Of a stretch of DNA of 61,405 bases, positions 1 to 61,405 are shown piece after piece. The notes beneath the pieces were generated by a model. It did not search any database. It saw only the letters and a list, made by a program, of their open reading frames with translations, and had not been told where the DNA came from. The DNA is from Alphaproteobacteria bacterium. Lineage in GTDB: Bacteria; Pseudomonadota; Alphaproteobacteria; Puniceispirillales; Puniceispirillaceae. A program made the position numbers and the translations under genes. Each line of letters opens with the position of its first letter. Within the stretch, counting starts at the first letter, position 1. The stretch spans positions 1 to 61,405 of the forward strand of contig JADHLI010000012.1 of the NCBI GenBank assembly GCA_016780775.1, given 5' to 3'.

Positions 1-418
1 GCTTAATAAACTGATATAGCGTGGCTCTGGCCGCAACCGCTTCATCGATAAAGCTATCTGCTTTTGCACGGCCAAAACGCTGTGCTAGCTGGGCGCGGTT
101 ATAGCGAATATTGCCGCTGGTGATACCGCCATTTCGGGTTGAGGCACCAAATCCTATCGCCTCTTTTTCAAAGATAGTAACCTGCCGCCCTGCTCTAGCA
201 AGGGTGATCGCGGCAGATAAGCCAGCAAAGCCGCAACCAATAATGGCAATATCTGATTGGCTAGACCAGCGCCCATCCTCACTTGTCTGAGGCGGGGCTT
301 CGGCCCACCAATAACACCCCGCTTCTTTTGCTTCTGTCATGCCCAGCCTCACAGGCAATTTTTTCGATTGTATAACCTTATCGCGCATCGGTTGCTGCGT
401 ATGGTGATGGACAGACAT
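1..418 (-). CDS. FAD-dependent oxidoreductase (DAO family), 5' part only
   Basis: Reading leftward from ATG at 418, the frame is open to the window edge (139 codons), so only the N-terminus is present. After about 45 polar residues there is a dinucleotide-binding fold (IAIIGCGFAGLSAAITLARA) and then the FEKEAIGFGASTRNGG segment typical of DAO-type flavin amine oxidases such as gamma-glutamylputrescine oxidase (PuuB-like). The family oxidises amines or amino acids with FAD; the substrate cannot be told from this part. It starts 9 bp after the 106-residue gene, so it is probably the third gene of a leftward operon with the GAF protein. The FAD-binding assignment is secure; the subfamily is inference. 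Confidence 0.8.
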   Translation of the reverse strand, partial: MSVHHHTQQPMRDKVIQSKKLPVRLGMTEAKEAGCYWWAEAPPQTSEDGRWSSQSDIAIIGCGFAGLSAAITLARAGRQVTIFEKEAIGFGASTRNGGITSGNIRYNRAQLAQRFGRAKADSFIDEAVAARATLYQFIK

Positions 419-426
419 TCAGCGGG

Positions 427-747
427 TTAATTTACGGTGATGCTGGTATCGGTAGCCTCTGCTTCATAGGCATAGACAAACACACCGACATAGTGATTTT
501 CAGAATAGGCAAGCGAGTCTTTCAACTCCCCTAATGTAATTTTTGCCCGCTCTTCAAATTTACGCACATCCTCACTACTCAGGAATTTAGTTTGAATGGT
601 AACGCTGCCGCATTGACCAAGCGAGATATTTAGTGCCTGCATATTGCAGGTGACAATCAGCTTGCCAAAGCTATCAGAAAAATAAGAGGCTGCAATTTTG
701 GCTTCTGCAACAGAAGGGAATTTCAAATTATAGACTTTTGCATACAT
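427..747 (-). CDS. Small protein of unknown function (106 aa)
   Basis: I do not recognise the family. The protein is soluble, with no signal peptide or membrane segment. It begins MYAKVYNLKFPSVAEAK and has alternating hydrophobic stretches that look like a small alpha/beta fold, with a charged helix around residues 58-75. It lies 2 bp after the GAF-domain gene and 8 bp before the flavin oxidoreductase, all leftward, so it is most likely co-transcribed. ATG at 747 is the only good start. That the gene is real is inferred from the tight spacing and coding-like composition. Confidence 0.6.
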   Translation of the reverse strand: MYAKVYNLKFPSVAEAKIAASYFSDSFGKLIVTCNMQALNISLGQCGSVTIQTKFLSSEDVRKFEERAKITLGELKDSLAYSENHYVGVFVYAYEAEATDTSITVN

Positions 748-749
748 GC

Positions 750-1577
750 CTAATTCAACTGTGAGAGCATGTCGTCAAGCATCGAGGCGGCATCCTCACC
801 CGTAACTTTGACGCGGTTAAAGGTGCGTGGCTGGATTTTCATTTTTTCCTGCAAATGTCGACCTTCATCTGTAAGCAAGGGCTGGCTATCAACAAGCTGC
901 ACAAGCCCCAGCTTTATCAGCGCATCTAGGTGAATAGTATCTGCTGGCAATTCCGCAGATAGAGATAAAAAATATTTGAAATCATCAATTTTTAGATCTG
1001 GGCAATGCTGTTGGAAAGCCTGCAAGGCTTCTAGCATTTTAGCAGAGGTGAGCTGTTTCTGCTCGGTTTGCAAATCCAGTAAAAAGGCAATATTCTTCGT
1101 GATTTTTTGGATGAGTGGGATCACGTCTTTCGGGATAGCACGCGGCGATTTATGAAGCATGCATAAGGTGCCAAGCGCATAGTTATCGCGGTTCACAACG
1201 GGGAAACCTGCATAGCCTATCCAAACGGCGCTGCCATCCAGAATTTTCGGGTGATTTTTCCAATGCGAATCCTCTCGCAAGTCTGGCATCAATAAAGGGT
1301 CTGGGCTTAATAGGACATAAGAGCAGATATTATTAGCATCGCGCATGCCTTTATTGCCTGCCACAAAAAAATCTTCTCTGCCAGTGGCCGCCATAACGCA
1401 TTGCATCTCGCCGTCAAACAGAGAAAAAGAAGCGCTATCAAAGCCAGAAATATCCTTGGCAAGATCGCAATAAATTTGGAATAATTCAGGCTTGGGGTTT
1501 GCCACTAGCCCGGTGCGAATAACCGCCTGTGCGCGGCGCGCCTCGTTAGCTGGTCTGGGTGCAAGTGCTCCGGTCAT
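750..1577 (-). CDS. GAF-domain sensory protein
   Basis: A GAF domain covers about residues 30-170. It shows the usual pattern: a core strand in SASFSLFDGEMQCVMAATG, then ICSYVLLSPDPLLMPDLRED and GFPVVNRDNYALGTLCMLH. A roughly 100-residue C-terminal helical part follows and carries no kinase or cyclase motif. GAF domains bind small ligands or sense redox state, so it is probably a cytoplasmic sensor that acts through partners. A longer reading from GTG at 1592 is possible, but ATG at 1577 has a GGAGG ribosome site 8 nt upstream and is preferred. It appears to be the first gene of the leftward operon. Ligand unknown. Confidence 0.78.
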   Translation of the reverse strand: MTGALAPRPANEARRAQAVIRTGLVANPKPELFQIYCDLAKDISGFDSASFSLFDGEMQCVMAATGREDFFVAGNKGMRDANNICSYVLLSPDPLLMPDLREDSHWKNHPKILDGSAVWIGYAGFPVVNRDNYALGTLCMLHKSPRAIPKDVIPLIQKITKNIAFLLDLQTEQKQLTSAKMLEALQAFQQHCPDLKIDDFKYFLSLSAELPADTIHLDALIKLGLVQLVDSQPLLTDEGRHLQEKMKIQPRTFNRVKVTGEDAASMLDDMLSQLN

Positions 1578-1816
1578 CTGTAAAACCTCCACATTTCCTA
1601 TGAAAATCTTACGTTAACTAGGCTAAATCAACAATAGACTTATCTTTATTAGCAAGCACTACAGGTGAAAAATTTGGCTGATTGAGCAGGTAAGCCTCGA
1701 AAAAATCAGCAGATTTTTGAAGCGACCTATCTAAAAGATTTTTGCTGATCTGCCCAGCTTTTAGGCAAATCATGCATGGCCCCCCTATCTTGCCAGTTTG
1801 ATTCTCAGCAAGAAAG

Positions 1817-2989
1817 TTAGGGGCAAACAACAATATTACCGATATGCTTCTTGGTCATGAAGGCGCGTTGGGCTGCATGTAATTCAGCTAACGGATAGGT
1901 AGCGGCAAGCAATGGTTCGACTACGCCAGCTTCAATATAGCTGACCAGCCGCGGCATAATTTCCAGCCCAATTACCGTAGAGCCGGTGAAGGTTAGGTCG
2001 CGCAAATAAAGGGTGCGCAGATCTAATTCTGCCATTGGCCCCGCTATTGCCCCAGAGCAGGTGTAGCGCCCGCCCCGCTGCAGATAATCTAGCAGATATG
2101 GCCAAGCAGGCCCGCCCACCACGTCGGCTAGAACGGTGATTTTTTCTGTCGCCAGCGCTTCTTTTAAGGATGTTTCCAGACCCGCCCCCCCAGAATGATT
2201 ATCAGAATGATTATCCGAACCATTATGAGCATCATTAGGGGACAATGTAGCACGCGGCAAAACGCGGTCTGCCCCTAGGGCTAAGAGCGCCGCTTCTTTG
2301 TCTGGACTAGTCATGGCAAGTACCCGCGCGCCGCGATGTTTTGCCAGCTGTACCAGTGCACTGCCCACGCCGCCAGACGCACCGGGGATTAAAATAGTAT
2401 CTGTTTCGGATAATTCTGCGCGGCTTAGCATGCCCTCTGCTGTAGAATAGGAACAGGAAAAGGTTGCCAATTCCGCATCTGAAAGGGCGCTATTAACCGC
2501 TATCGCATTCTGTTCTGGCATCACGGTATATTGCGCAAAACCCCCATCACATTCAGAGCCCATATAGCCAGTTTTGTTTTTATCAGTTGGCGCATCAGGG
2601 TCGCGCAGCCAGCAGTCAGACAGAATGCGCTGGCCGATACGCGCCCTGTCAACACCGGCCCCTACCGCTACAATCCTGCCGCATATATCGGCGCCCTGAA
2701 TGCGCGGAAACGAAATGGGTGCCCCGCCCCAAGACGGGTCTGCATTATCAATTTTATCATGACCGCCAGCTTTAGTGGCGGTACTAACGGCCTTTGAATA
2801 CCAGCCAGCGCGTGTATTCACATCTGTATTATTCAGCCCACACGCCCCGACCTTCACCAACACTTGCCCTGCCGCAGGGGTGGGGCAAGGCCAATCTGTA
2901 TGAAATACCATCTGATCCATATCGCCATGCCCCATTGTCACCATGGCTTGCATAGTTGTGGGGGGCGTGATGCTTGGCGTATCGCTCAT
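1817..2989 (-). CDS. MDR-family alcohol dehydrogenase / quinone oxidoreductase
   Basis: This is a medium-chain dehydrogenase of about 390 residues. An N-terminal GroES-like domain (KVGACGLNNTDVNTRAGW) is followed by a Rossmann domain with the NADPH loop GASGGVGSALVQLAK. The insert WLRDPDAPTDKNKTGY is typical of the 'alcohol dehydrogenase family' MDR subgroup. It should reduce or oxidise an aldehyde, ketone or enone with NAD(P)(H); the substrate is unknown. The frame is open up to 3103, but the start at 2989 (MSDTPS) has AAGGA 10 nt upstream and removes 38 unconserved residues. A serine/histidine/asparagine-rich insertion (NHSDNHS) comes from an in-frame 12-bp tandem repeat. Confidence 0.82.
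   Translation of the reverse strand: MSDTPSITPPTTMQAMVTMGHGDMDQMVFHTDWPCPTPAAGQVLVKVGACGLNNTDVNTRAGWYSKAVSTATKAGGHDKIDNADPSWGGAPISFPRIQGADICGRIVAVGAGVDRARIGQRILSDCWLRDPDAPTDKNKTGYMGSECDGGFAQYTVMPEQNAIAVNSALSDAELATFSCSYSTAEGMLSRAELSETDTILIPGASGGVGSALVQLAKHRGARVLAMTSPDKEAALLALGADRVLPRATLSPNDAHNGSDNHSDNHSGGAGLETSLKEALATEKITVLADVVGGPAWPYLLDYLQRGGRYTCSGAIAGPMAELDLRTLYLRDLTFTGSTVIGLEIMPRLVSYIEAGVVEPLLAATYPLAELHAAQRAFMTKKHIGNIVVCP
2192..2239. repeat. 12-bp tandem repeat inside the MDR gene
   Basis: Two perfect copies of AGAATGATTATC (2192-2203, 2204-2215) are followed by two diverged units. They stay in frame and encode the NGSDNHSDNHSG stretch, a probable surface loop. It is one of several short in-frame tandem repeats in the left part of the window. 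Confidence 0.8.
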
Positions 2990-3135
2990 GGCTTTGATGT
3001 CCTTGCTGTTCGTGTTTTTAAAAGATGCGGCGTGCGGTTTTATTTGCCGAAACACCCTATCAGCCTTGCAGATGCTGCGCAATTCACCGCTCTCTATGCT
3101 CAAAGGATAGATGCGGTAAAGAGTTAATTTTGGCT

Positions 3136-3600
3136 TTATTCTTCCTTCTTGCCTTTTAGATAGTCTGGCTGCGGGGTGTTCGCAGAATAGCCTGCCATTG
3201 TATCGGCATGTTCTGATGCGGTTATATCGCCAAGATAAGGGGCTTTGGTGCGGGTAAATACTTCGCGGTTTAGATCAAACCAGAAGCTAGGCGGATCAAA
3301 CGTGCCCGCACATATGGCCGTTAGACCCGCACGGCGCTCTAAATGACAGAAAACCGTAGTCCCGCAGGTTCCGCAAAACCGCGTCTGCCATGCATATCCG
3401 CTTTCGGAAGTGAAATGGAAATCTTTCAATTCACCTGCAACTATCTCAATTTGGTCATCTGCAAAATAGACCAGATTGCCAAACGCACTGCCAGAGCGAA
3501 GCTGGCAATAGCGGCAATGACAAACAGCCGCTCTGTCTGGTGCTCCTTTGGTGATATAGCGTAACTGGCCGCACAAGCAGCCGCCCTGATGCTCTTCCAT
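3136..3600 (-). CDS. GFA / CENP-V family zinc protein
   Basis: About 154 residues with the cysteine signature of the glutathione-dependent formaldehyde-activating (GFA/CENP-V) fold: GGCLCGQLRY near residue 8, CHCRYCQ near 27 and CGTCGTT near 77. These bind two zinc ions. Members are often called S-hydroxymethylglutathione synthases, but most have unproven functions. The start at 3600 is chosen because AAGGAGG lies 8 nt upstream; the frame extends 11 codons further. The gene is alone on this strand, about 150 bp upstream of the MDR dehydrogenase in the same direction. A link to aldehyde detoxification is possible but inferred. Confidence 0.85.
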   Translation of the reverse strand: MEEHQGGCLCGQLRYITKGAPDRAAVCHCRYCQLRSGSAFGNLVYFADDQIEIVAGELKDFHFTSESGYAWQTRFCGTCGTTVFCHLERRAGLTAICAGTFDPPSFWFDLNREVFTRTKAPYLGDITASEHADTMAGYSANTPQPDYLKGKKEE

Positions 3601-3651
3601 ATCTTCCGCCTCCTTGTTAGGTAATAGGATCACTGCCCCCGCTTCTATTAT

Positions 3652-3689
3652 TATTATTGAAGGGATAGGGTATTATTGAAGGGATAGGG
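3652..3689. repeat. 19-bp direct tandem repeat
   Basis: Two perfect adjacent copies of TATTATTGAAGGGATAGGG lie in the 342-bp gap between the divergent GFA and NMT1/THI5-like genes. No gene is seen in the rest of the gap apart from a second repeat at 3811-3866. Confidence 0.9.
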
Positions 3690-3810
3690 CTTGCTCTCAA
3701 CCAAAAACGCAAACATCCTGTAATTTAGGCCTATCACAAAGGCCAATATTGGCGCGTTTTTTTGGGGAATTCATTTGCCCATATGGGACGTTTCAGCTTA
3801 GACTGTTTCG

Positions 3811-3866
3811 GTATGTCTATTTTGGTATATCTATTTTGGTATATCTATCTTAGTATATTTATTCCT
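3811..3866. repeat. 14-bp A+T-rich tandem repeat, four units
   Basis: Four 14-bp units of the type GTATATCTATTTTG, the first and the last two diverged, occupy the region upstream of the binding-protein gene. The GTATAT steps could supply a -10 element, but I see no clear -35 partner, so a promoter role is only a possibility. Confidence 0.8.
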
Positions 3867-3942
3867 TATTTCTGCTTTCGTGCATATAGGCACTAAATCT
3901 GTTATCTCACCCCCTTCCCAAAATAGAGGAGCGCCTGCCCAG

Positions 3943-4830
3943 ATGGCAAAGATCAGCATACAATTTACCCTGTTTTCGGCCTTTTACTCGCCTCTAATTT
4001 CCACCATGACAGGCGGCTTTCTATCTGAAGAAGGGCTGGAATATGATTGGAGTGTTGCCGCCGCTGGCGTCAGTGCTATTGAAGCTTTGAGGACAGGCGA
4101 GGCAGATGTGGTGCAATCTACCATCTCGCAAGGCTTTACCAGCCTTAATCAGGGCAAAGAGCCGGGATGTGTCCATTTCGCACAAATCAACGGCGCAGAT
4201 GGCTTTTTTATCACTGGCCGCGATGCTGACGATGGCTTTAACTGGCATAAGCTAGAAGGGGCAGATGTGCTTGTTCATCATGGCGGCCAGCCAATGACCA
4301 TGTTCCGCTATGCCTGCCATAAGGCGGGTATTGATATCGACAAGATTAATATTATTGACGCTGGTAATGGCGCGGAAATGGATAAGGCGTTCCGTGCTGG
4401 CAGGGGCGATTATATCCATCAGCAGGGCCCGGCGCCACAGCAACTACAAGCCGATGGGCAAGGGGTTGTTTTAGCGGCGCTTGGCACGCCTATTGGGGCA
4501 TGTGCTTTTTCCAGCCTTGCCAGCACACAAGAATTTTTAGGCACCGATAAGGCCGCTGCGTTCACCCGCGCCTTTGCCCGCGCCAAAGCCTATCTTGGGG
4601 AAACACCCGCTGCGGAAATTGCGGCGGCAGAAAAACCCCTATTTCCAAATATTGATGAAGCTGTTTTGGCGGACTGTATTGCTAGCTATCAGAAAATTGG
4701 CTGCTGGCAGGGGCCTATTGACATCACTGCGCAAGGCTATGAAGCTATGCTCGATATTTTTGCCTTTGATGGTAAGCTGAAATCACGACATGCCTTTGAT
4801 AAGATTTGCGTCGCTGCGCCAGCGCATTAG
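3943..4830 (+). CDS. THI5/NMT1-like (SsuA-type) substrate-binding protein
   Basis: About 295 residues resembling the periplasmic-binding-protein fold used by taurine, aliphatic sulfonate and thiamine-precursor systems. Features include the start TLFSAFYSPLISTMTGGFLSEEGLEYDW, the ligand-pocket region EALRTGEADVVQS and a C-terminal half ending in YEAMLDIFAFDGKL. There is no signal peptide, and no permease or ATPase gene is adjacent. It may be an orphan cytoplasmic sensor or enzyme, or work with transport parts elsewhere. The start at 3943 has a GAGGAG stretch upstream; an upstream ATG at 3880 would add 21 residues that do not resemble a leader. Ligand unknown. Confidence 0.7.
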   Translation: MAKISIQFTLFSAFYSPLISTMTGGFLSEEGLEYDWSVAAAGVSAIEALRTGEADVVQSTISQGFTSLNQGKEPGCVHFAQINGADGFFITGRDADDGFNWHKLEGADVLVHHGGQPMTMFRYACHKAGIDIDKINIIDAGNGAEMDKAFRAGRGDYIHQQGPAPQQLQADGQGVVLAALGTPIGACAFSSLASTQEFLGTDKAAAFTRAFARAKAYLGETPAAEIAAAEKPLFPNIDEAVLADCIASYQKIGCWQGPIDITAQGYEAMLDIFAFDGKLKSRHAFDKICVAAPAH

Positions 4831-4927
4831 GTCCATTGTAGGGATATTTAGCCTGTAATACAGATTGCTAGTTTAACATTAGGGTTAAATTTGGTAGATA
4901 TTTTTCGAAGTTTAAGGAGATAAATTC

Positions 4928-6358
4928 ATGTATGAAAAATTAGAATTATTGATTAATGGCCAGTTCCGGCAGGGTTCTGAAGGCAAGAGTGAGCCTGTTT
5001 ACAATCCTGCTACGGGTGAGGTTCTGGGCGCGTTGCCGCATGCCAGTAAGGCAGATTTAGATGAGGCGCTAGCGGCAAGCGAGAAAGCCTATAAGATTTG
5101 GCGCGGCCAGACGGCGCTTAGCCGCCAGAAAGTTTTGGAAAAAGCCTGCCGGATTTTAGAAGACCGCTTTGATGAAGTGGCAGAAAATCTAACCAAAGAG
5201 ATGGGTAAGCCTTTGGCCGAATCCAAGCTTGAATTAGGCGTTGCTATTGATGTTATCCGCTGGTACGGCGAAGAAGGTAAGCGCATCTATGGTCGCACCG
5301 TGCTGCCACGCATGGCTGGCATTGCCCAGACCGTCCGCAAAGATCCCGTTGGCCCGGTTATCGCCTTTGTTGCTTGGAACTTCCCAGCGCTTAATGTTGT
5401 GCGCAAAGTAGCTGGCGCGTTGGCAGCTGGTTGTTCTGTTATCATCAAGCCTAGTGAAGAAACACCCGGTACCGCGATCGCCATTGCCAGAGCCTTGGTA
5501 GAGGCAGGTGTTCCAGATGGCGCGGTAAATATGGTGTTTGGTGTGCCAGCAGAAGTTTCTGAGCATTTATGTTCCTCCCCCATTCCGCGCAAGCTTTCCT
5601 TTACGGGCAGTGTACCTGTAGGCATTCACCTACAGAAACTGGCAGCTGAAAATATGATCAAATGCACCATGGAGCTAGGCGGGCATTCGCCTGTGATGGT
5701 GTTTGAAGATGGGGATATCGAAAAGGCCGCAAAGATTGCTGCTGCGGGTAAATACCGTAACGCTGGTCAGGTATGTGTATCGCCTACACGGTTTTTTGTG
5801 CAGAAATCTGTGCATGGAAAATTTGTGGATGCCTTTGTCTCTGAGGTTGATAATTTGAATATCGGGGATGGTATGGATGATGGCGTTACCATGGGCCCGC
5901 TTATTGCAGATAGACGCATTGATGTAATGGACGGTCTGGTTCAGGATGCGGTTGCGCAAGGGGCGAATTTGCTTCGCGGTGGTAGCCGATTAAACCGTCC
6001 GGGTAGTTTTTATGCGCCAACTGTTCTGGATAATGTCTCAGATGATGCGCGTATCATGAATGATGAGCCTTTTGGCCCGGTGGCGCCAATTGATAGCTTT
6101 GCTTCAGTGGATGAGGTAATTGCCCGTGCTAACCGCCTGCCATTTGGTCTAGCGGCTTATGCCTTTACCGAAGACCCAGCCCTGATTGCCCGCCTGAAAG
6201 AAGATGTGGAAACAGGTTTGCTAGCGGTGAACTCAACAGTGGTAAGTGTGCCGGAAACACCATTTGGCGGTATCAAGCATAGCGGCTATGGCTCAGAAGG
6301 CGGTATCGAGGGGCTAGAAGCCTTTCTGACTACCCGTTTTGTAAGCGAAACATACTAG
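4928..6358 (+). CDS. NAD(P)-dependent aldehyde dehydrogenase, semialdehyde type
   Basis: Full-length 476-residue ALDH. Catalytic Cys283 (GQVCVSPTR), general base Glu249 (MELGGHSP), oxyanion Asn151 (AWNFPALN) and cofactor Lys174 (VIIKPSEETPG) are all visible. It looks most like succinate- or alpha-ketoglutarate-semialdehyde dehydrogenases. Downstream lie converging sugar-acid genes (KduD-like, IdnD-like and an enolase-superfamily dehydratase), so oxidation of 2-oxoglutarate semialdehyde at the end of a Weimberg-like route is plausible but inferred. AAGGAG lies 8 nt before ATG. A strong hairpin terminator follows. Confidence 0.88.
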   Translation: MYEKLELLINGQFRQGSEGKSEPVYNPATGEVLGALPHASKADLDEALAASEKAYKIWRGQTALSRQKVLEKACRILEDRFDEVAENLTKEMGKPLAESKLELGVAIDVIRWYGEEGKRIYGRTVLPRMAGIAQTVRKDPVGPVIAFVAWNFPALNVVRKVAGALAAGCSVIIKPSEETPGTAIAIARALVEAGVPDGAVNMVFGVPAEVSEHLCSSPIPRKLSFTGSVPVGIHLQKLAAENMIKCTMELGGHSPVMVFEDGDIEKAAKIAAAGKYRNAGQVCVSPTRFFVQKSVHGKFVDAFVSEVDNLNIGDGMDDGVTMGPLIADRRIDVMDGLVQDAVAQGANLLRGGSRLNRPGSFYAPTVLDNVSDDARIMNDEPFGPVAPIDSFASVDEVIARANRLPFGLAAYAFTEDPALIARLKEDVETGLLAVNSTVVSVPETPFGGIKHSGYGSEGGIEGLEAFLTTRFVSETY

Positions 6359-6381
6359 TCACGCGTTAAATTTAAAAAAAG

Positions 6382-6416
6382 GCCGCCTACCAGATCGCTG
6401 GATAGGCGGCTTTTTT
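6382..6416 (+). terminator. Rho-independent terminator (probably bidirectional)
   Basis: GCCGCCTA (6382-6389) pairs perfectly with TAGGCGGC (6403-6410), with a further CCA/TGG inner pairing, and is followed by six T. An A-run before the left arm makes it work for the converging minus-strand operon too. It separates the aldehyde dehydrogenase from the KduD-like gene. Confidence 0.9.
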
Positions 6417-6436
6417 GTCTGTTTTTTAAAGGGAGG

Positions 6437-7207
6437 CTAGCGCCCCATCCAGCCCCCATCGACGACCAGAATTTCCCCATTTACGTAAGATGAAGCGTCT
6501 GAGGCTAGGAATATGGCAGGGCCGCCAAAATCTCCAGGCGTGCCCCAACGTCCAGCCGGTATCCGCTCAAGGATAGCTTTATGCCGTACCGGATCATCTT
6601 GCAGGGCTTGTGTATTATCTGTTGCGATATAGCCCGGCGCAATCGCATTCACATTCACGCCTTTTCCTGCCCATTCGTTAGCTAGGGCTTTTGTTAGCTG
6701 GCCAATGCCGCCCTTTGATGCGGCATAGCCGGGCACGGTAATACCGCCTTGGAAGGTTAGCAGGGAAGCTGTAAAAATAATTTTACCTGTTCCGCGTGCT
6801 ATCATATGTTGGCCAATTTCGCGGCTGATAACAAATTGCGCGTTCAGGTTAACTTCCAGCACCTCATCCCATAAATCATCATCATGTTCTGCTGCGGGCT
6901 TGCGCTTAATAGTACCAGCATTATTGACCAGAATATCTGGAATGATCCCATCTGCGCTAAGCTGGTCACAAAACCCCTTTACTGCTTTCCGGTCTGAAAA
7001 ATCTACCGCATGGCCGCTGAATGTGCGTCCCTGCGCCGTGACGGCCTTTTCAATATCGCTTCCCGATGCTTCTAGTGAGGCACTAACCCCAATAATATTT
7101 GCCCCTGCCCCGGCAAGAGCATCCGCAATGCCAAAGCCGATACCGCGACGGCACCCCGTTACAAGGGCGGTTTTTCCTGCAAGGCTAAATTTATCTAAAA
7201 CACTCAT
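6437..7207 (-). CDS. SDR, 2-dehydro-3-deoxy-D-gluconate 5-dehydrogenase-like (KduD-like)
   Basis: A 256-residue classical SDR with the cofactor loop TGCRRGIGFGIA (17-28) and NNAG. The catalytic Tyr-Lys pair is in GYAASKGG. The C-terminal block (GYIATDNTQAL, RIPAGRWG, YVNGEILVVDGGW) is the pattern of KduD. KduD interconverts 2-keto-3-deoxygluconate and 2,5-diketo-3-deoxygluconate in uronate and pectin breakdown. It overlaps the upstream zinc dehydrogenase gene by 4 bp, so the two are translationally coupled. The exact keto-deoxy sugar acid is unproven. Confidence 0.82.
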   Translation of the reverse strand: MSVLDKFSLAGKTALVTGCRRGIGFGIADALAGAGANIIGVSASLEASGSDIEKAVTAQGRTFSGHAVDFSDRKAVKGFCDQLSADGIIPDILVNNAGTIKRKPAAEHDDDLWDEVLEVNLNAQFVISREIGQHMIARGTGKIIFTASLLTFQGGITVPGYAASKGGIGQLTKALANEWAGKGVNVNAIAPGYIATDNTQALQDDPVRHKAILERIPAGRWGTPGDFGGPAIFLASDASSYVNGEILVVDGGWMGR

Positions 7208-8244
7208 ATTTCATTTCCTACTCTGATAAGGCTTTTCATCGCGGTTGGGCTGCTATCAAGGGCTTCAAAGGCAGCTTGAATATCACTAAGCGGGCTGACA
7301 TCTGTGATAATGGTATCTGCATCTACCCCGCCAGAGGTAATGATATCTATCGCTTTATCATAATCTGCGGCTTCGTAGACACGCGCACCTAATAGCTGAA
7401 GCTCCCGCCAGAAAAATTGAAACAAATCAATTTGTGGCTTCTGGGCATGAATAGCAACCATCACAATACGCGCCCGTGTTGCGGCAATTTCTGTCATGGC
7501 GTCCACCCCTTTTTGGGTGCCAGACACTTCAAAGACAACATCTGCGCCTTTGCCAGCGGTTTTTTCATTTATCGTTTGTGCTAAATCCTGCTCAGCAGGG
7601 TTTACCGTATCAAAGCCCAGCTTGTGGGCTATTTCAATCCGGTTTGGATTGACCTCAGATATTGTGACCTTGCCGCCAGCATCGCGCGCCACCATCGCCA
7701 CTAAAACCCCAATAGGCCCGCCGCCAATGACCACTACATCTTCGCCAGCTTTTAAGGCAGATAGACGGACATCATGGCACGCCACCGCAACAGGTTCAAT
7801 AAGTGCGGCATGATCTAGGCGCAGCGCATCTGGCAGGTGATGCAGCGTATGGGCTGGCACACACCAGATTTCCTGCATGGCGCCATCGGTATCCAGACCA
7901 AGGAATTTTAGTTTATGACAAATATGGGTATGGCCAGCATTACACGCTGGGCAATCCCCGCAATGGTCAAGGGGACGCACCACGACCTTTTGGCCAAGGG
8001 TGAACCCCTCTACCCCGTCTCCAATTCCGGCGACCACACCAGACATCTCATGGCCAACAATCCGGTTGTGACCAACACGCGCATCCATGTTGCCGTGATA
8101 GACATGCATGTCTGTGCCGCAAATACCACAAAAAGCGATACGCACCGCAACTTCGCCTGATGCTGGTTTAGCGGCTTCGGTCTGTTCTACGATAAAGGTT
8201 TTGTTGCCACGATAAAAGGCAGCGGAAATCATCTGTTCATTCAT
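7204..8244 (-). CDS. Zinc-dependent MDR dehydrogenase (L-idonate/L-iditol/threonine DH class)
   Basis: 346 residues. The catalytic zinc site is seen as CGICGTDMH plus GHEMSG, and the structural zinc as the four cysteines of CGDCPACNAGHTHIC. The NAD loop is VVIGGGPIGVLVA. It should oxidise a secondary hydroxyl of a polyol or sugar acid. It is first in a two-gene leftward operon with the KduD-like SDR and divergent from the enolase-superfamily gene, separated by a 225-bp shared promoter region. Together they suggest catabolism of an aldonate or uronate. Substrate not determinable. Confidence 0.85.
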   Translation of the reverse strand: MNEQMISAAFYRGNKTFIVEQTEAAKPASGEVAVRIAFCGICGTDMHVYHGNMDARVGHNRIVGHEMSGVVAGIGDGVEGFTLGQKVVVRPLDHCGDCPACNAGHTHICHKLKFLGLDTDGAMQEIWCVPAHTLHHLPDALRLDHAALIEPVAVACHDVRLSALKAGEDVVVIGGGPIGVLVAMVARDAGGKVTISEVNPNRIEIAHKLGFDTVNPAEQDLAQTINEKTAGKGADVVFEVSGTQKGVDAMTEIAATRARIVMVAIHAQKPQIDLFQFFWRELQLLGARVYEAADYDKAIDIITSGGVDADTIITDVSPLSDIQAAFEALDSSPTAMKSLIRVGNEI

Positions 8245-8469
8245 AATTAGATACTTCCCTATTTGGCCGAGTTTTATTTTGTTACACTGAGAGTTAGCGT
8301 TATACTGTTCTGGTTAGCTGAGGATCAGATTACGCCAGATAGCATCAAAAGCATACTTGAAATTTTGGCTATCTGTTTGTTTTGCTGATCTGTCTTAGCA
8401 ATGTGTTTTATCCTCGCTGTACTGCCCATAAGCGCCAGATAAAAGCGCTAAATAGGAAAAGGTTTTTTC

Positions 8470-9567
8470 ATGACTAAAATCCAGCAAATTACCGCCCAAC
8501 GTTTTGCCCTTCCGCTAAGCGAAGTTTTAAGCGATGCGATGCATGGCGATCACACACATTTTGAATTGATTTGTGCGACCATCACGCTGGAAAATGGCTT
8601 GTCTGGCACTGGCTATAGCTATACTGGCGGCAAGGGGGGGCATGCGATTATCGCAATGATAGAACATGACCTTGCCCCTTATCTAATTGGCCGCGATAGC
8701 GCCGATGTGGAGGCCCTTTATGAAGGGATGAATTTTCATATCCATTATGTTGGCCGTGGCGGGGTTGCCGCTTTTGCGATATCTGCGCTTGATATCGCGC
8801 TTTGGGATTTGCGCTGTAAGGCCGCGAATCAGCCTTTATATCAAATGCTGGGCGGCGCGTCTGATCGATGTAAAGCCTATCGCGGCGGCATTGATTTGAA
8901 CTATCCATTGCAGAAATTGCTGGCCAGCATTGAGGGGTATTTGGATCAGGGATTTGATGCAGTAAAGATAAAGGTAGGAAAAGCTGAGCTTGCAGAAGAT
9001 GTTGAGCGCGTGCGTGCTGTGCGTAAGCTTATAGGCGATGATATCGATTTTATGGTGGATGCGAATTACGCCCTTGATTATCCGCGTGCACTTGCCGCCG
9101 CCAACGCCTTTAATGACTATAATATCGTCTGGTTTGAAGAGCCGATGTTGCCAGATTTATATGCTGATTATGGCAAGTTGGCACGGGAAACAGGCTGTCC
9201 ATTGGCGATGGGCGAGAATTTGCACACCCAGCATGAGTTTGAGCTGGCCATTGAGCATGCAGGATTATCTTATCTCCAGCCCGATAGCTCTAATTGTGGC
9301 GGCATTACAGGATGGATGCAGGCCGCGAAGCTGGCATCAAAAAATGGTATGCCGGTTTGCAGTCACGGCATGCAGGAGCTACATGTTAGCATGGTATCTG
9401 CACAGCAAAATGCAGGCTGGATTGAGGTGCATAGCTTTCCGATAGATGAATATACAAATCGGCCTTTGGCGCTTGAAAATCACTTAGCGCTAGCTCCGCC
9501 CGAACCAGGTGTTGGCGTAACCTTTAACTGGGAAAAATTGGCAGCCGAACATGACCCCTCCATGTGA
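8470..9567 (+). CDS. Enolase-superfamily acid-sugar dehydratase (mandelate racemase subgroup)
   Basis: 365 residues with the full catalytic set of the mandelate-racemase subgroup: Lys166-x-Lys168 (VKIKVG), metal ligands Asp197 (DANY), Glu223 (FEEP) and Glu249 (MGEN), and the His299-Asp272 dyad (CSHGMQ, QPDSS). Such enzymes abstract the proton alpha to a carboxylate; most dehydrate acid sugars such as galactarate, talarate or L-fuconate. It lies divergent from the dehydrogenase pair, fitting a sugar-acid pathway. The substrate needs testing. An AGGAAAAGG ribosome site precedes ATG. An inverted AGCGC/GCGCT repeat sits about 25 bp before the start. Confidence 0.85.
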
Positions 9568-9578
9568 CGCAAATCTGT

Positions 9579-9608
9579 TTGACGATGCTTTTTGAAAGCT
9601 TTTATAAT
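9579..9608 (+). promoter_or_regulatory. Sigma-70-type promoter with an inverted repeat in the spacer
   Basis: TTGACG (9579-9584) and TATAAT (9603-9608) are separated by 18 bp. The spacer contains the dyad GCTTTTTGAAAGC, well placed for a repressor that blocks polymerase. It drives the metallo-hydrolase and YeeE/YedE operon. No regulator gene is adjacent. Confidence 0.7.
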
Positions 9609-9673
9609 TTATCGGGGATGACATGATGATACCAAATGATGTTCGGTTTAAAAATAGGGTAGGGGAGAGATAG

Positions 9674-10546
9674 ATGAATATCCCTGAGATAGAGGCGTTT
9701 TTCGATAATGACAGTCATACAATCAGCTATGTCGTTAGCGACCCTGAAACCCGCCATGCAGCAATTATAGATTCTGTACTCGGCTTTGATTATGCTTCTG
9801 GTGCGCTATCCTATCAGCTGGCAGATGATATTCTGGCCTATATAGCGGAACAGGATTTCATTATTGATTGGCTGATTGAAACCCATGTGCATGCAGACCA
9901 CCTTTCTGCTGCGCCTTATTTACAGCAAAAAATAGGCGGGAAAATCGCTATTTCTAAACATATTGTCGAGGTACAAAAAATCTTTGGCAAAGTCTTTAAT
10001 GCGGGTACCGCGTTTGAGCGCGATGGCAGGCAGTTTGACAGATTGCTCGAAGACCAAGATAGCTATGAGGTAGGCAGCCTTCAGGGACGGGCTATTCATA
10101 CACCGGGTCATACCCCTGCATGTATGGCGCATATTATTGGTGATGCTATTTTTGTTGGTGATACGCTGTTTATGCCAGATGGCGGCACGGCGCGTGCTGA
10201 CTTTCCGGGCGGAGATGCACGCACCCTTTATCAAAGCATTCACAAAATTCTAGCCCAGCCAGATGAAATGCGGATTTTTGTTTGCCATGATTATATGCCG
10301 GGCGGGCGCGATTTAGGCTATATGACCACTGTGGGGGCGCAAAGGGCTGATAATATTCATATTGGCGGCGGGATTTCAGAAGATGATTTTGTTAAGATGC
10401 GGGAAACGCGGGATGCGACTTTATCTATGCCAAAGCTGATTTTGCCCTCTATTCAGGTGAATATGCGTGGCGGGAACATGCCGCCCGCAGAGGATAATGA
10501 AGAGATTTATCTGAAGGTACCAATATCCGGAATAAGAGGAAAATAG
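9674..10546 (+). CDS. MBL-fold hydrolase, persulfide dioxygenase-like (Blh/ETHE1 type)
   Basis: 290 residues. The metallo-beta-lactamase metal motif THVHADHL gives His71, His73, Asp75 and His76. Further ligands are in HTPGHTP, VGDTLFMPDGG and FVCHDY. The order and spacing match ETHE1/Blh persulfide dioxygenases, which oxidise glutathione persulfide to sulfite with one iron. The next two genes are YeeE/YedE sulfur-transport halves, the same arrangement as sulfide-detoxification modules of other alphaproteobacteria. No fused rhodanese domain is present. GGGGAGAG lies before the ATG. Confidence 0.85.
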   Translation: MNIPEIEAFFDNDSHTISYVVSDPETRHAAIIDSVLGFDYASGALSYQLADDILAYIAEQDFIIDWLIETHVHADHLSAAPYLQQKIGGKIAISKHIVEVQKIFGKVFNAGTAFERDGRQFDRLLEDQDSYEVGSLQGRAIHTPGHTPACMAHIIGDAIFVGDTLFMPDGGTARADFPGGDARTLYQSIHKILAQPDEMRIFVCHDYMPGGRDLGYMTTVGAQRADNIHIGGGISEDDFVKMRETRDATLSMPKLILPSIQVNMRGGNMPPAEDNEEIYLKVPISGIRGK

Positions 10547-10981
10547 ATGACGATAAATTGGGCTGAGTTTACGCCGCTTATGTCTTTTAGTGGCGGTGCA
10601 CTTATTGGGGCAGCTGCCCTTTTTTTAATGCTGACAAAGGGACGGATTATGGGGGTTAGCGGTATTCTTGCAGGCTTGTTGCCGCCCAATTCATCTTTTG
10701 AGCTTTTCTGGCGGCTTGCTTTTATTTTCGGCATAATAGCGGGCCCATTACTGCTAACGGGCTTTAGCCTCTACACGATAGAAGCGGTTGCGGTTGCAAA
10801 AGACGGGGTCTTGTATCTGGCGGCTTTGCTGGTGGGGCTAGGCACAGCGATAGGGTCTGGTTGCACATCAGGGCATGGTATTTGCGGGCTATCACGGCTA
10901 TCTCTGCGCTCGATGATGGCGGTCGCTACTTTCGTGTCAGCAGGTGTGCTGGCAGTTTTTGTAATGCGGCATTTATTCTAG
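10547..10981 (+). CDS. YeeE/YedE family membrane protein, first half
   Basis: 144 residues with four hydrophobic segments. The signature GSGCTSGHGICGLSRLS carries Cys106 and Cys113, the residues that relay thiosulfate or sulfane sulfur through YeeE-type channels. It starts immediately after the hydrolase stop codon, so the two are translationally linked. With the next gene it probably forms the two halves of one transporter (PmpA/PmpB-like). The direction of transport and the exact sulfur species are not known. Confidence 0.82.
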   Translation: MTINWAEFTPLMSFSGGALIGAAALFLMLTKGRIMGVSGILAGLLPPNSSFELFWRLAFIFGIIAGPLLLTGFSLYTIEAVAVAKDGVLYLAALLVGLGTAIGSGCTSGHGICGLSRLSLRSMMAVATFVSAGVLAVFVMRHLF

Positions 10982-11014
10982 CGCTAATATAAGCATTTCA
11001 AAGGATTAAAAAAG

Positions 11015-11434
11015 ATGGTTTTAGCTCTTTTATCAGCGGCTATTTCAGGAATAATTTTCGGTATTGGCCTTGCGCTAGCAGGTATGTTGAACCCAGCAAA
11101 GGTTGCAGGGTTTCTCGATATCTTTGGATTATGGGACCCCTCATTAATGCTGGTCATGGCCGGCGGCATTGCGGTTAACGCAGCGGGATATTTTTTGTTT
11201 GTGCGCGGCGGCAAACCTATTTTTGCCAGTAGCTTTAGCTTGCCTGAAGCCCGCCAGATTGACAAAAAACTTGTTATTGGCAGCGTCCTGTTTGGGATTG
11301 GCTGGGGATTGGCAGGGCTTTGTCCGGGCCCCGTTATCGCCAGTATAGGCCTTGATCCTGCGGGTATCTTCCCCTTCCTTGCGGTCATGCTGGTGGGGCT
11401 AAAGCTAGGCGTGATTATCCGCACCCGTATCTAA
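11015..11434 (+). CDS. YeeE/YedE family membrane protein, second half
   Basis: 139 residues, hydrophobic throughout. The second conserved loop of the family is GWGLAGLCPGPVIAS with one cysteine. It also has an internal FGIGLALAGMLNPAKVAGF motif that mirrors the first half. It lies 33 bp after the first half in the same operon. Together they would make a sulfur-compound channel in the inner membrane coupled to the persulfide-dioxygenase-like enzyme. Confidence 0.82.
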   Translation: MVLALLSAAISGIIFGIGLALAGMLNPAKVAGFLDIFGLWDPSLMLVMAGGIAVNAAGYFLFVRGGKPIFASSFSLPEARQIDKKLVIGSVLFGIGWGLAGLCPGPVIASIGLDPAGIFPFLAVMLVGLKLGVIIRTRI

Positions 11435-11487
11435 AGGCATCTATAAGGATATCTGGGGGGGCGCTAAAAAAACCTGCAAGATAAATA

Positions 11488-11542
11488 GGCAAGTTCAGAC
11501 TTGCCAATCCGCCTATCAAACCGCCAGACTGATAAAAGGCGG
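11488..11542 (+). promoter_or_regulatory. Two hairpins in the leader of the aldolase operon
   Basis: GGCAAGT (11488-11494) pairs perfectly with ACTTGCC (11499-11505) around a TCAG loop, nested in an ATAGGC/GCCTAT pairing. A second stem CCGCC/GGCGG spans 11521-11542. The first may end the sulfur operon, but no T-run follows. Both lie within 80 bp of the aldolase start and may shape its mRNA leader. Confidence 0.4.
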
Positions 11543-11567
11543 CAAAAGCGCGGGAGGGGAGCAGCTG

Positions 11568-12383
11568 ATGGCAAAGCCAATATTAGAACATAAGACAGGT
11601 ATTTTGCAGCAAAAAGCCCATAAGGGCTATCTGTCAGGCATGATGGTATTTGAGTTTTTTTCTACTGGCATGCCGGCGATTGCGGCTTCTGCAGGCGCTG
11701 ATTTTTTGATGTATGATATGGAACACACAGGCATTGGGTTCGAGACCTTGAAAGCCCAGATGGCCGCTTGTCGCGGGCTAGATATTGCCCCGCTTGTGCG
11801 GGTGCCAACCACTGAAGGCAATACAATTGGTCAAGCGCTGGATATTGGTGCGCATGGGGTAATGGTACCGATGGTGGAAACCGCCCAGCAAGCCCGCGAT
11901 CTGGTGCGTCGCGCCTATTACCCGCCGCAAGGTGCGCGCGGCACGGCCTTTGGGATTGCCCATGACGATTACAGCCAAGATGCGCCCGCTCAGATAATGA
12001 AACAGGCCAATCAGCGCACCCTTGTTATCGCGATGATAGAGACCGCAACCGGCCTTGCAAATGTTGAAGAGATTGCTGCTGTTGACGGCATAGACGTGCT
12101 GTGGCTTGGTCATTTTGATTTGACCAGCTCTATGGGGATTGCAGGGCAGCTTGAAAATCCAGAGTACCTTGCGGCGATTGCGCGGATTGTCGCTGCTGCT
12201 AAGGCACAGAATAAGATGGCTGGCTATATGGCAATGAATGATAAATTCGCACGCGAATATTGGGCGCATGGCTTTCGTATGCTGGCCTATGGGCTAGACC
12301 ATGTGTTGTTGAGATCGGCACTACAAGAGGGCATGACGCTGATAGATACACTTTCTAAAAGAGATACAGGAGAGGTTCAATGA
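11568..12383 (+). CDS. HpcH/HpaI-family class II pyruvate aldolase
   Basis: 271 residues of the TIM-barrel HpaI family (4-hydroxy-2-oxoheptanedioate, 2-keto-3-deoxy-rhamnonate and keto-deoxy-glucarate aldolases). Motifs seen are DMEHTG (50-55), GVMVPMVETAQQAR, MIETATGLANVEEI with metal ligand Glu158, and GHFDLTSSMG with Asp184. The enzyme cleaves 4-hydroxy-2-oxo acids to pyruvate and an aldehyde. Its stop overlaps the next gene (ATGA), pairing it with a 2-hydroxyacid dehydrogenase. A role in breaking the keto-deoxy acids made by the nearby dehydratase is attractive but inferred. GGAGGGG lies 7-8 nt upstream. Confidence 0.85.
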   Translation: MAKPILEHKTGILQQKAHKGYLSGMMVFEFFSTGMPAIAASAGADFLMYDMEHTGIGFETLKAQMAACRGLDIAPLVRVPTTEGNTIGQALDIGAHGVMVPMVETAQQARDLVRRAYYPPQGARGTAFGIAHDDYSQDAPAQIMKQANQRTLVIAMIETATGLANVEEIAAVDGIDVLWLGHFDLTSSMGIAGQLENPEYLAAIARIVAAAKAQNKMAGYMAMNDKFAREYWAHGFRMLAYGLDHVLLRSALQEGMTLIDTLSKRDTGEVQ

Positions 12384-13417
12384 GCCGGTTTCAGCTAGGC
12401 TTATCTGCCGCTTTATTTGGCGCAGATGATACCCCCTGTTTTGACCCTGACATTCTTGCCCAAATATTAAACCATAGCGACATAGAAACCACCATCATGG
12501 AGGCAGGGAAAACGCATATCACAGCCGAAGATGCGGCTCGTTTTGATGCTATTTATGTCATGCTGGAGCAGGTGCAAGCAGATAATATTGCCCCAGATGA
12601 GGGTTCTTATGATGGGCGGTTGCGGTTGGTGGCGCGTCACGGTGTCGGCTTTGATTCTGTGGATGTTGCGGGGATGACGCGGCTTGGCATTATGGTGACA
12701 AACACCCCTGATGCGGTGCGCAGACCAGTGGCAACAATGGCTATCACGATGATGTTGGCGGTAAATCACAGGCTCATAGAAAAGCATAATTTAACCCGCG
12801 CGGGGCGCTGGAAAGAAAATGCTGATTTTATGGGAACAGGTCTTACTGGCAAGGTGCTGGGTGTGTTGGGGGCAGGCAGTATCGGGATGGAAATATTGCG
12901 TATGGCAGCCCCCTTTGATTTTCAGCTAAAGGCGTGCGATCCCTATCGTTCTGCAGACGAGCTGGCCGCTATAGGTGCAGAGAAGCTTGAGATAGAAGCG
13001 CTATTTAGTCAGAGCGATATTATCATTGTGACCACCGCGCTAAATGACGAGACCTATCATCTGGTGGATGGGCATAAGCTGGGTCTAATGAAGGCGGATG
13101 CGGCGCTGGTTAATGTTGCAAGAGGGTCAGTAGTACATGAAGCTGACCTGATTAAAGCTTTGCAAAATGGCCAAATTCGCGCGGCCGGACTGGATGTGTT
13201 TGAACAAGAGCCCGTGCAGATGGATAATCCGCTATTAAAGATGGATAATGTGATTACCACGTCGCATTCCTTATGCTGGACTGATGAATGTTTTGATAAT
13301 ATCGCGCGAGACGGGCTGGGCAGTGTAGTTTCTTTTGCTGGCCGTGAGTTACCACGCTATATTGTGAATAGAGCTGTGCTGGACACCAGCGCTCAGAAAA
13401 ACTGGTTTGAGGGGTGA
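12380..13417 (+). CDS. D-2-hydroxyacid dehydrogenase
   Basis: 345 residues. The NAD motif GVLGAGSIGMEIL is in the middle, and the catalytic-domain blocks include NVARGSVVHEADL (substrate Arg) and DVFEQEPVQMDNPLL. In the usual place of the catalytic His it reads TTSHSLCWTDE. It belongs to the phosphoglycerate/glyoxylate reductase group that reduces 2-oxo acids to D-2-hydroxy acids. It is coupled to the aldolase by a 4-bp overlap. An XRE regulator follows 9 bp downstream. Substrate unknown. Confidence 0.83.
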   Translation: MSRFQLGLSAALFGADDTPCFDPDILAQILNHSDIETTIMEAGKTHITAEDAARFDAIYVMLEQVQADNIAPDEGSYDGRLRLVARHGVGFDSVDVAGMTRLGIMVTNTPDAVRRPVATMAITMMLAVNHRLIEKHNLTRAGRWKENADFMGTGLTGKVLGVLGAGSIGMEILRMAAPFDFQLKACDPYRSADELAAIGAEKLEIEALFSQSDIIIVTTALNDETYHLVDGHKLGLMKADAALVNVARGSVVHEADLIKALQNGQIRAAGLDVFEQEPVQMDNPLLKMDNVITTSHSLCWTDECFDNIARDGLGSVVSFAGRELPRYIVNRAVLDTSAQKNWFEG

Positions 13418-13426
13418 AAATTACTT

Positions 13427-13822
13427 ATGGTTAAAGTAGGGAGTGATGGGAATATCCTATCTGATGGGCTGGTGCGTGATACGCTGGGCGCGCGGATTTC
13501 CAAAGCCAGAGAGCAGTCAGGCCTAAGCTTAACCACAGCCGCAAAGCTGGCTGGCATAAAACGCGATACGTTAAAATCGTGGGAGGTGGATGCGAGTGAG
13601 CCGCGTGCCTCAAAGGTAAATATGCTGGCTGGTATTTTAGGGGTTAGCGTCACGTATTTTTTGGCTGATGAAGGGCATAAGGGCGAATTGGAAACAGATG
13701 TTGCATCAAAAGAAAAGATGCTCAGCGCCTTGCAAGAACAATTCCACGCCTTGCAGGAAAGCCAGAAGCAGATAAGCGATGCCTTGGATACAATTGGCCA
13801 GACCCTTGCCAAGCTGGGATAA
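13427..13822 (+). CDS. XRE-family transcriptional regulator
   Basis: 131 residues. A lambda-repressor-type helix-turn-helix spans about residues 20-80 (LGARISKAREQSGLSLTTAAKLAGIKRDTLKSWE). A C-terminal helix rich in Gln, Leu and Lys (about 90-128) looks like a coiled coil for dimerisation. There is no cupin or ligand domain. It is probably the local regulator of the aldolase/dehydrogenase pair it is co-transcribed with. The effector is unknown. Confidence 0.82.
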   Translation: MVKVGSDGNILSDGLVRDTLGARISKAREQSGLSLTTAAKLAGIKRDTLKSWEVDASEPRASKVNMLAGILGVSVTYFLADEGHKGELETDVASKEKMLSALQEQFHALQESQKQISDALDTIGQTLAKLG

Positions 13823-13831
13823 TTTTTAAGC

Positions 13832-14272
13832 CTATTTTTGGCGATAAACGCGGTGACAGGATTTGCAACTGGCACCGACCTGTTTGATGCTGGCAAAAAC
13901 AGCCTCTTTATTCCTCGCCGCGCTCGCCGCTGCTAACTGATTAGCGGCATCTGCAAACTGTGTTGCGGCGCGTTTAAATCCTTCCATGTCTGACCAAATA
14001 GTCGGCGCGGCTTCAGATGGCATGATATCACTGCCCACCGGAAAAAAATCTGGCATCTTGGTGCCCCAATCGGCAAGCAGACGCGCCAGCTTTTGCGTTT
14101 CATCAAAATTATCAGCCTTTGCCGCTTTTACAGCAGATTTCAGATGCGTTTGGCTGGCTTTAAACGCATCCATGCGTTCTTTGACAATGCCTGTTGCCCC
14201 TTGGTGCGCTAGAACTTGTGCAGCTACGAAAAAGCTGGCCGCTATAAAGCTTAGGGGAAAGATTTTTCGCAT
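13832..14272 (-). CDS. Cytochrome c' (periplasmic, high-spin c-type haem)
   Basis: 146 residues. A signal peptide ends near VLAHQG (about residue 22), followed by a four-helix-bundle-like mature part with the single haem site CKSCH (Cys136, Cys139, His140) almost at the C-terminus, as is diagnostic of cytochrome c'. The family binds NO and may protect against nitrosative stress or carry electrons. The start at 14272 is preferred because AGGGA precedes it; a longer reading would bury the leader. It follows the DUF4396 gene with a small overlap region and would be copper-controlled if the upstream MerR site is real. Confidence 0.88.
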   Translation of the reverse strand: MRKIFPLSFIAASFFVAAQVLAHQGATGIVKERMDAFKASQTHLKSAVKAAKADNFDETQKLARLLADWGTKMPDFFPVGSDIMPSEAAPTIWSDMEGFKRAATQFADAANQLAAASAARNKEAVFASIKQVGASCKSCHRVYRQK

Positions 14273-14294
14273 AATAATCCCTGAAAAAAAACGA

Positions 14295-14741
14295 TTAATG
14301 ACAGGCTTTTCCAAGGGCTTTCAGCCGCCAATAATTATAGGGAAGCGGCGTTATAAATCCGGCAAATAACATAAAAGGTATCACCCACCAGGTTAGCATA
14401 GCCCCGCCGGTTAGCAGAACATCTGTGATATTCATTGCCGCTTCCATCGAAATCATGGAAATCAGCGACATACCAATAGCGGTCTTAAAAGCGAGTTTTA
14501 AGGCCATTTGGCGGGCAAGAATTATTGTCTCTAGCAAGATGGAAGTAAGCAGCCCATTGACGATTGCCAGTGCCATAATCGCTAATACCGGCCAGCCAAT
14601 TCCCGTGAACTGAAAAAAGGCGATGGTACCAAAATCCCCTATTGAGCAACCTATCAGGCACCACATTGTATTATAGCAAGCCCGCCCCCATGTAGGCTTG
14701 CACTGCCAATTAATCGATAGCGTTGAGGCGATTGCGGCCAT
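14295..14741 (-). CDS. DUF4396-like membrane protein with conserved cysteines
   Basis: 148 residues, about four membrane helices. The N-terminal half has cysteines in WQCKPTW, GRACYNTMWCLIGCSIGDFG; the C-terminus reads MISMEAAMN, WWVIPFMLFAGFITPLPYNYWRL and ends KACH. I match this from memory to DUF4396. Function is not established; the Met, Cys and His content plus the copper-type MerR gene just upstream point to metal handling. ATG at 14741 lies 40 bp from the MerR-type promoter and 22 bp upstream of cytochrome c'. Confidence 0.7.
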   Translation of the reverse strand: MAAIASTLSINWQCKPTWGRACYNTMWCLIGCSIGDFGTIAFFQFTGIGWPVLAIMALAIVNGLLTSILLETIILARQMALKLAFKTAIGMSLISMISMEAAMNITDVLLTGGAMLTWWVIPFMLFAGFITPLPYNYWRLKALGKACH

Positions 14742-14781
14742 AACGGGTCAAACTTCCTTTGATTGATTTTTTGCAAATTTA

Positions 14782-14812
14782 ACTATAAACTCTCCCCTTA
14801 CTGGAAAGTAAA
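14782..14812 (-). promoter_or_regulatory. CueR/HmrR-type promoter with 19-bp spacer
   Basis: On the minus strand TTTACT (-35, 14807-14812) and TATAGT (-10, 14782-14787) are 19 bp apart, the overlong spacing that MerR activators correct. A dyad of the form ACTnTCC-N7-GGAnAGT (14789-14809) fills the spacer, as in copA promoters. It points at the DUF4396 and cytochrome c' genes. Confidence 0.75.
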
Positions 14813-14822
14813 GGAATATTTA

Positions 14823-15221
14823 ATGAATATCGGCAAAGCAGCCTCTAAGGCAGGTTTAAGCGTTAAAACGGTGCGTTATTATGCCAATATTGGCATGGTT
14901 GCGGCTTATCAGGACCCGCAAACAGGTTATCGTGAATATAGTGATGATGATGTGGCAAAGCTGCAATTTATTGGCAAGGCGCGGCGATTTAATTTCAGTA
15001 TAGAGGAATGCCGTGAATTACTATCGCTCTATCAGGATAAAAATCGCCCAAGCAAGGAAGTTAAAGCGCTAACCTTGGAAAAGATCGCAGAAATCGAAGA
15101 AAAGCTCGCAGAATTGCAGGGTTTGCGCGATCAACTCCATCATCTAGCCACCCATTGTCAGGGGGATGATAGGCCAGATTGCCCTATCTTGGAGGCGCTA
15201 TCTGCCTCGCCTGATAGATAA
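14823..15221 (+). CDS. MerR-family copper-responsive regulator (CueR/HmrR type)
   Basis: 132 residues: winged helix (MNIGKAASKAGLSVKTVRYY), a dimerisation helix, and the metal loop HCQGDDRPDC. This puts Cys112 and Cys120 at the same spacing (seven residues) and almost the same sequence as E. coli CueR, so Cu(I), Ag(I) or Au(I) sensing is a strong prediction. The start at 14823 has AAAGGA upstream and matches the family N-terminus; the frame is open 20 codons further back. It is divergent from the DUF4396/cytochrome c' pair, and the operator lies between them. Confidence 0.9.
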   Translation: MNIGKAASKAGLSVKTVRYYANIGMVAAYQDPQTGYREYSDDDVAKLQFIGKARRFNFSIEECRELLSLYQDKNRPSKEVKALTLEKIAEIEEKLAELQGLRDQLHHLATHCQGDDRPDCPILEALSASPDR

Positions 15222-15345
15222 AGGCGTAAAAATAAAACTAAAAATGTGCGGTATAATGCCGTTGCAATGGATAAGATAGAAAAGGATGGCACTACACCGC
15301 ACGCCGATTACGATGCAAAGCTTGTGCCTATCCCAAAGGTGTTAG

Positions 15346-15387
15346 AAAATAAAAGCCCTATTTTTTGCAAAATGGGGTTTTTATTTT
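15346..15387 (+). terminator. Imperfect A/T-rich hairpin, probable terminator
   Basis: AAAATAAAAGCCC on the left pairs with GGGGTTTTTATTTT on the right (one G-T and one bulge). It lies 125 bp after the merR stop and would end that transcript. A TATAAT at 15252-15257 upstream could make a short transcript of its own, but no -35 is visible. The rest of the 300-bp gap holds only the AGATATCT pair and a doubtful 46-codon frame from 15267. Confidence 0.5.
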
Positions 15388-15467
15388 GCCCAAAACCTCA
15401 GAAATGATTTGCTTACGTCTTTTTTGCGCCTTATTTGCGCTTTTAAGGATTGCTATTCCTGCAATTG

Positions 15468-15491
15468 AGATATCTGAATGGGGAGATATCT
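15468..15491 (+). promoter_or_regulatory. Duplicate AGATATCT palindromes upstream of dmdA
   Basis: AGATATCT occurs at 15468-15475 and 15484-15491, 16 bp (about one and a half helical turns) apart and 31 bp before the dmdA start. Each is itself a palindrome, and together they can also form an 8-bp stem. They look like a regulator site or a leader hairpin. Confidence 0.45.
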
Positions 15492-15521
15492 TTTTAAAAA
15501 AGAATTGAGGGTGCGCATTTT

Positions 15522-16682
15522 ATGACAACAGAAAATACTGTAAGTTTCCAGAAATTCAGCTTTGGCACCCAAGTGCGCAAATCCCCTTTCAGTGATGCGG
15601 CGCTTCGCTGGGGGGCTAGGGGCTTTTCTGTATATAACCATATGTATATCCCGCGTGATTTTGGTGATCCGGTGCAAAATTTCTGGAATTTGGTTAATGA
15701 AGCGATTTTATGCGATGTAGCGGTTGAGCGTCAGGTCGAAATTACGGGCAAGGATGCCGCCCGTTTTACCCAATATCTGAGCTGCCGCGATTTATCCAGC
15801 TGTGCGGTCGGGCAATGTAAATATGTGCTGCTTACTGATCAGGATGGCGGGGTTATCAACGACCCTATTTTATTGAAGCTGGCAGAGGATCATTTCTGGT
15901 TATCTATTGCCGATAGTGATGTTTTGCTATGGGCAAAAGGCGTGGCCGCCGCCTCTGATATGCAGGTTACGGTGCGCGAGCCAGATGTCTCGCCTTTGCA
16001 ATTGCAAGGCCCGCGCTCGCGCGATATTTTACGCGCTGCCTTTGGCGATGCGCCAGCTGATCTAAAATATTACCGCTTTATGGAAGTTGATTGGAACGGG
16101 GTGCCTTTGATCATCTCGCGTACCGGCTGGTCTAGCGAATTGGGCTATGAGATTTTCTTGCGTGATGGCGCCTATGGTGACGATTTGTGGGAATATTTGA
16201 TGCAGGTGGGCGGGCCGATGGGCTTGCATCCCGGCCATACCTCCAGCATCAGGCGTATTGAAGCTGCGATGCTGTCCTATCACGCGGATATGACCCTCGC
16301 CAATAACCCGTTTGAGCTAGGCATGGATAGGCTGGTTGATTTGGATATGGATGCTGATTTCATAAGCAAGGCAGCGTTGCAGAAAATTGCCCGTGAAGGG
16401 GTGAGGCAGCGCCAAGTTGGTCTGACTTTTGATGGGGCGCCCATTCCCGGTTCCAACGATGATTTCTGGCCAATAAAGGTAGCGGGGCAGGAGGTTGGTT
16501 ATGTCACTTCGGCTGTGTATTCGCCGCGCCTTGAGCAGAATATTGCCTTGGCGCTTGTGAAGGCAAGCCATGCTGAAATTGGCACGCAAATCAGCCTTGA
16601 AACTGGTTTTGGTGTTCGCGCCGGGGTCATCACCCCCAAGCCTTTTTATGATCCCAAAAAGACGCTTGCCGCAAAGACCTGA
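15522..16682 (+). CDS. dmdA: Dimethylsulfoniopropionate demethylase
   Basis: 386 residues of the GcvT/DmdA fold. It transfers a methyl group from DMSP to tetrahydrofolate, giving methylmercaptopropionate. Blocks characteristic of marine DmdA are present along the whole length: FGTQVRKSPFSDAALRWGAR, YNHMYIPRDFGDPVQNFWNL, VNEAILCDVAVERQVEITG, SRTGWSSELGYEIFLRDG, GHTSSIRRIEAAMLSYHAD and a C-terminal PKPFYDPKK. This separates it from ordinary glycine-cleavage T proteins. It stands alone; dmdB, dmdC and dmdD are not in the window. GAGGGTG lies about 10 nt before ATG. It shows that the organism consumes algal DMSP. Confidence 0.93.
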   Translation: MTTENTVSFQKFSFGTQVRKSPFSDAALRWGARGFSVYNHMYIPRDFGDPVQNFWNLVNEAILCDVAVERQVEITGKDAARFTQYLSCRDLSSCAVGQCKYVLLTDQDGGVINDPILLKLAEDHFWLSIADSDVLLWAKGVAAASDMQVTVREPDVSPLQLQGPRSRDILRAAFGDAPADLKYYRFMEVDWNGVPLIISRTGWSSELGYEIFLRDGAYGDDLWEYLMQVGGPMGLHPGHTSSIRRIEAAMLSYHADMTLANNPFELGMDRLVDLDMDADFISKAALQKIAREGVRQRQVGLTFDGAPIPGSNDDFWPIKVAGQEVGYVTSAVYSPRLEQNIALALVKASHAEIGTQISLETGFGVRAGVITPKPFYDPKKTLAAKT

Positions 16683-16686
16683 TCTC

Positions 16687-16753
16687 CAGTATTACCCTAG
16701 TGCCCAGTATTACCCTAGTGCCCAGTATTACCCTAGTGCCCAGTATTACCCTA
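16687..16753. repeat. 18-bp tandem repeat, 3.7 copies
   Basis: Perfect copies of CAGTATTACCCTAGTGCC at 16687, 16705 and 16723 plus a partial fourth. It lies between convergent dmdA and the fructokinase gene and runs through the fructokinase stop codon. No spacers, so not a CRISPR. Confidence 0.95.
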
Positions 16754-17705
16754 ACGCTAGGTCTATTTCCTGATGGCTTGGTGGCTGGCAGCCCTGTTTC
16801 TGACAATTTAGGGCGGCGGCAATAGCCGCTCTTTGCAGGGCCTGTTTAATCTGCGCCTCTGAGTGGTTTTCCAGAGCTGAACGGTTGGTGATTTGATGGT
16901 AGTTACACCAGACCAAAAGGCTGGCCATAAAGGTATCGCCCGCACCAACACTATCCACCAGATTATCAATTTTATGGGCCGGTATTTCAAATGGCGTGCC
17001 GCTAGCCTGCGCGATAATCCCATCAGCGCCTTTGGTCAGCACAGTAAGCGCCGCCGTGCTATCGCGCATACAAGCCTCAAACCCCTCTTCCAGCGTGGCG
17101 GCGGGATAGAGCCAGTGCAAATCTTCATCACTAAGTTTCAGAATATCGGCATGCTGCATCATCCGTTTGACACGCGCCCGGTAGCTATCCGCATCCGCAA
17201 CCAGCGAAGGCCGAATATTGGGGTCAAGGCTAGTCAATGCAGCGGCGCCTTCACGCCCGGCTTGGTGATGTTTAACAAATGCCGCCTCCCAAGCTTGTGC
17301 ATCTTCGCCATCTATCAGGGCAGCTGATCCCAGATGCAGAATTTGCACCTCATCTGGCGTGATATGATTAAGAAAATCTGTGCTTACTTGGCGTTCTGCT
17401 GTATCGCGGCGGTAAAACCCATAAGAGGGAATGCCATCTTCTATAGATACCACAGCAAGCGAGGAAGGTTTATCGCTTCTTCCGCCTGCCAGCATAACCC
17501 CTGCTGCCTCCAGCCTTGCTACTAAGAGATCGCCAAGCTTGTCAGAGGAGATAGGCGTAAGATAGCAGCTTTTTGCGCCTTGCTGCCCTGCTGCCATCGC
17601 CACATTAAAAGGAGAGCCGCCCGGATGCGCTATATAAACAGGCAGCCCCTCCTTAGAAGAGGTGCTAACAAGATCAATTAAGTTTTCGCCGCCAACTGCA
17701 ATCAT
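16746..17705 (-). CDS. PfkB-family fructokinase
   Basis: 319 residues of the ribokinase fold. The sugar-binding N-terminal motif is GGENLID, HPGGSPFNVAMA. The C-terminal ATP/anion-hole signature is DSVGAGDTFMASLL with catalytic base Asp257. Most similar in pattern to bacterial fructokinases. It is last in a leftward gap-pyk-kinase operon and sits back to back with a polyol operon that turns mannitol and sorbitol into fructose. The missing fructose-phosphorylating step is therefore probably supplied here. Confidence 0.85.
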   Translation of the reverse strand: MIAVGGENLIDLVSTSSKEGLPVYIAHPGGSPFNVAMAAGQQGAKSCYLTPISSDKLGDLLVARLEAAGVMLAGGRSDKPSSLAVVSIEDGIPSYGFYRRDTAERQVSTDFLNHITPDEVQILHLGSAALIDGEDAQAWEAAFVKHHQAGREGAAALTSLDPNIRPSLVADADSYRARVKRMMQHADILKLSDEDLHWLYPAATLEEGFEACMRDSTAALTVLTKGADGIIAQASGTPFEIPAHKIDNLVDSVGAGDTFMASLLVWCNYHQITNRSALENHSEAQIKQALQRAAIAAALNCQKQGCQPPSHQEIDLALG

Positions 17706-17743
17706 GCTGTAACAAGTCCCTAAAATACATATTGCGCTATGCG

Positions 17744-19165
17744 CTATATATCTACCACCCGCAGGGCATTGGTTGTCCCCGATATGCCAAAGGGCATGCC
17801 AGAGACCATAACAATTGACTGGCCTGATTTGGCAAGACCCTTTTCTTTGATGATATCTACAGCCGCATTGACCGCCTCTTCATATAGGGCTTCTTCTTGA
17901 TGTGCGCTTATTGCGCCCCAGAGCAGGGTTAATCTGCGCTCTACATCAATATCAGGGCATAATACCATCAGTGGACGCCTTGGGCGTTCTCTGGCCAGCC
18001 GAACAGCGGTATTGCCAGACGCGGTAAAGGCAACAATTGCGGCCGCGTCAATGGTGTCGGCTAGTCTAACGGCCGCTTCAGCCACCGCATGATAAACAGA
18101 TGGCTCAACCTCCATCTCTGCAGGGCCATCTTCGGGATGATTAAAAATATGGTTTTCGGCTGCACGGGCAATTCTATCCATCATGGTGACCGCTTCCACC
18201 GGATAGCTACCCGCAGCGGTTTCAGCTGAAAGCATAATGGCGTCTGTGCCCTCAAATACGGCGCCTGCAACGTCTGAGGCTTCGGCTCTTGTAGGGGTGC
18301 CAGAGGAAATCATGCTTTCCAGCATTTGTGTGGCGATAATAACGGGTTTGCCAACGCGCCGGCATTTAGCTATCAGTCTTTTCTGGATAGCGGGGACTTG
18401 TTCTGCTGGGCTTTCAACGCCCAAATCGCCGCGCGCTACCATAACCGCATCTGAGGCATGAATAATATCGTCAATTTCATCCAGTGCCGAGGGCTTTTCG
18501 ATTTTGGCAACAATCTGTGCCCGTCCAGCTATTTTGCTTTTTGCCTCTAGAATATCACTTGCCTTCTGAACAAATGAAAGCGCGATATAATCTGCTCCTT
18601 GCGATAGGGCAAAATCTAAATCAATTATATCTTTAGGTGTCAGTGGTGAGATATCCAGCTGTGCATCTGGAAGATTAACGCCTTTTTTGCTGGAAAGCAT
18701 GCTGGCTTGCATCACCTCTGCAATCGCATATTCAGCGCTTAATTTCTTCACAGAAAGTCTGATTTTACCGTCATCCATCAATATCAGGGAATTGGGAGCC
18801 AGCGCTTCAAAAATTTCGACATGCGGCAATGGTATGGCTGTCATACCCGCGCTTGCATCGGGCAGTTTCGTGTCTGGCAGATATAAGCACAGCATTTGGC
18901 CCTTGGTCAGTTCAATCGGGGCTTCTAGGGCGCCAATACGGAATTTAGGGCCTTGTAAATCGGCTAGAATACCTATCCTGCGCCCCAGTTTTTTTTCTAG
19001 TGCGCGGATGGTTTTTACCCGCTCTGCATGGTCATCATGGCTGCCATGGCTAAAGTTTAGGCGAAATAGATTAGCCCCTGCTTTTGCTAATGCCTCAAGC
19101 ACCTCTGCGGTTGCGGATGCTGGCCCTAAGGTAGCAATTATTTTTGTTGCGCGTTGCACCTGCAA
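17744..19165 (-). CDS. pyk: Pyruvate kinase
   Basis: 473 residues, complete. N-terminal RATKIIATLGPAS and FRLNFSHGSHDDH, the substrate and metal region IVAKIEKPSALDEIDDI, VMVARGDLGVE and ATQMLESMI, then an alpha/beta C-terminal domain. It converts phosphoenolpyruvate and ADP to pyruvate and ATP. It lies 14 bp after gap and 38 bp before the fructokinase gene on the same strand, so the three form an operon for lower glycolysis or Entner-Doudoroff flow. Confidence 0.95.
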   Translation of the reverse strand: MQVQRATKIIATLGPASATAEVLEALAKAGANLFRLNFSHGSHDDHAERVKTIRALEKKLGRRIGILADLQGPKFRIGALEAPIELTKGQMLCLYLPDTKLPDASAGMTAIPLPHVEIFEALAPNSLILMDDGKIRLSVKKLSAEYAIAEVMQASMLSSKKGVNLPDAQLDISPLTPKDIIDLDFALSQGADYIALSFVQKASDILEAKSKIAGRAQIVAKIEKPSALDEIDDIIHASDAVMVARGDLGVESPAEQVPAIQKRLIAKCRRVGKPVIIATQMLESMISSGTPTRAEASDVAGAVFEGTDAIMLSAETAAGSYPVEAVTMMDRIARAAENHIFNHPEDGPAEMEVEPSVYHAVAEAAVRLADTIDAAAIVAFTASGNTAVRLARERPRRPLMVLCPDIDVERRLTLLWGAISAHQEEALYEEAVNAAVDIIKEKGLAKSGQSIVMVSGMPFGISGTTNALRVVDI

Positions 19166-19179
19166 CCCCCCTAATTTTT

Positions 19180-20184
19180 TTACGCCTTTAAAAGGCTTGC
19201 AATATCCAGCATACGGTTAGAAAAGCCCCATTCATTGTCATACCAGCCGAACAATCTGACCATACCATCTGGCATCACCTTTGTCTGGTCTAGATGCATA
19301 GTGACAGATGCTGGGCAATGATTAAAGTCGCTAGAAACCAGCGGTTTATCGGTGACATCCATGACGCCTTTCAGCACGCCAGTTGAGGCTTCTTTAAATA
19401 ACGCGTTTAAGGCCTCTTCGCTGGTTTTCTGCATCGGCATAAAGACCAGATCCACAGCAGACACATTCGGGGTTGGTACACGTATCGCTACCCCATCTAG
19501 CTTGCCTTCTAATTCTGGCAGTACCAAACCAACCGCCTTGGCCGCGCCGGTAGTGGTTGGGATCATATTGCTGGCCGCCGCACGTGCGCGATACATATCC
19601 TTATGCTCAGCATCCAATAGGCGCTGATCGCCAGTATAGGCATGGATAGTGGTCATAAAACCTTGCTGTAGGCCGCACGCCTCATGCACGAGCTTGGCCA
19701 TGGGGGCTAGACAGTTTGTGGTGCAGGATGCAGCTGAGATAATAATATCCTGTTCGGTGATATCTTCATGATTTATGCCATAAACAACGGTTCGGTCTGC
19801 CCCAGATGAGGGGGCAGAAACTAACACCCGCGCGGCCCCAGCGTTGATATGCGCCATTGCGTCTTTGGCAGCGGTAAAGCGGCCGGTGCATTCCATTACA
19901 ATAGACGCGCCTAGCTCTTTCCAGTTTAGCTTGGCAGGGTCGGCTTCTTGGCAATAGCGGATAGGCGGCAGGTCATTGATATAAATCTCGTCCCCTTCAT
20001 AGCGGATATCGGCCTTTAAATGGCCATGCACGCTATCATATTCCAGCAGGAATGCGGCATGCTCAATTGGCGCTAGGTCATTAATCGCCACAAGTTGCGA
20101 TGCGTTTTTTCCGCGCTCAATATAAGCGCGTAGCACATTACGTCCAATACGGCCGAATCCATTAATTGCGAATGTTAAGCTCAT
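19180..20184 (-). CDS. gap: Glyceraldehyde-3-phosphate dehydrogenase, type I
   Basis: 334 residues. NAD-binding INGFGRIGRNVLRA at the N-terminus with Asp36 (AINDLAP) favouring NAD. The catalytic signature SAASCTTNCLAP has Cys154 as nucleophile, and the C-terminus has the WYDNEWGFSNR block. First gene of gap-pyk-fructokinase, preceded by GGAAAGG. The 222-bp gap to lacI contains a 14-bp operator-like site shared with the polyol operon, so control by the LacI protein is likely. Confidence 0.95.
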   Translation of the reverse strand: MSLTFAINGFGRIGRNVLRAYIERGKNASQLVAINDLAPIEHAAFLLEYDSVHGHLKADIRYEGDEIYINDLPPIRYCQEADPAKLNWKELGASIVMECTGRFTAAKDAMAHINAGAARVLVSAPSSGADRTVVYGINHEDITEQDIIISAASCTTNCLAPMAKLVHEACGLQQGFMTTIHAYTGDQRLLDAEHKDMYRARAAASNMIPTTTGAAKAVGLVLPELEGKLDGVAIRVPTPNVSAVDLVFMPMQKTSEEALNALFKEASTGVLKGVMDVTDKPLVSSDFNHCPASVTMHLDQTKVMPDGMVRLFGWYDNEWGFSNRMLDIASLLKA

Positions 20185-20321
20185 CTTTGTTGCCTTTCCA
20201 GCATCCTATTTTTTTGTGGCTTCACCTTTTTTAATGTGCCACTAGCCGGTGCGCTTGCTTCTGCGACGGTGAAAACAGCTTAGTTCATTCTGAAAAAAGT
20301 TAAACCTATCTTGCACAAAAC

Positions 20322-20335
20322 TTTACACGCGTTAA
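20322..20335 (+). promoter_or_regulatory. Candidate LacI-family operator, copy 1
   Basis: TTTACACGCGTTAA lies between divergent gap and lacI. It matches 13 of 14 positions of the sequence ahead of the polyol binding-protein gene (21473). The CGCG centre flanked by TTnA/TnAA is typical of LacI-family sites. Confidence 0.65.
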
Positions 20336-20406
20336 TATTAGGTGCGATAGTTAAGGTGAAATTGTCAAGCAAATTTAAGTTTCTGCTAGGGACCTGCTCA
20401 GATATT

Positions 20407-21438
20407 ATGCGGTATAATAAGATAAAAAATATGGCCGAATTTGCTGCGCTGATTGGTGTTTCAAGACCAACTGTCTCTAAATATTTTAACGACCCAGAAA
20501 GTGTGCGCCCTTCTACCCGTGACCGTATTGAAGCGGCCTTAAAGGAATATGACTATCGCCCAAATATCTATGCAATTAACCAAAATCGGCGATTAACCAA
20601 GACCATAGGTATTGTTGTGCCCTATCTGGCAGATCCGTTTTTTGCAGAAATTGCGCGGATGTTGGAACGTCGCTGTATCGCTGCAGGCTTTACGCCATCT
20701 TTATTCTCCTCGCATGGAGAGCAGGCTTTAGAAAATACTATTCTTGATAATTTGCGCTCGCTGAAACCAGCAGGGGTATTATTAGCACCGTTGGGACGTA
20801 CCTCTGATCGCAAGCATATTGAAGCCTTCTGCCATGATGTGCCAACCATTTTGTTTGATAGTAATATCGAAGGGGTGGGAGCGGCTTTTGTCGGGTCAGA
20901 TAATTTCAGCTTTGTGTCGCAAACGGTTGAGTATCTTAGCCGAACAGGCAATGTGCCTTGTTTTTTTGAGATGAAAGACCCAGCCAATCCGAATGCGAAT
21001 AAAAGGCGTCTGGCCTATCTTGAGATTATGAACAGATTAAACCTAGAGCCGCACATTATCAAAATTGATGGCAAAGGCTGGAGTTTTGAGGAAATTGGCC
21101 GGCAGGGTGCCTTGAAAATATTACAAGAAAAGGCTCTGCCAACTAACACAGTGCTTTGCAGTAATGACCGGCTGGCTATTGGTTTTCTATCCGCTTGCCA
21201 TGAATTAGGGATATCGGTTGGCCGTGATGAAGGCTGCTCTATCCGGGTAGCCTCACATGATGACCATCCCTATGCACGCTATACCTGCCCGTCTTTGACG
21301 ACGGCCGCACATGATTATGAATCCGTATCTGATTACGCCCTTTCAACGTTATTTCAGTTGATCGAATCTGGCGGTCGTCTCGAAAAGCGGCAAGAAACAG
21401 TGTTTGCTGCGCGGCTAATTATGCGCGATTCCGCTTAA
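20407..21438 (+). CDS. LacI-family transcriptional regulator of polyol/sugar use
   Basis: About 343 residues from ATG at 20407 (other starts: ATG 20431, or an upstream TTG that adds unlikely residues). N-terminal HTH with the LacI hinge (MAEFAALIGVSRPTVSKYFNDPESVRPSTRDRI), then a periplasmic-binding-like effector domain (TIGIVVPYLADPFFAEIARML, VLLAPLGR, VLCSNDRLAIGFL). Divergent from gap and directly upstream of the smo operon, with near-identical operator candidates on both sides of the gene. Probably a repressor lifted by a polyol, fructose or a phosphorylated intermediate; the effector is inferred. Confidence 0.88.
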   Translation: MRYNKIKNMAEFAALIGVSRPTVSKYFNDPESVRPSTRDRIEAALKEYDYRPNIYAINQNRRLTKTIGIVVPYLADPFFAEIARMLERRCIAAGFTPSLFSSHGEQALENTILDNLRSLKPAGVLLAPLGRTSDRKHIEAFCHDVPTILFDSNIEGVGAAFVGSDNFSFVSQTVEYLSRTGNVPCFFEMKDPANPNANKRRLAYLEIMNRLNLEPHIIKIDGKGWSFEEIGRQGALKILQEKALPTNTVLCSNDRLAIGFLSACHELGISVGRDEGCSIRVASHDDHPYARYTCPSLTTAAHDYESVSDYALSTLFQLIESGGRLEKRQETVFAARLIMRDSA

Positions 21439-21472
21439 ATTTAAAAAAACCATATTGATAAATAATCATTTA

Positions 21473-21486
21473 TTTACGCGCGTTAA
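21473..21486 (+). promoter_or_regulatory. Candidate LacI-family operator, copy 2
   Basis: TTTACGCGCGTTAA, 64 bp before the start of the solute-binding protein gene, differs from copy 1 by one base. A TTGACG at 21493-21498 just downstream could be the -35 of the operon promoter, which a bound repressor would overlap. Confidence 0.65.
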
Positions 21487-21549
21487 AAAAATATTGACGC
21501 GAGCAAAGGTTTTTGTTCCACTTGCGCTTCAACATAACGGAGGAACAAA

Positions 21550-22854
21550 ATGCGTTTCAATAAACTTATTTCAGCCGCAGCTGCAGCGACGCTTATGGCG
21601 TCTGGTGTTGCTTATGCTGAAACATTGACTATTGCCACTGTTAACAATGGCGATATGATTCGGATGCAGGGTCTAACAGACGATTTTACGGCAAAGACCG
21701 GTCACAAAGTTGAATGGGTAACATTGGAAGAAAACGTGCTTCGTCAGCGCGTAACAACCGATATCACCACAAAAGGTGGTGCATTCGACATCATGACAAT
21801 TGGCATGTATGAAACACCGATTTGGGGCAAAAACGGCTGGCTAGTGCCGCTGGATGACCTGAGCGCTGAGTATAATGCTGCTGATATTCTGCCTGCAATG
21901 TCTGGTGGTCTAAGCTATAATGGTACTATGTTTGCTGCGCCTTTCTACGGTGAAAGCTCCATGATCATGTATCGTGCTGACCTGATGAAAAAAGCGGGTC
22001 TAACCATGCCAGACGCACCATCTTGGTCATTCATTGCTAAAGCTGCACGTGAAATGACAGATCGTGATAACGACATCAACGGTATCTGCCTGCGTGGTAA
22101 GGCTGGTTGGGGTGAAGGTGGCGCATTCATCACCGCTATGTCTAACTCATTCGGTGCACGTTGGTTCGACGAAAACTGGAATGCTCAGTTTGATTCAAGA
22201 GAGTGGTCAGACACACTGAACTTCTTTGTAAACATGATGACAGATGCCGGGCCTGCTGGTTATGCCACAAACGGCTTTAACGAAAATCTTTCTCTGTTCC
22301 AACAGGGCAAGTGCGGCATGTGGATTGATGCTACAGTAGCAGCTTCTTTCGTAACAAACCCGAAGGATTCAACTGTTGCAGACAAGGTTGGCTTTGCGCT
22401 AGCACCGGATAACGGCATGGGCGTTCGCTCTAACTGGCTATGGGCATGGGCATTGGCCATCCCAGCTGGCACACAAAAAGAAGCAGCTGCCAAGCAGTTC
22501 ATCGAGTGGGCCACATCAAACGGCTATATTGATCTGGTTGCATCAAAAGAAGGTTGGGCAAACGTACCTCCAGGTGCGCGTACATCATTGTATGAAAATG
22601 CGAACTACAAGAAAGTTCCTTTCGCACAGATGACATTGGACTCAATCTTGTCAGCTGATCCAAACAACTCAACAGTTGACCCAAGCCCATATGTGGGTGT
22701 TCAGTTCGCTGCTATCCCAGAATTTGCTGGTATCGCAACTGAAGTAAGCCAGGAATTCTCTGCTGCTTACGCAGGTCAGCAAACTGTTGCAGAAGCGCTT
22801 GCTAAAGCACAGGCTCTGACAAACGACGCAATGGAAGCTGCAGGCTACCGCTAG
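21550..22854 (+). CDS. smoE: Polyol ABC transporter, periplasmic binding protein
   Basis: 434 residues with a clear Sec signal peptide (cleavage near AYA-ETL, residue 24) and the family-1 sugar-binding fold (TIATVNNGDMIRMQGL, FDIMTIGMYETPIWGKNGWL, DNDINGICLRGKAGWGEGGA). The family serves sorbitol and mannitol uptake in Rhodobacter-type smo operons. The permeases, ATPase and both polyol dehydrogenases follow in the same direction. Codon use is more biased than in its neighbours, as expected for a highly expressed protein. A strong hairpin lies just after the stop. Confidence 0.9.
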   Translation: MRFNKLISAAAAATLMASGVAYAETLTIATVNNGDMIRMQGLTDDFTAKTGHKVEWVTLEENVLRQRVTTDITTKGGAFDIMTIGMYETPIWGKNGWLVPLDDLSAEYNAADILPAMSGGLSYNGTMFAAPFYGESSMIMYRADLMKKAGLTMPDAPSWSFIAKAAREMTDRDNDINGICLRGKAGWGEGGAFITAMSNSFGARWFDENWNAQFDSREWSDTLNFFVNMMTDAGPAGYATNGFNENLSLFQQGKCGMWIDATVAASFVTNPKDSTVADKVGFALAPDNGMGVRSNWLWAWALAIPAGTQKEAAAKQFIEWATSNGYIDLVASKEGWANVPPGARTSLYENANYKKVPFAQMTLDSILSADPNNSTVDPSPYVGVQFAAIPEFAGIATEVSQEFSAAYAGQQTVAEALAKAQALTNDAMEAAGYR

Positions 22855-22869
22855 GCATTTCTTCCTCGA

Positions 22870-22895
22870 GGGGAAGGGGTTTTTATCCCTTCCCC
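22870..22895 (+). terminator. Intercistronic hairpin after smoE
   Basis: GGGGAAGGG (22870-22878) pairs perfectly with CCCTTCCCC (22887-22895), followed by a short T-rich tract. Placed between the binding-protein and permease genes, it probably acts as a partial terminator or mRNA stabiliser that keeps smoE expression higher than the permeases. Confidence 0.75.
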
Positions 22896-22983
22896 TTATT
22901 TGTTTCTACATCCTCATTCTTTTATTTATTCTTCTGACGATACTGTCATAAGATTTATCTCTTGGACGCTTGGAGGCTTGGCC

Positions 22984-23850
22984 GTGGCTACGCAGCATTC
23001 CCGATCCATAGCCAGATTGATGATCGCGCCAGCGACAATATTGCTTCTTGGCTGGATGCTAGTTCCCTTGACGATGACGCTATATTTTTCGTTCAGGAAA
23101 TACCTGCCTCTTCGAGGGGGTGACCTTGGCTGGGTTGGCTTTGATAATTATGTCCGCTTTATTTCTTCTAGCTCTTTTTGGCCAGCGGTTGCCACAACGC
23201 TAATTATTGTTGGCGGGGTGCTGTTTATTACGGTGGTCATCGGTATTTTACTGGCGTTATTGCTGGATCAGCCGCTATGGGGGCAGGGGGTAGTGCGTAT
23301 CCTTGTTATCGCGCCTTTCTTTGTGATGCCTACTGTTTCAGGACTGGTCTGGAAAAATATGTTTATGGATCCGGTGAATGGCTTTTTTGCGCATATGTGG
23401 CGTGCCTTTGGGGCAGAGCCGATACAATGGCTATCACAGGCCTCCTTGCCTTCCTTGGTGATGATTGTCAGCTGGCAATGGCTGCCTTTTGCAACGCTTA
23501 TTTTACTCACCGCTATCCAGTCTCTGGATTCAGAACAATTGGAAGCGGCTGAGATGGATGGGGCAAAGCCGTTGCGCCGGTTTTGGCACATTATTCTGCC
23601 CCATCTGGCCCGGGCCATTACCGTTGTGGTGCTTATTCAAACGATCTTCCTGTTATCTATTTTTGCAGAGATTTTTGTAACTACTGCAGGCGCGTTTGGA
23701 ACCAAAACTCTGACCTATCTGATTTTTCAGCGGGTGCTGGAAAGCCAAAATGTTGGGCTTGGCTCAGCAGGCGGGGTGTATGCGATTATTTTAGCAAATA
23801 TTGTGGCGATCTTCTTAATGCGGATTGTCGGCAAGAATCTGGATAAGTGA
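22984..23850 (+). CDS. smoF: Polyol ABC transporter permease 1
   Basis: About 288 residues, six membrane helices, MalF type. The EAA loop is seen as EAAEMDGAKPLRRFWHIILP (about residue 198 on). GTG at 22984 is preferred as the start because GGAGG lies 7 nt upstream and the protein then begins with a short basic stretch before the first helix; the frame extends upstream to a TTG without ribosome site. Second gene of the transporter. Confidence 0.88.
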   Translation: MATQHSRSIARLMIAPATILLLGWMLVPLTMTLYFSFRKYLPLRGGDLGWVGFDNYVRFISSSSFWPAVATTLIIVGGVLFITVVIGILLALLLDQPLWGQGVVRILVIAPFFVMPTVSGLVWKNMFMDPVNGFFAHMWRAFGAEPIQWLSQASLPSLVMIVSWQWLPFATLILLTAIQSLDSEQLEAAEMDGAKPLRRFWHIILPHLARAITVVVLIQTIFLLSIFAEIFVTTAGAFGTKTLTYLIFQRVLESQNVGLGSAGGVYAIILANIVAIFLMRIVGKNLDK

Positions 23851-23862
23851 GGAGCGCGAATT

Positions 23863-24693
23863 ATGGCTAGAGCTGTTACCCCTCGCCGGAAATTATTTAA
23901 TACCCTGCTCGCATGGGCGGTGGGGATGATAATTTTCTTTCCGATTTTCTGGATTTTTGTTCTGTCTTTTAAAACAGAAGGGGACGCCATTAGCACGCCT
24001 TTAGAAGTGCTAACCTCTGCATGGACGCTCGAGAGCTATGCGGTGGTACAAGATCGTTCGGACTATTTTAAACATTTCACCAACTCGGTTATTATCGCGG
24101 TGGGGTCTACATTGCTTGGTGTTTTGGTGGCAGTTCCGGCGGCATGGTCAATGGCCTTTGTGCCTTCCAAGCGAACCAGAGGCATATTGATGTGGATGCT
24201 CTCTACCAAGATGCTGCCAGCGGTTGGTGTGCTCTATCCGATTTACCTGCTTTTTATTGAGATGGGTTTGCTAGATAGCCGTACCGGGCTGGTGATCGTG
24301 TTAATGCTGATAAACCTGCCGATTATCGTCTGGATGCTCTATACCTATTTTCGGGAAATTCCGGTTGAGATTTTAGAGGCAGCGCGAATGGACGGGGCTA
24401 GCTTGCGCTCAGAATTGTTATATGTGTTAACGCCAATGGCGATACCCGGCATTGCTTCTACTGTCTTATTAAATGTAATTCTAGCGTGGAATGAAGCGTT
24501 CTGGACGCTGAACCTGACCGCTGCAAAAGCAGCACCGCTAACCGCTTTCATTGCCAGCTATTCCAGCCCAGAAGGGTTGTTCTATGCAAAGCTTAGCGCA
24601 GCTTCTGTGATGGCTATTACGCCTATCCTGATTATGGGCTGGTTCAGCCAAAAGCAACTTGTTCGTGGCCTAACCTTTGGCGCGGTTAAATAG
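23863..24693 (+). CDS. smoG: Polyol ABC transporter permease 2
   Basis: 276 residues, six membrane helices, MalG type. It has the EAA loop [20 protein letters not shown] and the family start ([25 protein letters not shown]). It lies 12 bp after the first permease and 10 bp before the ATPase gene, with which it forms the transport complex in the inner membrane. Confidence 0.9.
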
Positions 24694-24703
24694 GAAGATA
24701 GAG

Positions 24704-25708
24704 ATGAAACAGATACAATTAAACCAAGTATCAAAACGTTTTGGTGTTTTTGAAGTTATTCCGCCTCTTGATCTCGAAATTGAGGAAGGCGAATTTGTCG
24801 TCTTTGTCGGCCCATCTGGGTGTGGTAAATCCACGCTTTTACGGCTGATTGCGGGCCTAGAAGATGTTAGCGGCGGGCAAATCCTTATCAATGGTGAGGA
24901 TACAACTACGATACCGCCTGCAAATCGTGGCCTTGCGATGGTGTTCCAGTCCTATGCGCTTTATCCGCATATGTCGGTGCGTAACAATATTGCTTTCCCG
25001 CTGCGGATGGCAGGGCTAGCTAAAGAAGAGCAAAATAGGCGCGTTGAAGAAGCGGCGAAGGTGTTGAACCTAACAGACTATTTAGACCGGCGCCCCGGCC
25101 AGCTATCGGGTGGCCAGCGCCAGCGCGTTGCCATTGGACGGGCTATTGTGCGCGAGCCTACCGCGTTTTTGTTTGATGAGCCGCTCTCAAATCTGGATGC
25201 TGCTTTGCGTGTAGGTATGCGCCTTGAAATTAGTGAGCTTCATAAGCGTCTTGCCACCACCATGATTTATGTCACCCATGATCAGGTCGAAGCGATGACG
25301 ATGGCAGATAAAATTGTGGTCTTGCAGGCAGGATTTATTGAACAGGTTGGCAGTCCGCTTGAGCTATACCATAATCCGCGCAACACCTTTGTGGCGGGTT
25401 TCATTGGTTCGCCGAGGATGAATTTGCTTACCGGTAAGCAAGCTGAAAACAAAGGCGCGCATACTATCGGTATCCGCCCTGAACATATCAGCATATCCCC
25501 TAAAAAGGGCGACTGGCAGGGGATTGTTGGCGTCTCTGAGCATTTGGGCTCTGATACATTTTTGCATGTCACCTCTCCTGATTTTGATGAAACCTTGACG
25601 GTACGGGCCAGCGGCGAGGTAGAGCTTGCTTATGGCGATAAGGTTTATCTGACACCTGATCTAACGCATTTACATAAATTTGATGATAAGGGTTTGCGCA
25701 TTAAATGA
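24704..25708 (+). CDS. smoK: Polyol ABC transporter ATP-binding protein (MalK/UgpC type)
   Basis: 334 residues. Walker [11 protein letters not shown]-loop [11 protein letters not shown], signature [14 protein letters not shown], Walker [12 protein letters not shown] and switch VTHDQ are all intact. A C-terminal TOBE-like regulatory domain follows ([10 protein letters not shown]). The start is set at ATG 24704, 10 bp after the permease; an upstream in-frame codon overlaps that gene. The last 4 bp overlap smoS (ATGA). Confidence 0.92.
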
Positions 25709-26478
25709 ACCGGTTAGAGGGCAAATCGGCGCTGATTACAGGGGCTGCGCGCGGGATTGGTCGGCATCTTGCTGAGGCTTATGTGCGCGAAGGTGCACGC
25801 GTTGCTTTATGTGATATTGACGCTGAACGCGCTAGAAGCGCTGCTGCGGAAATCGGGAAGGCAGCGATTGCCGTTGAAATGGATGTTACCAGCCAGACCA
25901 GCATTGATGCTGCGGTGCACCATATAACAAACATTTTTGACGGTATAGATATATTGGTAAATAATGCTGCATTGTTTACAGCGGCACCTATAACCGACAT
26001 TACCCGCGATGATTATGCCCGTGTTTTCGATATTAATGTGTCTGGCACTTTATTTGTAATGCAGGCCGTAGCAAGAGAAATGATTGCCCGAAAATTAGGG
26101 GGCAAAATAATCAATATGGCTAGTCAGGCTGGCCGCCGTGGAGAGCCGCTAGTTGCGGTTTATTGTGCAACCAAGGCTGCGGTTATCTCGCTTACCCAGT
26201 CAGCGGGTTTAAACCTTATTGAACATGGAATTAATGTAAACGCTATCGCGCCGGGCGTGGTGGATGGCGAGCATTGGGACGGTGTGGATGCGCTCTTTGC
26301 AGAGCTTGAGAATAAAAACCTCGGCCAGAAAAAACAGGAAGTGGGCGCAGCCGTTCCCTTTGGCAGAATGGGAAAGGCTGAAGATTTAGCCGGTATGGCT
26401 ATCTTCCTTGCCAGCAAAGAAGCGGATTATATCGTGGCCCAAACCTATAATGTTGACGGTGGGCAGTGGATGAGTTGA
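25705..26478 (+). CDS. smoS: Sorbitol dehydrogenase (SDR; D-glucitol to D-fructose)
   Basis: 257 residues. Cofactor loop [18 protein letters not shown], catalytic YCATKAAV after [11 protein letters not shown], and C-terminal [14 protein letters not shown]. Several of these stretches are nearly the same as I recall for Rhodobacter SmoS, which oxidises sorbitol, galactitol and L-iditol with NAD. It overlaps smoK by 4 bp and mtlK by 1 bp, so translation of all three is coupled. Confidence 0.9.
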
Positions 26479-27989
26479 TGGCATTATCTATTCAGGAAAC
26501 AAGCGAAAACAAGTTGACGCCAAAGGCGCTTGCCGAGCTAGGCGCCAAGGTAGTTGTCCCCCAATATGACCGTCAAGCCCTGACTTCAGGCATTGTTCAT
26601 ATTGGGGTTGGTAATTTTCACCGCGCACATCTGGCATGGTATGTTCACCGGCTAATGCAACAGGGCAAGGCTTTGGATTGGGCGATAATCGGTGCAGGGG
26701 TGCGTGCCCAAGATAGCGCGATGCGCGAGCGGCTATTGCGCCAAGATTGTCTGACCACCTTGATAGAGCTTGACCCGCATGGCGGACAAGCAACCGAAGT
26801 TACCGGCGCGATGGTAGATTTTCTGCCTGTTGAAGAAGATAACCAGACCTTAATTCAGGCAATGGCTGAGCCAAATATTCGGATTGTCTCCCTTACGATT
26901 ACAGAAAGCGGTTATTTTTTAGATCCGGCAACAGGAAAGCCTGACCTAAGCCATCTCGATATTATTTATGATGCACAACATCTGGCGCATCCGCGAACGG
27001 CTTTTGGGGCGATGGTTGCCGCATTGCGCCTGCGCCGTGATAAGGGGCTGGGCGCTTTTACGGGTCTGTGCTGTGATAATTTGCAAGGCAATGGGGCTAT
27101 CCTGCGCGAAGCCATTATTGGCCTTGCTGGGCTGTCTGACCCAGAGCTTGCAAGCTGGATAGATAAGCAAGCAAGCTTTCCGAACTCGATGGTAGATTGC
27201 ATTGTTCCTGCAACCGGGCCAGACGAGCTAGCCCTCGCACAAAAGCTTGGCATAGATGATGAAGCCCCTGTTACCCATGAAGATTTCAGGCAATGGGTTA
27301 TGGAAGATGATTTCTGTGCAGGACGGCCGGATTGGGAAGCGGTTGGCGTTGAGTTTTCCCCTCAGGTTCACGATTATGAAACCCAAAAAATCCGTATCTT
27401 AAATGGTGGCCATCAAATTATGGCAAATGTTGGTGAAATAATGGGTATTCACACCATTTCACAAGCAGCGCAGAATCCGCTGATAAAGGCGATGTTTACC
27501 AAAGTCCAGCAAGATGAAATTTTGCCGCATATCGCACCGCTGCCGGGCATGTCGGTAGCTGATTATCTGAACCTTGTGACGAGGCGCTTTGCGAATGATG
27601 CGATTGTCGATACGGTGCGCCGGGTGGCCTTTGATGGTGCTGCTCGTCATATGGGCTTTATTCTGCCGTCTATTCGTGATGGGTTGGCAAGCGGCGCTTC
27701 GGTTGAGGGGCTGGCCTTGGTGGAGGCGATGTGGGCGCGTATGTGTCTAGGTGAGCGCGAAGATGGCAGCCTTATCGAAGCGAATGACCCTGCATGGGAT
27801 GCGCTAAAAAATGTTGCTAGCCAAGCAAAGATAGCCCCGCGCCGCTGGCTAGAGATGGAACATATCTATGGGGAGATTGCTGGCGAAGAACGGTTTGCTA
27901 ATGCCTTTGATAAGCATCTGCAAAGCCTGTATGAAAAAGGTGTAGAAGCTACAATAAATGCCTATTTGGCAGGTGATGATACAGATTAA
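26478..27989 (+). CDS. mtlK: Mannitol 2-dehydrogenase (long-chain polyol dehydrogenase)
   Basis: 503 residues from ATG 26478, which overlaps the smoS stop by one base. N-terminal Rossmann region (GIVHIGVGNFHRAHLAWY) and the family signature KIRILNGGHQIMANVGEIMG with catalytic Lys and His. It oxidises D-mannitol, and often D-arabitol and sorbitol, to ketoses with NAD. Together with smoS and the fructokinase it converts hexitols to fructose 6-phosphate; with xylB it can process arabitol. Confidence 0.92.
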   Translation: MALSIQETSENKLTPKALAELGAKVVVPQYDRQALTSGIVHIGVGNFHRAHLAWYVHRLMQQGKALDWAIIGAGVRAQDSAMRERLLRQDCLTTLIELDPHGGQATEVTGAMVDFLPVEEDNQTLIQAMAEPNIRIVSLTITESGYFLDPATGKPDLSHLDIIYDAQHLAHPRTAFGAMVAALRLRRDKGLGAFTGLCCDNLQGNGAILREAIIGLAGLSDPELASWIDKQASFPNSMVDCIVPATGPDELALAQKLGIDDEAPVTHEDFRQWVMEDDFCAGRPDWEAVGVEFSPQVHDYETQKIRILNGGHQIMANVGEIMGIHTISQAAQNPLIKAMFTKVQQDEILPHIAPLPGMSVADYLNLVTRRFANDAIVDTVRRVAFDGAARHMGFILPSIRDGLASGASVEGLALVEAMWARMCLGEREDGSLIEANDPAWDALKNVASQAKIAPRRWLEMEHIYGEIAGEERFANAFDKHLQSLYEKGVEATINAYLAGDDTD

Positions 27990-28038
27990 AATCGCCGCAT
28001 AAACCAGATAGGCCAGATGCGATATCGGGGAGCATTAC

Positions 28039-29490
28039 ATGGCTTTTTATCTGGGCATTGATATTGGTACCTCCGCAGTAAAGGTCATTTTGCTTGATGA
28101 AGCCCAGAGGGAACATGCCCTTGCGGCGCGGGTTTTATCTGTGCAGCGTCCGGCCCCGGGTTTCTCCGAACAATCAGCTGATGATTGGTGGCAAGCTGTT
28201 GATAGCGCCGTTTCAGAAATTGCCGCTAAATGCCCTATAGAAATAGCAGCTGTTAGGGCTATTGGCCTGTCTGGCCAGATGCATGGGCTGGTTCCACTGG
28301 ATAGTCAAAACACCCCTCTGCGCCCAGCCATTTTATGGAATGATACCCGCGCGAGTGTTGAGGCAGCAGAGCTTGCAGAGGCGCATCCTGAATTTGCCAC
28401 TATCGGCGGCAATTTGGTAATGGCGGGCTTTACCGCACCAAAGGCGGTATGGATGGCGCGTCATGAGCCAGAACTTTTTGCTAAGATAAAAACAATATTA
28501 TTGCCAAAAGATTATGTGCGCTTTTGCTTAACGGGCGCGAAGATATCAGACATGTCAGATGCGTCTGGCACGCTTTGGCTGGATATCGCTAAAAGATGCT
28601 GGTCCCAAAAATTGCTGGGATTTTGTGGGCTGCAGATAGCACAGATGCCAAAACTGGTTGAAGGAAGTGCCGTCAGTGCCACCTTGCTTCCAGCGTTAGC
28701 CCAGAAATGGGGCATGTCACCGCAAGTTGTGGTGGCTGGCGGGGCCGGCGATAATGCAGCCGCCGCTGTTGGGTTGGGCCTAAGGAATACAGGTGAGGGG
28801 TTTGTGTCCCTTGGGACGTCTGGCGTTGTGTTTAAAATTACAGATGGGTTTGCCGAGCGTGCGGAAAAAGCTGTACATGCTTTTTGTCATGCGCTGCCAA
28901 ATTCTTGGCATCAGATGGGGGTGATTTTATCCGCTAGTGATAGTCTTAGCTGGCTATGTGCGGTAACAGGACAGGAGCTGGAAGCGCTATTTGCGCAAAT
29001 GAAATCAGAAGATAGCGATAAATGCTGGCCGCTTTTTCACCCCTATCTTAGCGGCGAGCGCACGCCGCATAATGATGCCTCTGCAAAGGGCGGGTTTTTT
29101 AGCTTATCCCGCACCGATGATGCTGGCGATTTGACGAGAGCCGTACTGCAAGGAACAGCCTTTGCAATGGCAGATGCGATGGCCGTATTAGATGATGCAA
29201 GAGGCCAGCAAACCCTTATCGCTACAGGCGGCGGCGCGAAGAATGCGTATTGGCTGCGCCTGATTGCTAGCCTGACAGGGTGCGAAATTGCCGTTCCAAA
29301 GAACACGGATATTGGCGCAGCATTAGGGGCGGCAAGGCTAGCCATGTTGGCAGACCAGATGACGCTAGCGTGTGTCTGCACGCCGCCTGAAGTGGCTTAT
29401 ACTATCCAGCCAGATACAGAATTAGCGGCTAAGTTAGCGCCTGCGCATCAATTTAGCCGGCAGCTATATCATCTGATATCGAAAATGTAG
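28039..29490 (+). CDS. xylB: Xylulokinase
   Basis: 483 residues of the FGGY family. It has GIDIGTSAVKVILLDE at the N-terminus, the substrate block GLSGQMHGLVPLD (MHG motif of xylulokinases) and the C-terminal ATP block ATGGGAKNAYWLRLIASLTG. It phosphorylates D-xylulose, the product of D-arabitol or xylitol oxidation. It lies 49 bp after mtlK as last gene of the polyol operon, matching the gene order of Rhodobacter-type smo/mtl operons, except that the fructokinase is in the divergent operon here. Confidence 0.92.
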   Translation: MAFYLGIDIGTSAVKVILLDEAQREHALAARVLSVQRPAPGFSEQSADDWWQAVDSAVSEIAAKCPIEIAAVRAIGLSGQMHGLVPLDSQNTPLRPAILWNDTRASVEAAELAEAHPEFATIGGNLVMAGFTAPKAVWMARHEPELFAKIKTILLPKDYVRFCLTGAKISDMSDASGTLWLDIAKRCWSQKLLGFCGLQIAQMPKLVEGSAVSATLLPALAQKWGMSPQVVVAGGAGDNAAAAVGLGLRNTGEGFVSLGTSGVVFKITDGFAERAEKAVHAFCHALPNSWHQMGVILSASDSLSWLCAVTGQELEALFAQMKSEDSDKCWPLFHPYLSGERTPHNDASAKGGFFSLSRTDDAGDLTRAVLQGTAFAMADAMAVLDDARGQQTLIATGGGAKNAYWLRLIASLTGCEIAVPKNTDIGAALGAARLAMLADQMTLACVCTPPEVAYTIQPDTELAAKLAPAHQFSRQLYHLISKM

Positions 29491-29501
29491 GCGCGCCTAT
29501 T

Positions 29502-29561
29502 TGCCAGTGACACCAGTGCCAGTGCCACCAGTGCCAGTGCCAGTGCTAGTGCGAGTGCCAG
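29502..29561. repeat. Hexanucleotide GCCAGT tandem repeat
   Basis: About ten units of GCCAGT and near variants (CACCAGT, GCTAGT, GCGAGT) fill the space between xylB and the old yellow enzyme gene. It is non-coding on any convincing frame. Confidence 0.9.
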
Positions 29562-29663
29562 TTGGGCTGTGATGGGTTGGCAGCATGGCTTGCCTGTGTT
29601 TTGATACCCTTTTTGCGCAGTTATTTTGTTTTTGCGATGTCAGCAAGAAGTGGAGGGTTAAAA

Positions 29664-30830
29664 ATGTCAGGTGCCCCAAATTTATTCTCACCATTAAAGA
29701 TTAGGGGTGTTGAACTACCCAACCGCATCGCTATTCCGCCTATGTGTCAATATTCGGCGCATGATGGGCATGTAGATGACTGGCATCTGGTTAATCTGGG
29801 CCGATTTGCGATGGGCGGGGCTGGCCTGATTTTTACCGAAGCTACTGCGGTGCAGAAATGCGGACGTATTACCCACGGCTGTCCGGGGATTTGGTCAGAT
29901 AGCCAAATTATTGGCCATGCCAAAATTACCAGTTTCTTGTCCCAAAATGGCGCCGTGCCAGCGATACAGCTTGGTCATGCAGGCCGTAAGGCAAGCATGC
30001 AGCGCCCTTGGTTTGGTAATGGCCCTTTAGATAGCGCAGATTTTGAACGCGGCGATATGCCGTGGCCAATTGTCGGGCCATCAGCTGTGCCGGTGGGGGC
30101 GGGTTGGCTAGAGCCGGAAGCAATGAGCGAGGCACAAATAGACGCCCTGATAGATGACTTTATTGCGGCGGCTAGGCGTTCCATAATAGCGGGCTATAAG
30201 ATTATCGAATTACATGGTGCGCATGGGTATTTAATCCATAGTTTTTTATCGCCTCTTAGCAATCAGCGAAACGATAAATATGGCGGCGATCTGGCGGGCC
30301 GCATGCGCCTAGCGATAGAGGTTTCAGGGGCGGTTCGCCGTGCCATACCAGACCAAATGCCCTTATTTTTCCGCATCTCGGCAGTGGATAATATCGAAGG
30401 GGGCTGGCAGCTAGAAGATACCTTGTCGCTGGCGGGTGAATTGGCAAAGCTTGGCGTGGACGTGCTTGATTGCTCTTCTAGCGGTATTGCTGGTGCAGCA
30501 ACAGCGGCCGCTGGCAAACGTCAGCCCGGATTTCAAGTGCCCTATGCCGAAGCGGTTCGCGCAAATACAAACCTGATGAGCATGGCGGTAGGGCTAATCA
30601 CCCATCCTGAACAGGCAAATAATATCATCCAGACGGGACAGGCAGATCTGGTGGCCGTAGCGCGTGAGGCGTTATTTAATCCTATGTGGGCAGCCCAAGC
30701 CGCCCGCTATTTGGGCATGGATGATAGATTTAATAGCTGGCCAGAACAATCTGGCTGGTGGCTAGAGCGACGGGAAAAATCATCAGAATTTTATGCGCCC
30801 GAAAGCCAAAATGCGAAGGAGGGTTTTTGA
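29664..30830 (+). CDS. Old yellow enzyme, YqjM/NamA class (NADPH:flavin ene-reductase)
   Basis: 388 residues. The FMN barrel of the YqjM class shows active-site Cys in IPPMCQYSAHDGHVDDWHL, IQLGHAGRKAS, HGAHGYLIHSFLSPLSNQR and the phosphate-binding VGLITHPEQA, VAREALFNP. It reduces activated C=C bonds of enones or maleimides with NADPH. ATG at 29664 has GGAGGG 8 nt upstream. Its stop overlaps the VOC gene start by one base, so it heads a four-gene operon (OYE, VOC, RraA-like, esterase). Confidence 0.88.
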   Translation: MSGAPNLFSPLKIRGVELPNRIAIPPMCQYSAHDGHVDDWHLVNLGRFAMGGAGLIFTEATAVQKCGRITHGCPGIWSDSQIIGHAKITSFLSQNGAVPAIQLGHAGRKASMQRPWFGNGPLDSADFERGDMPWPIVGPSAVPVGAGWLEPEAMSEAQIDALIDDFIAAARRSIIAGYKIIELHGAHGYLIHSFLSPLSNQRNDKYGGDLAGRMRLAIEVSGAVRRAIPDQMPLFFRISAVDNIEGGWQLEDTLSLAGELAKLGVDVLDCSSSGIAGAATAAAGKRQPGFQVPYAEAVRANTNLMSMAVGLITHPEQANNIIQTGQADLVAVAREALFNPMWAAQAARYLGMDDRFNSWPEQSGWWLERREKSSEFYAPESQNAKEGF

Positions 30831-31636
30831 TGTGGCATCTGAAAGGGCACTCTATTTGTGTGCATGATCTGGATATAGCAGCAGATTTCTTTGGCCATTT
30901 GATAGGGTTAGGAAAAGCTAAGCCAAGCGGTGAAAACAGCCTTATTTTTTCATCCGAGCGTTCTTATTTCCAACTTGTCCAACCTACACTTGCGCTGCGG
31001 CTAGATGGCCCGGATATTCTGGCGCCAACCGCGCATCGGCATGTGGCGATAGAAATAGCGAATTTAGAACAGCTCAAACAGGGGCTAGAAAATTTAGCCG
31101 CCCCTTATGTGGTGCAAGCAGATATCGCTTCTGCAGAAGCGGCCATTTGCACGATGATGCCTTGTCGAAATATGGTGATATTTTCTGAAATAAATGCGGA
31201 GGCGATAATGCCAGATGCGGCAGAATGGGAAATTCATCATGTTAATTTGCAGGTAGCAGATGTGCGCCGTTCTACCGATTTCCTGAAATCATGCGCAGGC
31301 CTGCAAGAAGGGCAGTGGCGTGCCCCCGAAGGTAAAGGCGATTTCAGTATCGACCCTGCTGACCTTTCTATTTTTCCAATTGGCGATTTTAACGGCGGCT
31401 TACATATCATCAAACCTGATCCGGGCTTTGCAAAGCGGAATAATTTTGCGCATAACCCGTCCATAGGCGGGCATCCGGCGATAGAAGTATCTGATCTGAT
31501 GGGGGTGAAATCACGGCTTGAAAATGCGGGGGTTGAGGTTAGCGATGCGGGCACTTATGCGATGGCTGGCATGCATCAAATTTATTGTCTGGACCCAACG
31601 GGTAATATGATAGAGGTCAATCAGCGGGTGCGCTAA
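30830..31636 (+). CDS. VOC-family protein with two glyoxalase-like modules
   Basis: 269 residues from ATG 30830. The first vicinal-oxygen-chelate module is at about 1-125 (HSICVHDLDIAADFFGHLIG, HRHVAIEI) and the second at about 135-269 (IHHVNLQVADVRRSTDFLKS, GGHPAIEVSDL, LDPTGNMIEVNQ). Candidate metal ligands are the His and Glu residues in these motifs. Families with this layout include ring-cleaving dioxygenases, epimerases and lyases, so the reaction is open. It is translationally coupled to the ene-reductase. Confidence 0.78.
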   Translation: MWHLKGHSICVHDLDIAADFFGHLIGLGKAKPSGENSLIFSSERSYFQLVQPTLALRLDGPDILAPTAHRHVAIEIANLEQLKQGLENLAAPYVVQADIASAEAAICTMMPCRNMVIFSEINAEAIMPDAAEWEIHHVNLQVADVRRSTDFLKSCAGLQEGQWRAPEGKGDFSIDPADLSIFPIGDFNGGLHIIKPDPGFAKRNNFAHNPSIGGHPAIEVSDLMGVKSRLENAGVEVSDAGTYAMAGMHQIYCLDPTGNMIEVNQRVR

Positions 31637-31678
31637 AGCCCCTTTTTTTAAAAGCTTTAAAAAAGCAGAGGAAAATTG

Positions 31679-32335
31679 ATGGATGACCATAAACAGCTAA
31701 CAGCACGGCTTCGTAAATGCTATAGCGGTGCTGTCTATGACACGCTGCGTGAGCGTGGGTTTGAGCATTGCGTCCTGCCCAGTGATATTCGTCCCATTGA
31801 CGATACACAGGTTTTAGCAGGCCCTGTTTTTACCGTATCTGGTTCAGCCAAACCCGGTATTAGCGAAGGGGATGCGCTGCTGGCTTGGACGGAATTTTTA
31901 TCTGCTGCTAGCAACGGGCATGTCGTGGTATGTGCTGGACAAACAAATGATATTGCCCTGATGGGGGAGCTATCGGCCGAAACATTACAAGCGCGAGGCA
32001 TATTAGGTTATGTGACCGATGGGGGGTGCCGTGATGCAGATTTTATCCGCAAAATTGGCTTTCAGACCTTTCACCGTTTTTATACGCCGCGTGATGTGGT
32101 TGGGGCATGGTCAGTTGATGAAATGCAAAAGCCTATTAAAATGGGGGATGTAGATATTGCGCCGGGTGATTATCTAATCGCTGATATTGATGGTGCGGTT
32201 CTTATTCCGGGCGGGCATATAGCTGAGATAATCACCGCTTGTGAGGAGGTTATGCGCACGGAAAATCAGGTGCGCACCGCAATTCGTTCCGGCGTTGACC
32301 CCAAAGAAGCCTATCTGAAATATGGCCGCTTTTAA
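31679..32335 (+). CDS. RraA-like protein (HMG/CHA aldolase or demethylmenaquinone methyltransferase-fold)
   Basis: 218 residues. Family motifs GYVTDGGCRDADFIRKIGF with the Gly-x-x-Arg-Asp region, FHRFYTPRDVVG and DYLIADIDGAVLIPGG. Some members are 4-hydroxy-4-methyl-2-oxoglutarate / oxaloacetate lyases with a divalent metal; others regulate RNase E. In this catabolic operon the lyase role is more likely. ATG at 31679 has GAGGA 7 nt upstream. It lies 42 bp after the VOC gene. Confidence 0.78.
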   Translation: MDDHKQLTARLRKCYSGAVYDTLRERGFEHCVLPSDIRPIDDTQVLAGPVFTVSGSAKPGISEGDALLAWTEFLSAASNGHVVVCAGQTNDIALMGELSAETLQARGILGYVTDGGCRDADFIRKIGFQTFHRFYTPRDVVGAWSVDEMQKPIKMGDVDIAPGDYLIADIDGAVLIPGGHIAEIITACEEVMRTENQVRTAIRSGVDPKEAYLKYGRF

Positions 32336-32356
32336 TGCTAAAGGGGGGGGTGTGTA

Positions 32357-33286
32357 ATGGATTATGAAGCGATGCTAGATGCAGAGGTGGCGGCCTTCAT
32401 TGCGAAAACGGCAAGCTGTTATCCTGAACGTGTCGAGCCGTCCACTATTTCACAAATCAGAGAAGATTATGAGGCGATGTGCGCGCAGTTTGCGGCGCCC
32501 CATCCAGCGGGGTTACAGGTAGCGGATACGGTAATAGAGGCACATGGCCTGCCCCCGATTTCGCTGCGCTGGTATCGTCCGCCAGACGCCAGCGGCCGGC
32601 CAGCCTTGATATATTTTCATGGCGGCGGTTTTGTGATGGGCGGTCTTGAAAGTCATGATAGTATCTGCGCAGATTTAAGCGTTGCTGCAGGGCTGGAGGT
32701 GATGGCGGTAGATTACCGGCTTGCCCCAGAACATCCCTTTCCAGCTGCCCTTAAGGATGTCGCCGCTGCCGTGGAACATTTCTGCGCTACCCAGCCCGGC
32801 AGGCCTTTTCTGCTTGCAGGGGACAGTGCAGGGGCGTGGCTTGCCGCTAGGGTGTCGCATCAATTGCGGGCATCACAGGGGCGTTTGCTAGGCCAGCTTT
32901 TAATCTATCCTACCCTTGGCGGGGATGTAGATAAAGGAAGCTATCTTGTGCATGCCGAGGCACCGATGCTCACAAGAGGGGATATCCTCTGGTATAGCCA
33001 GCATTTTTGGGGAACAGAAAACCCCGCATTGCAGGATGGCCCGCTTGTGCAAAAAGATTTCTCCTTGCTGCCGCCAACCCTTATTTTCGCGGCCTCTTGC
33101 GATCCCCTTTGTGATGATGGCCCAGCCTATGCAGCCAAGATAAAAGCAGCAGGGGGCAAGGCGCAATGTGTTATGGAAGACGGGCTTGTCCATGGCTATC
33201 TTCGTGGGCGCAAAGAGGCCTCTAAGATTAAGGATAGTTTTACGAGGATAGTACAGGCAGCCCGCGCATTATCAAAAACAGACTGA
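32357..33286 (+). CDS. Alpha/beta hydrolase, hormone-sensitive-lipase (type IV) family
   Basis: 309 residues with the oxyanion motif HGGGFVMGG, the nucleophile elbow GDSAGA, a DPLCDDG block with the catalytic Asp and HGYLR with the catalytic His near the C-terminus. An esterase or lactonase is expected. It ends the OYE-VOC-RraA operon, 21 bp after the RraA-like gene. Together they could reduce, open and cleave an unsaturated lactone or cyclic enone, which is inference from gene content. Confidence 0.85.
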   Translation: MDYEAMLDAEVAAFIAKTASCYPERVEPSTISQIREDYEAMCAQFAAPHPAGLQVADTVIEAHGLPPISLRWYRPPDASGRPALIYFHGGGFVMGGLESHDSICADLSVAAGLEVMAVDYRLAPEHPFPAALKDVAAAVEHFCATQPGRPFLLAGDSAGAWLAARVSHQLRASQGRLLGQLLIYPTLGGDVDKGSYLVHAEAPMLTRGDILWYSQHFWGTENPALQDGPLVQKDFSLLPPTLIFAASCDPLCDDGPAYAAKIKAAGGKAQCVMEDGLVHGYLRGRKEASKIKDSFTRIVQAARALSKTD

Positions 33287-33310
33287 AATTATGAAGAATA
33301 GGGCATCACG

Positions 33311-34297
33311 CTATTTTTTGCGCTTTTGACGGGCGTCCAGTGTTTTCATAAAGAACCCAAATAGTGCAAAGCGCGGGCGCAAGCCAATATCTGGGCGAAA
33401 GGTGCCATTCCCCAATACAGGTTGCAAGGAACGGTTTTGCCGCCATTCCCGCTTCACGATATACAACCCACTGCCAATGATGAGCATAGCACCAAGTATG
33501 AAGGTGTTGCTGATATTTTCGCCGAATAACAGCATGCCGAAAAAGCCTGCCCATAGAATTTGCGAATATTGCATCGGTGCGATCACGGATGCGTTTGAAG
33601 ATTTATACGCGCCAACAATGCAAAACATAGCCAAAAACCCAAGACAGGATATAAGCGCTATGCCGCCTAGATGCGCAACAGGCATCGGCACATAAACAAA
33701 CGGCAAAACAGCGCCCATCAGGATAAAATTGCCAAACATAGGATAGAGCAACATCACAGCTGTCTTTTCTTTCTGGCCAATTTTGCGCGTGATTAGGGAG
33801 TTGGTCGCAGCCGCTATAGCCGCAATAATTCCGGCTAAATGGCCAGTTGTGAGCGAATCTGTGCCGGGCTGTAGCACAATTAATACGCCTATGAAGCCAA
33901 CCACTACTGAAAGACCGCGATGCAAGCCAACCTGTTCACCAAGTATAGGAATAGAAAATAGAGTGATGAAAATAGGCGTTAAGAATAATAGCGCATAGGT
34001 CTGCGGAAGGGGCAGAACACTAAAGGCGTAAAAGGCACAAAATCCACTGATGGAGGTAGCAAACACCCGCAAGGCCATTTGCACGGGATGATGCGGCCAC
34101 AAACTGCCCGTTCGCGGGTTGCGCACAATAAATAAATTAACAAGCGGAAAAGAAAATAAAACGGAGAAAAATAAAATCTGGAAGGGCGTATAAAAACTGC
34201 CTAGAAATTTCACCAGCACATCATGTGTGGAATACAGGGCAAACCCCGCTAGGGAGAGCAAAACACCAGTAATATTAGACTGTTTTTGTGGCGGCAT
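33311..34297 (-). CDS. DMT-superfamily (EamA) transporter
   Basis: 328 residues with about ten membrane helices in two EamA repeats (LSLAGFALYSTHDVLVKFLG at the start, LISCLGFLAMFCIVGAYKSS later). Members export amino acids or metabolites; the substrate is unknown. The C-terminus is basic and cytoplasmic. The first 75 bp around its start codon are duplicated 26.7 kb away, at the right end of the island (61018-61092), where the copy is broken. Confidence 0.85.
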   Translation of the reverse strand: MPPQKQSNITGVLLSLAGFALYSTHDVLVKFLGSFYTPFQILFFSVLFSFPLVNLFIVRNPRTGSLWPHHPVQMALRVFATSISGFCAFYAFSVLPLPQTYALLFLTPIFITLFSIPILGEQVGLHRGLSVVVGFIGVLIVLQPGTDSLTTGHLAGIIAAIAAATNSLITRKIGQKEKTAVMLLYPMFGNFILMGAVLPFVYVPMPVAHLGGIALISCLGFLAMFCIVGAYKSSNASVIAPMQYSQILWAGFFGMLLFGENISNTFILGAMLIIGSGLYIVKREWRQNRSLQPVLGNGTFRPDIGLRPRFALFGFFMKTLDARQKRKK

Positions 34298-34320
34298 TCT
34301 ATTGCACCAAAATTTGGGGG
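34246..34320 (-). repeat. 75-bp repeat, functional copy (5' end of the DMT gene)
   Basis: 69 of 75 positions match 61018-61092. Here it covers the DMT transporter start codon, the first 17 codons and 23 bp upstream. The other copy has an in-frame stop after five codons. Confidence 0.9.
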
Positions 34321-34413
34321 GTGGGAGATATTCCTTGTCCTTTGCCTTATCACTGTTAAGCCATTTTAGCTATCAGAAAAGCTCCATAGAATTAGGAAAC
34401 TCTTACCTCTTTT

Positions 34414-34433
34414 GGGGGGCTTTTTAAACCCCC
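34414..34433. terminator. G/C hairpin after the aconitase-family gene
   Basis: GGGGG and CCCCC arms surround CTTTTTAAA just beyond the aconitase-family stop codon. There is no good T-run in the direction of that gene, so it may be a weak terminator or an mRNA 3' end stabiliser. Confidence 0.35.
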
Positions 34434-34438
34434 ACCTT

Positions 34439-36508
34439 TTAAGACGCTTTTTTAGATTTAATCCAGTTGGTATAGCCGCCGCAAACTAATATCTCACGCT
34501 GGCGGGCAGAGGCGGTTAAGCTCGCTGAAATAGAAAAACCTTTATTCTTAATTTTTATGCTAAAATCACTTCCGCCAGATGCGAGCAGATGATGCACATT
34601 CGCCACCACCAGTATATCCCCCTTATCCAAGCGCTGCCAATCTGCAGGGTTGTCAAAGACCAAAGGCAGAATGGCAGAATTGATCAGATTTTGCCAATGC
34701 AGGCGCGCAAAGCTTTTCACCACAGCTAGCCGCAACCCTAGATATTGCGGGGCGATGGCCGCATGTTCCCGGCTGGAACCCTGTCCATAATTATCGCCGG
34801 CAACAATGGCATGATAGCGATTTTCCAGCGCGTCTTGGCGGGCGGTATGGGCATAATCAATATCAATATTATCAAAAGATAGCTCGGCAATTTTTGGAAT
34901 ATTAGAGCGGAACGGAAGCGCACGCGCACCAGCAGGGCTGATATAGTCAGTCGATATATTATCGCCTAAATATAGCGCGACATGCGCCTCAATATGATCG
35001 CTGATAGGCGCGATATCAGGAATGGTGGATATGTTTGGGCCACGTTCAATTTTGGTTGTGCGCGCTGTTTTAAGAGGCGGAGGGCTAGCAATATCCTCAC
35101 CTAAAATCCACTCAGCAGGGGGCTCGATTTTCGGATAAGGGATTTCTAAATCTTGCCCCAATTCTCGTCCCAAATCACGCCCCAAATCACGCGGATCGGT
35201 AATAACGCCTGTTATGGCAGAGGCTGTAGCTGTTTCAGGGCTGCATAAAAAGACCTGATCATCCAGCGTGCCGCTACGGCCGGGAAAATTTCTAGGCACA
35301 GTCCGCAGAGAGTTCTTACCAGTTGCGGGCGCTTGTCCCATCCCATTACAGCCATTACATCCGGTCTGGTGCAGCCGACCGCCAGCCATCAGCAAGCGGT
35401 TTAGGTGGCCATTTGCGGTCAGGTTGGTCAGTATACGCCGGGTGGAAGGGTTTATATCAAAGGAAACATGCGCGGCAACTTTTCGCCCCTCCAGCATCAT
35501 CGCCGCTATCGCAAAATCACGGTAAGCAGGATTAGCAGAAGAGCCAATATAGGCCTGATGCACTGGCCTGCCAGCCGCTTCCCTGACCGTCACAACATTA
35601 TCTGGGCTAGACGGCAAGGCAATCATTGGCACCAAAGAAGAGAGGTCAATCTCATCATGGTGGGAATAGCTGGCCCCTTCATCTGCGGCAAGCTGGATAT
35701 AGCCATCCGCCCGGCCATTTTGTTGCAGAAAGGCAAGCGTTTGTGCGTCTGATGGAAAGACGCTGGAAGTGGCGCCAAGCTCGGTTCCCATATTGGCAAT
35801 AACATGCCTATCCATAGCGCTTAAATTGGCGAGGCCCGGCCCATAATATTCAATAATTCGGTTAAGCGCCCCTTTTACGCCGTACCGTTTAAGCAAAGTT
35901 AGAATGACATCCTTAGCGCTTACCCAATCTGGCAGGCTGCCGGTCACATAAATGCCCATCACCTCTGGCATGGAAAGGCTCAGCGGCTCGCCTGCGAGTA
36001 TCGAGGCACCTTCTACACTGCCAACACCGATAGCCAGCATCCCCATCCCGCCATTAGCGGGGGTATGGCTGTCTGTACCGGCTAACAATTTTCCGGGGAT
36101 GGCGAAATATTCTTGATGGGTGGGGTGGGAAATACCGTTCCCTGGCCCGCTAAAATGGATGCCAAGACGCGCACAGCTAGATTGCAAAAACAAATGATCA
36201 TCAGGGCTTCGGAAATCGGTTTGCAGCAAACTATGATCAACATACTGACAGGCCGCCTCGATGGCTATGCGCTCAACCCCCATTGCTTCGAGTGCCTGCA
36301 TGGTGAGCGTGCTTAGCGCGTCCTGCATCAATAGCTGGTCAACACGCAGCTGGATTTCTGTGCCCGCCACCATCTCGCCCCCTACTAGATGGGCGGCAAT
36401 TAATTTTTGGGTCAGATTTTGCGGGCCCGATTTGCGTGAAGACGATTGGTGTGAAGCCGATTGGTGTGAACCCGGTGTAGACGAACCCGATTGGTGTGAA
36501 CGAGACAA
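34439..36508 (-). CDS. Aconitase-family hydratase, single chain
   Basis: 689 residues: aconitase domains 1-3 (FAIPGKLLAGTDSHTPANGG, AIGVGSVEGASILAG) followed by the swivel domain (YLGDNISTDYISPAG, GDNYGQGSSREHAAIAP). It should interconvert citrate/isocitrate or a related hydroxy acid. The cluster ligands Cys384 and Cys387 (TGCNGCNG) are present, but the third, normally GSCTN, reads GSSAN (Ser324). I think some short 'Aquifex-type' aconitases share this, but cannot verify it. The start is TTG at 36508 with AAGGA upstream. The first 28 residues are an SHQSG-type repeat, and a second repeat (DLGR) sits in the linker. Confidence 0.82.
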   Translation of the reverse strand: MSRSHQSGSSTPGSHQSASHQSSSRKSGPQNLTQKLIAAHLVGGEMVAGTEIQLRVDQLLMQDALSTLTMQALEAMGVERIAIEAACQYVDHSLLQTDFRSPDDHLFLQSSCARLGIHFSGPGNGISHPTHQEYFAIPGKLLAGTDSHTPANGGMGMLAIGVGSVEGASILAGEPLSLSMPEVMGIYVTGSLPDWVSAKDVILTLLKRYGVKGALNRIIEYYGPGLANLSAMDRHVIANMGTELGATSSVFPSDAQTLAFLQQNGRADGYIQLAADEGASYSHHDEIDLSSLVPMIALPSSPDNVVTVREAAGRPVHQAYIGSSANPAYRDFAIAAMMLEGRKVAAHVSFDINPSTRRILTNLTANGHLNRLLMAGGRLHQTGCNGCNGMGQAPATGKNSLRTVPRNFPGRSGTLDDQVFLCSPETATASAITGVITDPRDLGRDLGRELGQDLEIPYPKIEPPAEWILGEDIASPPPLKTARTTKIERGPNISTIPDIAPISDHIEAHVALYLGDNISTDYISPAGARALPFRSNIPKIAELSFDNIDIDYAHTARQDALENRYHAIVAGDNYGQGSSREHAAIAPQYLGLRLAVVKSFARLHWQNLINSAILPLVFDNPADWQRLDKGDILVVANVHHLLASGGSDFSIKIKNKGFSISASLTASARQREILVCGGYTNWIKSKKAS
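35148..35195. repeat. 12-bp in-frame tandem repeat in the aconitase linker
   Basis: Four 12-bp units (AAATCACGCCCC and variants) encode the RDLGRDLGRELGQDLE stretch between the catalytic and swivel domains, a flexible linker. Confidence 0.8.
36428..36502. repeat. 15-bp in-frame tandem repeat at the aconitase N-terminus
   Basis: Five 15-bp units of CGATTGGTGTGAACC type encode SHQSG/SSTPG/SHQSA/SHQSS/SRKSG. They place a disordered Ser/His/Gln tail before the conserved NLTQKLIAAHL start of the enzyme. Confidence 0.9.
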
Positions 36509-37087
36509 GCTTTATAATTCCTTTTGCAACGGGGCAAGATAGGCATGTTCATCAAGCTTAGCTAATTTATGGGCTTCTGCGCAAACGCAAACCTCTCTCA
36601 TTCGCGATGATTTACTTTATTTCAATCACGCTGGGTTGGTAGATGAGGGGATATAACGATTGGCTGTTCTGGTGAAAACATGCCTCCTCCCAATGCCTTT
36701 AAGGCACAGACACACACGCCTTAGATAATAGTAAACACCATCACGAAGAAGCATATAGGGACATATATATTTGTTTCTCAAATTGTTTCACATGACGCAC
36801 ATTTTACTGGAGCCGTGGCGCATCAGTGGAGCAAAAAATTACATGATGATTATCATGAAAGGGGGGGTGGGGGTAAAAAACCGCGAGGTTTTATGTTACA
36901 AGGATGCTTTTCACACATTTATGTTCAAAAAGGGTCAGTTTAAATACTGTTTGACCATTTAAAAGTTTTAATCATCTTCAGAATGAAGCGAAAAAAATTC
37001 AATTATCTGCAGAAAATAGGTAACCTGAAAAAGGTTGGAATCACAGTAATATTCGTACTTTAATTTTTTATTAGAAATAAAGGCATT
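36509..37087. other. 579-bp gap at the left edge of the island
   Basis: No convincing gene. It holds a 13-bp palindrome TGCCTTTAAGGCA (36694-36706), a G-run followed by a small AAAACC-GCGA-GGTTTT hairpin (36877-36892), and increasingly A+T-rich DNA toward the methyltransferase remnant. A 63-codon frame at 36771-36962 has no ribosome site or recognisable content. It may be decayed mobile-element DNA. Confidence 0.5.
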
Positions 37088-37225
37088 ATGACAAAAACAT
37101 TGAACGTTGTAGATTTATTCTCAGGTGCGGGAGGCATGTCGCTTGGATTTGAATTATCAAATAAATTCAGCATTATTGCGGTATGCGAGTTAGTGAAGTT
37201 GCAAGTCTGTTTGTGTCAGACATAG
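37088..37225 (+). pseudogene. DNA (cytosine-5) methyltransferase, N-terminal remnant
   Basis: From ATG 37088 (AAAGG upstream) the frame reads MTKTLNVVDLFSGAGGMSLG, the SAM-binding motif I of C5-cytosine methyltransferases, and continues FELSNKFSIIAV. Similarity stops at about codon 32, where the DNA switches to a recombinase gene in another frame and the reading frame closes at 37225. The enzyme needs over 300 residues, so this is a relic of a restriction-modification gene cut by a deletion or recombination. Confidence 0.85.
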
Positions 37226-37356
37226 TGAATGATAAAGGCGAAATAAACGAAGTCATTCACCTTTCCGCTAATCAAACAAAAGGAACTGAAAGCAGAAGGG
37301 TTTTTGTAAGTAAAAAGGCAAAACAAGCGCTTAAGCGATACTTACAAAGCAATTGC
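37183..37356 (+). pseudogene. Tyrosine recombinase/integrase, internal remnant
   Basis: MRVSEVASLFVSDI, then LSANQTKGTESRRVFVSKKA and LKRYLQS, is the catalytic-domain region beginning at the 'TGMRVSE' box, which contains the first catalytic Arg. Upstream it fuses directly to the methyltransferase remnant. Downstream, similarity ends at about 37356 against an opposite-strand remnant. The HxxR box and the catalytic Tyr are absent, so it is inactive. Confidence 0.8.
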
Positions 37357-37548
37357 TTCCCTTTTACTTTCAGTCTTTGTGCTTCGTTTTATGATTTTGC
37401 CATCAGCGTAATAGCGCACCCAAAAGTAAGGACTGGCATTTGATTTGTAGAGTGTGAGTTTGCGTGGGTAGCCGCTGATATATGATTTGCTATCAGCAAT
37501 TGGCACAGTTTTGTGCTTTTTCTTTTCAGTATCTTCAGTGCTTTTCAA
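37342..37548 (-). pseudogene. Integrase N-terminal arm-binding remnant, opposite strand
   Basis: Read leftward: KLTLYKSNASPYFWVRYYADG, KIIKRSTKTESKREAIAL then stop. This is the short N-terminal arm-type DNA-binding segment found in phage and island integrases. The catalytic part is missing; the coding sequence ends head-on against the plus-strand integrase fragment. It lies 150 bp from the tRNA-Arg 3' fragment, where an island integrase is expected. Confidence 0.7.
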
Positions 37549-37689
37549 CTTAACTACTCGTCAATTTAATGTCGAAATTACAGTCGAATCATCAACTACA
37601 ATATATAAGAAATAGCGCCAAAAAGTAGTAAAGTCTACACTATACTATTTCTTGTCGCTGATGGTGTTGTTAAATAATTGAAATATATC

Positions 37690-37741
37690 TGAAAAATGGT
37701 GCACCCGACAGGATTCGAACCTGTGACCTTTGCCTTCGGAG
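37690..37741 (-). repeat. att-like site A: 3' end of tRNA-Arg(CCG)
   Basis: On the minus strand 37741-37697 reads the anticodon loop CTCCGAA, variable region, T-arm GGTTCGAATCC and acceptor end GGGTGCACCA, but the 5' half of a tRNA is absent. A 52-bp block including 7 bp beyond CCA recurs at 61207-61258 with three differences. It is a displaced tRNA 3' end, as left by integration of an island. Between 37549 and 37858 nothing else is recognisable. Confidence 0.88.
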
Positions 37742-37858
37742 GAAAAAGCACAATATAAAAACCTATTAATAGCAATAGGTAAGCAGACACAAAAGATGGG
37801 TGTACTAGCTTTGTGATATCTTGTTATTTGATATTCGATATCTTTGCCAGCTGAGTGG

Positions 37859-38698
37859 CTAGTCAAGATGTGCTTTTGAAAATAAAGCGCCTTCATCTTG
37901 GCGTTTTCTGAATTGTTTCATCAAGCTGAGGTGATATTCATATTGTTCTGGGGTGTGCGGTTCGATCAGTCGTTTTTCTGGCAAAAAATTGTTGTAATTG
38001 TCTTTTCCCCTTACCAAAAGGGCATGGGCCTTGGTTTTCCCAATATCCTTTGTTGAAGTTGGAATATAGCTGATGCCAAATCCTATTCTTCTGGTGTCTC
38101 TTTTGTTATTAAAGGAGGCGTGAAAGAGTTTTGTGTGATGAAGAGACATCTGCCCAGCTTCTAAGGGCATGCTTACAGCATGTTCAGTATTTACATTGAT
38201 GGCCAGCCCTTGACCTCTGGGGATCAAATTATCTGGGTTACTATCATCATTATGCTCTAAAAATTCATTTTTGTGAGAACCTGGTATGACTTGCATGCAG
38301 CCTGCATCATCATCAGCAATCGTCAGCGCAACCCAAGCTGTGACATGTACCGCAGGCTCTAGGGAAAAATAGGTGCCGTCTTGGTGCCATCTCACAAAGG
38401 AATTGGATTGTGGGGGTTTTATCCAAAGTGTTGCATGATAACACAGAATATCTGGTCCAATGACATCCTCAACAGCGTCTAAAATCTTAGGATGATGAAC
38501 CAGTGTATCTGCCCAGCTAAAAATCTGATGACATCTAGATTTATAGGGAAAATCTATTGGCTGGCCAGAGGCTTTCTCAAAGGCCTCTATTTCACTGTTA
38601 AAGGTCTGAATTTCATCACGGGTTAAAACATTTATGGGGCTTAAAAACCCTTTATCGTGATAATGCCGGATCTGATCATACTCTAAAGATTTTTCCAT
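37859..38698 (-). CDS. Phytanoyl-CoA dioxygenase (PhyH) family oxygenase
   Basis: About 279 residues. The Fe(II)/2-oxoglutarate site is complete: His105-x-Asp107 (RWHQDGTYF), distal His193 (LFHASFNN) and the 2-oxoglutarate Arg at 203/204 (DTRRIGFG). Fold motifs LWIKPPQSNS and GCMQVIPGSH are typical. It should hydroxylate a small molecule; bacterial members act on amino acids, osmolytes, phosphonates or natural products. The start at 38698 drops five unlikely residues. First gene inside the island. Confidence 0.85.
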   Translation of the reverse strand: MEKSLEYDQIRHYHDKGFLSPINVLTRDEIQTFNSEIEAFEKASGQPIDFPYKSRCHQIFSWADTLVHHPKILDAVEDVIGPDILCYHATLWIKPPQSNSFVRWHQDGTYFSLEPAVHVTAWVALTIADDDAGCMQVIPGSHKNEFLEHNDDSNPDNLIPRGQGLAINVNTEHAVSMPLEAGQMSLHHTKLFHASFNNKRDTRRIGFGISYIPTSTKDIGKTKAHALLVRGKDNYNNFLPEKRLIEPHTPEQYEYHLSLMKQFRKRQDEGALFSKAHLD

Positions 38699-38875
38699 CT
38701 GCAAACAACCCAATCAACACTAAATGATACAAACGGACAGACTAGCCTAGATTAAGAATTTCACTTACCAAGCCGTGCGTCAAGCATTGTCCTTTTTTTG
38801 TTATTTATGGAATTGCAAGCTGCAGGTTGATATCGGCAAGGTAGGCTGGTTTTTCTGGAATTAAGGAGAGTGCTC

Positions 38876-39721
38876 TTATGTTTCCATCACCATTTTTTTA
38901 AAAAGCTCTGCTGTAGATTTGGCGTGCTCAGCTTTTTGCCATCCTTCGTGGATAAGTTGACGCGAATTTGGGATAAATTCCTTTAATTTGGGAAAATATT
39001 TAAACAACATGTCTTCTTTGTCAGATGCAATTATGGTCGGGCAATTAATCGCTTTGAAACAGGCTTCTTTGTCAAATCGAAAGGCTGCGTTATAGGATAG
39101 ATGATAGGTTTCCAGACTTTCTAGTACATCAACGCACATGCCATGAAGATAGGACATTTCTGGCAAGCCACGTTCTAGCCGATTGTGTTTGCCATGCTCG
39201 TACCAAGGCCAAAATAACCATTGATTTGTGATAAAATGCCATGTCCATAATAAATGCTCGCCGGTTGAAAGGGCGTGCTTTTGCGGGGCGTAAGATTGAA
39301 GCAAGGCCTCTTTTTCTTGGCGGTCATAAAGACCAATACTGTCAAGTACTAACAAAGTTGCTGGATTGTCTTTGAGTTGGCTAAGCACAGCCGCAATACT
39401 GGCCCCCGTATGCGTTCCAAATAAAATGGATTCTGTTATTTCCAATCTTTTTAGTGCCTGCAAATGGGCATATGCATAATCAGCTATTTCTGGCTGAGAG
39501 ATAGGCAATGGATCAGATAATCCGTTGCCGGGCGTGTCTGGTGCATAAACAAAAAAGCTTTCAGCTAATTCAGAAATTAAGGCATGGAGTTGGCGTGAAG
39601 AGCCTGGTGATGCATGAAATAATGTGATGGTTGGGCGGCCCTTTTGGCCGGCATACCGAAAATGTATTTGCCCTGTTTCAATATCAACATAACCTTTTTT
39701 TACTTTCAAAGGGCTCTCCAT
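38876..39721 (-). CDS. Alpha/beta hydrolase with His in the nucleophile elbow
   Basis: 281 residues of the alpha/beta hydrolase fold: HASPGSS oxyanion loop, APDTPGNGLSDPL, and a cap region rich in Trp (WTWHFITNQWLFWPWYEHG). The elbow, normally GxSxG, reads GTHTG, placing His104 where the nucleophile should be. A candidate acid (SDKED) and base (EGWQKAEH) remain near the C-terminus. It may be a non-hydrolytic member, a lyase, or use another nucleophile. ATG at 39721 is preferred to the preceding TTG. Confidence 0.75.
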   Translation of the reverse strand: MESPLKVKKGYVDIETGQIHFRYAGQKGRPTITLFHASPGSSRQLHALISELAESFFVYAPDTPGNGLSDPLPISQPEIADYAYAHLQALKRLEITESILFGTHTGASIAAVLSQLKDNPATLLVLDSIGLYDRQEKEALLQSYAPQKHALSTGEHLLWTWHFITNQWLFWPWYEHGKHNRLERGLPEMSYLHGMCVDVLESLETYHLSYNAAFRFDKEACFKAINCPTIIASDKEDMLFKYFPKLKEFIPNSRQLIHEGWQKAEHAKSTAELFKKMVMET

Positions 39722-39902
39722 CAATCTGCATTTACAAAAGACAGAAACAATCTTGACATAAAAGCTGTCTTAAAGGGTATTGAACAATTAGTCTCAATGG
39801 CGATAGCGCACACCTAATTGACAAGACGAAATTACAGTCGCATGCTCAGTGTTGTCTTTCAATAAATATTGTTTGTCCGCAAAGAGTGAGTGATCAAGAA
39901 AT

Positions 39903-40235
39903 ATGTCGAAAGAACTTAAGTCATCCACCAAAGGCACAGGCTCAAAAAGTGAGCAGACATTTTTTGATGATCCGGTTCAAGACAGAATGTTGGCGTTGAG
40001 CATGGCACTTGCAAATGAATTATGGGTGGTAAAATGCCAAATAAGAAGGTTGGAAGAGCTTTTGATCGCAAATAAAATTATTACAAGAAATGCGGTGGAA
40101 GACCCGCCTTCTGATGAGGAGCGTGCAGAACGCCAAAACGCGCTTGACAGTTTTTCTGCTACTTTGATGAACACGCTCAAAGGCCAAGAGGCCTCCAAGA
40201 GCCCAGATGATGAAACATTAAAGACATATAGATAA
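39903..40235 (+). CDS. Small unknown protein, first of a four-gene unit
   Basis: 110 residues: a disordered, Lys/Ser-rich N-terminus, then a helical core (QDRMLALSMALANELWVVKCQIRRLEELL) and a polar tail. I recall similar small proteins beside methyltransferase genes but know no function. It is 10 bp upstream of the methyltransferase gene, and the next two small genes follow closely, so all four are probably one operon. The helical core could pair with a partner. Confidence 0.6.
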   Translation: MSKELKSSTKGTGSKSEQTFFDDPVQDRMLALSMALANELWVVKCQIRRLEELLIANKIITRNAVEDPPSDEERAERQNALDSFSATLMNTLKGQEASKSPDDETLKTYR

Positions 40236-40245
40236 GGGGTGGCGT

Positions 40246-41334
40246 GTGTTAGAAAGAGATTTTGTTAATTCACAGGACTTTATTCTTTCACTGAAAATGG
40301 GGTGGACGAAATCCCTTTATCCTCAGGTGAGGGAAAAATTCCTGGCCATTGATGAAGATAAACGCAATGAAATGAGCGTTGCGGATATAGAAGATTTAAT
40401 CGGCGATGATCCAGATTACAATTTTTTTTCATGGTGCGAACGCCATCTCCAGAAGCTAAAATATAGCGGGGCATACGGTCTTCATCCATTTCACAAAGAG
40501 CGTTCTGAGACATTAACAGATGAGCTGCGTGAAGAGGAGATAGAAAGAACGGAAAATTTTGCACTTCCTGATTATTATAAAGCGATAGACATTCATCAGC
40601 AGCCAGGAGGGGTTTGGTCAGACCCAGTTGGGGGGTTAATTTATGAGCGTGGTGCGCGCACGACCACACCAATGCTTGGCAATAATCACAAAGATTTGCA
40701 TTATCGTTTTGCAGAAACCTTATTCGATTCAGAGGTTTCAGAAAACTGGACTGGTACGATCATTGATTTGGGTTGCGGATTTGGAAAATCCACGCGTCCA
40801 ATTTCTGAATATGTACCAAAAAGTTCGATAGTCGCTATTGATCTTGCCGAGCCCTGCTTAAAGCTTGGTAAGCTAGAGGCTCAAAAAAAACAGAATACAA
40901 ATATAAAGTTCAAACAGGCAGATGCGCGTATAACTGGTTGTGATGATGAGTCTATTGATTTGGCAACCTCTACAATGCTTTTGCATGAGATGCCGGAGCG
41001 CGCGATCATAGAAATGTTTTCAGAAACTTTCCGTATTCTCAAACCTGGGGGGCTTGCTGTTCACCTCGATTTTTGGCAGATGCGAGATGCGTTTGACCGT
41101 TTCATATTTGAGGGGCATAGTTGGCGCAATAATGAGCCATTTATGCGGCCACTTTTTTCCATGGATTTGCCAGAAATACTCCGTGAAGTTGGCTTTACAG
41201 AAATCGCAATTACCCCATTTCAGGAAGCTGAGGATATTGATCCAATAACTTGTCCGTTTTGGAGGTTTCCTTGGACAAGGATAAGCATGTCTAAACCAGA
41301 GCAACCACCCAGCAGGCGTAATGGTACAGAGTGA
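40246..41334 (+). CDS. SAM-dependent methyltransferase, class I
   Basis: 362 residues. Motif I IIDLGCGFGKSTR (about 168-180), the acidic residue at VAIDLAEPCL, QADARITG and RILKPGGLAVHLDF mark a Methyltransf_11 domain at about 160-280. It is preceded by a 150-residue N-terminal extension (helical, with ALPDYYKAIDIHQQPGGVWSD). It starts with GTG at 40246 after GGGG. The acceptor is unknown; the extension may recognise it. It sits between the small helical protein and two related small proteins. Confidence 0.8.
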   Translation: MLERDFVNSQDFILSLKMGWTKSLYPQVREKFLAIDEDKRNEMSVADIEDLIGDDPDYNFFSWCERHLQKLKYSGAYGLHPFHKERSETLTDELREEEIERTENFALPDYYKAIDIHQQPGGVWSDPVGGLIYERGARTTTPMLGNNHKDLHYRFAETLFDSEVSENWTGTIIDLGCGFGKSTRPISEYVPKSSIVAIDLAEPCLKLGKLEAQKKQNTNIKFKQADARITGCDDESIDLATSTMLLHEMPERAIIEMFSETFRILKPGGLAVHLDFWQMRDAFDRFIFEGHSWRNNEPFMRPLFSMDLPEILREVGFTEIAITPFQEAEDIDPITCPFWRFPWTRISMSKPEQPPSRRNGTE

Positions 41335-41343
41335 GTAAATGTC

Positions 41344-41895
41344 ATGAGCGTAAAAGACACTAAGATAACTTATCATTACAAAACAGATTATCTAAAAGAT
41401 GATAAGCTCGCAGAATTGAAAGAACCGCTTTCTAAGGCACTTGACCTGGATGAGGATGACTTTAACCGGCTGTCACCAGAGGTCAAAAACCTGCTCTCTG
41501 GGCGTCGCAGAATAGGTATAACTTGGCTAGATGATTATGAGGTGGTTGCTGAGGTTATCACAGATCAGGGCTGTGCGTGCGGGGTTAAAATTGGCCAGAA
41601 GGCTGTGTTTGATATGCGCCATCGCTTAAAGCCGGAACTTTCAGATATGGTATTTTGTATGAATCTGTTGGCTCCGGTTCTGCCAATATTCTATATGAGT
41701 TTTGACAGGGCCTCTGAGGGATTGAATCCAGTGACAAGGATTTGGACACATTATGAATGTTTGAAAACAAATGACGCGTTGGCAAAAAACAAAGCCAGAT
41801 TGAGAGTCTATCTTCGGGATTCCAAAACGCATGAAGTCATTACAAAAGCAGTATTAGATAAGACAGAGGTTGGGGCAGATGGCAACGGGTATTAA
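41344..41895 (+). CDS. Unknown protein A, Cys-rich small-domain family (183 aa)
   Basis: Residues about 60-155 carry the pattern EVVAEVITDQGCACGVKIG, VFDMRHRLKPELS, FCMNLLAPVLP and a later Cys at HYECLK. The same order appears in the next gene, so the two are homologous. It somewhat resembles the small TIGR04076-type domain, but this is a guess. An N-terminal 60-residue acidic helical extension is unique to this copy. It starts 9 bp after the methyltransferase. Confidence 0.6.
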   Translation: MSVKDTKITYHYKTDYLKDDKLAELKEPLSKALDLDEDDFNRLSPEVKNLLSGRRRIGITWLDDYEVVAEVITDQGCACGVKIGQKAVFDMRHRLKPELSDMVFCMNLLAPVLPIFYMSFDRASEGLNPVTRIWTHYECLKTNDALAKNKARLRVYLRDSKTHEVITKAVLDKTEVGADGNGY

Positions 41896-42202
41896 GGTAT
41901 CTGAAATAGAGATTGTTGCTAGAGTTGCACATGCACGCCACTGCGCAAATTTCATTAAAGAAAATGAAATTTTTGTTTTTGACATTGACGGTAGGCTTTT
42001 GCCTGAAAAATCAACAGCCAACTTATGTCTGGGAATGCTAGCACGTATTCAGCCTGCACTAATGATTGCTAAAGAAAGGGTGGAGGCAGGCCTTGAACCC
42101 TTGCCTGTCACCGTGCCCTATCTAGATTGTTATGATACCGGAATTGACTATGGTGGTATGGGGAAGGTGACAGTTAATCTCTCTACCCGTCAAGCCGAAT
42201 AA
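41879..42202 (+). CDS. Unknown protein B, homologous to the preceding gene (107 aa)
   Basis: EIEIVARVAHARHCANFIKE, VFDIDGRLLPEKS, LCLGMLARIQP, ERVEAGLEPLP and YLDCYDTG line up with protein A over almost its whole length, with three cysteines at equivalent places. ATG at 41879 overlaps the end of protein A by 17 bp, so the pair is translationally coupled and may form a heterodimer. Function unknown. Confidence 0.6.
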   Translation: MATGIKVSEIEIVARVAHARHCANFIKENEIFVFDIDGRLLPEKSTANLCLGMLARIQPALMIAKERVEAGLEPLPVTVPYLDCYDTGIDYGGMGKVTVNLSTRQAE

Positions 42203-42222
42203 ATTTTATTATTAGAAATATA

Positions 42223-42981
42223 TTAATTGCTATCCCAGCCTGGATACTTTCGATCAAGAAAACGTAACCATGCTGGCCATTCACGCTCGCCTGAAATGCG
42301 CTCAGGGTTTGCAAAAAACACTTTTGATTTCTCAACAGATGGGCCCTTTGGCATCAGGGGCGTTTGGGTTGAGGACAAAATATCGATCTGCTCCTGACAG
42401 GCCTTGTTAAAATAAAATGCGCGATGAAAGGCTTCTGCAATCGTTCTTCCAACGGTTAGCATTCCATGATGGCGCATCGCCAGAACAGGCTTATCTTCCA
42501 TGACCCTGACCATTTCAGAGAGTTGTTCTTGACTTGGGTTTACCCCATCATAATCATACCACGCCACCTGATCTGAAAATCTCATAGCATTTTGGCTTAG
42601 CCCTATCAGCCCATCTGGGTGCGCTGAGACAACAGTGCTGGCGTGATTATGTAAATGGATGACACACCCGGCATCCGGCCGGTTTTCATGCACAATTGCA
42701 TGAAAATGAAACCCATTAGGGTTGATGATGTCAGATAGCCCATCGGCTTTTGAGCCTGACTCTTTAACAGTTCCTGAAACTGAACATAACACAAGTGAAG
42801 CAGGTGTAACTTCATCAAAAAAAAGGCCATATCGATTGATTAGAATATGTTCTTTTGTCTGAGTAGAACGGGCCGTAATATGGGTGAAGATGGTATCGGT
42901 TAGTTTTTGATCTGCGATAAGAATGTACGCGGCGGTTAAGTCCCGTCTGAGGGTTAATTCGGATTGTTCATTTGTAGTCAT
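42223..42981 (-). CDS. Class II aldolase/adducin-family protein
   Basis: 252 residues. The zinc site is seen as HLHNHAS and RHHGML, with a Glu in the DGL...EN region. The family includes fuculose-1-phosphate aldolase and decarboxylases or dehydratases of hydroxy acids. It is transcribed leftward behind the MmgE/PrpD gene (43 bp apart), a pairing seen in organic-acid catabolic clusters. Substrate unknown. Confidence 0.82.
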   Translation of the reverse strand: MTTNEQSELTLRRDLTAAYILIADQKLTDTIFTHITARSTQTKEHILINRYGLFFDEVTPASLVLCSVSGTVKESGSKADGLSDIINPNGFHFHAIVHENRPDAGCVIHLHNHASTVVSAHPDGLIGLSQNAMRFSDQVAWYDYDGVNPSQEQLSEMVRVMEDKPVLAMRHHGMLTVGRTIAEAFHRAFYFNKACQEQIDILSSTQTPLMPKGPSVEKSKVFFANPERISGEREWPAWLRFLDRKYPGWDSN

Positions 42982-43024
42982 GGTATATAACTCTTCGCTT
43001 GGATTGTGGTTGCAGCCTATCCTG

Positions 43025-44383
43025 TTATATCCGATGAAATAAATCTCGAATATCGTTGGCTTTTTCCAAGGCCATAAGCCGGTTGTAAAGCAAGTTTGAT
43101 TTGTTTCTATTTATCGTACGCTCAGCCAGAGAGTAAAATTTTTCTTCTAAATCGTGCGCGCAATAAGGGTCTTGCCAGTCTCCTTTGTTGGTGGTGACGT
43201 TATGGCTAAATATTTGGGCATTTTCTAGCTTTATGGTCACTTTTGCGGGTCTGAAATCTGGCAACATCTTTGTCATAGATGGGTTTTCTACCACAAAGAC
43301 TTTTTGCGCTAGCATCAAGGTTGTTTCATTTTTGAGTGCGTCGCCTGCAAAACTCATCACTTTGGAATTTTTATGCACAAGGGTTGTGGCGATGGCAAAG
43401 GGCAGAGAAAATTTAGCCGCCAACATATTTTGAGGATTGGAATCATTTAATTCTGCTGCCAGGCTGTAACTTTGCACTTCAATAGAGGCAATGTTTTCAA
43501 CATCAGATAATTTTGGGTGTTGGTGCATCAGCTCAAACAAACAATCCAGTGCCGCATGATTGAAGCGGCAACAGGCGTGAAGTTTAAAATAATTCCGCAT
43601 TACTTCAAAACGCTGGCCCAAATATTCAAGCAATAACGGCCCGTCCAGCTTTTCTGAGACAATTTGACCAAACACAGAACCGATACCATCTTTTTCTCCG
43701 GAAAAACCAGATTGTATCAAATCTATGGCCAAATGCGCCATTTGGTTAGACAAGCCGGCATAAACATTGCGCACGGTTCCGCCTTCTAGCATGGTCCTTC
43801 GGCTGGTCGCTGTGGTCAGGCTGGAGGCGATATTCATCAGCTGTGCATGCTGCTGGTTATTGAATTGTAAAAGCCTGCCAATTGCACTGGCGGCACCTAT
43901 GACACCCCAAGTGCCATGCGGATGCATGGGCGGCCTTAGCTGGCTTGCCAGCCCTATTCTTGCCGCAACATCATATCCAGCAACAAAAGCAGTTATAAAA
44001 TCCTGACCAGACACTGGCTGTTGTGGCAAATCAGATTGCGCAGCAGCCAGAAGGGCTGGAAAAACATGCATCCCTGGATGGCCTTTGGCAAATTGATGGC
44101 CTTCATCCATTTCAAGGACAGTGCCAGCGATCCCATGAAGAAGCGCTGCTTGGGAACGCTCTGCCCATTTGCCTGGCCCGATGATTGGCACTTGTCGGAT
44201 AGCAGATTTGTGGCCGGAGTGGAGCTTTAACAGTTGCTGTACTTCTGTCTCAACAATTCCGCCTAGAATTGCTGCCACGCAGTCTGAGATGATAAGCTTT
44301 GCGCGTTCAACTACCTTTGGTTCTAGCTTTTCAAAAGTGATTTCGGAGCAAAATTCAGCTAATTTAAGCGTATGATTTGCCAT
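43025..44383 (-). CDS. MmgE/PrpD-family dehydratase
   Basis: 452 residues. The PrpD fold is shown by ISDCVAAILGG near the N-terminus, LLHGIAGTVLEMDEGH, GKGHPGMHVFPALLAAA, GYDVAARIG, HPHGTWGVIGAA and KLHACCRFNHAALD. Known members are 2-methylcitrate dehydratase, cis-aconitate decarboxylase and iminodisuccinate epimerase-type enzymes, all acting on branched or substituted dicarboxylates or tricarboxylates. It is divergent from the TRAP transporter with 173 bp between, which supports a dicarboxylate-like substrate. Confidence 0.85.
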   Translation of the reverse strand: MANHTLKLAEFCSEITFEKLEPKVVERAKLIISDCVAAILGGIVETEVQQLLKLHSGHKSAIRQVPIIGPGKWAERSQAALLHGIAGTVLEMDEGHQFAKGHPGMHVFPALLAAAQSDLPQQPVSGQDFITAFVAGYDVAARIGLASQLRPPMHPHGTWGVIGAASAIGRLLQFNNQQHAQLMNIASSLTTATSRRTMLEGGTVRNVYAGLSNQMAHLAIDLIQSGFSGEKDGIGSVFGQIVSEKLDGPLLLEYLGQRFEVMRNYFKLHACCRFNHAALDCLFELMHQHPKLSDVENIASIEVQSYSLAAELNDSNPQNMLAAKFSLPFAIATTLVHKNSKVMSFAGDALKNETTLMLAQKVFVVENPSMTKMLPDFRPAKVTIKLENAQIFSHNVTTNKGDWQDPYCAHDLEEKFYSLAERTINRNKSNLLYNRLMALEKANDIRDLFHRI

Positions 44384-44556
44384 ATTTTTACTATTGGTTT
44401 GTCTTTCTTAAATAATGGGGGATTTTTTCCCGTTGGCCAAGAATTTATTTTCCCTGCCCCTTACAGGATAATTTAGATAAACTGCAATCAAAATAGATGA
44501 AAAGGAATTGACCTAAAAGATATATTAATAAAAGATTAAATATCTTGAGGATTGAT

Positions 44557-45087
44557 TTGCCAATAAAACAGCAGTTTTTGGAGACACAAATAGAAACTTT
44601 AAGAAAGATAGATGAGATTTTAGAAAAAGGGCTCTATTACATATCTGGCCTTTTACTAATTACCATTGCTACTATTGTGTTTGTAGCTGTTGTGATGCGA
44701 TACGTTTTCAATGAGCCACCCCTATGGGCAGATGAGGCGCCGCGAGTGTTTTTTCTTTGGATGACATATCTTGGTATCGCGGTTGCCACTAAACAAGGGA
44801 AGAATATTAGAGTTACTCATTTTATTGACAAATTTAGGCCCAAGCCAAGATTGGTTTTGGAAACATTTATGCATTCTTTGGTGCTTATAATGCTTGGCAC
44901 TTTGATCTGGTACAGCGTCCCAATTTTAAAGTTGCAAGCTGGTGGCTCCATGCTTTCAACAGGCTGGAGTTTTTTGTGGCTTTTTACACCAGTAACGGTT
45001 GGCAGTGTCTTAATGCTTTTTTATCAAACACGTCTGATGATAGCATCTATTCAGCAATATCAAAACAGCTATAAAAAAGGTGGCTAA
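44557..45087 (+). CDS. dctQ: TRAP transporter small permease (DctQ)
   Basis: About 176 residues, four membrane helices (YYISGLLLITIATIVFVAVV, FFLWMTYLGIAVA and two more), with the DctQ motif EEAPR-like WADEAPRVFFLWMTYLG. The start appears to be TTG at 44557, with TGAGG 6 nt upstream; no ATG is available. An inverted repeat AAGATAT/ATATCTT (44517-44546) spans the leader. DNA from here to 47.4 kb is clearly richer in A+T. Confidence 0.85.
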   Translation: MPIKQQFLETQIETLRKIDEILEKGLYYISGLLLITIATIVFVAVVMRYVFNEPPLWADEAPRVFFLWMTYLGIAVATKQGKNIRVTHFIDKFRPKPRLVLETFMHSLVLIMLGTLIWYSVPILKLQAGGSMLSTGWSFLWLFTPVTVGSVLMLFYQTRLMIASIQQYQNSYKKGG

Positions 45088-46383
45088 ATGTTACTAGTTT
45101 CCATGATAGTTCTTTTGTTTGTTTTTTCTCTTCTTGGAATGGAAATAGCTTGGGCTATCGGGATTGCAGCATTTGGCTACCTTGTCTTAGCGCAATTCAC
45201 AGATAATTTTACTCCGATGGTATTGTTTGCTCAGCAAATGACTTCAGGAGTAAACTCTTTTGTTTTGCTCGCTATACCTCTATTTATTTTTGCCGGCGAA
45301 TTAATGAATGTTACCGGTGTAACTCGGCGGATTGTCGGTTTTGCGGCGACTTTAGTTGGGCATATTAATGGAGGGTTGGCAAACGTTGGTGTGACGGCCA
45401 ACTTTATTATGTCTGGTTGTTCTGGCTCAGCTCTCGCCGATGCCGCTGCTACTGGCACCGTTCTTCTCCCAGAGATGAAAAAAAGGGGTTTTAAACCTGC
45501 ATTTTCAAGCGCAGTGATTGCCTCGGCAGCAACTGTTGGACCAATCGTGCCTCCGTCAATATCCTTTGTTCTTCTCGGCGCAATAGTAAATGTTTCCGTG
45601 GGCCAACTATTTCTAGGTGGCGTAGTCCCAGGTGTTTTGATGTTTCTTGCAATGTTTGCAGTTACCTGGTGGATATGCAAAAGCCGAAAATATCCGGTGG
45701 AAAAAAGAGCAACTACATCAGAGAAAGCTACTTCGTTTAAAGAAGGTATACCAGCTTTAATAGCTCCTTGCATAATTGTAGGTGCGATTATTTTTGGTGT
45801 AGCCACGCCAACTGAATCAGCTGCAGTTGCAGCGTTCTATGTTCTTTTTTTAGGTCTTTTTCTTTATCGAAATTTAACTCTTATGCAAATAATTACAGCA
45901 GCTTCTCACGCTGCTGTGGCAACGTCTGTCATAATGCTTACTGTAGCTACTTCCAAAATATTTGCCTGGTTAGCTGTGAAAGAAAATCTAGGTGTTATCC
46001 TTACGGATGCGATGTTGGCGATTAGCTCTGAAGTTTGGATATTGCTTTTAATGATAAATATCCTTCTTCTAATTCTGGGAATGATAATGGAAATACTTCC
46101 CATAATGTTAATCATCGCTCCCGTTCTTTTCCCCCTTTTGGCTGGATTGGGGGTCGACGAGGTGCATTTCGGTGTCGTGATGGTTTTAAATCTGATGATT
46201 GGCATGATTACTCCACCAATCGGCCTCAATTTGTTTATAATTTCTCAAATAGGCGGTGTTGGTGTAATTGAAATTTTTAAAGAAGCCGTTCCATATTTTT
46301 TAATTTTGGTTTGTGTGCTCCTTGTAATAACATATATTCCTGGGATCACATTGTTCCTGCCGGATTTGGTTTTTGATAGATAA
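45088..46383 (+). CDS. dctM: TRAP transporter large permease (DctM)
   Basis: 431 residues, about twelve membrane helices, with family blocks AIPLFIFAGELMN, GGLANVGVTANFIMSGCSGSALADAAATG, AATVGPIVPPSI and MIGMITPPIGLNLF. It begins directly after the dctQ stop. With DctQ it forms the sodium-driven membrane part of a carboxylate importer. Confidence 0.92.
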   Translation: MLLVSMIVLLFVFSLLGMEIAWAIGIAAFGYLVLAQFTDNFTPMVLFAQQMTSGVNSFVLLAIPLFIFAGELMNVTGVTRRIVGFAATLVGHINGGLANVGVTANFIMSGCSGSALADAAATGTVLLPEMKKRGFKPAFSSAVIASAATVGPIVPPSISFVLLGAIVNVSVGQLFLGGVVPGVLMFLAMFAVTWWICKSRKYPVEKRATTSEKATSFKEGIPALIAPCIIVGAIIFGVATPTESAAVAAFYVLFLGLFLYRNLTLMQIITAASHAAVATSVIMLTVATSKIFAWLAVKENLGVILTDAMLAISSEVWILLLMINILLLILGMIMEILPIMLIIAPVLFPLLAGLGVDEVHFGVVMVLNLMIGMITPPIGLNLFIISQIGGVGVIEIFKEAVPYFLILVCVLLVITYIPGITLFLPDLVFDR

Positions 46384-46448
46384 AAACAAATTATAATTAC
46401 GAACTCATCGGCAGATAATTTGTCAAATTAAACTAGAAGGAGGAAAAA

Positions 46449-47432
46449 ATGAAAAGAAGAACCTTTAATCAGGGTATAAGTAGTTTAGGCCTTGCGGGCT
46501 TACTGTCAGGTGTTGCAGGTCCATCTATGGCAGCTAAGATGCTAATTTATGGAAACGCCGGTAATATAGATAGTGCATCTAATAAGTTCGCAAAAAAATG
46601 GCTTGATCTGGTTAATCAGCGTACCAACGGCGAACTAGCCTTCGACATTAAGGCCGGCACCATAGGTGGCGGTAAAGACGTTCTTGACGGCACTGCCCTT
46701 GGAACGGTTCAACTTTACAATGGGGCTTATACCGGTCTGAGAGAATTTGATGTATTTTATGCTCCATATTTCGCCAGAGATTCAAATCACGCACAAAAAA
46801 TCGCGAATGAACTGTTGTATGATAAGTTAAATTCTGCCGTTCAGAAACGATATTCTGGTTTGAGATATCTCAGTGTCGCTAGGGCTGGTCCTTGGAAACT
46901 TTTCACGAAGGATAAGCTGGAGTCTTTTGACGATTTGAAGGGCATGAAAATACGCGCGCCATCTATTGAGGGTGTTATTGCGGGGCTTGAGCAAGTTGGT
47001 GCTAAGCCTACGGTTATACCATTTAATGAACTATATGGCGCACTTCAACAAGGCGTCGTTGATGGTATGGCAACCCTAGGAAACTTAATGATAAGTCAAA
47101 AGTTTTACGAGGTGACAAAATATTGTTACCAAAATGATTGGGGCATTGGTTTGGACAAACAAATGATTAACGTCGGTGCTTGGAATAGCCTTTCCAGTCA
47201 GCAGCAATCGATCCTAGTCGACACATTCAATGAACTGGAACCGCAAGACTTCTTCAGAGCTACTGAGGATGCTGAGAAAACAAATTTTGCAAAATGGCGT
47301 GAGATAAACGGTGCAGACACCACGCCAATGCTGGATGCTTCAGCTGCTCAGAAAACTCTGGAGCCAGCGATTAAGAATCTAGCAGACGATATTTTTGGTG
47401 CGGGCACTTACGACAAAATCCAGTCTATCTAA
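46449..47432 (+). CDS. dctP: TRAP transporter substrate-binding protein (DctP), Tat-type leader
   Basis: 327 residues. The leader MKRRTFNQGISSLGLAGLLSG has a twin-arginine start and a likely cut after SMA. Mature DctP fold: VNQRTNGELAFDIKAGTIGGG, LKGMKIRAPSIEGVIAGLEQVGAKPTVIPF with the ligand-clamping Arg, then ELYGALQQGVVDGMAT. Binds a carboxylate in the periplasm; the ligand is unknown. AGGAGG precedes ATG. The gene order is dctQ-dctM-dctP. Confidence 0.92.
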   Translation: MKRRTFNQGISSLGLAGLLSGVAGPSMAAKMLIYGNAGNIDSASNKFAKKWLDLVNQRTNGELAFDIKAGTIGGGKDVLDGTALGTVQLYNGAYTGLREFDVFYAPYFARDSNHAQKIANELLYDKLNSAVQKRYSGLRYLSVARAGPWKLFTKDKLESFDDLKGMKIRAPSIEGVIAGLEQVGAKPTVIPFNELYGALQQGVVDGMATLGNLMISQKFYEVTKYCYQNDWGIGLDKQMINVGAWNSLSSQQQSILVDTFNELEPQDFFRATEDAEKTNFAKWREINGADTTPMLDASAAQKTLEPAIKNLADDIFGAGTYDKIQSI

Positions 47433-47448
47433 CAAAACATATATCACA

Positions 47449-47477
47449 AGCCATCACCCCTTCTTAGGGTGATGGCT
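47449..47477. terminator. Strong hairpin terminator between convergent genes
   Basis: AGCCATCACCC (47449-47459) pairs perfectly (11 bp) with GGGTGATGGCT (47467-47477). It lies between dctP and the converging GMC gene, whose stop codon touches the stem. The T-run is short. Confidence 0.8.
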
Positions 47478-49097
47478 TTAATGTTCTCTCAATATATAAT
47501 CTGCCGCTTTTTCGGCTACCATCATCGTGGGCGCGGCAGTGTTTGCTGAGGGAATTGATGGAAAGACCGACGCATCTGCGATACGCAAACCTTCCACCCC
47601 TTGTACTCGTAACTCAGAATCAACTACCGCGTTTTTATCAACACCCATACGACAACTTCCGCAGAGGTGATGAACTGTGCTGGCATTTTGGCGTATCCAG
47701 CTAGATAGCGCGTTTTTTGTACGAATTTCATTACCTGGGGATAATTCTTCTTTGCGATAGGCATTAAACTGCTTTTGCGCGAACACATCACGCAAAATTT
47801 CAATGGCTGCGATCAGTTGAAATAAATCCCGGTCATCTTCAAGGTAATTCACGCAAATCTTGAGCGGGTCAGTTGGTTTTGACCCTGTTAGCCGTATAAA
47901 GCCTCGGCTAACAGGCCGCATTACAGACGCATTCGCCATGAAGCCTGGTTGGTTGTTCGCTGATTTTCTAAAGGGGTTAAAACGCATTGTCGCAGTGGAA
48001 AGTGCAGGCAGAAAGTGGCTTTGAATTGTTGGTATGTCGTCACCTTTCGTTCTGATATAGGCCCCAGCTTCTAATGGAAAAACGGTCATTGGCCCAGTGC
48101 CGAACAACCAAGCCTTAAGAAATGCCCCCGCCGCTTTATCTGCTCTGGTTAGGCCATGTAAAGTGACTTCTTGAGGAGCGCCATAACTAACCCTTATCAA
48201 GACATGGTCGTGCAGATTTTTTCCAACTTCTGGTAGGTCAATAATGGGTTTAACCCCTACCTCTTCCAATTCCTGCGCGGGCCCAATACCGGAGCGCAAT
48301 AATATGTGGGGTGACCCGATCGCACCGGCACATAAGATGATTTCTTGTTCGGCATAAAAACGCTTTTTTTCTCCTGATATCGACACCTCTACGGCTGTTG
48401 CTTTGTCCCGATTAAAGATGATTTTACTGACTTCACAGCCTGTCTGAATCTGAAGGTTTTTCCTGTTTAATGCTGATTTCAGAAAAGCAGTAGCAGCACT
48501 TTCTCGGTGCCCGTTACGAATGGTGAAATTGTAAAAACCAAAGCCTTCTGCATCAGGATGGTTGAAATCCATACAGCGTGGATAGCCAGCTGAAATGCCA
48601 GCCTCTACAAATGCATCCACAAGAGGGGAAAGCGGCTTTTGACGGTCAGAGACCGTAAGCAGACCTGTTTGATTATGCAACTCGCTGTTATTTTTACCGC
48701 AATAAATCTCGCTCTTCAAAAAAGAAGGCCGGACCTTAGACCATGACCAATCAGTCAGCCCAGATTGTGCCCAATGGTCATAATCAATTCCCAGTCCACG
48801 GGCATAGACCATGCCGTTAATCGCGGTTGACCCCCCCAATACTTTTCCTCTCGGCAGGGATATTCGTCGCTTCTCAAGTCCGGCTTCTTCATCGCTGAGA
48901 TATTGCCAAACATGGCGTTTGCCTCTCAGCAAAACAGCTGTCATCATCGGAACCTTGAGGGTAGGATCCATCGCTCCGCTACCCCCTGCTTCAATCAAGA
49001 GGACATTAAAATCTCTATTTTCAGACAAGCGATGGGCAAGAACGCAGCCCGCAGCACCGGCACCAACAATAATATGTGTCCAGCCTTTTTGCGCCAT
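47478..49097 (-). CDS. GMC oxidoreductase (choline/alcohol dehydrogenase family)
   Basis: 539 residues. FAD motif IIVGAGAAGCVLAHRLSE (about 8-25), GKVLGGSTAINGMVYARG and the second GMC signature GAIGSPHILLRSGIGP. C-terminal catalytic His region HHLCGSCRMG. It oxidises a primary or secondary alcohol using FAD, passing electrons to a quinone or oxygen. It is followed at 3 bp spacing upstream by the AhpD-like gene, so the two are one leftward operon. Substrate unknown. Confidence 0.88.
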   Translation of the reverse strand: MAQKGWTHIIVGAGAAGCVLAHRLSENRDFNVLLIEAGGSGAMDPTLKVPMMTAVLLRGKRHVWQYLSDEEAGLEKRRISLPRGKVLGGSTAINGMVYARGLGIDYDHWAQSGLTDWSWSKVRPSFLKSEIYCGKNNSELHNQTGLLTVSDRQKPLSPLVDAFVEAGISAGYPRCMDFNHPDAEGFGFYNFTIRNGHRESAATAFLKSALNRKNLQIQTGCEVSKIIFNRDKATAVEVSISGEKKRFYAEQEIILCAGAIGSPHILLRSGIGPAQELEEVGVKPIIDLPEVGKNLHDHVLIRVSYGAPQEVTLHGLTRADKAAGAFLKAWLFGTGPMTVFPLEAGAYIRTKGDDIPTIQSHFLPALSTATMRFNPFRKSANNQPGFMANASVMRPVSRGFIRLTGSKPTDPLKICVNYLEDDRDLFQLIAAIEILRDVFAQKQFNAYRKEELSPGNEIRTKNALSSWIRQNASTVHHLCGSCRMGVDKNAVVDSELRVQGVEGLRIADASVFPSIPSANTAAPTMMVAEKAADYILREH

Positions 49098-49099
49098 CT

Positions 49100-49834
49100 C
49101 TAGGACTTTCCAGCAGCCTCATCAAATCCACCTTGTCCAGTAAGATTGGCCCAAGCCTTATAGGGTGCGCTGGCATTTACTTTTCCGCTTTGGATCAAAT
49201 TTCGCCAGATATCACAAGCATCAACAAAATTAGGCACGCCGCCAGGGAACATGGCCAATGCCAGGCCTTCTGCGATGGCACCTTCATCTGCACCAGCTTT
49301 GTAGGCGCCTTGAATATGCTCACCAACCCAATCCCAGCGTCTGTGGCATTGATGAGCTGCGGCCAATCCTATTTCAAATATTTTTTGATCAATGGTATAT
49401 TTTTTTGTCAGTGTGTCTAATCCTTCACGATATTTTGCAACGCCATCAAAACCGTTTAAATGGGCTCCCCAATGTTTTTCAACAAAACTATAATGATCTG
49501 CGCCTTCCGCCCAAGTAGCGACAGCTACCGCTGCTTCTAAATCGGTTTCCCCGCCGCCTGATTTTCGCAGCCTGTCAATATGGTGGGTGGCAATTGCCTC
49601 TGAAGTAGATACAAGGATGATGAGCCAGATTATTTCCTTTTCATAAAGCGTTAAAACCCGATCTGTAAGTGTCATGTGGGTATAGGTGGCATCATAAGCA
49701 TCTAGAAGCTTCGGCGATGAAATGGCTAACAGCCCATGATGGGGAAGAAGATATCCTCTTTTATCACGCAAATGTTTAAGAGCTGTCTCAACTTCAGCAA
49801 CTGTTTGGGGTAGTTTATTATTGTTTTTCATCAC
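49100..49834 (-). CDS. Carboxymuconolactone decarboxylase-like (AhpD-fold) protein
   Basis: 244 residues with two AhpD-like helical modules: about 60-115 (LYEKEIIWLIILVSTSEAIATHHIDRL) and about 150-215 (IFEIGLAAAHQCHRRWDWVGEH, GADEGAIAEGLALAMFPGG). The redox CxxC of AhpD is not present, so a peroxidase role is unlikely; a decarboxylase or isomerase role is possible. Co-transcribed with the GMC oxidoreductase (3 bp apart). Confidence 0.7.
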   Translation of the reverse strand: MMKNNNKLPQTVAEVETALKHLRDKRGYLLPHHGLLAISSPKLLDAYDATYTHMTLTDRVLTLYEKEIIWLIILVSTSEAIATHHIDRLRKSGGGETDLEAAVAVATWAEGADHYSFVEKHWGAHLNGFDGVAKYREGLDTLTKKYTIDQKIFEIGLAAAHQCHRRWDWVGEHIQGAYKAGADEGAIAEGLALAMFPGGVPNFVDACDIWRNLIQSGKVNASAPYKAWANLTGQGGFDEAAGKS

Positions 49835-49913
49835 CGATATCCTCTATGAAAACAAAATTACTTAGGGTGAATCTTGGGATTTAGAACTTTTTGGGTTTAA
49901 AAATCCTTATCTG

Positions 49914-50654
49914 TCAATGGGCGGTAAAGCCACCGTCAGCTACAATCACTTGGCCAGTGATAAAGCTACTAGCATCTGATAAAAGAAAGGTAATAACATT
50001 GGCAACTTCTTCAGGCTGGCCAAAACGGCCCATCGGGATATCTGCCAAGATTGTTTGATATCGTTGTTCGTCTGCCCGTGCTGCGGCGGTCATGTCACTC
50101 ACAACTGGACCAGGGGCAACAGCGTTAACTCTTATAGATAAAGAGGCCAATTCCAGTGCAATAGATTTTGTTAGGCCATTGATACCGGCTTTTGAAGCTG
50201 CATAAGCTGCTGCTCTGGGATGGCCAACAAGGCCAATTTGACTCGATACAAAAACAATGGAACCAACCGGCTGTTTTTTGAGGTAGGGAATAACAGCTTT
50301 GGCAAGATAAAAGGCACCTGAAAGATTTGTATTAATGGTTTTATGCCAGCTCATCTCATCGGTTTGTATAGAAGTTTGAAGTGATAAAATACCCGCAACA
50401 GCCACCATGCCATCTAGACGCCCCTTATGGCTAGCTGCTTTATCAACAGCAGCGGTGATTTCTTCAGAATTGGTGATATCAACTTTGTAAATACATTCTG
50501 CAGGTAAGAATTTTTTTACCGTTTCGCGCTGGTCATCAGAAAAAACCGTTCCATAGACGCTCGCGCCAAGTTTTATCGCGGATTGTGCAGCGCACAGACC
50601 TATTCCAGAACCTATGCCTGCGATAAACACTGTTTTGTTTGCGAGTGTGAACAT
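49914..50654 (-). CDS. SDR-family oxidoreductase (FabG-like)
   Basis: 246 residues from ATG 50654 (a TTG 30 bp further upstream is less likely). FIAGIGSGIGLCAA cofactor loop, VAVAGIL in place of NNAG, SSQIGLVGHPRAAAYAASKAG catalytic Ser-Tyr-Lys, and VADGGFTAH at the end. NAD(P)-dependent oxidation of an alcohol is expected. Divergent from the racemase-fold gene and upstream of the AhpD/GMC pair in the same direction. Confidence 0.85.
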   Translation of the reverse strand: MFTLANKTVFIAGIGSGIGLCAAQSAIKLGASVYGTVFSDDQRETVKKFLPAECIYKVDITNSEEITAAVDKAASHKGRLDGMVAVAGILSLQTSIQTDEMSWHKTINTNLSGAFYLAKAVIPYLKKQPVGSIVFVSSQIGLVGHPRAAAYAASKAGINGLTKSIALELASLSIRVNAVAPGPVVSDMTAAARADEQRYQTILADIPMGRFGQPEEVANVITFLLSDASSFITGQVIVADGGFTAH

Positions 50655-50732
50655 GTTATTCTCAGGCGGTGTTGCGCTTTTCAACGTCTAATATCTTAAG
50701 AAAATACTAAAATCAGATCGGAGGCAAGTTAA

Positions 50733-51497
50733 TTGAAAAAAGTTCTGGTTATTGTCCCGTTCCCTATGTCAGAAGAAAATTTGGCTTTAAGGCGAGAGCA
50801 ACTTAAGGCGGTGTCTATTTCTGATTCTATTTCTTTTATTTTTAGACCGGTTAAAGCCGCGCCTCGAAACTATATCAGCCAAGCAGATATGGTGCTGGCA
50901 GACATCAGTATTCTAGAAGCAGGAATAAATGCCGAACAAGAGGGATTTTCAGCAGTTTGCATTGATACGATGAGCGATTCCGGCGCAGCAGCATTGCGTT
51001 CCATTCTGTCTATTCCTGTCATTGGGCCAGGGCGCACTTCAATGCTTTTTGCTTTATCTTTGGGCACAAAATTTTCCATCATAACAATGTGGCAAAAATG
51101 GAGACATCTTTATGATAAGACGGTCACAGACCTTGGCATTGGCCATGCGCTGGCATCTGTGCGCTCTATCAATATGGCGCCAGATAATCAGGCGCTGTTA
51201 AACAAAAAAGAAGAGGCGCTGTTTCCCCTTCTGGAGCAAGCGGCAAAAAAGGCTATCGAAGAAGATGGGGCAGAGGTAATTTTACTTGGCTCAACCACTA
51301 TGCATCAAGCCCATGATTATCTGTCAAAATCGCTTGATGTGCCTGTGATTAATCCGGGCCCGATGACCTATAAAATGGCAGAGATGATGATATCCTCTTC
51401 CCTTAGCCATAGCCGAAAAGCCTATCCAATATCCCCTGTCTCGCGCCATGAAATGATCGTGGCCATGATGAATAGCGCAGCCAGTTTTGACCATTAA
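50733..51497 (+). CDS. Asp/Glu/hydantoin racemase-fold protein lacking both cysteines
   Basis: 254 residues. The fold is shown by the block GFSAVCIDTMSDSGAAALRS, SIPVIGPGRTSMLFALSLGTKFSIIT and EVILLGSTTM, VPVINPGPMTYKMAE. The two catalytic Cys of racemases and maleate isomerases would fall at residues 79 (here Thr) and 187 (here Ser); a Cys at 76 is shifted. It may catalyse a different reaction such as decarboxylation, or be a binding protein. TTG start with GGAGG 8 nt upstream. The family includes maleate isomerase, which would suit the downstream hydratase and lyase. Confidence 0.75.
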   Translation: MKKVLVIVPFPMSEENLALRREQLKAVSISDSISFIFRPVKAAPRNYISQADMVLADISILEAGINAEQEGFSAVCIDTMSDSGAAALRSILSIPVIGPGRTSMLFALSLGTKFSIITMWQKWRHLYDKTVTDLGIGHALASVRSINMAPDNQALLNKKEEALFPLLEQAAKKAIEEDGAEVILLGSTTMHQAHDYLSKSLDVPVINPGPMTYKMAEMMISSSLSHSRKAYPISPVSRHEMIVAMMNSAASFDH

Positions 51498-51516
51498 AAT
51501 AGAAGAAGCTGAGGCC

Positions 51517-51915
51517 TTAGCTTCTTTTCGCAGCTAGCGTGTTTTCACCGCTCATATAGACCCGTACTTCTGAAAATAAATCATCTTTGACAGTGAAGAA
51601 ATTACAGTTTGATTTATGAACCAGATTGCCATTATGTAGCTTGTTGGTAACTTGAAATCGTGCAGCAATATCGCTACCAGAATGACTGGTCACAAAGTGA
51701 AAATTATCATGGCGCACCCATTGATGATGGGCCCAAAGCCTCTCAAACATCCCACAGATTGCTAGATGGCCTATCAATTTAATGTTATGGGTTTCAACAG
51801 TAAACATGCATTCTTTTGACAGAGTTTTTAATATCATTTCGATATTTTGCTCATCCACCCCACTAAAATAGGTCAGTACTTTTCCCTGAAGCGTCTGATA
51901 GGTCATTTTACCCAT
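51517..51915 (-). CDS. SnoaL/NTF2-like protein
   Basis: 132 residues: QTLQGKVLTYFSGVDEQNIEMILKTLSKECMFTVE, then WAHHQWVRHDNFHFVTSH and NFFTVKDDLFSEVRVYMSGEN are typical of the cone-shaped SnoaL/NTF2 fold, used by polyketide cyclases, ketosteroid isomerases and dehydratases. The start overlaps the stop of the upstream tautomerase fusion, so they are coupled. Activity unknown. Confidence 0.75.
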   Translation of the reverse strand: MGKMTYQTLQGKVLTYFSGVDEQNIEMILKTLSKECMFTVETHNIKLIGHLAICGMFERLWAHHQWVRHDNFHFVTSHSGSDIAARFQVTNKLHNGNLVHKSNCNFFTVKDDLFSEVRVYMSGENTLAAKRS

Positions 51916-52474
51916 CTTCTTTCATTATTTCACCCAAGTCGTTCCAAACTTCTTGGAAGGTGATTTTCCCATTTTTAAGCGTAAATTTGTCTATAAAGCG
52001 AATATCTTTAAAAGAAGTGCCGTCCAACCAGACGCCATGCAGGTTTCCAAAACAGGTCACAATGGCCTCTGTTCTCTGAAAAGAAGTGTCAAACCCATCA
52101 TAGGTTTTATGAACAGACTGATACCGCCTTTTTGCCCATGCGACCAATTCATCGAGCTGGGCAAACCGATTATTGCCAGGAAAGACCATTTCAAAACCTT
52201 CTGCCAGAAATGTTGAGGCACGAGCCAGATCGCGCTGTTCCATCGCATCTAAAAATTGCCTGACCATTACTTCTGGTTGTACAGTGGCCTTGGCAGGGGC
52301 TCTGTTTATCCGCCCGCGCATGTAATTTTCTGCTTCAACCTCTTTTATGGTGACAATAACCAAATCCGGATGGGCCCCTATCGTTGCGCATGCCACATCG
52401 GTCAGGCGTTCACTGATTAATTGGCGGGTTTGCTGGTCATACCCTTTAATCAGCGTGCATTCTATCATCGGCAT
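51908..52474 (-). CDS. 4-oxalocrotonate tautomerase-like domain fused to a SnoaL domain
   Basis: 188 residues. Residues 1-62 look like a tautomerase monomer: MPMIECTLIKGYDQQTRQLI with Pro2 ready to be the N-terminal catalytic base, and an Arg-rich end. Residues about 68-185 form a SnoaL/NTF2-like domain (VMVRQFLDAMEQRDLARAST, FIDKFTLKNGKITFQEVW). GGAG lies before ATG. I know no common family with this fusion. It is followed by a second, free SnoaL gene and divergent from the hydratase operon. Confidence 0.78.
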   Translation of the reverse strand: MPMIECTLIKGYDQQTRQLISERLTDVACATIGAHPDLVIVTIKEVEAENYMRGRINRAPAKATVQPEVMVRQFLDAMEQRDLARASTFLAEGFEMVFPGNNRFAQLDELVAWAKRRYQSVHKTYDGFDTSFQRTEAIVTCFGNLHGVWLDGTSFKDIRFIDKFTLKNGKITFQEVWNDLGEIMKEDG

Positions 52475-52580
52475 GTTTTGCTCTCCTTTTAAAGACTATT
52501 TTCACATGTATTTTGCCAATTAGTATAGAAAAAAATAAGCTTTAATCATTCATCTATCTGCTGAAGTTTTCGCAGAAAAC

Positions 52581-52611
52581 AGTTTCATTAAACTAAAACT
52601 ATGATAGTTTT
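52581..52611. promoter_or_regulatory. Operator-like palindromes before the hydratase operon
   Basis: AGTTT-CATT-AAACT (52581-52594) is immediately followed by the perfect 17-bp palindrome AAAACTATGATAGTTTT (52595-52611), which ends 5 bp before the hydratase ATG. It lies in the 142-bp gap between divergent operons and so could control both. No regulator gene is near. Confidence 0.65.
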
Positions 52612-52616
52612 TATAC

Positions 52617-53885
52617 ATGCGTACCCTTGCCCAAAGACTTATTTCAAAAGCCTGTAACAGTGACCAGGTCAACACCGGCGACATTGTCGTGTGCAAGGTT
52701 GATTTGGCAATGATACATGATTCTGGCGGCCCAAGGAGAGTAAAGCCTATCTTGCAAAGATTGGGGCGCGAGGTGTGGGATAAAGATAAAGTTGTTGTAG
52801 TCACAGATCATTATGTGCCTGTAGAAAGTGAAGAGACGAAGGCAATTCAACTTCTCACCAGACAATGGGTAAGAGACCAAGATATCCAAAATTTTTATGA
52901 TCAGCAGGGCATTTGTCATGTTGTCCTACCTGAACGTGGTCATTTGAAGCCAGGCATGTTCTGTGTTGGCGGAGATAGTCATTCGCCAACTGGTGGGGCT
53001 TTTGGTGCATTTATGTTTGGTATTGGAGCCACTGAAATGGCTGGAGTTCTGGTGACAGGCGAGATATGGATTAAAGTGCCACAAACGATTTTGATAAGCT
53101 GGCAAGGACAGCTATCACCTTATGTAACAGCAAAAGATATGATGCTGGCAACCTGCAGGGATATTGGCATGGGAGGTGGGCGCTATCAGGCGGTTCAATT
53201 TGCAGGTGAGGCTGTGCGGGCCCTGTCAATGCAAGAACGCATGACGCTCTCGAACATGGCCGCAGAGCTTGGTGCTCAAGTAGGGTTGATCGCCCCTGAT
53301 GAAAAGACCGCAGCCTATTTACAGAACGCGGGTGTTGAAATGCCTGAGGATTGGCAGGATTTTTGTATTGAAGAGGCAGCAGAGGGCGACCAGAAAATCT
53401 GCTATGATGCACAAACGCTTGCCCCGCAAATAGCTGCGCCGCACTCACCTGAAAATGCAGATAATGCGCAGGCATTCAAAAACACCCGATTTGATTTAGC
53501 TTATATTGGTGCTTGCACAGGTGCAAAATTTGTTGATTTGGCCGCTGCCGCTTCGGTTTTGAAGGGCCGCAAAATTGCTTCTGGGATTACACTTAAAGTG
53601 GCCCCAGCCAGTCTGCGCGATCAAAAACGCGCAGAAAAAGAAGGCATTATGCAAATTCTCGTAGATGCGGGGGCAGAATTTTTATCTAACTCTTGTGGCA
53701 TTTGCGCAGGTTATGGTGCAGATAGATTGGCTGAAAATCAAGTTTGCTTGTCTTCTACAGCACGTAATTTCAAAGGGCGCATGGGCGCGGCTAGCTCTCA
53801 GGTATATTTGGCTTCACCTTATACAGTCGCTGCTTCTGCTGTTACTGGTAGAATGATTGACCCCCGTGAAATTTTGGCGGAATAA
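52617..53885 (+). CDS. Aconitase-family hydratase, large subunit (LeuC / dimethylmaleate hydratase-like)
   Basis: 422 residues. The [4Fe-4S] ligands are all present: Cys300 (IGACTG), Cys360 and Cys363 (SNSCGICAG). FCVGGDSHSPTGGAFGAFMFG and STARNFKGRMG are family blocks. Such two-part enzymes hydrate isopropylmalate, methylmalate, maleate or dimethylmaleate-type substrates. Leucine synthesis is unlikely here because leuA and leuB are absent and catabolic genes surround it. No ribosome site is visible before ATG, so a leaderless or poorly initiated transcript is possible. First of seven plus-strand genes. Confidence 0.85.
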   Translation: MRTLAQRLISKACNSDQVNTGDIVVCKVDLAMIHDSGGPRRVKPILQRLGREVWDKDKVVVVTDHYVPVESEETKAIQLLTRQWVRDQDIQNFYDQQGICHVVLPERGHLKPGMFCVGGDSHSPTGGAFGAFMFGIGATEMAGVLVTGEIWIKVPQTILISWQGQLSPYVTAKDMMLATCRDIGMGGGRYQAVQFAGEAVRALSMQERMTLSNMAAELGAQVGLIAPDEKTAAYLQNAGVEMPEDWQDFCIEEAAEGDQKICYDAQTLAPQIAAPHSPENADNAQAFKNTRFDLAYIGACTGAKFVDLAAAASVLKGRKIASGITLKVAPASLRDQKRAEKEGIMQILVDAGAEFLSNSCGICAGYGADRLAENQVCLSSTARNFKGRMGAASSQVYLASPYTVAASAVTGRMIDPREILAE

Positions 53886-53894
53886 GGGAGCGTT

Positions 53895-54392
53895 ATGGGC
53901 AGGCTATGGCGATTTGATGAGGCGATTAACACCGATGTTTTGGCACCAGGCATTTATATGAAATCTTCATTGGAAGTGCTTGCCCCACATTGTCTCGAGG
54001 CAGTTCGGCCTGAATTTGCTTCGCAGGTTAGGGCAGGAGATGTCTTTATGGCTGGCCACAATATGGGTGCTGGTTCCTCTCGTGAACAGGCTGCTGAAGT
54101 GCTGAAATTTCTTGGAGTATCTTGTGTTGTCGCCCAAAGCTTTGCGGGTATATTTTATCGTAATGCCATTAATCTGGGGTTGCCCGTATTTGTGCTTCCC
54201 GCTTTAGACAGGCTTCCTAGCGCATTGCACGATAGTGCCAATGTGGTCTTTGATTTTGATAGTGCAAAACTCAGCCTGCCAGAGCATAAATTACATATCC
54301 AGCTAGACCCGCTACCCTCATTTTTGCGGGACTTAATCTTAGATGGCGGGCTTGTGCAACATTTGGAAAAACGCTTTGCCATTTTGCGTTAG
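53895..54392 (+). CDS. Aconitase-family hydratase, small subunit (LeuD-like)
   Basis: 165 residues with the swivel-domain signatures DEAINTDVLAPGIY and AGHNMGAGSSREQAAEVLKFLG, where GSSREQAA binds substrate carboxylate, and VVAQSFAGIFYRNAINLGLPV. It lies 9 bp after the large subunit. Together they form an alpha-hydroxydicarboxylate dehydratase/hydratase; the substrate is unknown. Confidence 0.88.
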   Translation: MGRLWRFDEAINTDVLAPGIYMKSSLEVLAPHCLEAVRPEFASQVRAGDVFMAGHNMGAGSSREQAAEVLKFLGVSCVVAQSFAGIFYRNAINLGLPVFVLPALDRLPSALHDSANVVFDFDSAKLSLPEHKLHIQLDPLPSFLRDLILDGGLVQHLEKRFAILR

Positions 54393-54401
54393 AGGTGACG
54401 A

Positions 54402-55250
54402 ATGTTAAAACTACTGTTAAGAGATGAGTTTGTTCTTGCGCCAGGGATTTATGATGCGCTTTCAGGTTTGATTGCCGAACAATCTGGTGCGAAGGCCGTC
54501 TATTTATCTGGGGCCAGCATTGCCTATACCCGTTTTGGACGCTCGGATATCGGGCTTGTCTCTGTTTCAGAAGTTTATGATACTTTGGCAGCTATCACTG
54601 AACGTATCGCCATCCCTGTGATCGTAGATGCCGATACAGGCTATGGAAATGCGTTAAATGTCCAACGCACAGTGCGCAATTTTGAACGCGCTGGGGCGTG
54701 TGCAATCCAACTTGAAGACCAGTCCTTTCCAAAACGGTGTGGCCATCTTGCTGACAAGCGGTTGGTCACACAATCTGAGATGGTAGGAAAAATAAAAGCA
54801 GCCTTAGATGCAAGACAAGATGACAATACACTCATTATTGCCAGAACCGATGCGCGTGCAGTTGATGGGTTTGAAGCGGCTTTGGCGCGCGGGGCAGCTT
54901 TCAAAGAAGCAGGGGCAGATATTTTGTTTATTGAAGCCCCGCAGTCGCTTGAAGAAATGCAGAAGATTACAGCTACATTTGCAGCAGATATTCCACTTCT
55001 TGCGAATATGGTGGAAGGCGGAAAAACGCCTATTCGCACCGCCAATGACCTAGAACAGCTTGGCTATAAACTAGCAATTTTTCCAGGTGGTGCAGTGCGC
55101 GCAATTGCTTTGCATCTTCAAGCCTATTATCAAGGATTGCTAAAAGAGGGAAATAATGAAGCATTTTCGAAAAAAATGCATGATTTCAATGGATTGAATG
55201 AAGTTATCGGTACCAAAGAATTGCTGAAGTTTGGTAAAAAATACGAATAG
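54402..55250 (+). CDS. Isocitrate lyase/PEP mutase-family lyase (dimethylmalate or methylisocitrate lyase-like)
   Basis: 282 residues of the TIM-barrel family: APGIYDALSGLIAEQSG, YLSGASIA, DADTGYGN with metal-binding Asp76/Asp78, and QLEDQSFPKRCGH with catalytic Cys113. It splits 2-hydroxy acids bearing a beta-carboxylate into an oxo acid (commonly pyruvate or glyoxylate) and a carboxylate. It follows the hydratase subunits by 9 bp, the same order of steps as dimethylmaleate hydratase then 2,3-dimethylmalate lyase in nicotinate fermentation. Substrate inferred only at class level. Confidence 0.88.
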   Translation: MLKLLLRDEFVLAPGIYDALSGLIAEQSGAKAVYLSGASIAYTRFGRSDIGLVSVSEVYDTLAAITERIAIPVIVDADTGYGNALNVQRTVRNFERAGACAIQLEDQSFPKRCGHLADKRLVTQSEMVGKIKAALDARQDDNTLIIARTDARAVDGFEAALARGAAFKEAGADILFIEAPQSLEEMQKITATFAADIPLLANMVEGGKTPIRTANDLEQLGYKLAIFPGGAVRAIALHLQAYYQGLLKEGNNEAFSKKMHDFNGLNEVIGTKELLKFGKKYE

Positions 55251-55283
55251 AACCCAGTTAGTCATGATCAAGTAGAGTGAAAA

Positions 55284-56945
55284 ATGGATGCAGTTACACT
55301 AGCGATTTTAAAGGGCCGGCTTGAGCAGATAGCGGATGAAATGGATGCCACCTTGTTCCGTACGGCCTTCAACCCAATCATTGCCGAAGCACATGATGCC
55401 AGCCATGGTATCTATGATGCCAAGACAGGAGAGACCCTTATTCAAGGCAAGTCTGGCTTGCCTATCTTTGTTGGGGTGATGGCGTTTGCTGTAAAGGCTG
55501 TTATCGACAAAGTATCAAAGGATGGCCATTTGCAAGAAGGCGATGTCTTTATTTTTAACGACCCGTATGATGGGGGAACACATCTATCAGACTTCCGGCT
55601 CGTGAAACCTATTTTCAGAAATGGGGAAGTTTTCTGCTATCTCGCCTCTGTCGGACATTGGCATGATGTAGGTGGTAATGTTCCGGGTAATTATAATCCA
55701 GAAGCCAGGGAGAGTTTCCAAGAAGGAATGCTCATTCCGCCGGTTAAACTCTTTGAAGCGGGTGTAATGAAAGAGGATATAGTCGATATATTATCGGCAA
55801 ACTCTCGCCTGCCTATTTCTCTTTATGGGGATTTAAATGGTCAGATTAATGCGCTCGATTTGGGCCAAGAACGGCTCCATGCTATACTTGATGAATATTC
55901 AGAAGACACGATTTTAGACGCGCTCTCCGCATTGCGTGGCCGAGCAGAACAGATGATGAGAGAACACCTCCGTCAACTTGGCAGTAATAAGCTCCATGTT
56001 GAAGATTATCTTGATAATGATGGGGTAACCGACACCGCCCTAAAGCTTGCACTAGATATGACAATCACAGATTCAGGTGGGCTGATTATGGATTTCAGCC
56101 GCTCCAGCTCAGCATGTGATGGCCCGGTAAATATTTCGCGCTCCACAACTATTGCAGCGACCTATGTCGCTTTAAAACATATTTTCACAGATGTGCCTGC
56201 AAATGCAGGTGTTTTAAAACCGGTTGAGTTTATTATTCCTGAAAATTCATTTTTAAGCGTGAGGGCCCCAAAGCCTGTAGGCGGATATACAGAAACAATT
56301 TTACGTCTGATCGATGTGGTGTTTCAATGTTTCCAGCATGTTGCACCAGAAAAGGTAAATGGCTGTGCCTATGGCACGATTAATGCGCTTTCATTAGCGG
56401 GCTACAGAAAGAATGGGAGTCGCTGGGTAATGTTCTCGTTTTTTGGCGGTGGGCATGGTGGGCATCCTGAAGGTGATGGTCTGAACCATGGAAATGCCCC
56501 AATTTCTACAGCAACCATTCCACCGCTTGAAATCCTAGAAGCGGCTTACCCAGTACAATTCACCCAATGGGCATTGCGTCCTGATTCAGGGGGTGAGGGG
56601 GAAAATCGTGGCGGCTTGGGTGCCATTTATGAAATTGAATTATTAGAAGAAGAAGCAACAGGCTTTCTGTTCGGAGAGCGTGGAAAATTTGCACCTCAAG
56701 GTGTGGTTGGTGGTGGAAAAGGCGCTCAAAATATTTTTTCCTATGATAGTGATGAACCCGATGCTGAAAATGGGAAAAAATATCCCCCCCTCATTTCAAA
56801 AATTACAGGAATTCCTCTTAAAAAGGGCCAGCGCGTGCGGCTTGAAACACCTGGCGGCGGGGGCTATGGGGATGTAAAAAAACGCTCTAAGGCGCGTGTC
56901 GATTATGATCTGAAACAAGGCTATGTGACGCAGGTGAAACAATGA
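55284..56945 (+). CDS. hyuB: Hydantoinase/oxoprolinase B subunit
   Basis: 553 residues, complete. N-terminal LAILKGRLEQIADEMDATLFRTAFN and AEAHDASHGIYDA, NDPYDGGTHLSDF, FSRSSSACDGPVNIS, and the Gly-rich end VRLETPGGGGYGD. HyuB with HyuA forms ATP-dependent ring-opening amidohydrolases (N-methylhydantoinase, 5-oxoprolinase) or, in relatives, acetone or acetophenone carboxylases. Its last codons overlap hyuA (ATGA). The unusual order is B before A. Confidence 0.92.
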   Translation: MDAVTLAILKGRLEQIADEMDATLFRTAFNPIIAEAHDASHGIYDAKTGETLIQGKSGLPIFVGVMAFAVKAVIDKVSKDGHLQEGDVFIFNDPYDGGTHLSDFRLVKPIFRNGEVFCYLASVGHWHDVGGNVPGNYNPEARESFQEGMLIPPVKLFEAGVMKEDIVDILSANSRLPISLYGDLNGQINALDLGQERLHAILDEYSEDTILDALSALRGRAEQMMREHLRQLGSNKLHVEDYLDNDGVTDTALKLALDMTITDSGGLIMDFSRSSSACDGPVNISRSTTIAATYVALKHIFTDVPANAGVLKPVEFIIPENSFLSVRAPKPVGGYTETILRLIDVVFQCFQHVAPEKVNGCAYGTINALSLAGYRKNGSRWVMFSFFGGGHGGHPEGDGLNHGNAPISTATIPPLEILEAAYPVQFTQWALRPDSGGEGENRGGLGAIYEIELLEEEATGFLFGERGKFAPQGVVGGGKGAQNIFSYDSDEPDAENGKKYPPLISKITGIPLKKGQRVRLETPGGGGYGDVKKRSKARVDYDLKQGYVTQVKQ

Positions 56946-58993
56946 GTCGGAAGATGGTAATTGGGGTCGATGTCGGGGGCACTTTTACAGATATACTCGC
57001 CCTTGATGAGATATCCGGCACGGTGAAAGTCGTCAAAACCCCGTCTACACGGGGCGATCAATCCATTGGGTTCCTTGAGGGCATCCTCAGCGTGACAGAA
57101 GATTTATCTGCTGTGGCGACGGTAATTCATGGTACCACTGTTGCCACAAATGCATTGCTTGAGCGTAAAGGGGCGAAAACAGGCATTATTACAACAGCTG
57201 GCTTTCGTGATGTCCTTGAAATGCGTCGGCGTGACAGACCACAGACTTGGGGGCTTTGGGGACAATTCGTGCCAGTTGTTGATCGTCAGAACAGAATAGA
57301 GGTGGCAGAGCGCACTTTGGCAGATGGGACAATTCGTCAGGCTGTCAACGAACAAGAAGTAAAAGCTGCAGCCGAAACATTGCTTGCAAATGGATGCCTA
57401 TCGGTATGTCTGTTTTTCATTAATGGTTATGCCAATCCAAAAAATGAGCAGGTCGCTGCAAAAATATTGCGGGCGTGCTGGCTAAATGAACATGTCAGTG
57501 TTGCAACAGAAATTCTGCCGGAAATACGAGAATTTGAACGCTGTTCAACTGCAACATTAAATGCATATCTGCAACCGCCAGTTGCAAATTATCTAGCCAG
57601 ACTTGAAGACAGAATTGCCGAACAGAAGGCGGAATCAGAAATTTTGATTGTCCAGTCCAATGGCGGTGTGATGTCTGTAGAATCTGCAAAATCATTGCCT
57701 ATAAAGACCGCTTTATCTGGCCCGGCTGCAGGTGTGGTTGCTGCGCGTCAAATCGCTTCAGCCGCAGGTTTTGATAATATTATTACAGGGGATATGGGCG
57801 GAACATCTTTTGATGTGTCTTTGGTGGCAGACGGTCAAAATATGCTTACCGCTCAGGTAAATATTGATTTTGGAATGACTATTCGTGTGCCAATGATTGA
57901 AATGACGACCATTGGCGCTGGCGGCGGGTCGATCGCACATATTGATGAAACAGGGCTATTAGAAATAGGCCCTGAATCTGCAGGCTCTGATCCTGGCCCG
58001 GCTTGTTATGGGCTGGGCAATACACGGCCCACCGTTACCGATGCTAATCTTCTGCTGGGCAGAATCGATGCTACCAATCCGATAGGCGGTAAACAAAAAT
58101 CGCTGGATAAACAAGCTGCCATAGGCGCAATAGAAACAAATATTGCTAAGCCACTTGGGCTAGATGTTTATGACGCAGCAGAGGCGATTATCAAAGTAGC
58201 AAACGCTAAGATGGGCGGGGCGATCAGGCTGATTTCTATTGAGCGTGGCTATGATCCAAAGCTCTTTGCGATGATGCCCTTTGGCGGTGGTGGCGCATTA
58301 CATACAGGTGCTTTGATGCTCGATATTGGTCTTGGGGCGTCTGTGGTTCCACGTTATCCGGGTGTGAATTCTGCTTTGGGGTGTGTGATGTCCGACTTAC
58401 GCCATGATGAAGTGCGTACCATGAATGTTTTGCTGGATGGGCTTGATTGTGCTGAGCTTGCGCAGATGATTAAAGAGATCACTTTAGCCTCAACCAAAAG
58501 AGTTCAAAACACCAAAGCCAAGCTGGCATCGATTGATAGAATTATTGAGTTAGACATGCTCTATATGGGGCAGTCTCATTCTGTTGCAGTGCCCATATTA
58601 GAGGATCCGGAGAAGCTGACAGTTGCCACTATTGGTGCGGCTTTTGATCGAGCCTATACAAAAGCCTATAGTCGTCCATTAACAGGTATCCCTATCCGAA
58701 TCCTTAATCTGCGGCTGTCTATGGTTGGTGTGCGGCCGGCAATTGATTTGCAAATTCTTACAAAGGGTGCGCGCGCAAATTCTGTTGCATCCTGTTTAAT
58801 CTCAGAACAGCCAATTTATGCCGATGGTTCATGGCATAACGGCCAGATTATTGACCGGCTTCGTCTGCCAGAAGGGGCTGAATTACATGGCCCAGCATTA
58901 TTGGTTCAGCCAGATGCAACCATCTATCTTGACCCCTTTATCAGCGCAACTGTGGATAGCTTCGGCAATATTATTATGAAGACCAGAGGATAG
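56942..58993 (+). CDS. hyuA: Hydantoinase/oxoprolinase A subunit
   Basis: 683 residues. ATP-binding actin-like domain: GVDVGGTFTDILALD, VIHGTTVATNALLERKGA, GDMGGTSFDVSL and MTTIGAGGGSIAHID. A hydantoinase_A core and a C-terminal beta domain follow. It phosphorylates or activates the substrate for the HyuB half. It overlaps hyuB by 4 bp and lies 1 bp before the isochorismatase-fold gene. Confidence 0.92.
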   Translation: MSRKMVIGVDVGGTFTDILALDEISGTVKVVKTPSTRGDQSIGFLEGILSVTEDLSAVATVIHGTTVATNALLERKGAKTGIITTAGFRDVLEMRRRDRPQTWGLWGQFVPVVDRQNRIEVAERTLADGTIRQAVNEQEVKAAAETLLANGCLSVCLFFINGYANPKNEQVAAKILRACWLNEHVSVATEILPEIREFERCSTATLNAYLQPPVANYLARLEDRIAEQKAESEILIVQSNGGVMSVESAKSLPIKTALSGPAAGVVAARQIASAAGFDNIITGDMGGTSFDVSLVADGQNMLTAQVNIDFGMTIRVPMIEMTTIGAGGGSIAHIDETGLLEIGPESAGSDPGPACYGLGNTRPTVTDANLLLGRIDATNPIGGKQKSLDKQAAIGAIETNIAKPLGLDVYDAAEAIIKVANAKMGGAIRLISIERGYDPKLFAMMPFGGGGALHTGALMLDIGLGASVVPRYPGVNSALGCVMSDLRHDEVRTMNVLLDGLDCAELAQMIKEITLASTKRVQNTKAKLASIDRIIELDMLYMGQSHSVAVPILEDPEKLTVATIGAAFDRAYTKAYSRPLTGIPIRILNLRLSMVGVRPAIDLQILTKGARANSVASCLISEQPIYADGSWHNGQIIDRLRLPEGAELHGPALLVQPDATIYLDPFISATVDSFGNIIMKTRG

Positions 58994-58994
58994 G

Positions 58995-59618
58995 ATGATG
59001 AAACATAATGCCCAGAAATTAAATGCCGAAAAGACGGCCATTTTGATAGTTGATCTTCAAAATGACTTTCTTGACCCCAACGGGGCATATGGCAAGGCTG
59101 GCCAGACAAGTCCCGAAATCGCCGCTCTGCCAGAAAAGCTTCTTCCGCTTTTGAATCTTGTGCGCAAAAAAGGGGGTTGGATAGTTTCTACCCAATTTAC
59201 CCTAGTGCCCGGAAAGGCAGGAGAGCCCTTTATCGCCTTCCATCTGAAAAAATTACGCCCCTTTTTAAAAAAGGGAGATTTTGCACCGGCTTCGTGGGGC
59301 AATAGCCTGGTCGATAAGCTTCAGCCTGCAGATATTACGGTTGAAAAAGTAGCCTATTCTGCTTTCTATCAGACGCGTATGGAATTCGCACTATCGCGTG
59401 CTGGGATAAACACATTATTTGTTTGCGGTATTGTTACCAACGGCGGGGTGGCCTCAACCGTTCGTGATGCCCATGTTCGAGATTTTCATACTATAACCCT
59501 GGAAGATGGGTGTGCGGCATTTTCACCTGAAACCCATCATGTCGCGATAAAATCTCTCTCGACAGTTGGTGAGGTTATGTCGATTGCGCAAGCTATGAAG
59601 CTGTTTGAAGCAGTCTAG
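58995..59618 (+). CDS. Isochorismatase-fold hydrolase lacking the catalytic cysteine
   Basis: 207 residues. Asp20 (LIVDLQNDF) and Lys118 (VEKVAYSAF) of the isochorismatase/nicotinamidase triad are present. The Cys that follows TN in N-carbamoylsarcosine or maleamate amidases is replaced by Gly151 (GIVTNGGVASTVRDAH). Non-cysteine members such as the isochorismatase PhzD hydrolyse ether bonds using Asp. A role in opening a vinyl ether or acting on the HyuAB product is possible. It is tightly packed (1 bp) after hyuA, so co-translated. Confidence 0.82.
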   Translation: MMKHNAQKLNAEKTAILIVDLQNDFLDPNGAYGKAGQTSPEIAALPEKLLPLLNLVRKKGGWIVSTQFTLVPGKAGEPFIAFHLKKLRPFLKKGDFAPASWGNSLVDKLQPADITVEKVAYSAFYQTRMEFALSRAGINTLFVCGIVTNGGVASTVRDAHVRDFHTITLEDGCAAFSPETHHVAIKSLSTVGEVMSIAQAMKLFEAV

Positions 59619-59622
59619 AGCT

Positions 59623-61017
59623 ATGGCAGGGATTGTTATTGAAAGCCCAATTTCTGCTGATATCGAAATAGACTGCTTGATCATTGGGGGCGGGGCAGCA
59701 GGGTTAACTGCATCGCTGGCGGTGGCCCAAGCTGGGCTTAGCGTGCTTATTGCAGAACGCCAAGACCGGGTATCTGGTTCAACAGCTCTGTCTTCTGGGT
59801 TGATTCCGGCAGCAGATACCAATGCACAAAGGCGTCAACAGCTTGAAGATGATACAGACCAATTCTTTTCAAATATCATGGCTAAGAATAATCATCAGGC
59901 TGACACGGCCCATGTCTGGCGTTGTATAAATGGTGTGCGTGCTGCCATAAACTGGCTGGAAACAGATCATGATATTCCCTTTCATGTTCTAGATAGTTTT
60001 TTATATCCAGGCCATAGCCACTATAGAATGCATGCTGTCCCTGAAGTCACAGGCAAGGATTTGGTCAGACGGCTGGAACACGCAGCAAGCAAGCAAGAAA
60101 TACCGATCTCATGTAATCTGAAAATAACCAATTTGGTGGTATCAGATGCTGGAAATATTATCGGTGCACAAGCAGAACGCCCAGATGGTTGCCAAGAGAC
60201 GATTGCGGCGAAGATGATTATTTTGGCCTGTAATGGCTATGGTGGCAATCGTGATCTGGTCGCAAGATATATTCCAGAAATGCGCGATGCTATCTATTTT
60301 GGCCATTCCGGAAATCAGGGCGAGGCAGTGCTTTGGGGGCAGGCGCTGGGGGCTGAAATAGCGCATCTTTCTGGGTATCAGGGGCATGGATCTGTTGCGT
60401 ACCCGCACGGTATATTAATTACTTGGGCAATCATGATGGAAGGTGGCTTTCAGGTAAATCAACTGGGCAAACGGTTTTCAAATGAACATCATGGCTATTC
60501 TGAACAGGCGGTTAATGTGCTCAGCCAGTCCGGACAGCTGGCCTATAATATTTTTGATGCCCGATTAACGGCACTGGGCGCTGAGTTTGAGGATTTCAGA
60601 AATGCCGAACAAGCTGGGGCGATTATCAAGGCAGATACGATAGCTGAACTGGCGGACAAAATAGAAATAGATGGACATAATCTGGCCAACACTCTGGCAG
60701 AATGCAATCGGCTGGCAGATACAGGTGAAATAGATGGATTTGGTCGCCGGTTTTTGCCTGAAAAGAAACTGTCTCCGCCTTTTTCGGCGGTTAAGGTTAC
60801 TGGTACTTTATTTCATACACAAGGCGGGCTGGTTATAAATGATCACGCCCAAGTGTTGAGAACAGATGGTTCTATTGTTGCTGGATTATATGCCTGTGGG
60901 GGGGCAGCATGCGGGGTTTCCGGCCCAGATGTGTCGGGCTATCTTTCAGGAAACGGGCTTTTGACAGCCCTTGCACTTGGCTATCTCGCTGGCCATCACA
61001 TCGCACAAGATTTTTAG
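59623..61017 (+). CDS. FAD-dependent dehydrogenase, fumarate reductase/ketosteroid dehydrogenase family
   Basis: 464 residues from ATG 59623. FAD motif CLIIGGGAAGLTASLAVAQAG, GSTALSSGLIPAA near residue 55, and the C-terminal GGAACGVSGPDVSGYLSGNG. It has the FrdA/tricarballylate dehydrogenase/3-ketosteroid 1-dehydrogenase layout, which introduces or removes a C=C next to a carboxylate or carbonyl. It is last in the operon, 4 bp after the isochorismatase-fold gene. It could create the unsaturated acid that the hydratase then hydrates (inference). Confidence 0.82.
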   Translation: MAGIVIESPISADIEIDCLIIGGGAAGLTASLAVAQAGLSVLIAERQDRVSGSTALSSGLIPAADTNAQRRQQLEDDTDQFFSNIMAKNNHQADTAHVWRCINGVRAAINWLETDHDIPFHVLDSFLYPGHSHYRMHAVPEVTGKDLVRRLEHAASKQEIPISCNLKITNLVVSDAGNIIGAQAERPDGCQETIAAKMIILACNGYGGNRDLVARYIPEMRDAIYFGHSGNQGEAVLWGQALGAEIAHLSGYQGHGSVAYPHGILITWAIMMEGGFQVNQLGKRFSNEHHGYSEQAVNVLSQSGQLAYNIFDARLTALGAEFEDFRNAEQAGAIIKADTIAELADKIEIDGHNLANTLAECNRLADTGEIDGFGRRFLPEKKLSPPFSAVKVTGTLFHTQGGLVINDHAQVLRTDGSIVAGLYACGGAACGVSGPDVSGYLSGNGLLTALALGYLAGHHIAQDF

Positions 61018-61092
61018 CCGCTAGGGAGAGCAAAATACCAGTAATATTAGACTATTTTTGTGGCGGCATTACATTGCACCAAGATTTAGGGG
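61018..61092 (-). pseudogene. Relic of the DMT transporter 5' end (75-bp repeat, broken copy)
   Basis: 92% identical to 34246-34320. Read leftward from the ATG at 61069 it gives MPPQK and then TAG, so it cannot code. It begins at the base after the dehydrogenase stop codon. Beyond 61092 the similarity to the chromosomal copy ends. Confidence 0.88.
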
Positions 61093-61206
61093 TTTTGAAA
61101 GGACAAGCTTTACGGGGTGTCTTGCTTTTTCAAATTGAAAAATCCAAAATCGATTATGCTCGAAAATACTTCCACGAACTCGGTTGTCAAATAAACCAAG
61201 ATAATG

Positions 61207-61258
61207 TGAAAAATGGTGCACCCGACAAGATTCGAACTTGTGACCTCTGCCTTCGGAG
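61207..61258 (-). repeat. att-like site B: second 3' end of tRNA-Arg(CCG)
   Basis: Same 52-bp block and orientation as 37690-37741, with differences at three positions. Two of them (G-C to A-T in the T-stem) compensate each other, so the arm still pairs. Again only the 3' part of the tRNA (anticodon loop CTCCGAA to CCA) is present. From 61259 to the edge there is A+T-rich DNA without a gene. Confidence 0.88.
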
Positions 61259-61365
61259 TACACAGATCGTGAATTATATCACAATAAAATCAGTATATTA
61301 TTTTGTTGTAGTAAAGAAAAAGGCTATTTGTAGTAAAGTGAGTTAGAAGTTTTAACTGATTGAAA

Positions 61366-61405
61366 ACTCCTTAACTTACTCACCAAGCGATTGCTTCACC
61401 TTTGT
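61366..61405 (-). other. Edge sequence resembling the integrase remnant
   Basis: Read leftward the edge gives KGEAIAW then stop, and the DNA matches about 18 of 24 positions of the KREAIAL-stop end of the remnant at 37342. An integrase of the next element may begin just beyond the window. Too short to be sure. Confidence 0.25.

Follow-up and report, generated by a model that had tools for sequence, protein, structure and literature searches.

A Puniceispirillaceae alphaproteobacterium carries, on contig JADHLI010000012.1 (assembly GCA_016780775.1), an operon that on balance probably serves the catabolism of a side-chain-bearing cyclic imide; the leading substrate is hematinic acid, which would be converted into pyruvate, glutarate and ammonia. 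The whole stretch analysed, here called the window, is 61,405 nt long. Gene content, linkage, exchange of enzymes between equivalent slots, and the catalytic residues of the LeuC-like protein, the PrpB-like lyase and HyuB were computed, whereas the reactions, their order and the substrate are what we infer; hematinic acid is suggested as the best-fitting substrate by neighbouring glutaryl-CoA dehydrogenase (GcdH) genes, the LeuD loop and stoichiometry. Pfam and NCBIfam confirmed that the genes named in a preliminary description of the window are open frames of the families it gave, at the positions listed in Table 1, and its core proposal, ATP-dependent ring opening followed by hydration and C-C cleavage, is still the best reading.

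Table 1. Genes of the putative imide pathway and its surroundings in the window (positions in nt).
Feature	Position	Strand	Family or score
MmgE/PrpD protein, probable accessory hydratase	43025-44383	-	PF03972/PF19305
TRAP transporter DctQ, DctM, DctP, probable importer	44545-47432	+	PF04290 (DctQ), PF03480 (DctP)
SDR dehydrogenase adjoining the racemase gene	49914-50684	-	PF13561
Racemase-fold gene (Asp/Glu/hydantoin racemase)	50733-51497	+	PF01177
Second SnoaL-like protein	51517-51915	-	SnoaL_2 24.8 bits, just below Pfam cut-off 27
Tautomerase-SnoaL fusion	51908-52474	-	Pfam Tautomerase and SnoaL_2
LeuC-like large subunit, aconitase-superfamily hydratase	52617-53885	+	Pfam Aconitase
LeuD/DmdB-like small subunit	53895-54392	+	TIGR02087 149.7 bits, cut-off 108.95
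PrpB/dimethylmalate-lyase-like C-C lyase (PEP mutase/ICL superfamily)	54402-55250	+	Best NCBIfam prpB
HyuB, metal subunit of ATP-dependent cyclic amide hydrolase	55284-56945	+	PF02538 547.9 bits
HyuA, ATPase subunit	56942-58993	+	PF01968/PF05378/PF19278
Isochorismatase-fold hydrolase without catalytic Cys	58995-59618	+	PF00857
FAD dehydrogenase/reductase, flavocytochrome c/KstD family	59605-61017	+	PF00890 (FAD_binding_2)

Seven genes on one strand form a single tight operon (52617-61017), running from the leuC-like and leuD-like genes through the PrpB-family lyase, hyuB, hyuA and the isochorismatase-fold hydrolase to the FAD dehydrogenase, with intergenic gaps of 9, 9, 33, -4, 1 and -14 bases; the racemase-fold and tautomerase-SnoaL genes adjoin it, and no heme or Fe-S partner for the FAD enzyme was found in the operon. 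DctM was named from its sequence and position, the Pfam scan having covered DctQ and DctP.

The same gene order recurs in many further genomes, and the linkage is kept across Alpha- and Betaproteobacteria. Eighty loci were selected by leuC, of which 20 with short flanks were left out; among the 60 counted, LeuD is present in 60, the lyase in 59, GntR in 52 and the FAD enzyme in 41, while HyuB, HyuA and the hydrolase occur in 43 each, which bears out the reading of the cluster as one conserved catabolic unit. Of the HyuBA loci, 43 encode the lyase as well; the FAD enzyme is present in 39 of them and absent from 4. Most other loci encode a LivKHMGF ABC transporter (Liv genes in 40 of the 60) instead of the TRAP system of the window. 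In a class sample of 385 genomes (HyuB matches at E<=1e-200, LeuC at E<=1e-100), HyuB was found in 28, LeuC in 30 and both in 17; the starts of the two genes lie on the same contig, at most about 3.1 kb apart, in 13 of these 17, and on separate contigs in 4 (G167, where LeuC is truncated at the contig end, G186, G289 and G345). Given the shared order in many genomes and this close pairing, the hyuB-leuC linkage is not due to chance. LeuCD occurs with neither HyuBA nor PuuE in 17 of the 60 loci, 14 of which have a TctC-like gene, indicating that the LeuCD-lyase pair also works without a ring opener. The racemase-fold and tautomerase-SnoaL genes belong with the cluster, as had been proposed: on Neorhizobium and Sulfitobacter plasmids both lie in the same gene run. 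The tautomerase-SnoaL gene is collinear with hyuB in Sulfitobacter; its place is between Isoc and FrdA in Neorhizobium, whose operon includes a 61% homolog of the window racemase-fold protein. The SDR gene is kept beside the racemase gene in marine relatives (L003, L004, L006-L009, L194, L195 and L198); the second SnoaL-like gene appears in 4 of the 60 loci, mostly marine relatives of the window.

The LeuC-like protein belongs to the broad LeuC/HacA/DmdA family, as indicated by its three Fe-S cysteines (C300, C360 and C363, in 110 of 110 aligned rows) and by subfamily scores above the cut-offs of PRK00402 (514.8 bits, cut-off 385) and hacA_fam (440.6, cut-off 385.7). Its identification as the LeuC of the leucine pathway was rejected (leuC equivalog 269.7 bits vs a cut-off of 560.25; LEU2 365.6 vs 610.65), and so was homoaconitase (HacA_Meth 399.8 vs 550; HacB2_Meth 140.3 vs 230). 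The genome has a separate canonical LeuC, on contig C41, and in a quick tree, whose deepest split is weakly supported (79), the window protein groups with operon-linked orthologs, apart from this canonical LeuC. The preliminary description had named two findings that would speak against it, lack of conserved linkage and a hydratase lying among true isopropylmalate isomerases (IPMI); the linkage proved conserved and the tree separates the hydratase from canonical LeuC. Even a placement among true IPMI would not have refuted the pathway, because Azospirillum, Tistrella and Sulfitobacter have canonical-type LeuCD in this slot. The substrate-recognition loop of the LeuD-like subunit, YMKS, corresponds in the alignment to YLRT in homoaconitase 2pkp and to YLVY in IPMI 3vba, and passages of PMC7308503 describe this loop as governing substrate preference; the loop residue is basic in 94 of 110 aligned rows (Lys in 92, Arg in 2), and the other 16, several of them from full HyuBA operons, have Ser, Ala, Gly, Asn or Val. 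The lyase matches prpB best among the NCBIfam models, but at 284.3 bits it stays under the equivalog cut-off of 354.4 and was not accepted as methylisocitrate lyase PrpB; in the PDB it is closest to methylisocitrate lyases, followed by petal death protein and 2,3-dimethylmalate lyase (3fa3), and the catalytic Cys of the K-R/K-CGH motif, present in 105 of 105 rows, marks it as a C-C lyase of the PEP-mutase/ICL superfamily.

The structures nearest to HyuB are N-methylhydantoinase and caprolactamase, and its residues D38, H100, D103 and H125, each conserved in 79 or 80 of 80 rows, match the metal ligands that PMC8453981 gives for CapB. The same source ascribes the Asp-His-Asp-His site to related carboxylases too, so the site does not separate hydrolase from carboxylase. 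Fold, ATPase subunit and metal ligands are shared with HyuAB and CapAB, but the caprolactamase equivalog scores (279.1 bits and, for the alpha subunit, HyuA, 494 bits) are far below the cut-off of 1000, and the operon logic differs.

Reaction types are further delineated by exchanges between non-homologous enzymes. The hydratase slot may be filled by this LeuCD, by canonical-type LeuCD (in Tistrella with the lyase on a different contig) or by MmgE/PrpD, as in the Roseomonas and Neorhizobium operons, the rest of the cluster being unchanged. In the ring-opener slot, two PuuE-like proteins and a Cys hydrolase can substitute for HyuBA and its hydrolase; two PuuE-like proteins are found in 8 loci, 7 of them with the Cys hydrolase, and the order in L188 is GntR-Liv-LeuCD-lyase-CysHydrolase-PuuE2-PuuE1-FAD. 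PMC9304392 describes PuuE as an allantoinase and HxnM, an enzyme of the PuuE fold, as opening the ring of a cyclic imide. These variants recall HxnM/HxnN of Aspergillus and the bacterial imidase/half-amidase systems, where the imide is opened and the amide then hydrolysed; most clusters, however, use ATP-dependent HyuBA and go on to a hydratase and a C-C lyase. The PuuE-linked hydrolase of L218 retains its Cys; the nearest solved structure is 4l07, and the title of the corresponding mutant entry, 4l08, names maleamate amidase Ami of P. putida S16. Ami and NicF are both among the structures closest to this hydrolase. The window isochorismatase-fold protein differs from these in being Cys-less and in its greater similarity to triuret hydrolase, RutB and biuret hydrolase, the best Foldseek matches of its AlphaFold2 model (pLDDT 90.1).

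Three proteins depart from the roles first given to them. Aligned to biuret/triuret hydrolase, RutB and YecD, the isochorismatase-fold protein has the motif TNGGVAST, with Gly where Cys amidases carry Cys, and TNGG recurs in 75 of 75 aligned rows of the HyuBA-linked proteins; it is not a catalytically normal Cys amidase, and the ammonia-loss step of HyuBA operons consequently lacks a standard catalyst. The racemase-fold protein had been taken for an isomerase, and among known structures its model comes closest to the allantoin racemase AllR (Z 26.6, rmsd 2.5, 234 aligned); as a standard hydantoin/allantoin racemase it fails, because T79 and S187 replace both catalytic cysteines in 14 of 14 rows, C76, three residues from T79, being invariant in the same rows. 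In the tautomerase-SnoaL fusion the start Met is followed by Pro in 44 of 44 rows. The FAD enzyme scores 240.1 bits with TIGR01813, under the cut-off of 285.45; R290, H404 and Y446 are each found in 59 of 59 rows, and the acid-base Arg and His of the family are kept. In flavoproteins of the fumarate reductase/succinate dehydrogenase type, an Arg near the C terminus binds the substrate carboxylate; Y446 aligns with it, which makes a dicarboxylate such as succinate an unlikely substrate for this enzyme, first described as FrdA-like.

GcdH lies within 10 kb of the cluster in 7 genera (in Herminiimonas, a Hyphomicrobiales MAG, Polaromonas, Tistrella, B. plantarii and two further genera), in Tistrella in line between the hydrolase and leuCD. 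It adjoins the cluster in a minority of the primary loci (1 of 60), and in the window genome it is on another contig, C43. In the class sample it is near a HyuB or LeuC match in at least 6 of 41 genomes; 217 genomes contain GcdH, 208 of them with a single match. A CaiB neighbour has succinate--glutarate CoA-transferase as its best NCBIfam model (542 and 533 bits, cut-off 750); both CaiB and GcdH fall below the named equivalog cut-offs. An adjoining GcdH points to glutarate, not propionate.

Uptake through TRAP, or Liv elsewhere, would initiate the proposed pathway. Saturated succinimide-type rings, including the dihydro form of hematinic acid (3-(2-carboxyethyl)-4-methylmaleimide), would then be epimerised or tautomerised by the racemase-fold and tautomerase-SnoaL proteins and desaturated to the maleimide by the FAD enzyme. 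HyuBA, with ATP and metal, would open the ring to a half-amide; the isochorismatase-fold protein is assigned to ammonia loss, giving a substituted maleate that LeuCD or MmgE/PrpD would hydrate to a substituted malate, and the PrpB-like lyase would cleave the latter, in a retro-aldol-type reaction, to a 2-oxoacid and a carboxylic acid. PrpD/AcnD, aconitase and PrpB make up the lower half of the methylcitrate cycle, of which the last two steps may be a lengthened copy: in this parallel, MmgE/PrpD-type and aconitase-type hydratases would supply a PrpB-family lyase in both, but the cluster has a LeuCD-type hydratase, a ring-opening feed and a lyase below the prpB cut-off, and glutarate is suggested instead of succinate. 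A bolder version, offered tentatively, is a bacterial route for the monopyrroles of heme, bilins and chlorophyll, in which hematinic acid would be opened, deaminated, hydrated and cleaved to pyruvate and glutarate. Its succinimide forms, dihydro as in chlorophyll ring D and alkylidene as in bilins, would enter with the help of the FAD enzyme, the racemase-fold protein and the tautomerase, the Cys-less isochorismatase-fold enzyme using the neighbouring carboxylate of the substrate to expel ammonia. Hematinic acid is reported, in part of PMC7318184, as a natural product of heme and chlorophyll; no heme- or chlorophyll-related genes were identified in the loci, where flanking genes were annotated non-systematically.

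The same enzymes could act on a dialkyl maleimide without a carboxyl side chain, such as methyl-ethyl- or methyl-vinyl-maleimide from tetrapyrroles, yielding pyruvate and a monocarboxylic acid, or 2-oxobutyrate and propionate. The slot exchanges suit this equally, LeuCD and PrpB-like chemistry needs no third carboxyl, and loci whose LeuD loop carries Ser, Ala, Gly or Val could be such variants; it is nonetheless rather unlikely, as GcdH in 7 genera and the basic residue in 94 of 110 LeuD rows favour a tricarboxylate and glutarate. A hydantoin or cyclic-ureide pathway, in which HyuBA would be the hydantoinase, the racemase-fold protein a hydantoin racemase and the isochorismatase-fold protein a carbamoylase, LeuCD and the lyase processing the remainder, would agree with N-methylhydantoinase being the nearest solved HyuB, with the allantoin and hydantoin racemases closest to the racemase model, with PuuE being an allantoinase, and with the PuuE-linked Cys hydrolase having N-carbamoylsarcosine amidohydrolase as its next-nearest structure group. 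It is improbable: hydantoins are converted to amino acids rather than to alkene diacids, the recurrent neighbours included no recognisable ammonia lyase, and the window proteins lack both racemase cysteines and the amidase Cys.

The preliminary description had likened the hydratase and lyase to the end of the dimethylmaleate branch of nicotinate fermentation. Its hydratase and lyase families do match, as in DmdAB and dimethylmalate lyase of Eubacterium barkeri, where a LeuCD-type hydratase precedes a PEP-mutase-family lyase; the LeuD/DmdB model passes its cut-off, and 3fa3 is among the nearest lyase structures. Beyond this the branch is a weak guide, since adjoining GcdH indicates glutarate, not propionate. 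For HyuBA to open an oxo-nicotinate lactam, with dimethylmaleate then passing via dimethylmalate to propionate and pyruvate, is very unlikely, even if a Cys-less hydrolase could conceivably act on an enamine: GcdH would be superfluous, neither the window operon nor the recurrent neighbours included a recognisable mutase, methylitaconate isomerase or nicotinate dehydrogenase, and the cluster has a HyuBA or PuuE module and a basic LeuD loop, with replacements of the HxnM and maleamate-amidase types that indicate imide and maleamate chemistry. A six-membered imide is just as remote. In the isonicotinate route citrazinate is converted to cis-aconitamide and then aconitate, and a ring opener, an amidase and an aconitase-type hydratase fit this in outline, but aconitate needs neither a hydratase nor a lyase of its own, separate aconitase-family genes are present in the genome, and the route would end in succinate and glyoxylate instead of glutarate.

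Searches in an open-access library turned up no description of a pathway of this kind, nor of any bacterial catabolic pathway for ring-substituted cyclic imides. If true, the side-chain-bearing imide reading would provide a named, testable enzyme set for such compounds, including maleimides and hematinic acid from heme and chlorophyll. The slot exchanges are a rare case of non-homologous replacement spelling out reaction types, and the cluster exposes several annotation traps, with "leuCD" copies that do not serve leucine synthesis, a "cysteine hydrolase" lacking the cysteine and a "racemase" lacking its cysteines. The mix-and-match cluster shared by marine and soil bacteria probably opens small cyclic imides, which may derive from the degradation of heme or chlorophyll, and cuts the remainder into ordinary nutrients; were the monopyrrole route to hold, the carbon and nitrogen of tetrapyrroles would re-enter the marine and soil food web by it.

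All ten genes recognized in the preliminary description are real, intact and at the positions that it assigned to them. Seven of them share a strand, are separated by 33 bases at most and have three junctions that overlap or almost touch, and are thus an operon. Two SnoaL-type genes, one of which is fused to a tautomerase, are divergent from the operon, and upstream of it are found genes for a racemase-fold protein, an SDR, a carboxymuconolactone-decarboxylase-like (CMD) protein, a GMC oxidoreductase, a TRAP transporter, MmgE/PrpD and a class II aldolase; TRAP, GMC, CMD and SDR are retained beside the cluster at L198, a locus from the same genus. ARAGORN identified no tRNA within the window, and, at up to two mismatches, the tRNA-like stretch that follows the operon occurs nowhere else in the genome (2.2 Mb, 44 contigs); it could represent an attachment-site remnant of an island.

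Coordinates of the cluster and of the features around it, in nucleotides of the window
Feature	Position	Strand	Remark
Aconitase-like protein, 690 residues	35183		
Class II aldolase, MmgE/PrpD, TRAP transporter, GMC oxidoreductase, CMD-family genes	42223-49834		adjoin operon
Racemase-fold protein	50733-51497		
Operon: LeuC-like, LeuD-like, PrpB-family lyase, HyuB, HyuA, isochorismatase-fold hydrolase, FAD enzyme	52617-61017	+	seven genes
Isochorismatase-fold protein	58995-59618	+	linked to HyuBA
tRNA-like stretch, T-loop-like GATTCGAACTTGTGACC	61216-61258		directly after operon, 150 bases before contig end

The LeuC-like protein alone, used as query against 84,980 species genomes, found 297 places with a relative, of which the best 80 were kept; the 60 loci whose flanks extended for 6.5 kb or more upstream and 7.5 kb or more downstream were counted, and presence was called by tblastn with identity floors set by us, not from annotation. 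The co-occurrence of hyuBA with leuCD-like and lyase genes, on which the preliminary description had hinged its pathway, is indeed conserved: among these 60 of the best 80, LeuD is present in 60 and the lyase in 59, while HyuB, HyuA and the isochorismatase-fold protein occur in 43 each and the FAD enzyme in 41; 52 loci have a GntR regulator and 40 a Liv-type ABC transporter. Of 385 class genomes sampled independently, 28 contain HyuB, 30 contain LeuC and 17 contain both, with the two starts within about 3.1 kb of each other in 13 of these 17.

Gene order was compared among several relatives. Azospirillum oryzae has GntR-LivKHMGF-lyase-HyuB-HyuA-hydrolase-FAD enzyme followed by canonical-type LeuC-LeuD; Roseomonas has GntR-LivKHMGF-MmgE/PrpD-lyase-HyuB-HyuA-hydrolase-FAD enzyme, and Neorhizobium has Liv-MmgE-lyase-HyuB-HyuA-hydrolase-tautomerase/SnoaL-FAD enzyme-racemase-racemase. 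Sulfitobacter carries TRAP, canonical-type LeuDC and GntR on one side and tautomerase/SnoaL-HyuB-HyuA-hydrolase-lyase-FAD enzyme on the other, and L188, an alphaproteobacterial locus, reads GntR-Liv-LeuCD-lyase-Cys hydrolase-PuuE2-PuuE1-FAD enzyme. The PuuE-like pair occurs in eight loci, together with the Cys hydrolase in seven, the contig of the eighth (L191) ending at that point. Thirteen class genomes have LeuC and no HyuB, and PuuE-like genes were found in seven of the nine inspected, the other two being contigs of 4.5 and 5.8 kb. All 11 class genomes having HyuB and no LeuC match were inspected: canonical-type LeuC adjoins HyuB in four (three of them Tistrella), MmgE is present in three (one only 23-26% alike), and in four, including a contig of 5.5 kb, a hydratase gene was not seen. 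The replacement of modules while the rest is kept is the most telling evidence of all; the hydratase slot can be filled by enzymes of three kinds and the ring-opening slot by two, an argument that hydration and ring opening are reactions actually carried out.

Three further loci have unusual arrangements. L219 (contig C2 of the Tistrella-like genome G221) has the second part of a pathway split in two, GntR-Liv-MmgE-lyase-tautomerase/SnoaL-FAD enzyme-racemase-racemase-MmgE; L218, on the conjugative plasmid p1 of Burkholderia plantarii, has the complete PuuE-type variant with FAD enzyme, ETF-like genes, GcdH (glutaryl-CoA dehydrogenase) and CaiB. At L184 (genome G411), a divergent cluster of HyuBA and hydrolase is accompanied by two CaiB-like genes, a lyase at 39%, and putative nitrilase-like and citrate-lyase-beta-like proteins, named by the look of their sequences.

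HyuBA is a member of the ATP-dependent cyclic amide hydrolases, and the nearest solved structures of HyuB are N-methylhydantoinase and caprolactamase. The four metal ligands of the latter, named in an excerpt of PMC8453981, correspond to D38, H100, D103 and H125 in the window HyuB, each of them conserved in at least 79 of 80 rows. The PuuE fold includes both allantoinase and the cyclic imidase HxnM, according to an excerpt of PMC9304392. PuuE1 and PuuE2 of L218 are not true PuuE, scoring 128 and 142 bits against a cut-off of 424.6, and are closer to PuuE than to HpPgdA/3qbu; their sequence does not separate imide from ureide. The PuuE of L174, considered as another ring-opener swap, scores as a true allantoinase (435.4, above 424.6) and was left out of the count. 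The substitute hydrolase of L218 retains the Cys (STSGCVRAT). Among solved structures, 4l07 is the nearest to it (118.7 bits), followed by N-carbamoylsarcosine amidohydrolase (103.2) and NicF (87.6); 4l08, a version of the 4l07 protein in which the Cys is changed, bears the title maleamate amidase Ami of P. putida S16. Because the replacements are PuuE-like proteins and a maleamate-amidase-like enzyme, the conversion of a substituted maleimide to maleamate and then to maleate is the simplest reading.

The hydrolase linked to HyuBA has TNGG at the position of the amidase nucleophile in 75 of 75 rows, so that the isochorismatase-fold hydrolase of the preliminary description does not hold as a normal Cys amidase; in other annotations its relatives go by 'cysteine hydrolase' or rutB, although all 75 orthologs are devoid of the Cys. 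E. coli YecD, aligned with the window protein, is also without it, as are true isochorismatases. The absence of the Cys implies either an unusual mechanism of ammonia release or another role for the protein, e.g., enamine hydrolysis. Dialkyl maleamic acids are unusually labile, thus assistance of ammonia release by the adjacent carboxylate is conceivable.

A substituted maleate is the sort of alkene diacid accepted by aconitase-type and PrpD-type hydratases, and its hydration would give a malate that could be cut by the PrpB-like lyase. The nearest solved relatives of this lyase are methylisocitrate lyases, the petal death protein and dimethylmalate lyase; Phe186, Leu234 and Pro236, which we take as the PrpB methyl pocket, are matched by Phe, Ile and Pro in the window lyase. 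A LeuD loop residue is basic in 94 of 110 rows, at the position of the homoaconitase Arg that binds the extra carboxylate. The preliminary description had raised the question of whether the hydratase is a true isopropylmalate isomerase; model scores and the tree set the window LeuC apart from leucine LeuC and led us to reject the leucine-pathway LeuCD, and the genome contains a canonical leuC on another contig (C41), besides the aconitase-like protein in the window and a third, weak aconitase-family match on C25. The nicotinate route, to whose dimethylmaleate branch the hydratase and lyase had been compared, was likewise discarded as the pathway, the other genes that it requires being missing and GcdH being superfluous to it. 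LeuCD is found without HyuBA or PuuE in 17 of the 60 counted loci, with the lyase in 16 of the 17 and a TctC-like protein in 14; these may take up a tricarboxylate as such. L036, L046, L053, L055, L058, L064, L070, L080 and others are of an opener-free Cupriavidus/Bordetella type, LeuCD-lyase-GntR, mostly with the TctC-like gene, and probably import and cleave a tri- or dicarboxylate in its free form.

The Arg and His characteristic of the fumarate-reductase family are conserved in the FAD enzyme, with Tyr446 at the position of the Arg for the terminal carboxylate, which suggests a site better suited to a ring or carbonyl than to a diacid. The nearest structure to the racemase-fold protein is allantoin racemase (Z 26.6, rmsd 2.5, 234 aligned), whereas maleate isomerase, considered as nearest fold, reached a Z of about 16. 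In all 14 rows, Thr79 and Ser187 replace both catalytic Cys and Cys76 is invariant nearby, an arrangement that does not fit a standard racemase. Its relatives form tandem pairs in several genomes and also occur within the Neorhizobium and Tistrella clusters.

A clue to the product comes from GcdH, which seven genera carry no more than 10 kb from the cluster: Herminiimonas, a Hyphomicrobiales MAG, Polaromonas, Tistrella (three genomes), two other alphaproteobacterial genera and B. plantarii, where cluster and GcdH share the conjugative plasmid and the enzyme matches the solved Burkholderia GcdH at 735 bits. In two of the seven it is divergent from leuC, 140 to 340 bases apart, and Tistrella has HyuB-HyuA-hydrolase-GcdH-CaiB-LeuC-LeuD on one strand. 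Among the matches listed, GcdH is present in 217 of the 385 class genomes, only nine of which have more than one copy, and in four of these (three Tistrella) the extra copy is that of the cluster. Among the 41 class genomes in which HyuB or LeuC is present, GcdH is no more than 10 kb from either in at least six, against a random expectation that we estimate at about 0.2 of 41 for one copy in a genome of about 4 Mb. A point that fits less well is that cluster-adjacent GcdH is found in only a minority of loci, and that in the window genome GcdH is located elsewhere. For the CaiB beside GcdH in L218 and L216 the best model is succinate--glutarate CoA-transferase, with a score below cut-off. CaiB beside the Pandoraea clusters (five of 60 counted loci) was read as an insertion site and not counted, because at L060 it is followed by a putative alanyl-tRNA synthetase gene, with the same gene cluster (37) following CaiB in three more loci.

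The proximity of GcdH fits hematinic acid, whose proposed route would yield exactly glutarate and pyruvate: the imide would be opened to the half-amide and converted to the maleate and the malate, with cleavage to pyruvate and glutarate, and by our arithmetic C8H9NO4 + 3 H2O = C3H4O3 + C5H8O4 + NH3. Chlorophyll ring D gives the dihydro imide. According to an excerpt of PMC7318184, leaves contain hematinic acid, which is also cited as a remnant of chlorophyll or heme from lake sediments; its bacterial catabolism was not found described in the open-licence PMC literature, including excerpts of that article and of PMC8669743. We give the cyclic-imide route as proposed slightly better than an even chance; the tentative assignment of hematinic acid, or of its dihydro form, as the principal substrate in nature receives about half of that.

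No description of this enzyme combination was found in the open-access (open-licence PMC) literature, in agreement with the preliminary description, which knew of no pathway with this set. The cluster is a real, conserved and modular catabolic unit, in which every enzyme comes from a known family. Within the window's family, a full-length LeuC match above 70% identity is present in eight of 61 genomes, with partial matches at 73-84% in three more, and relatives of the cluster are carried on large plasmids in Azospirillum, Sulfitobacter, Roseomonas, Neorhizobium, Tistrella and Paraburkholderia; this patchy presence, together with the plasmid location, fits a mobile catabolic trait.
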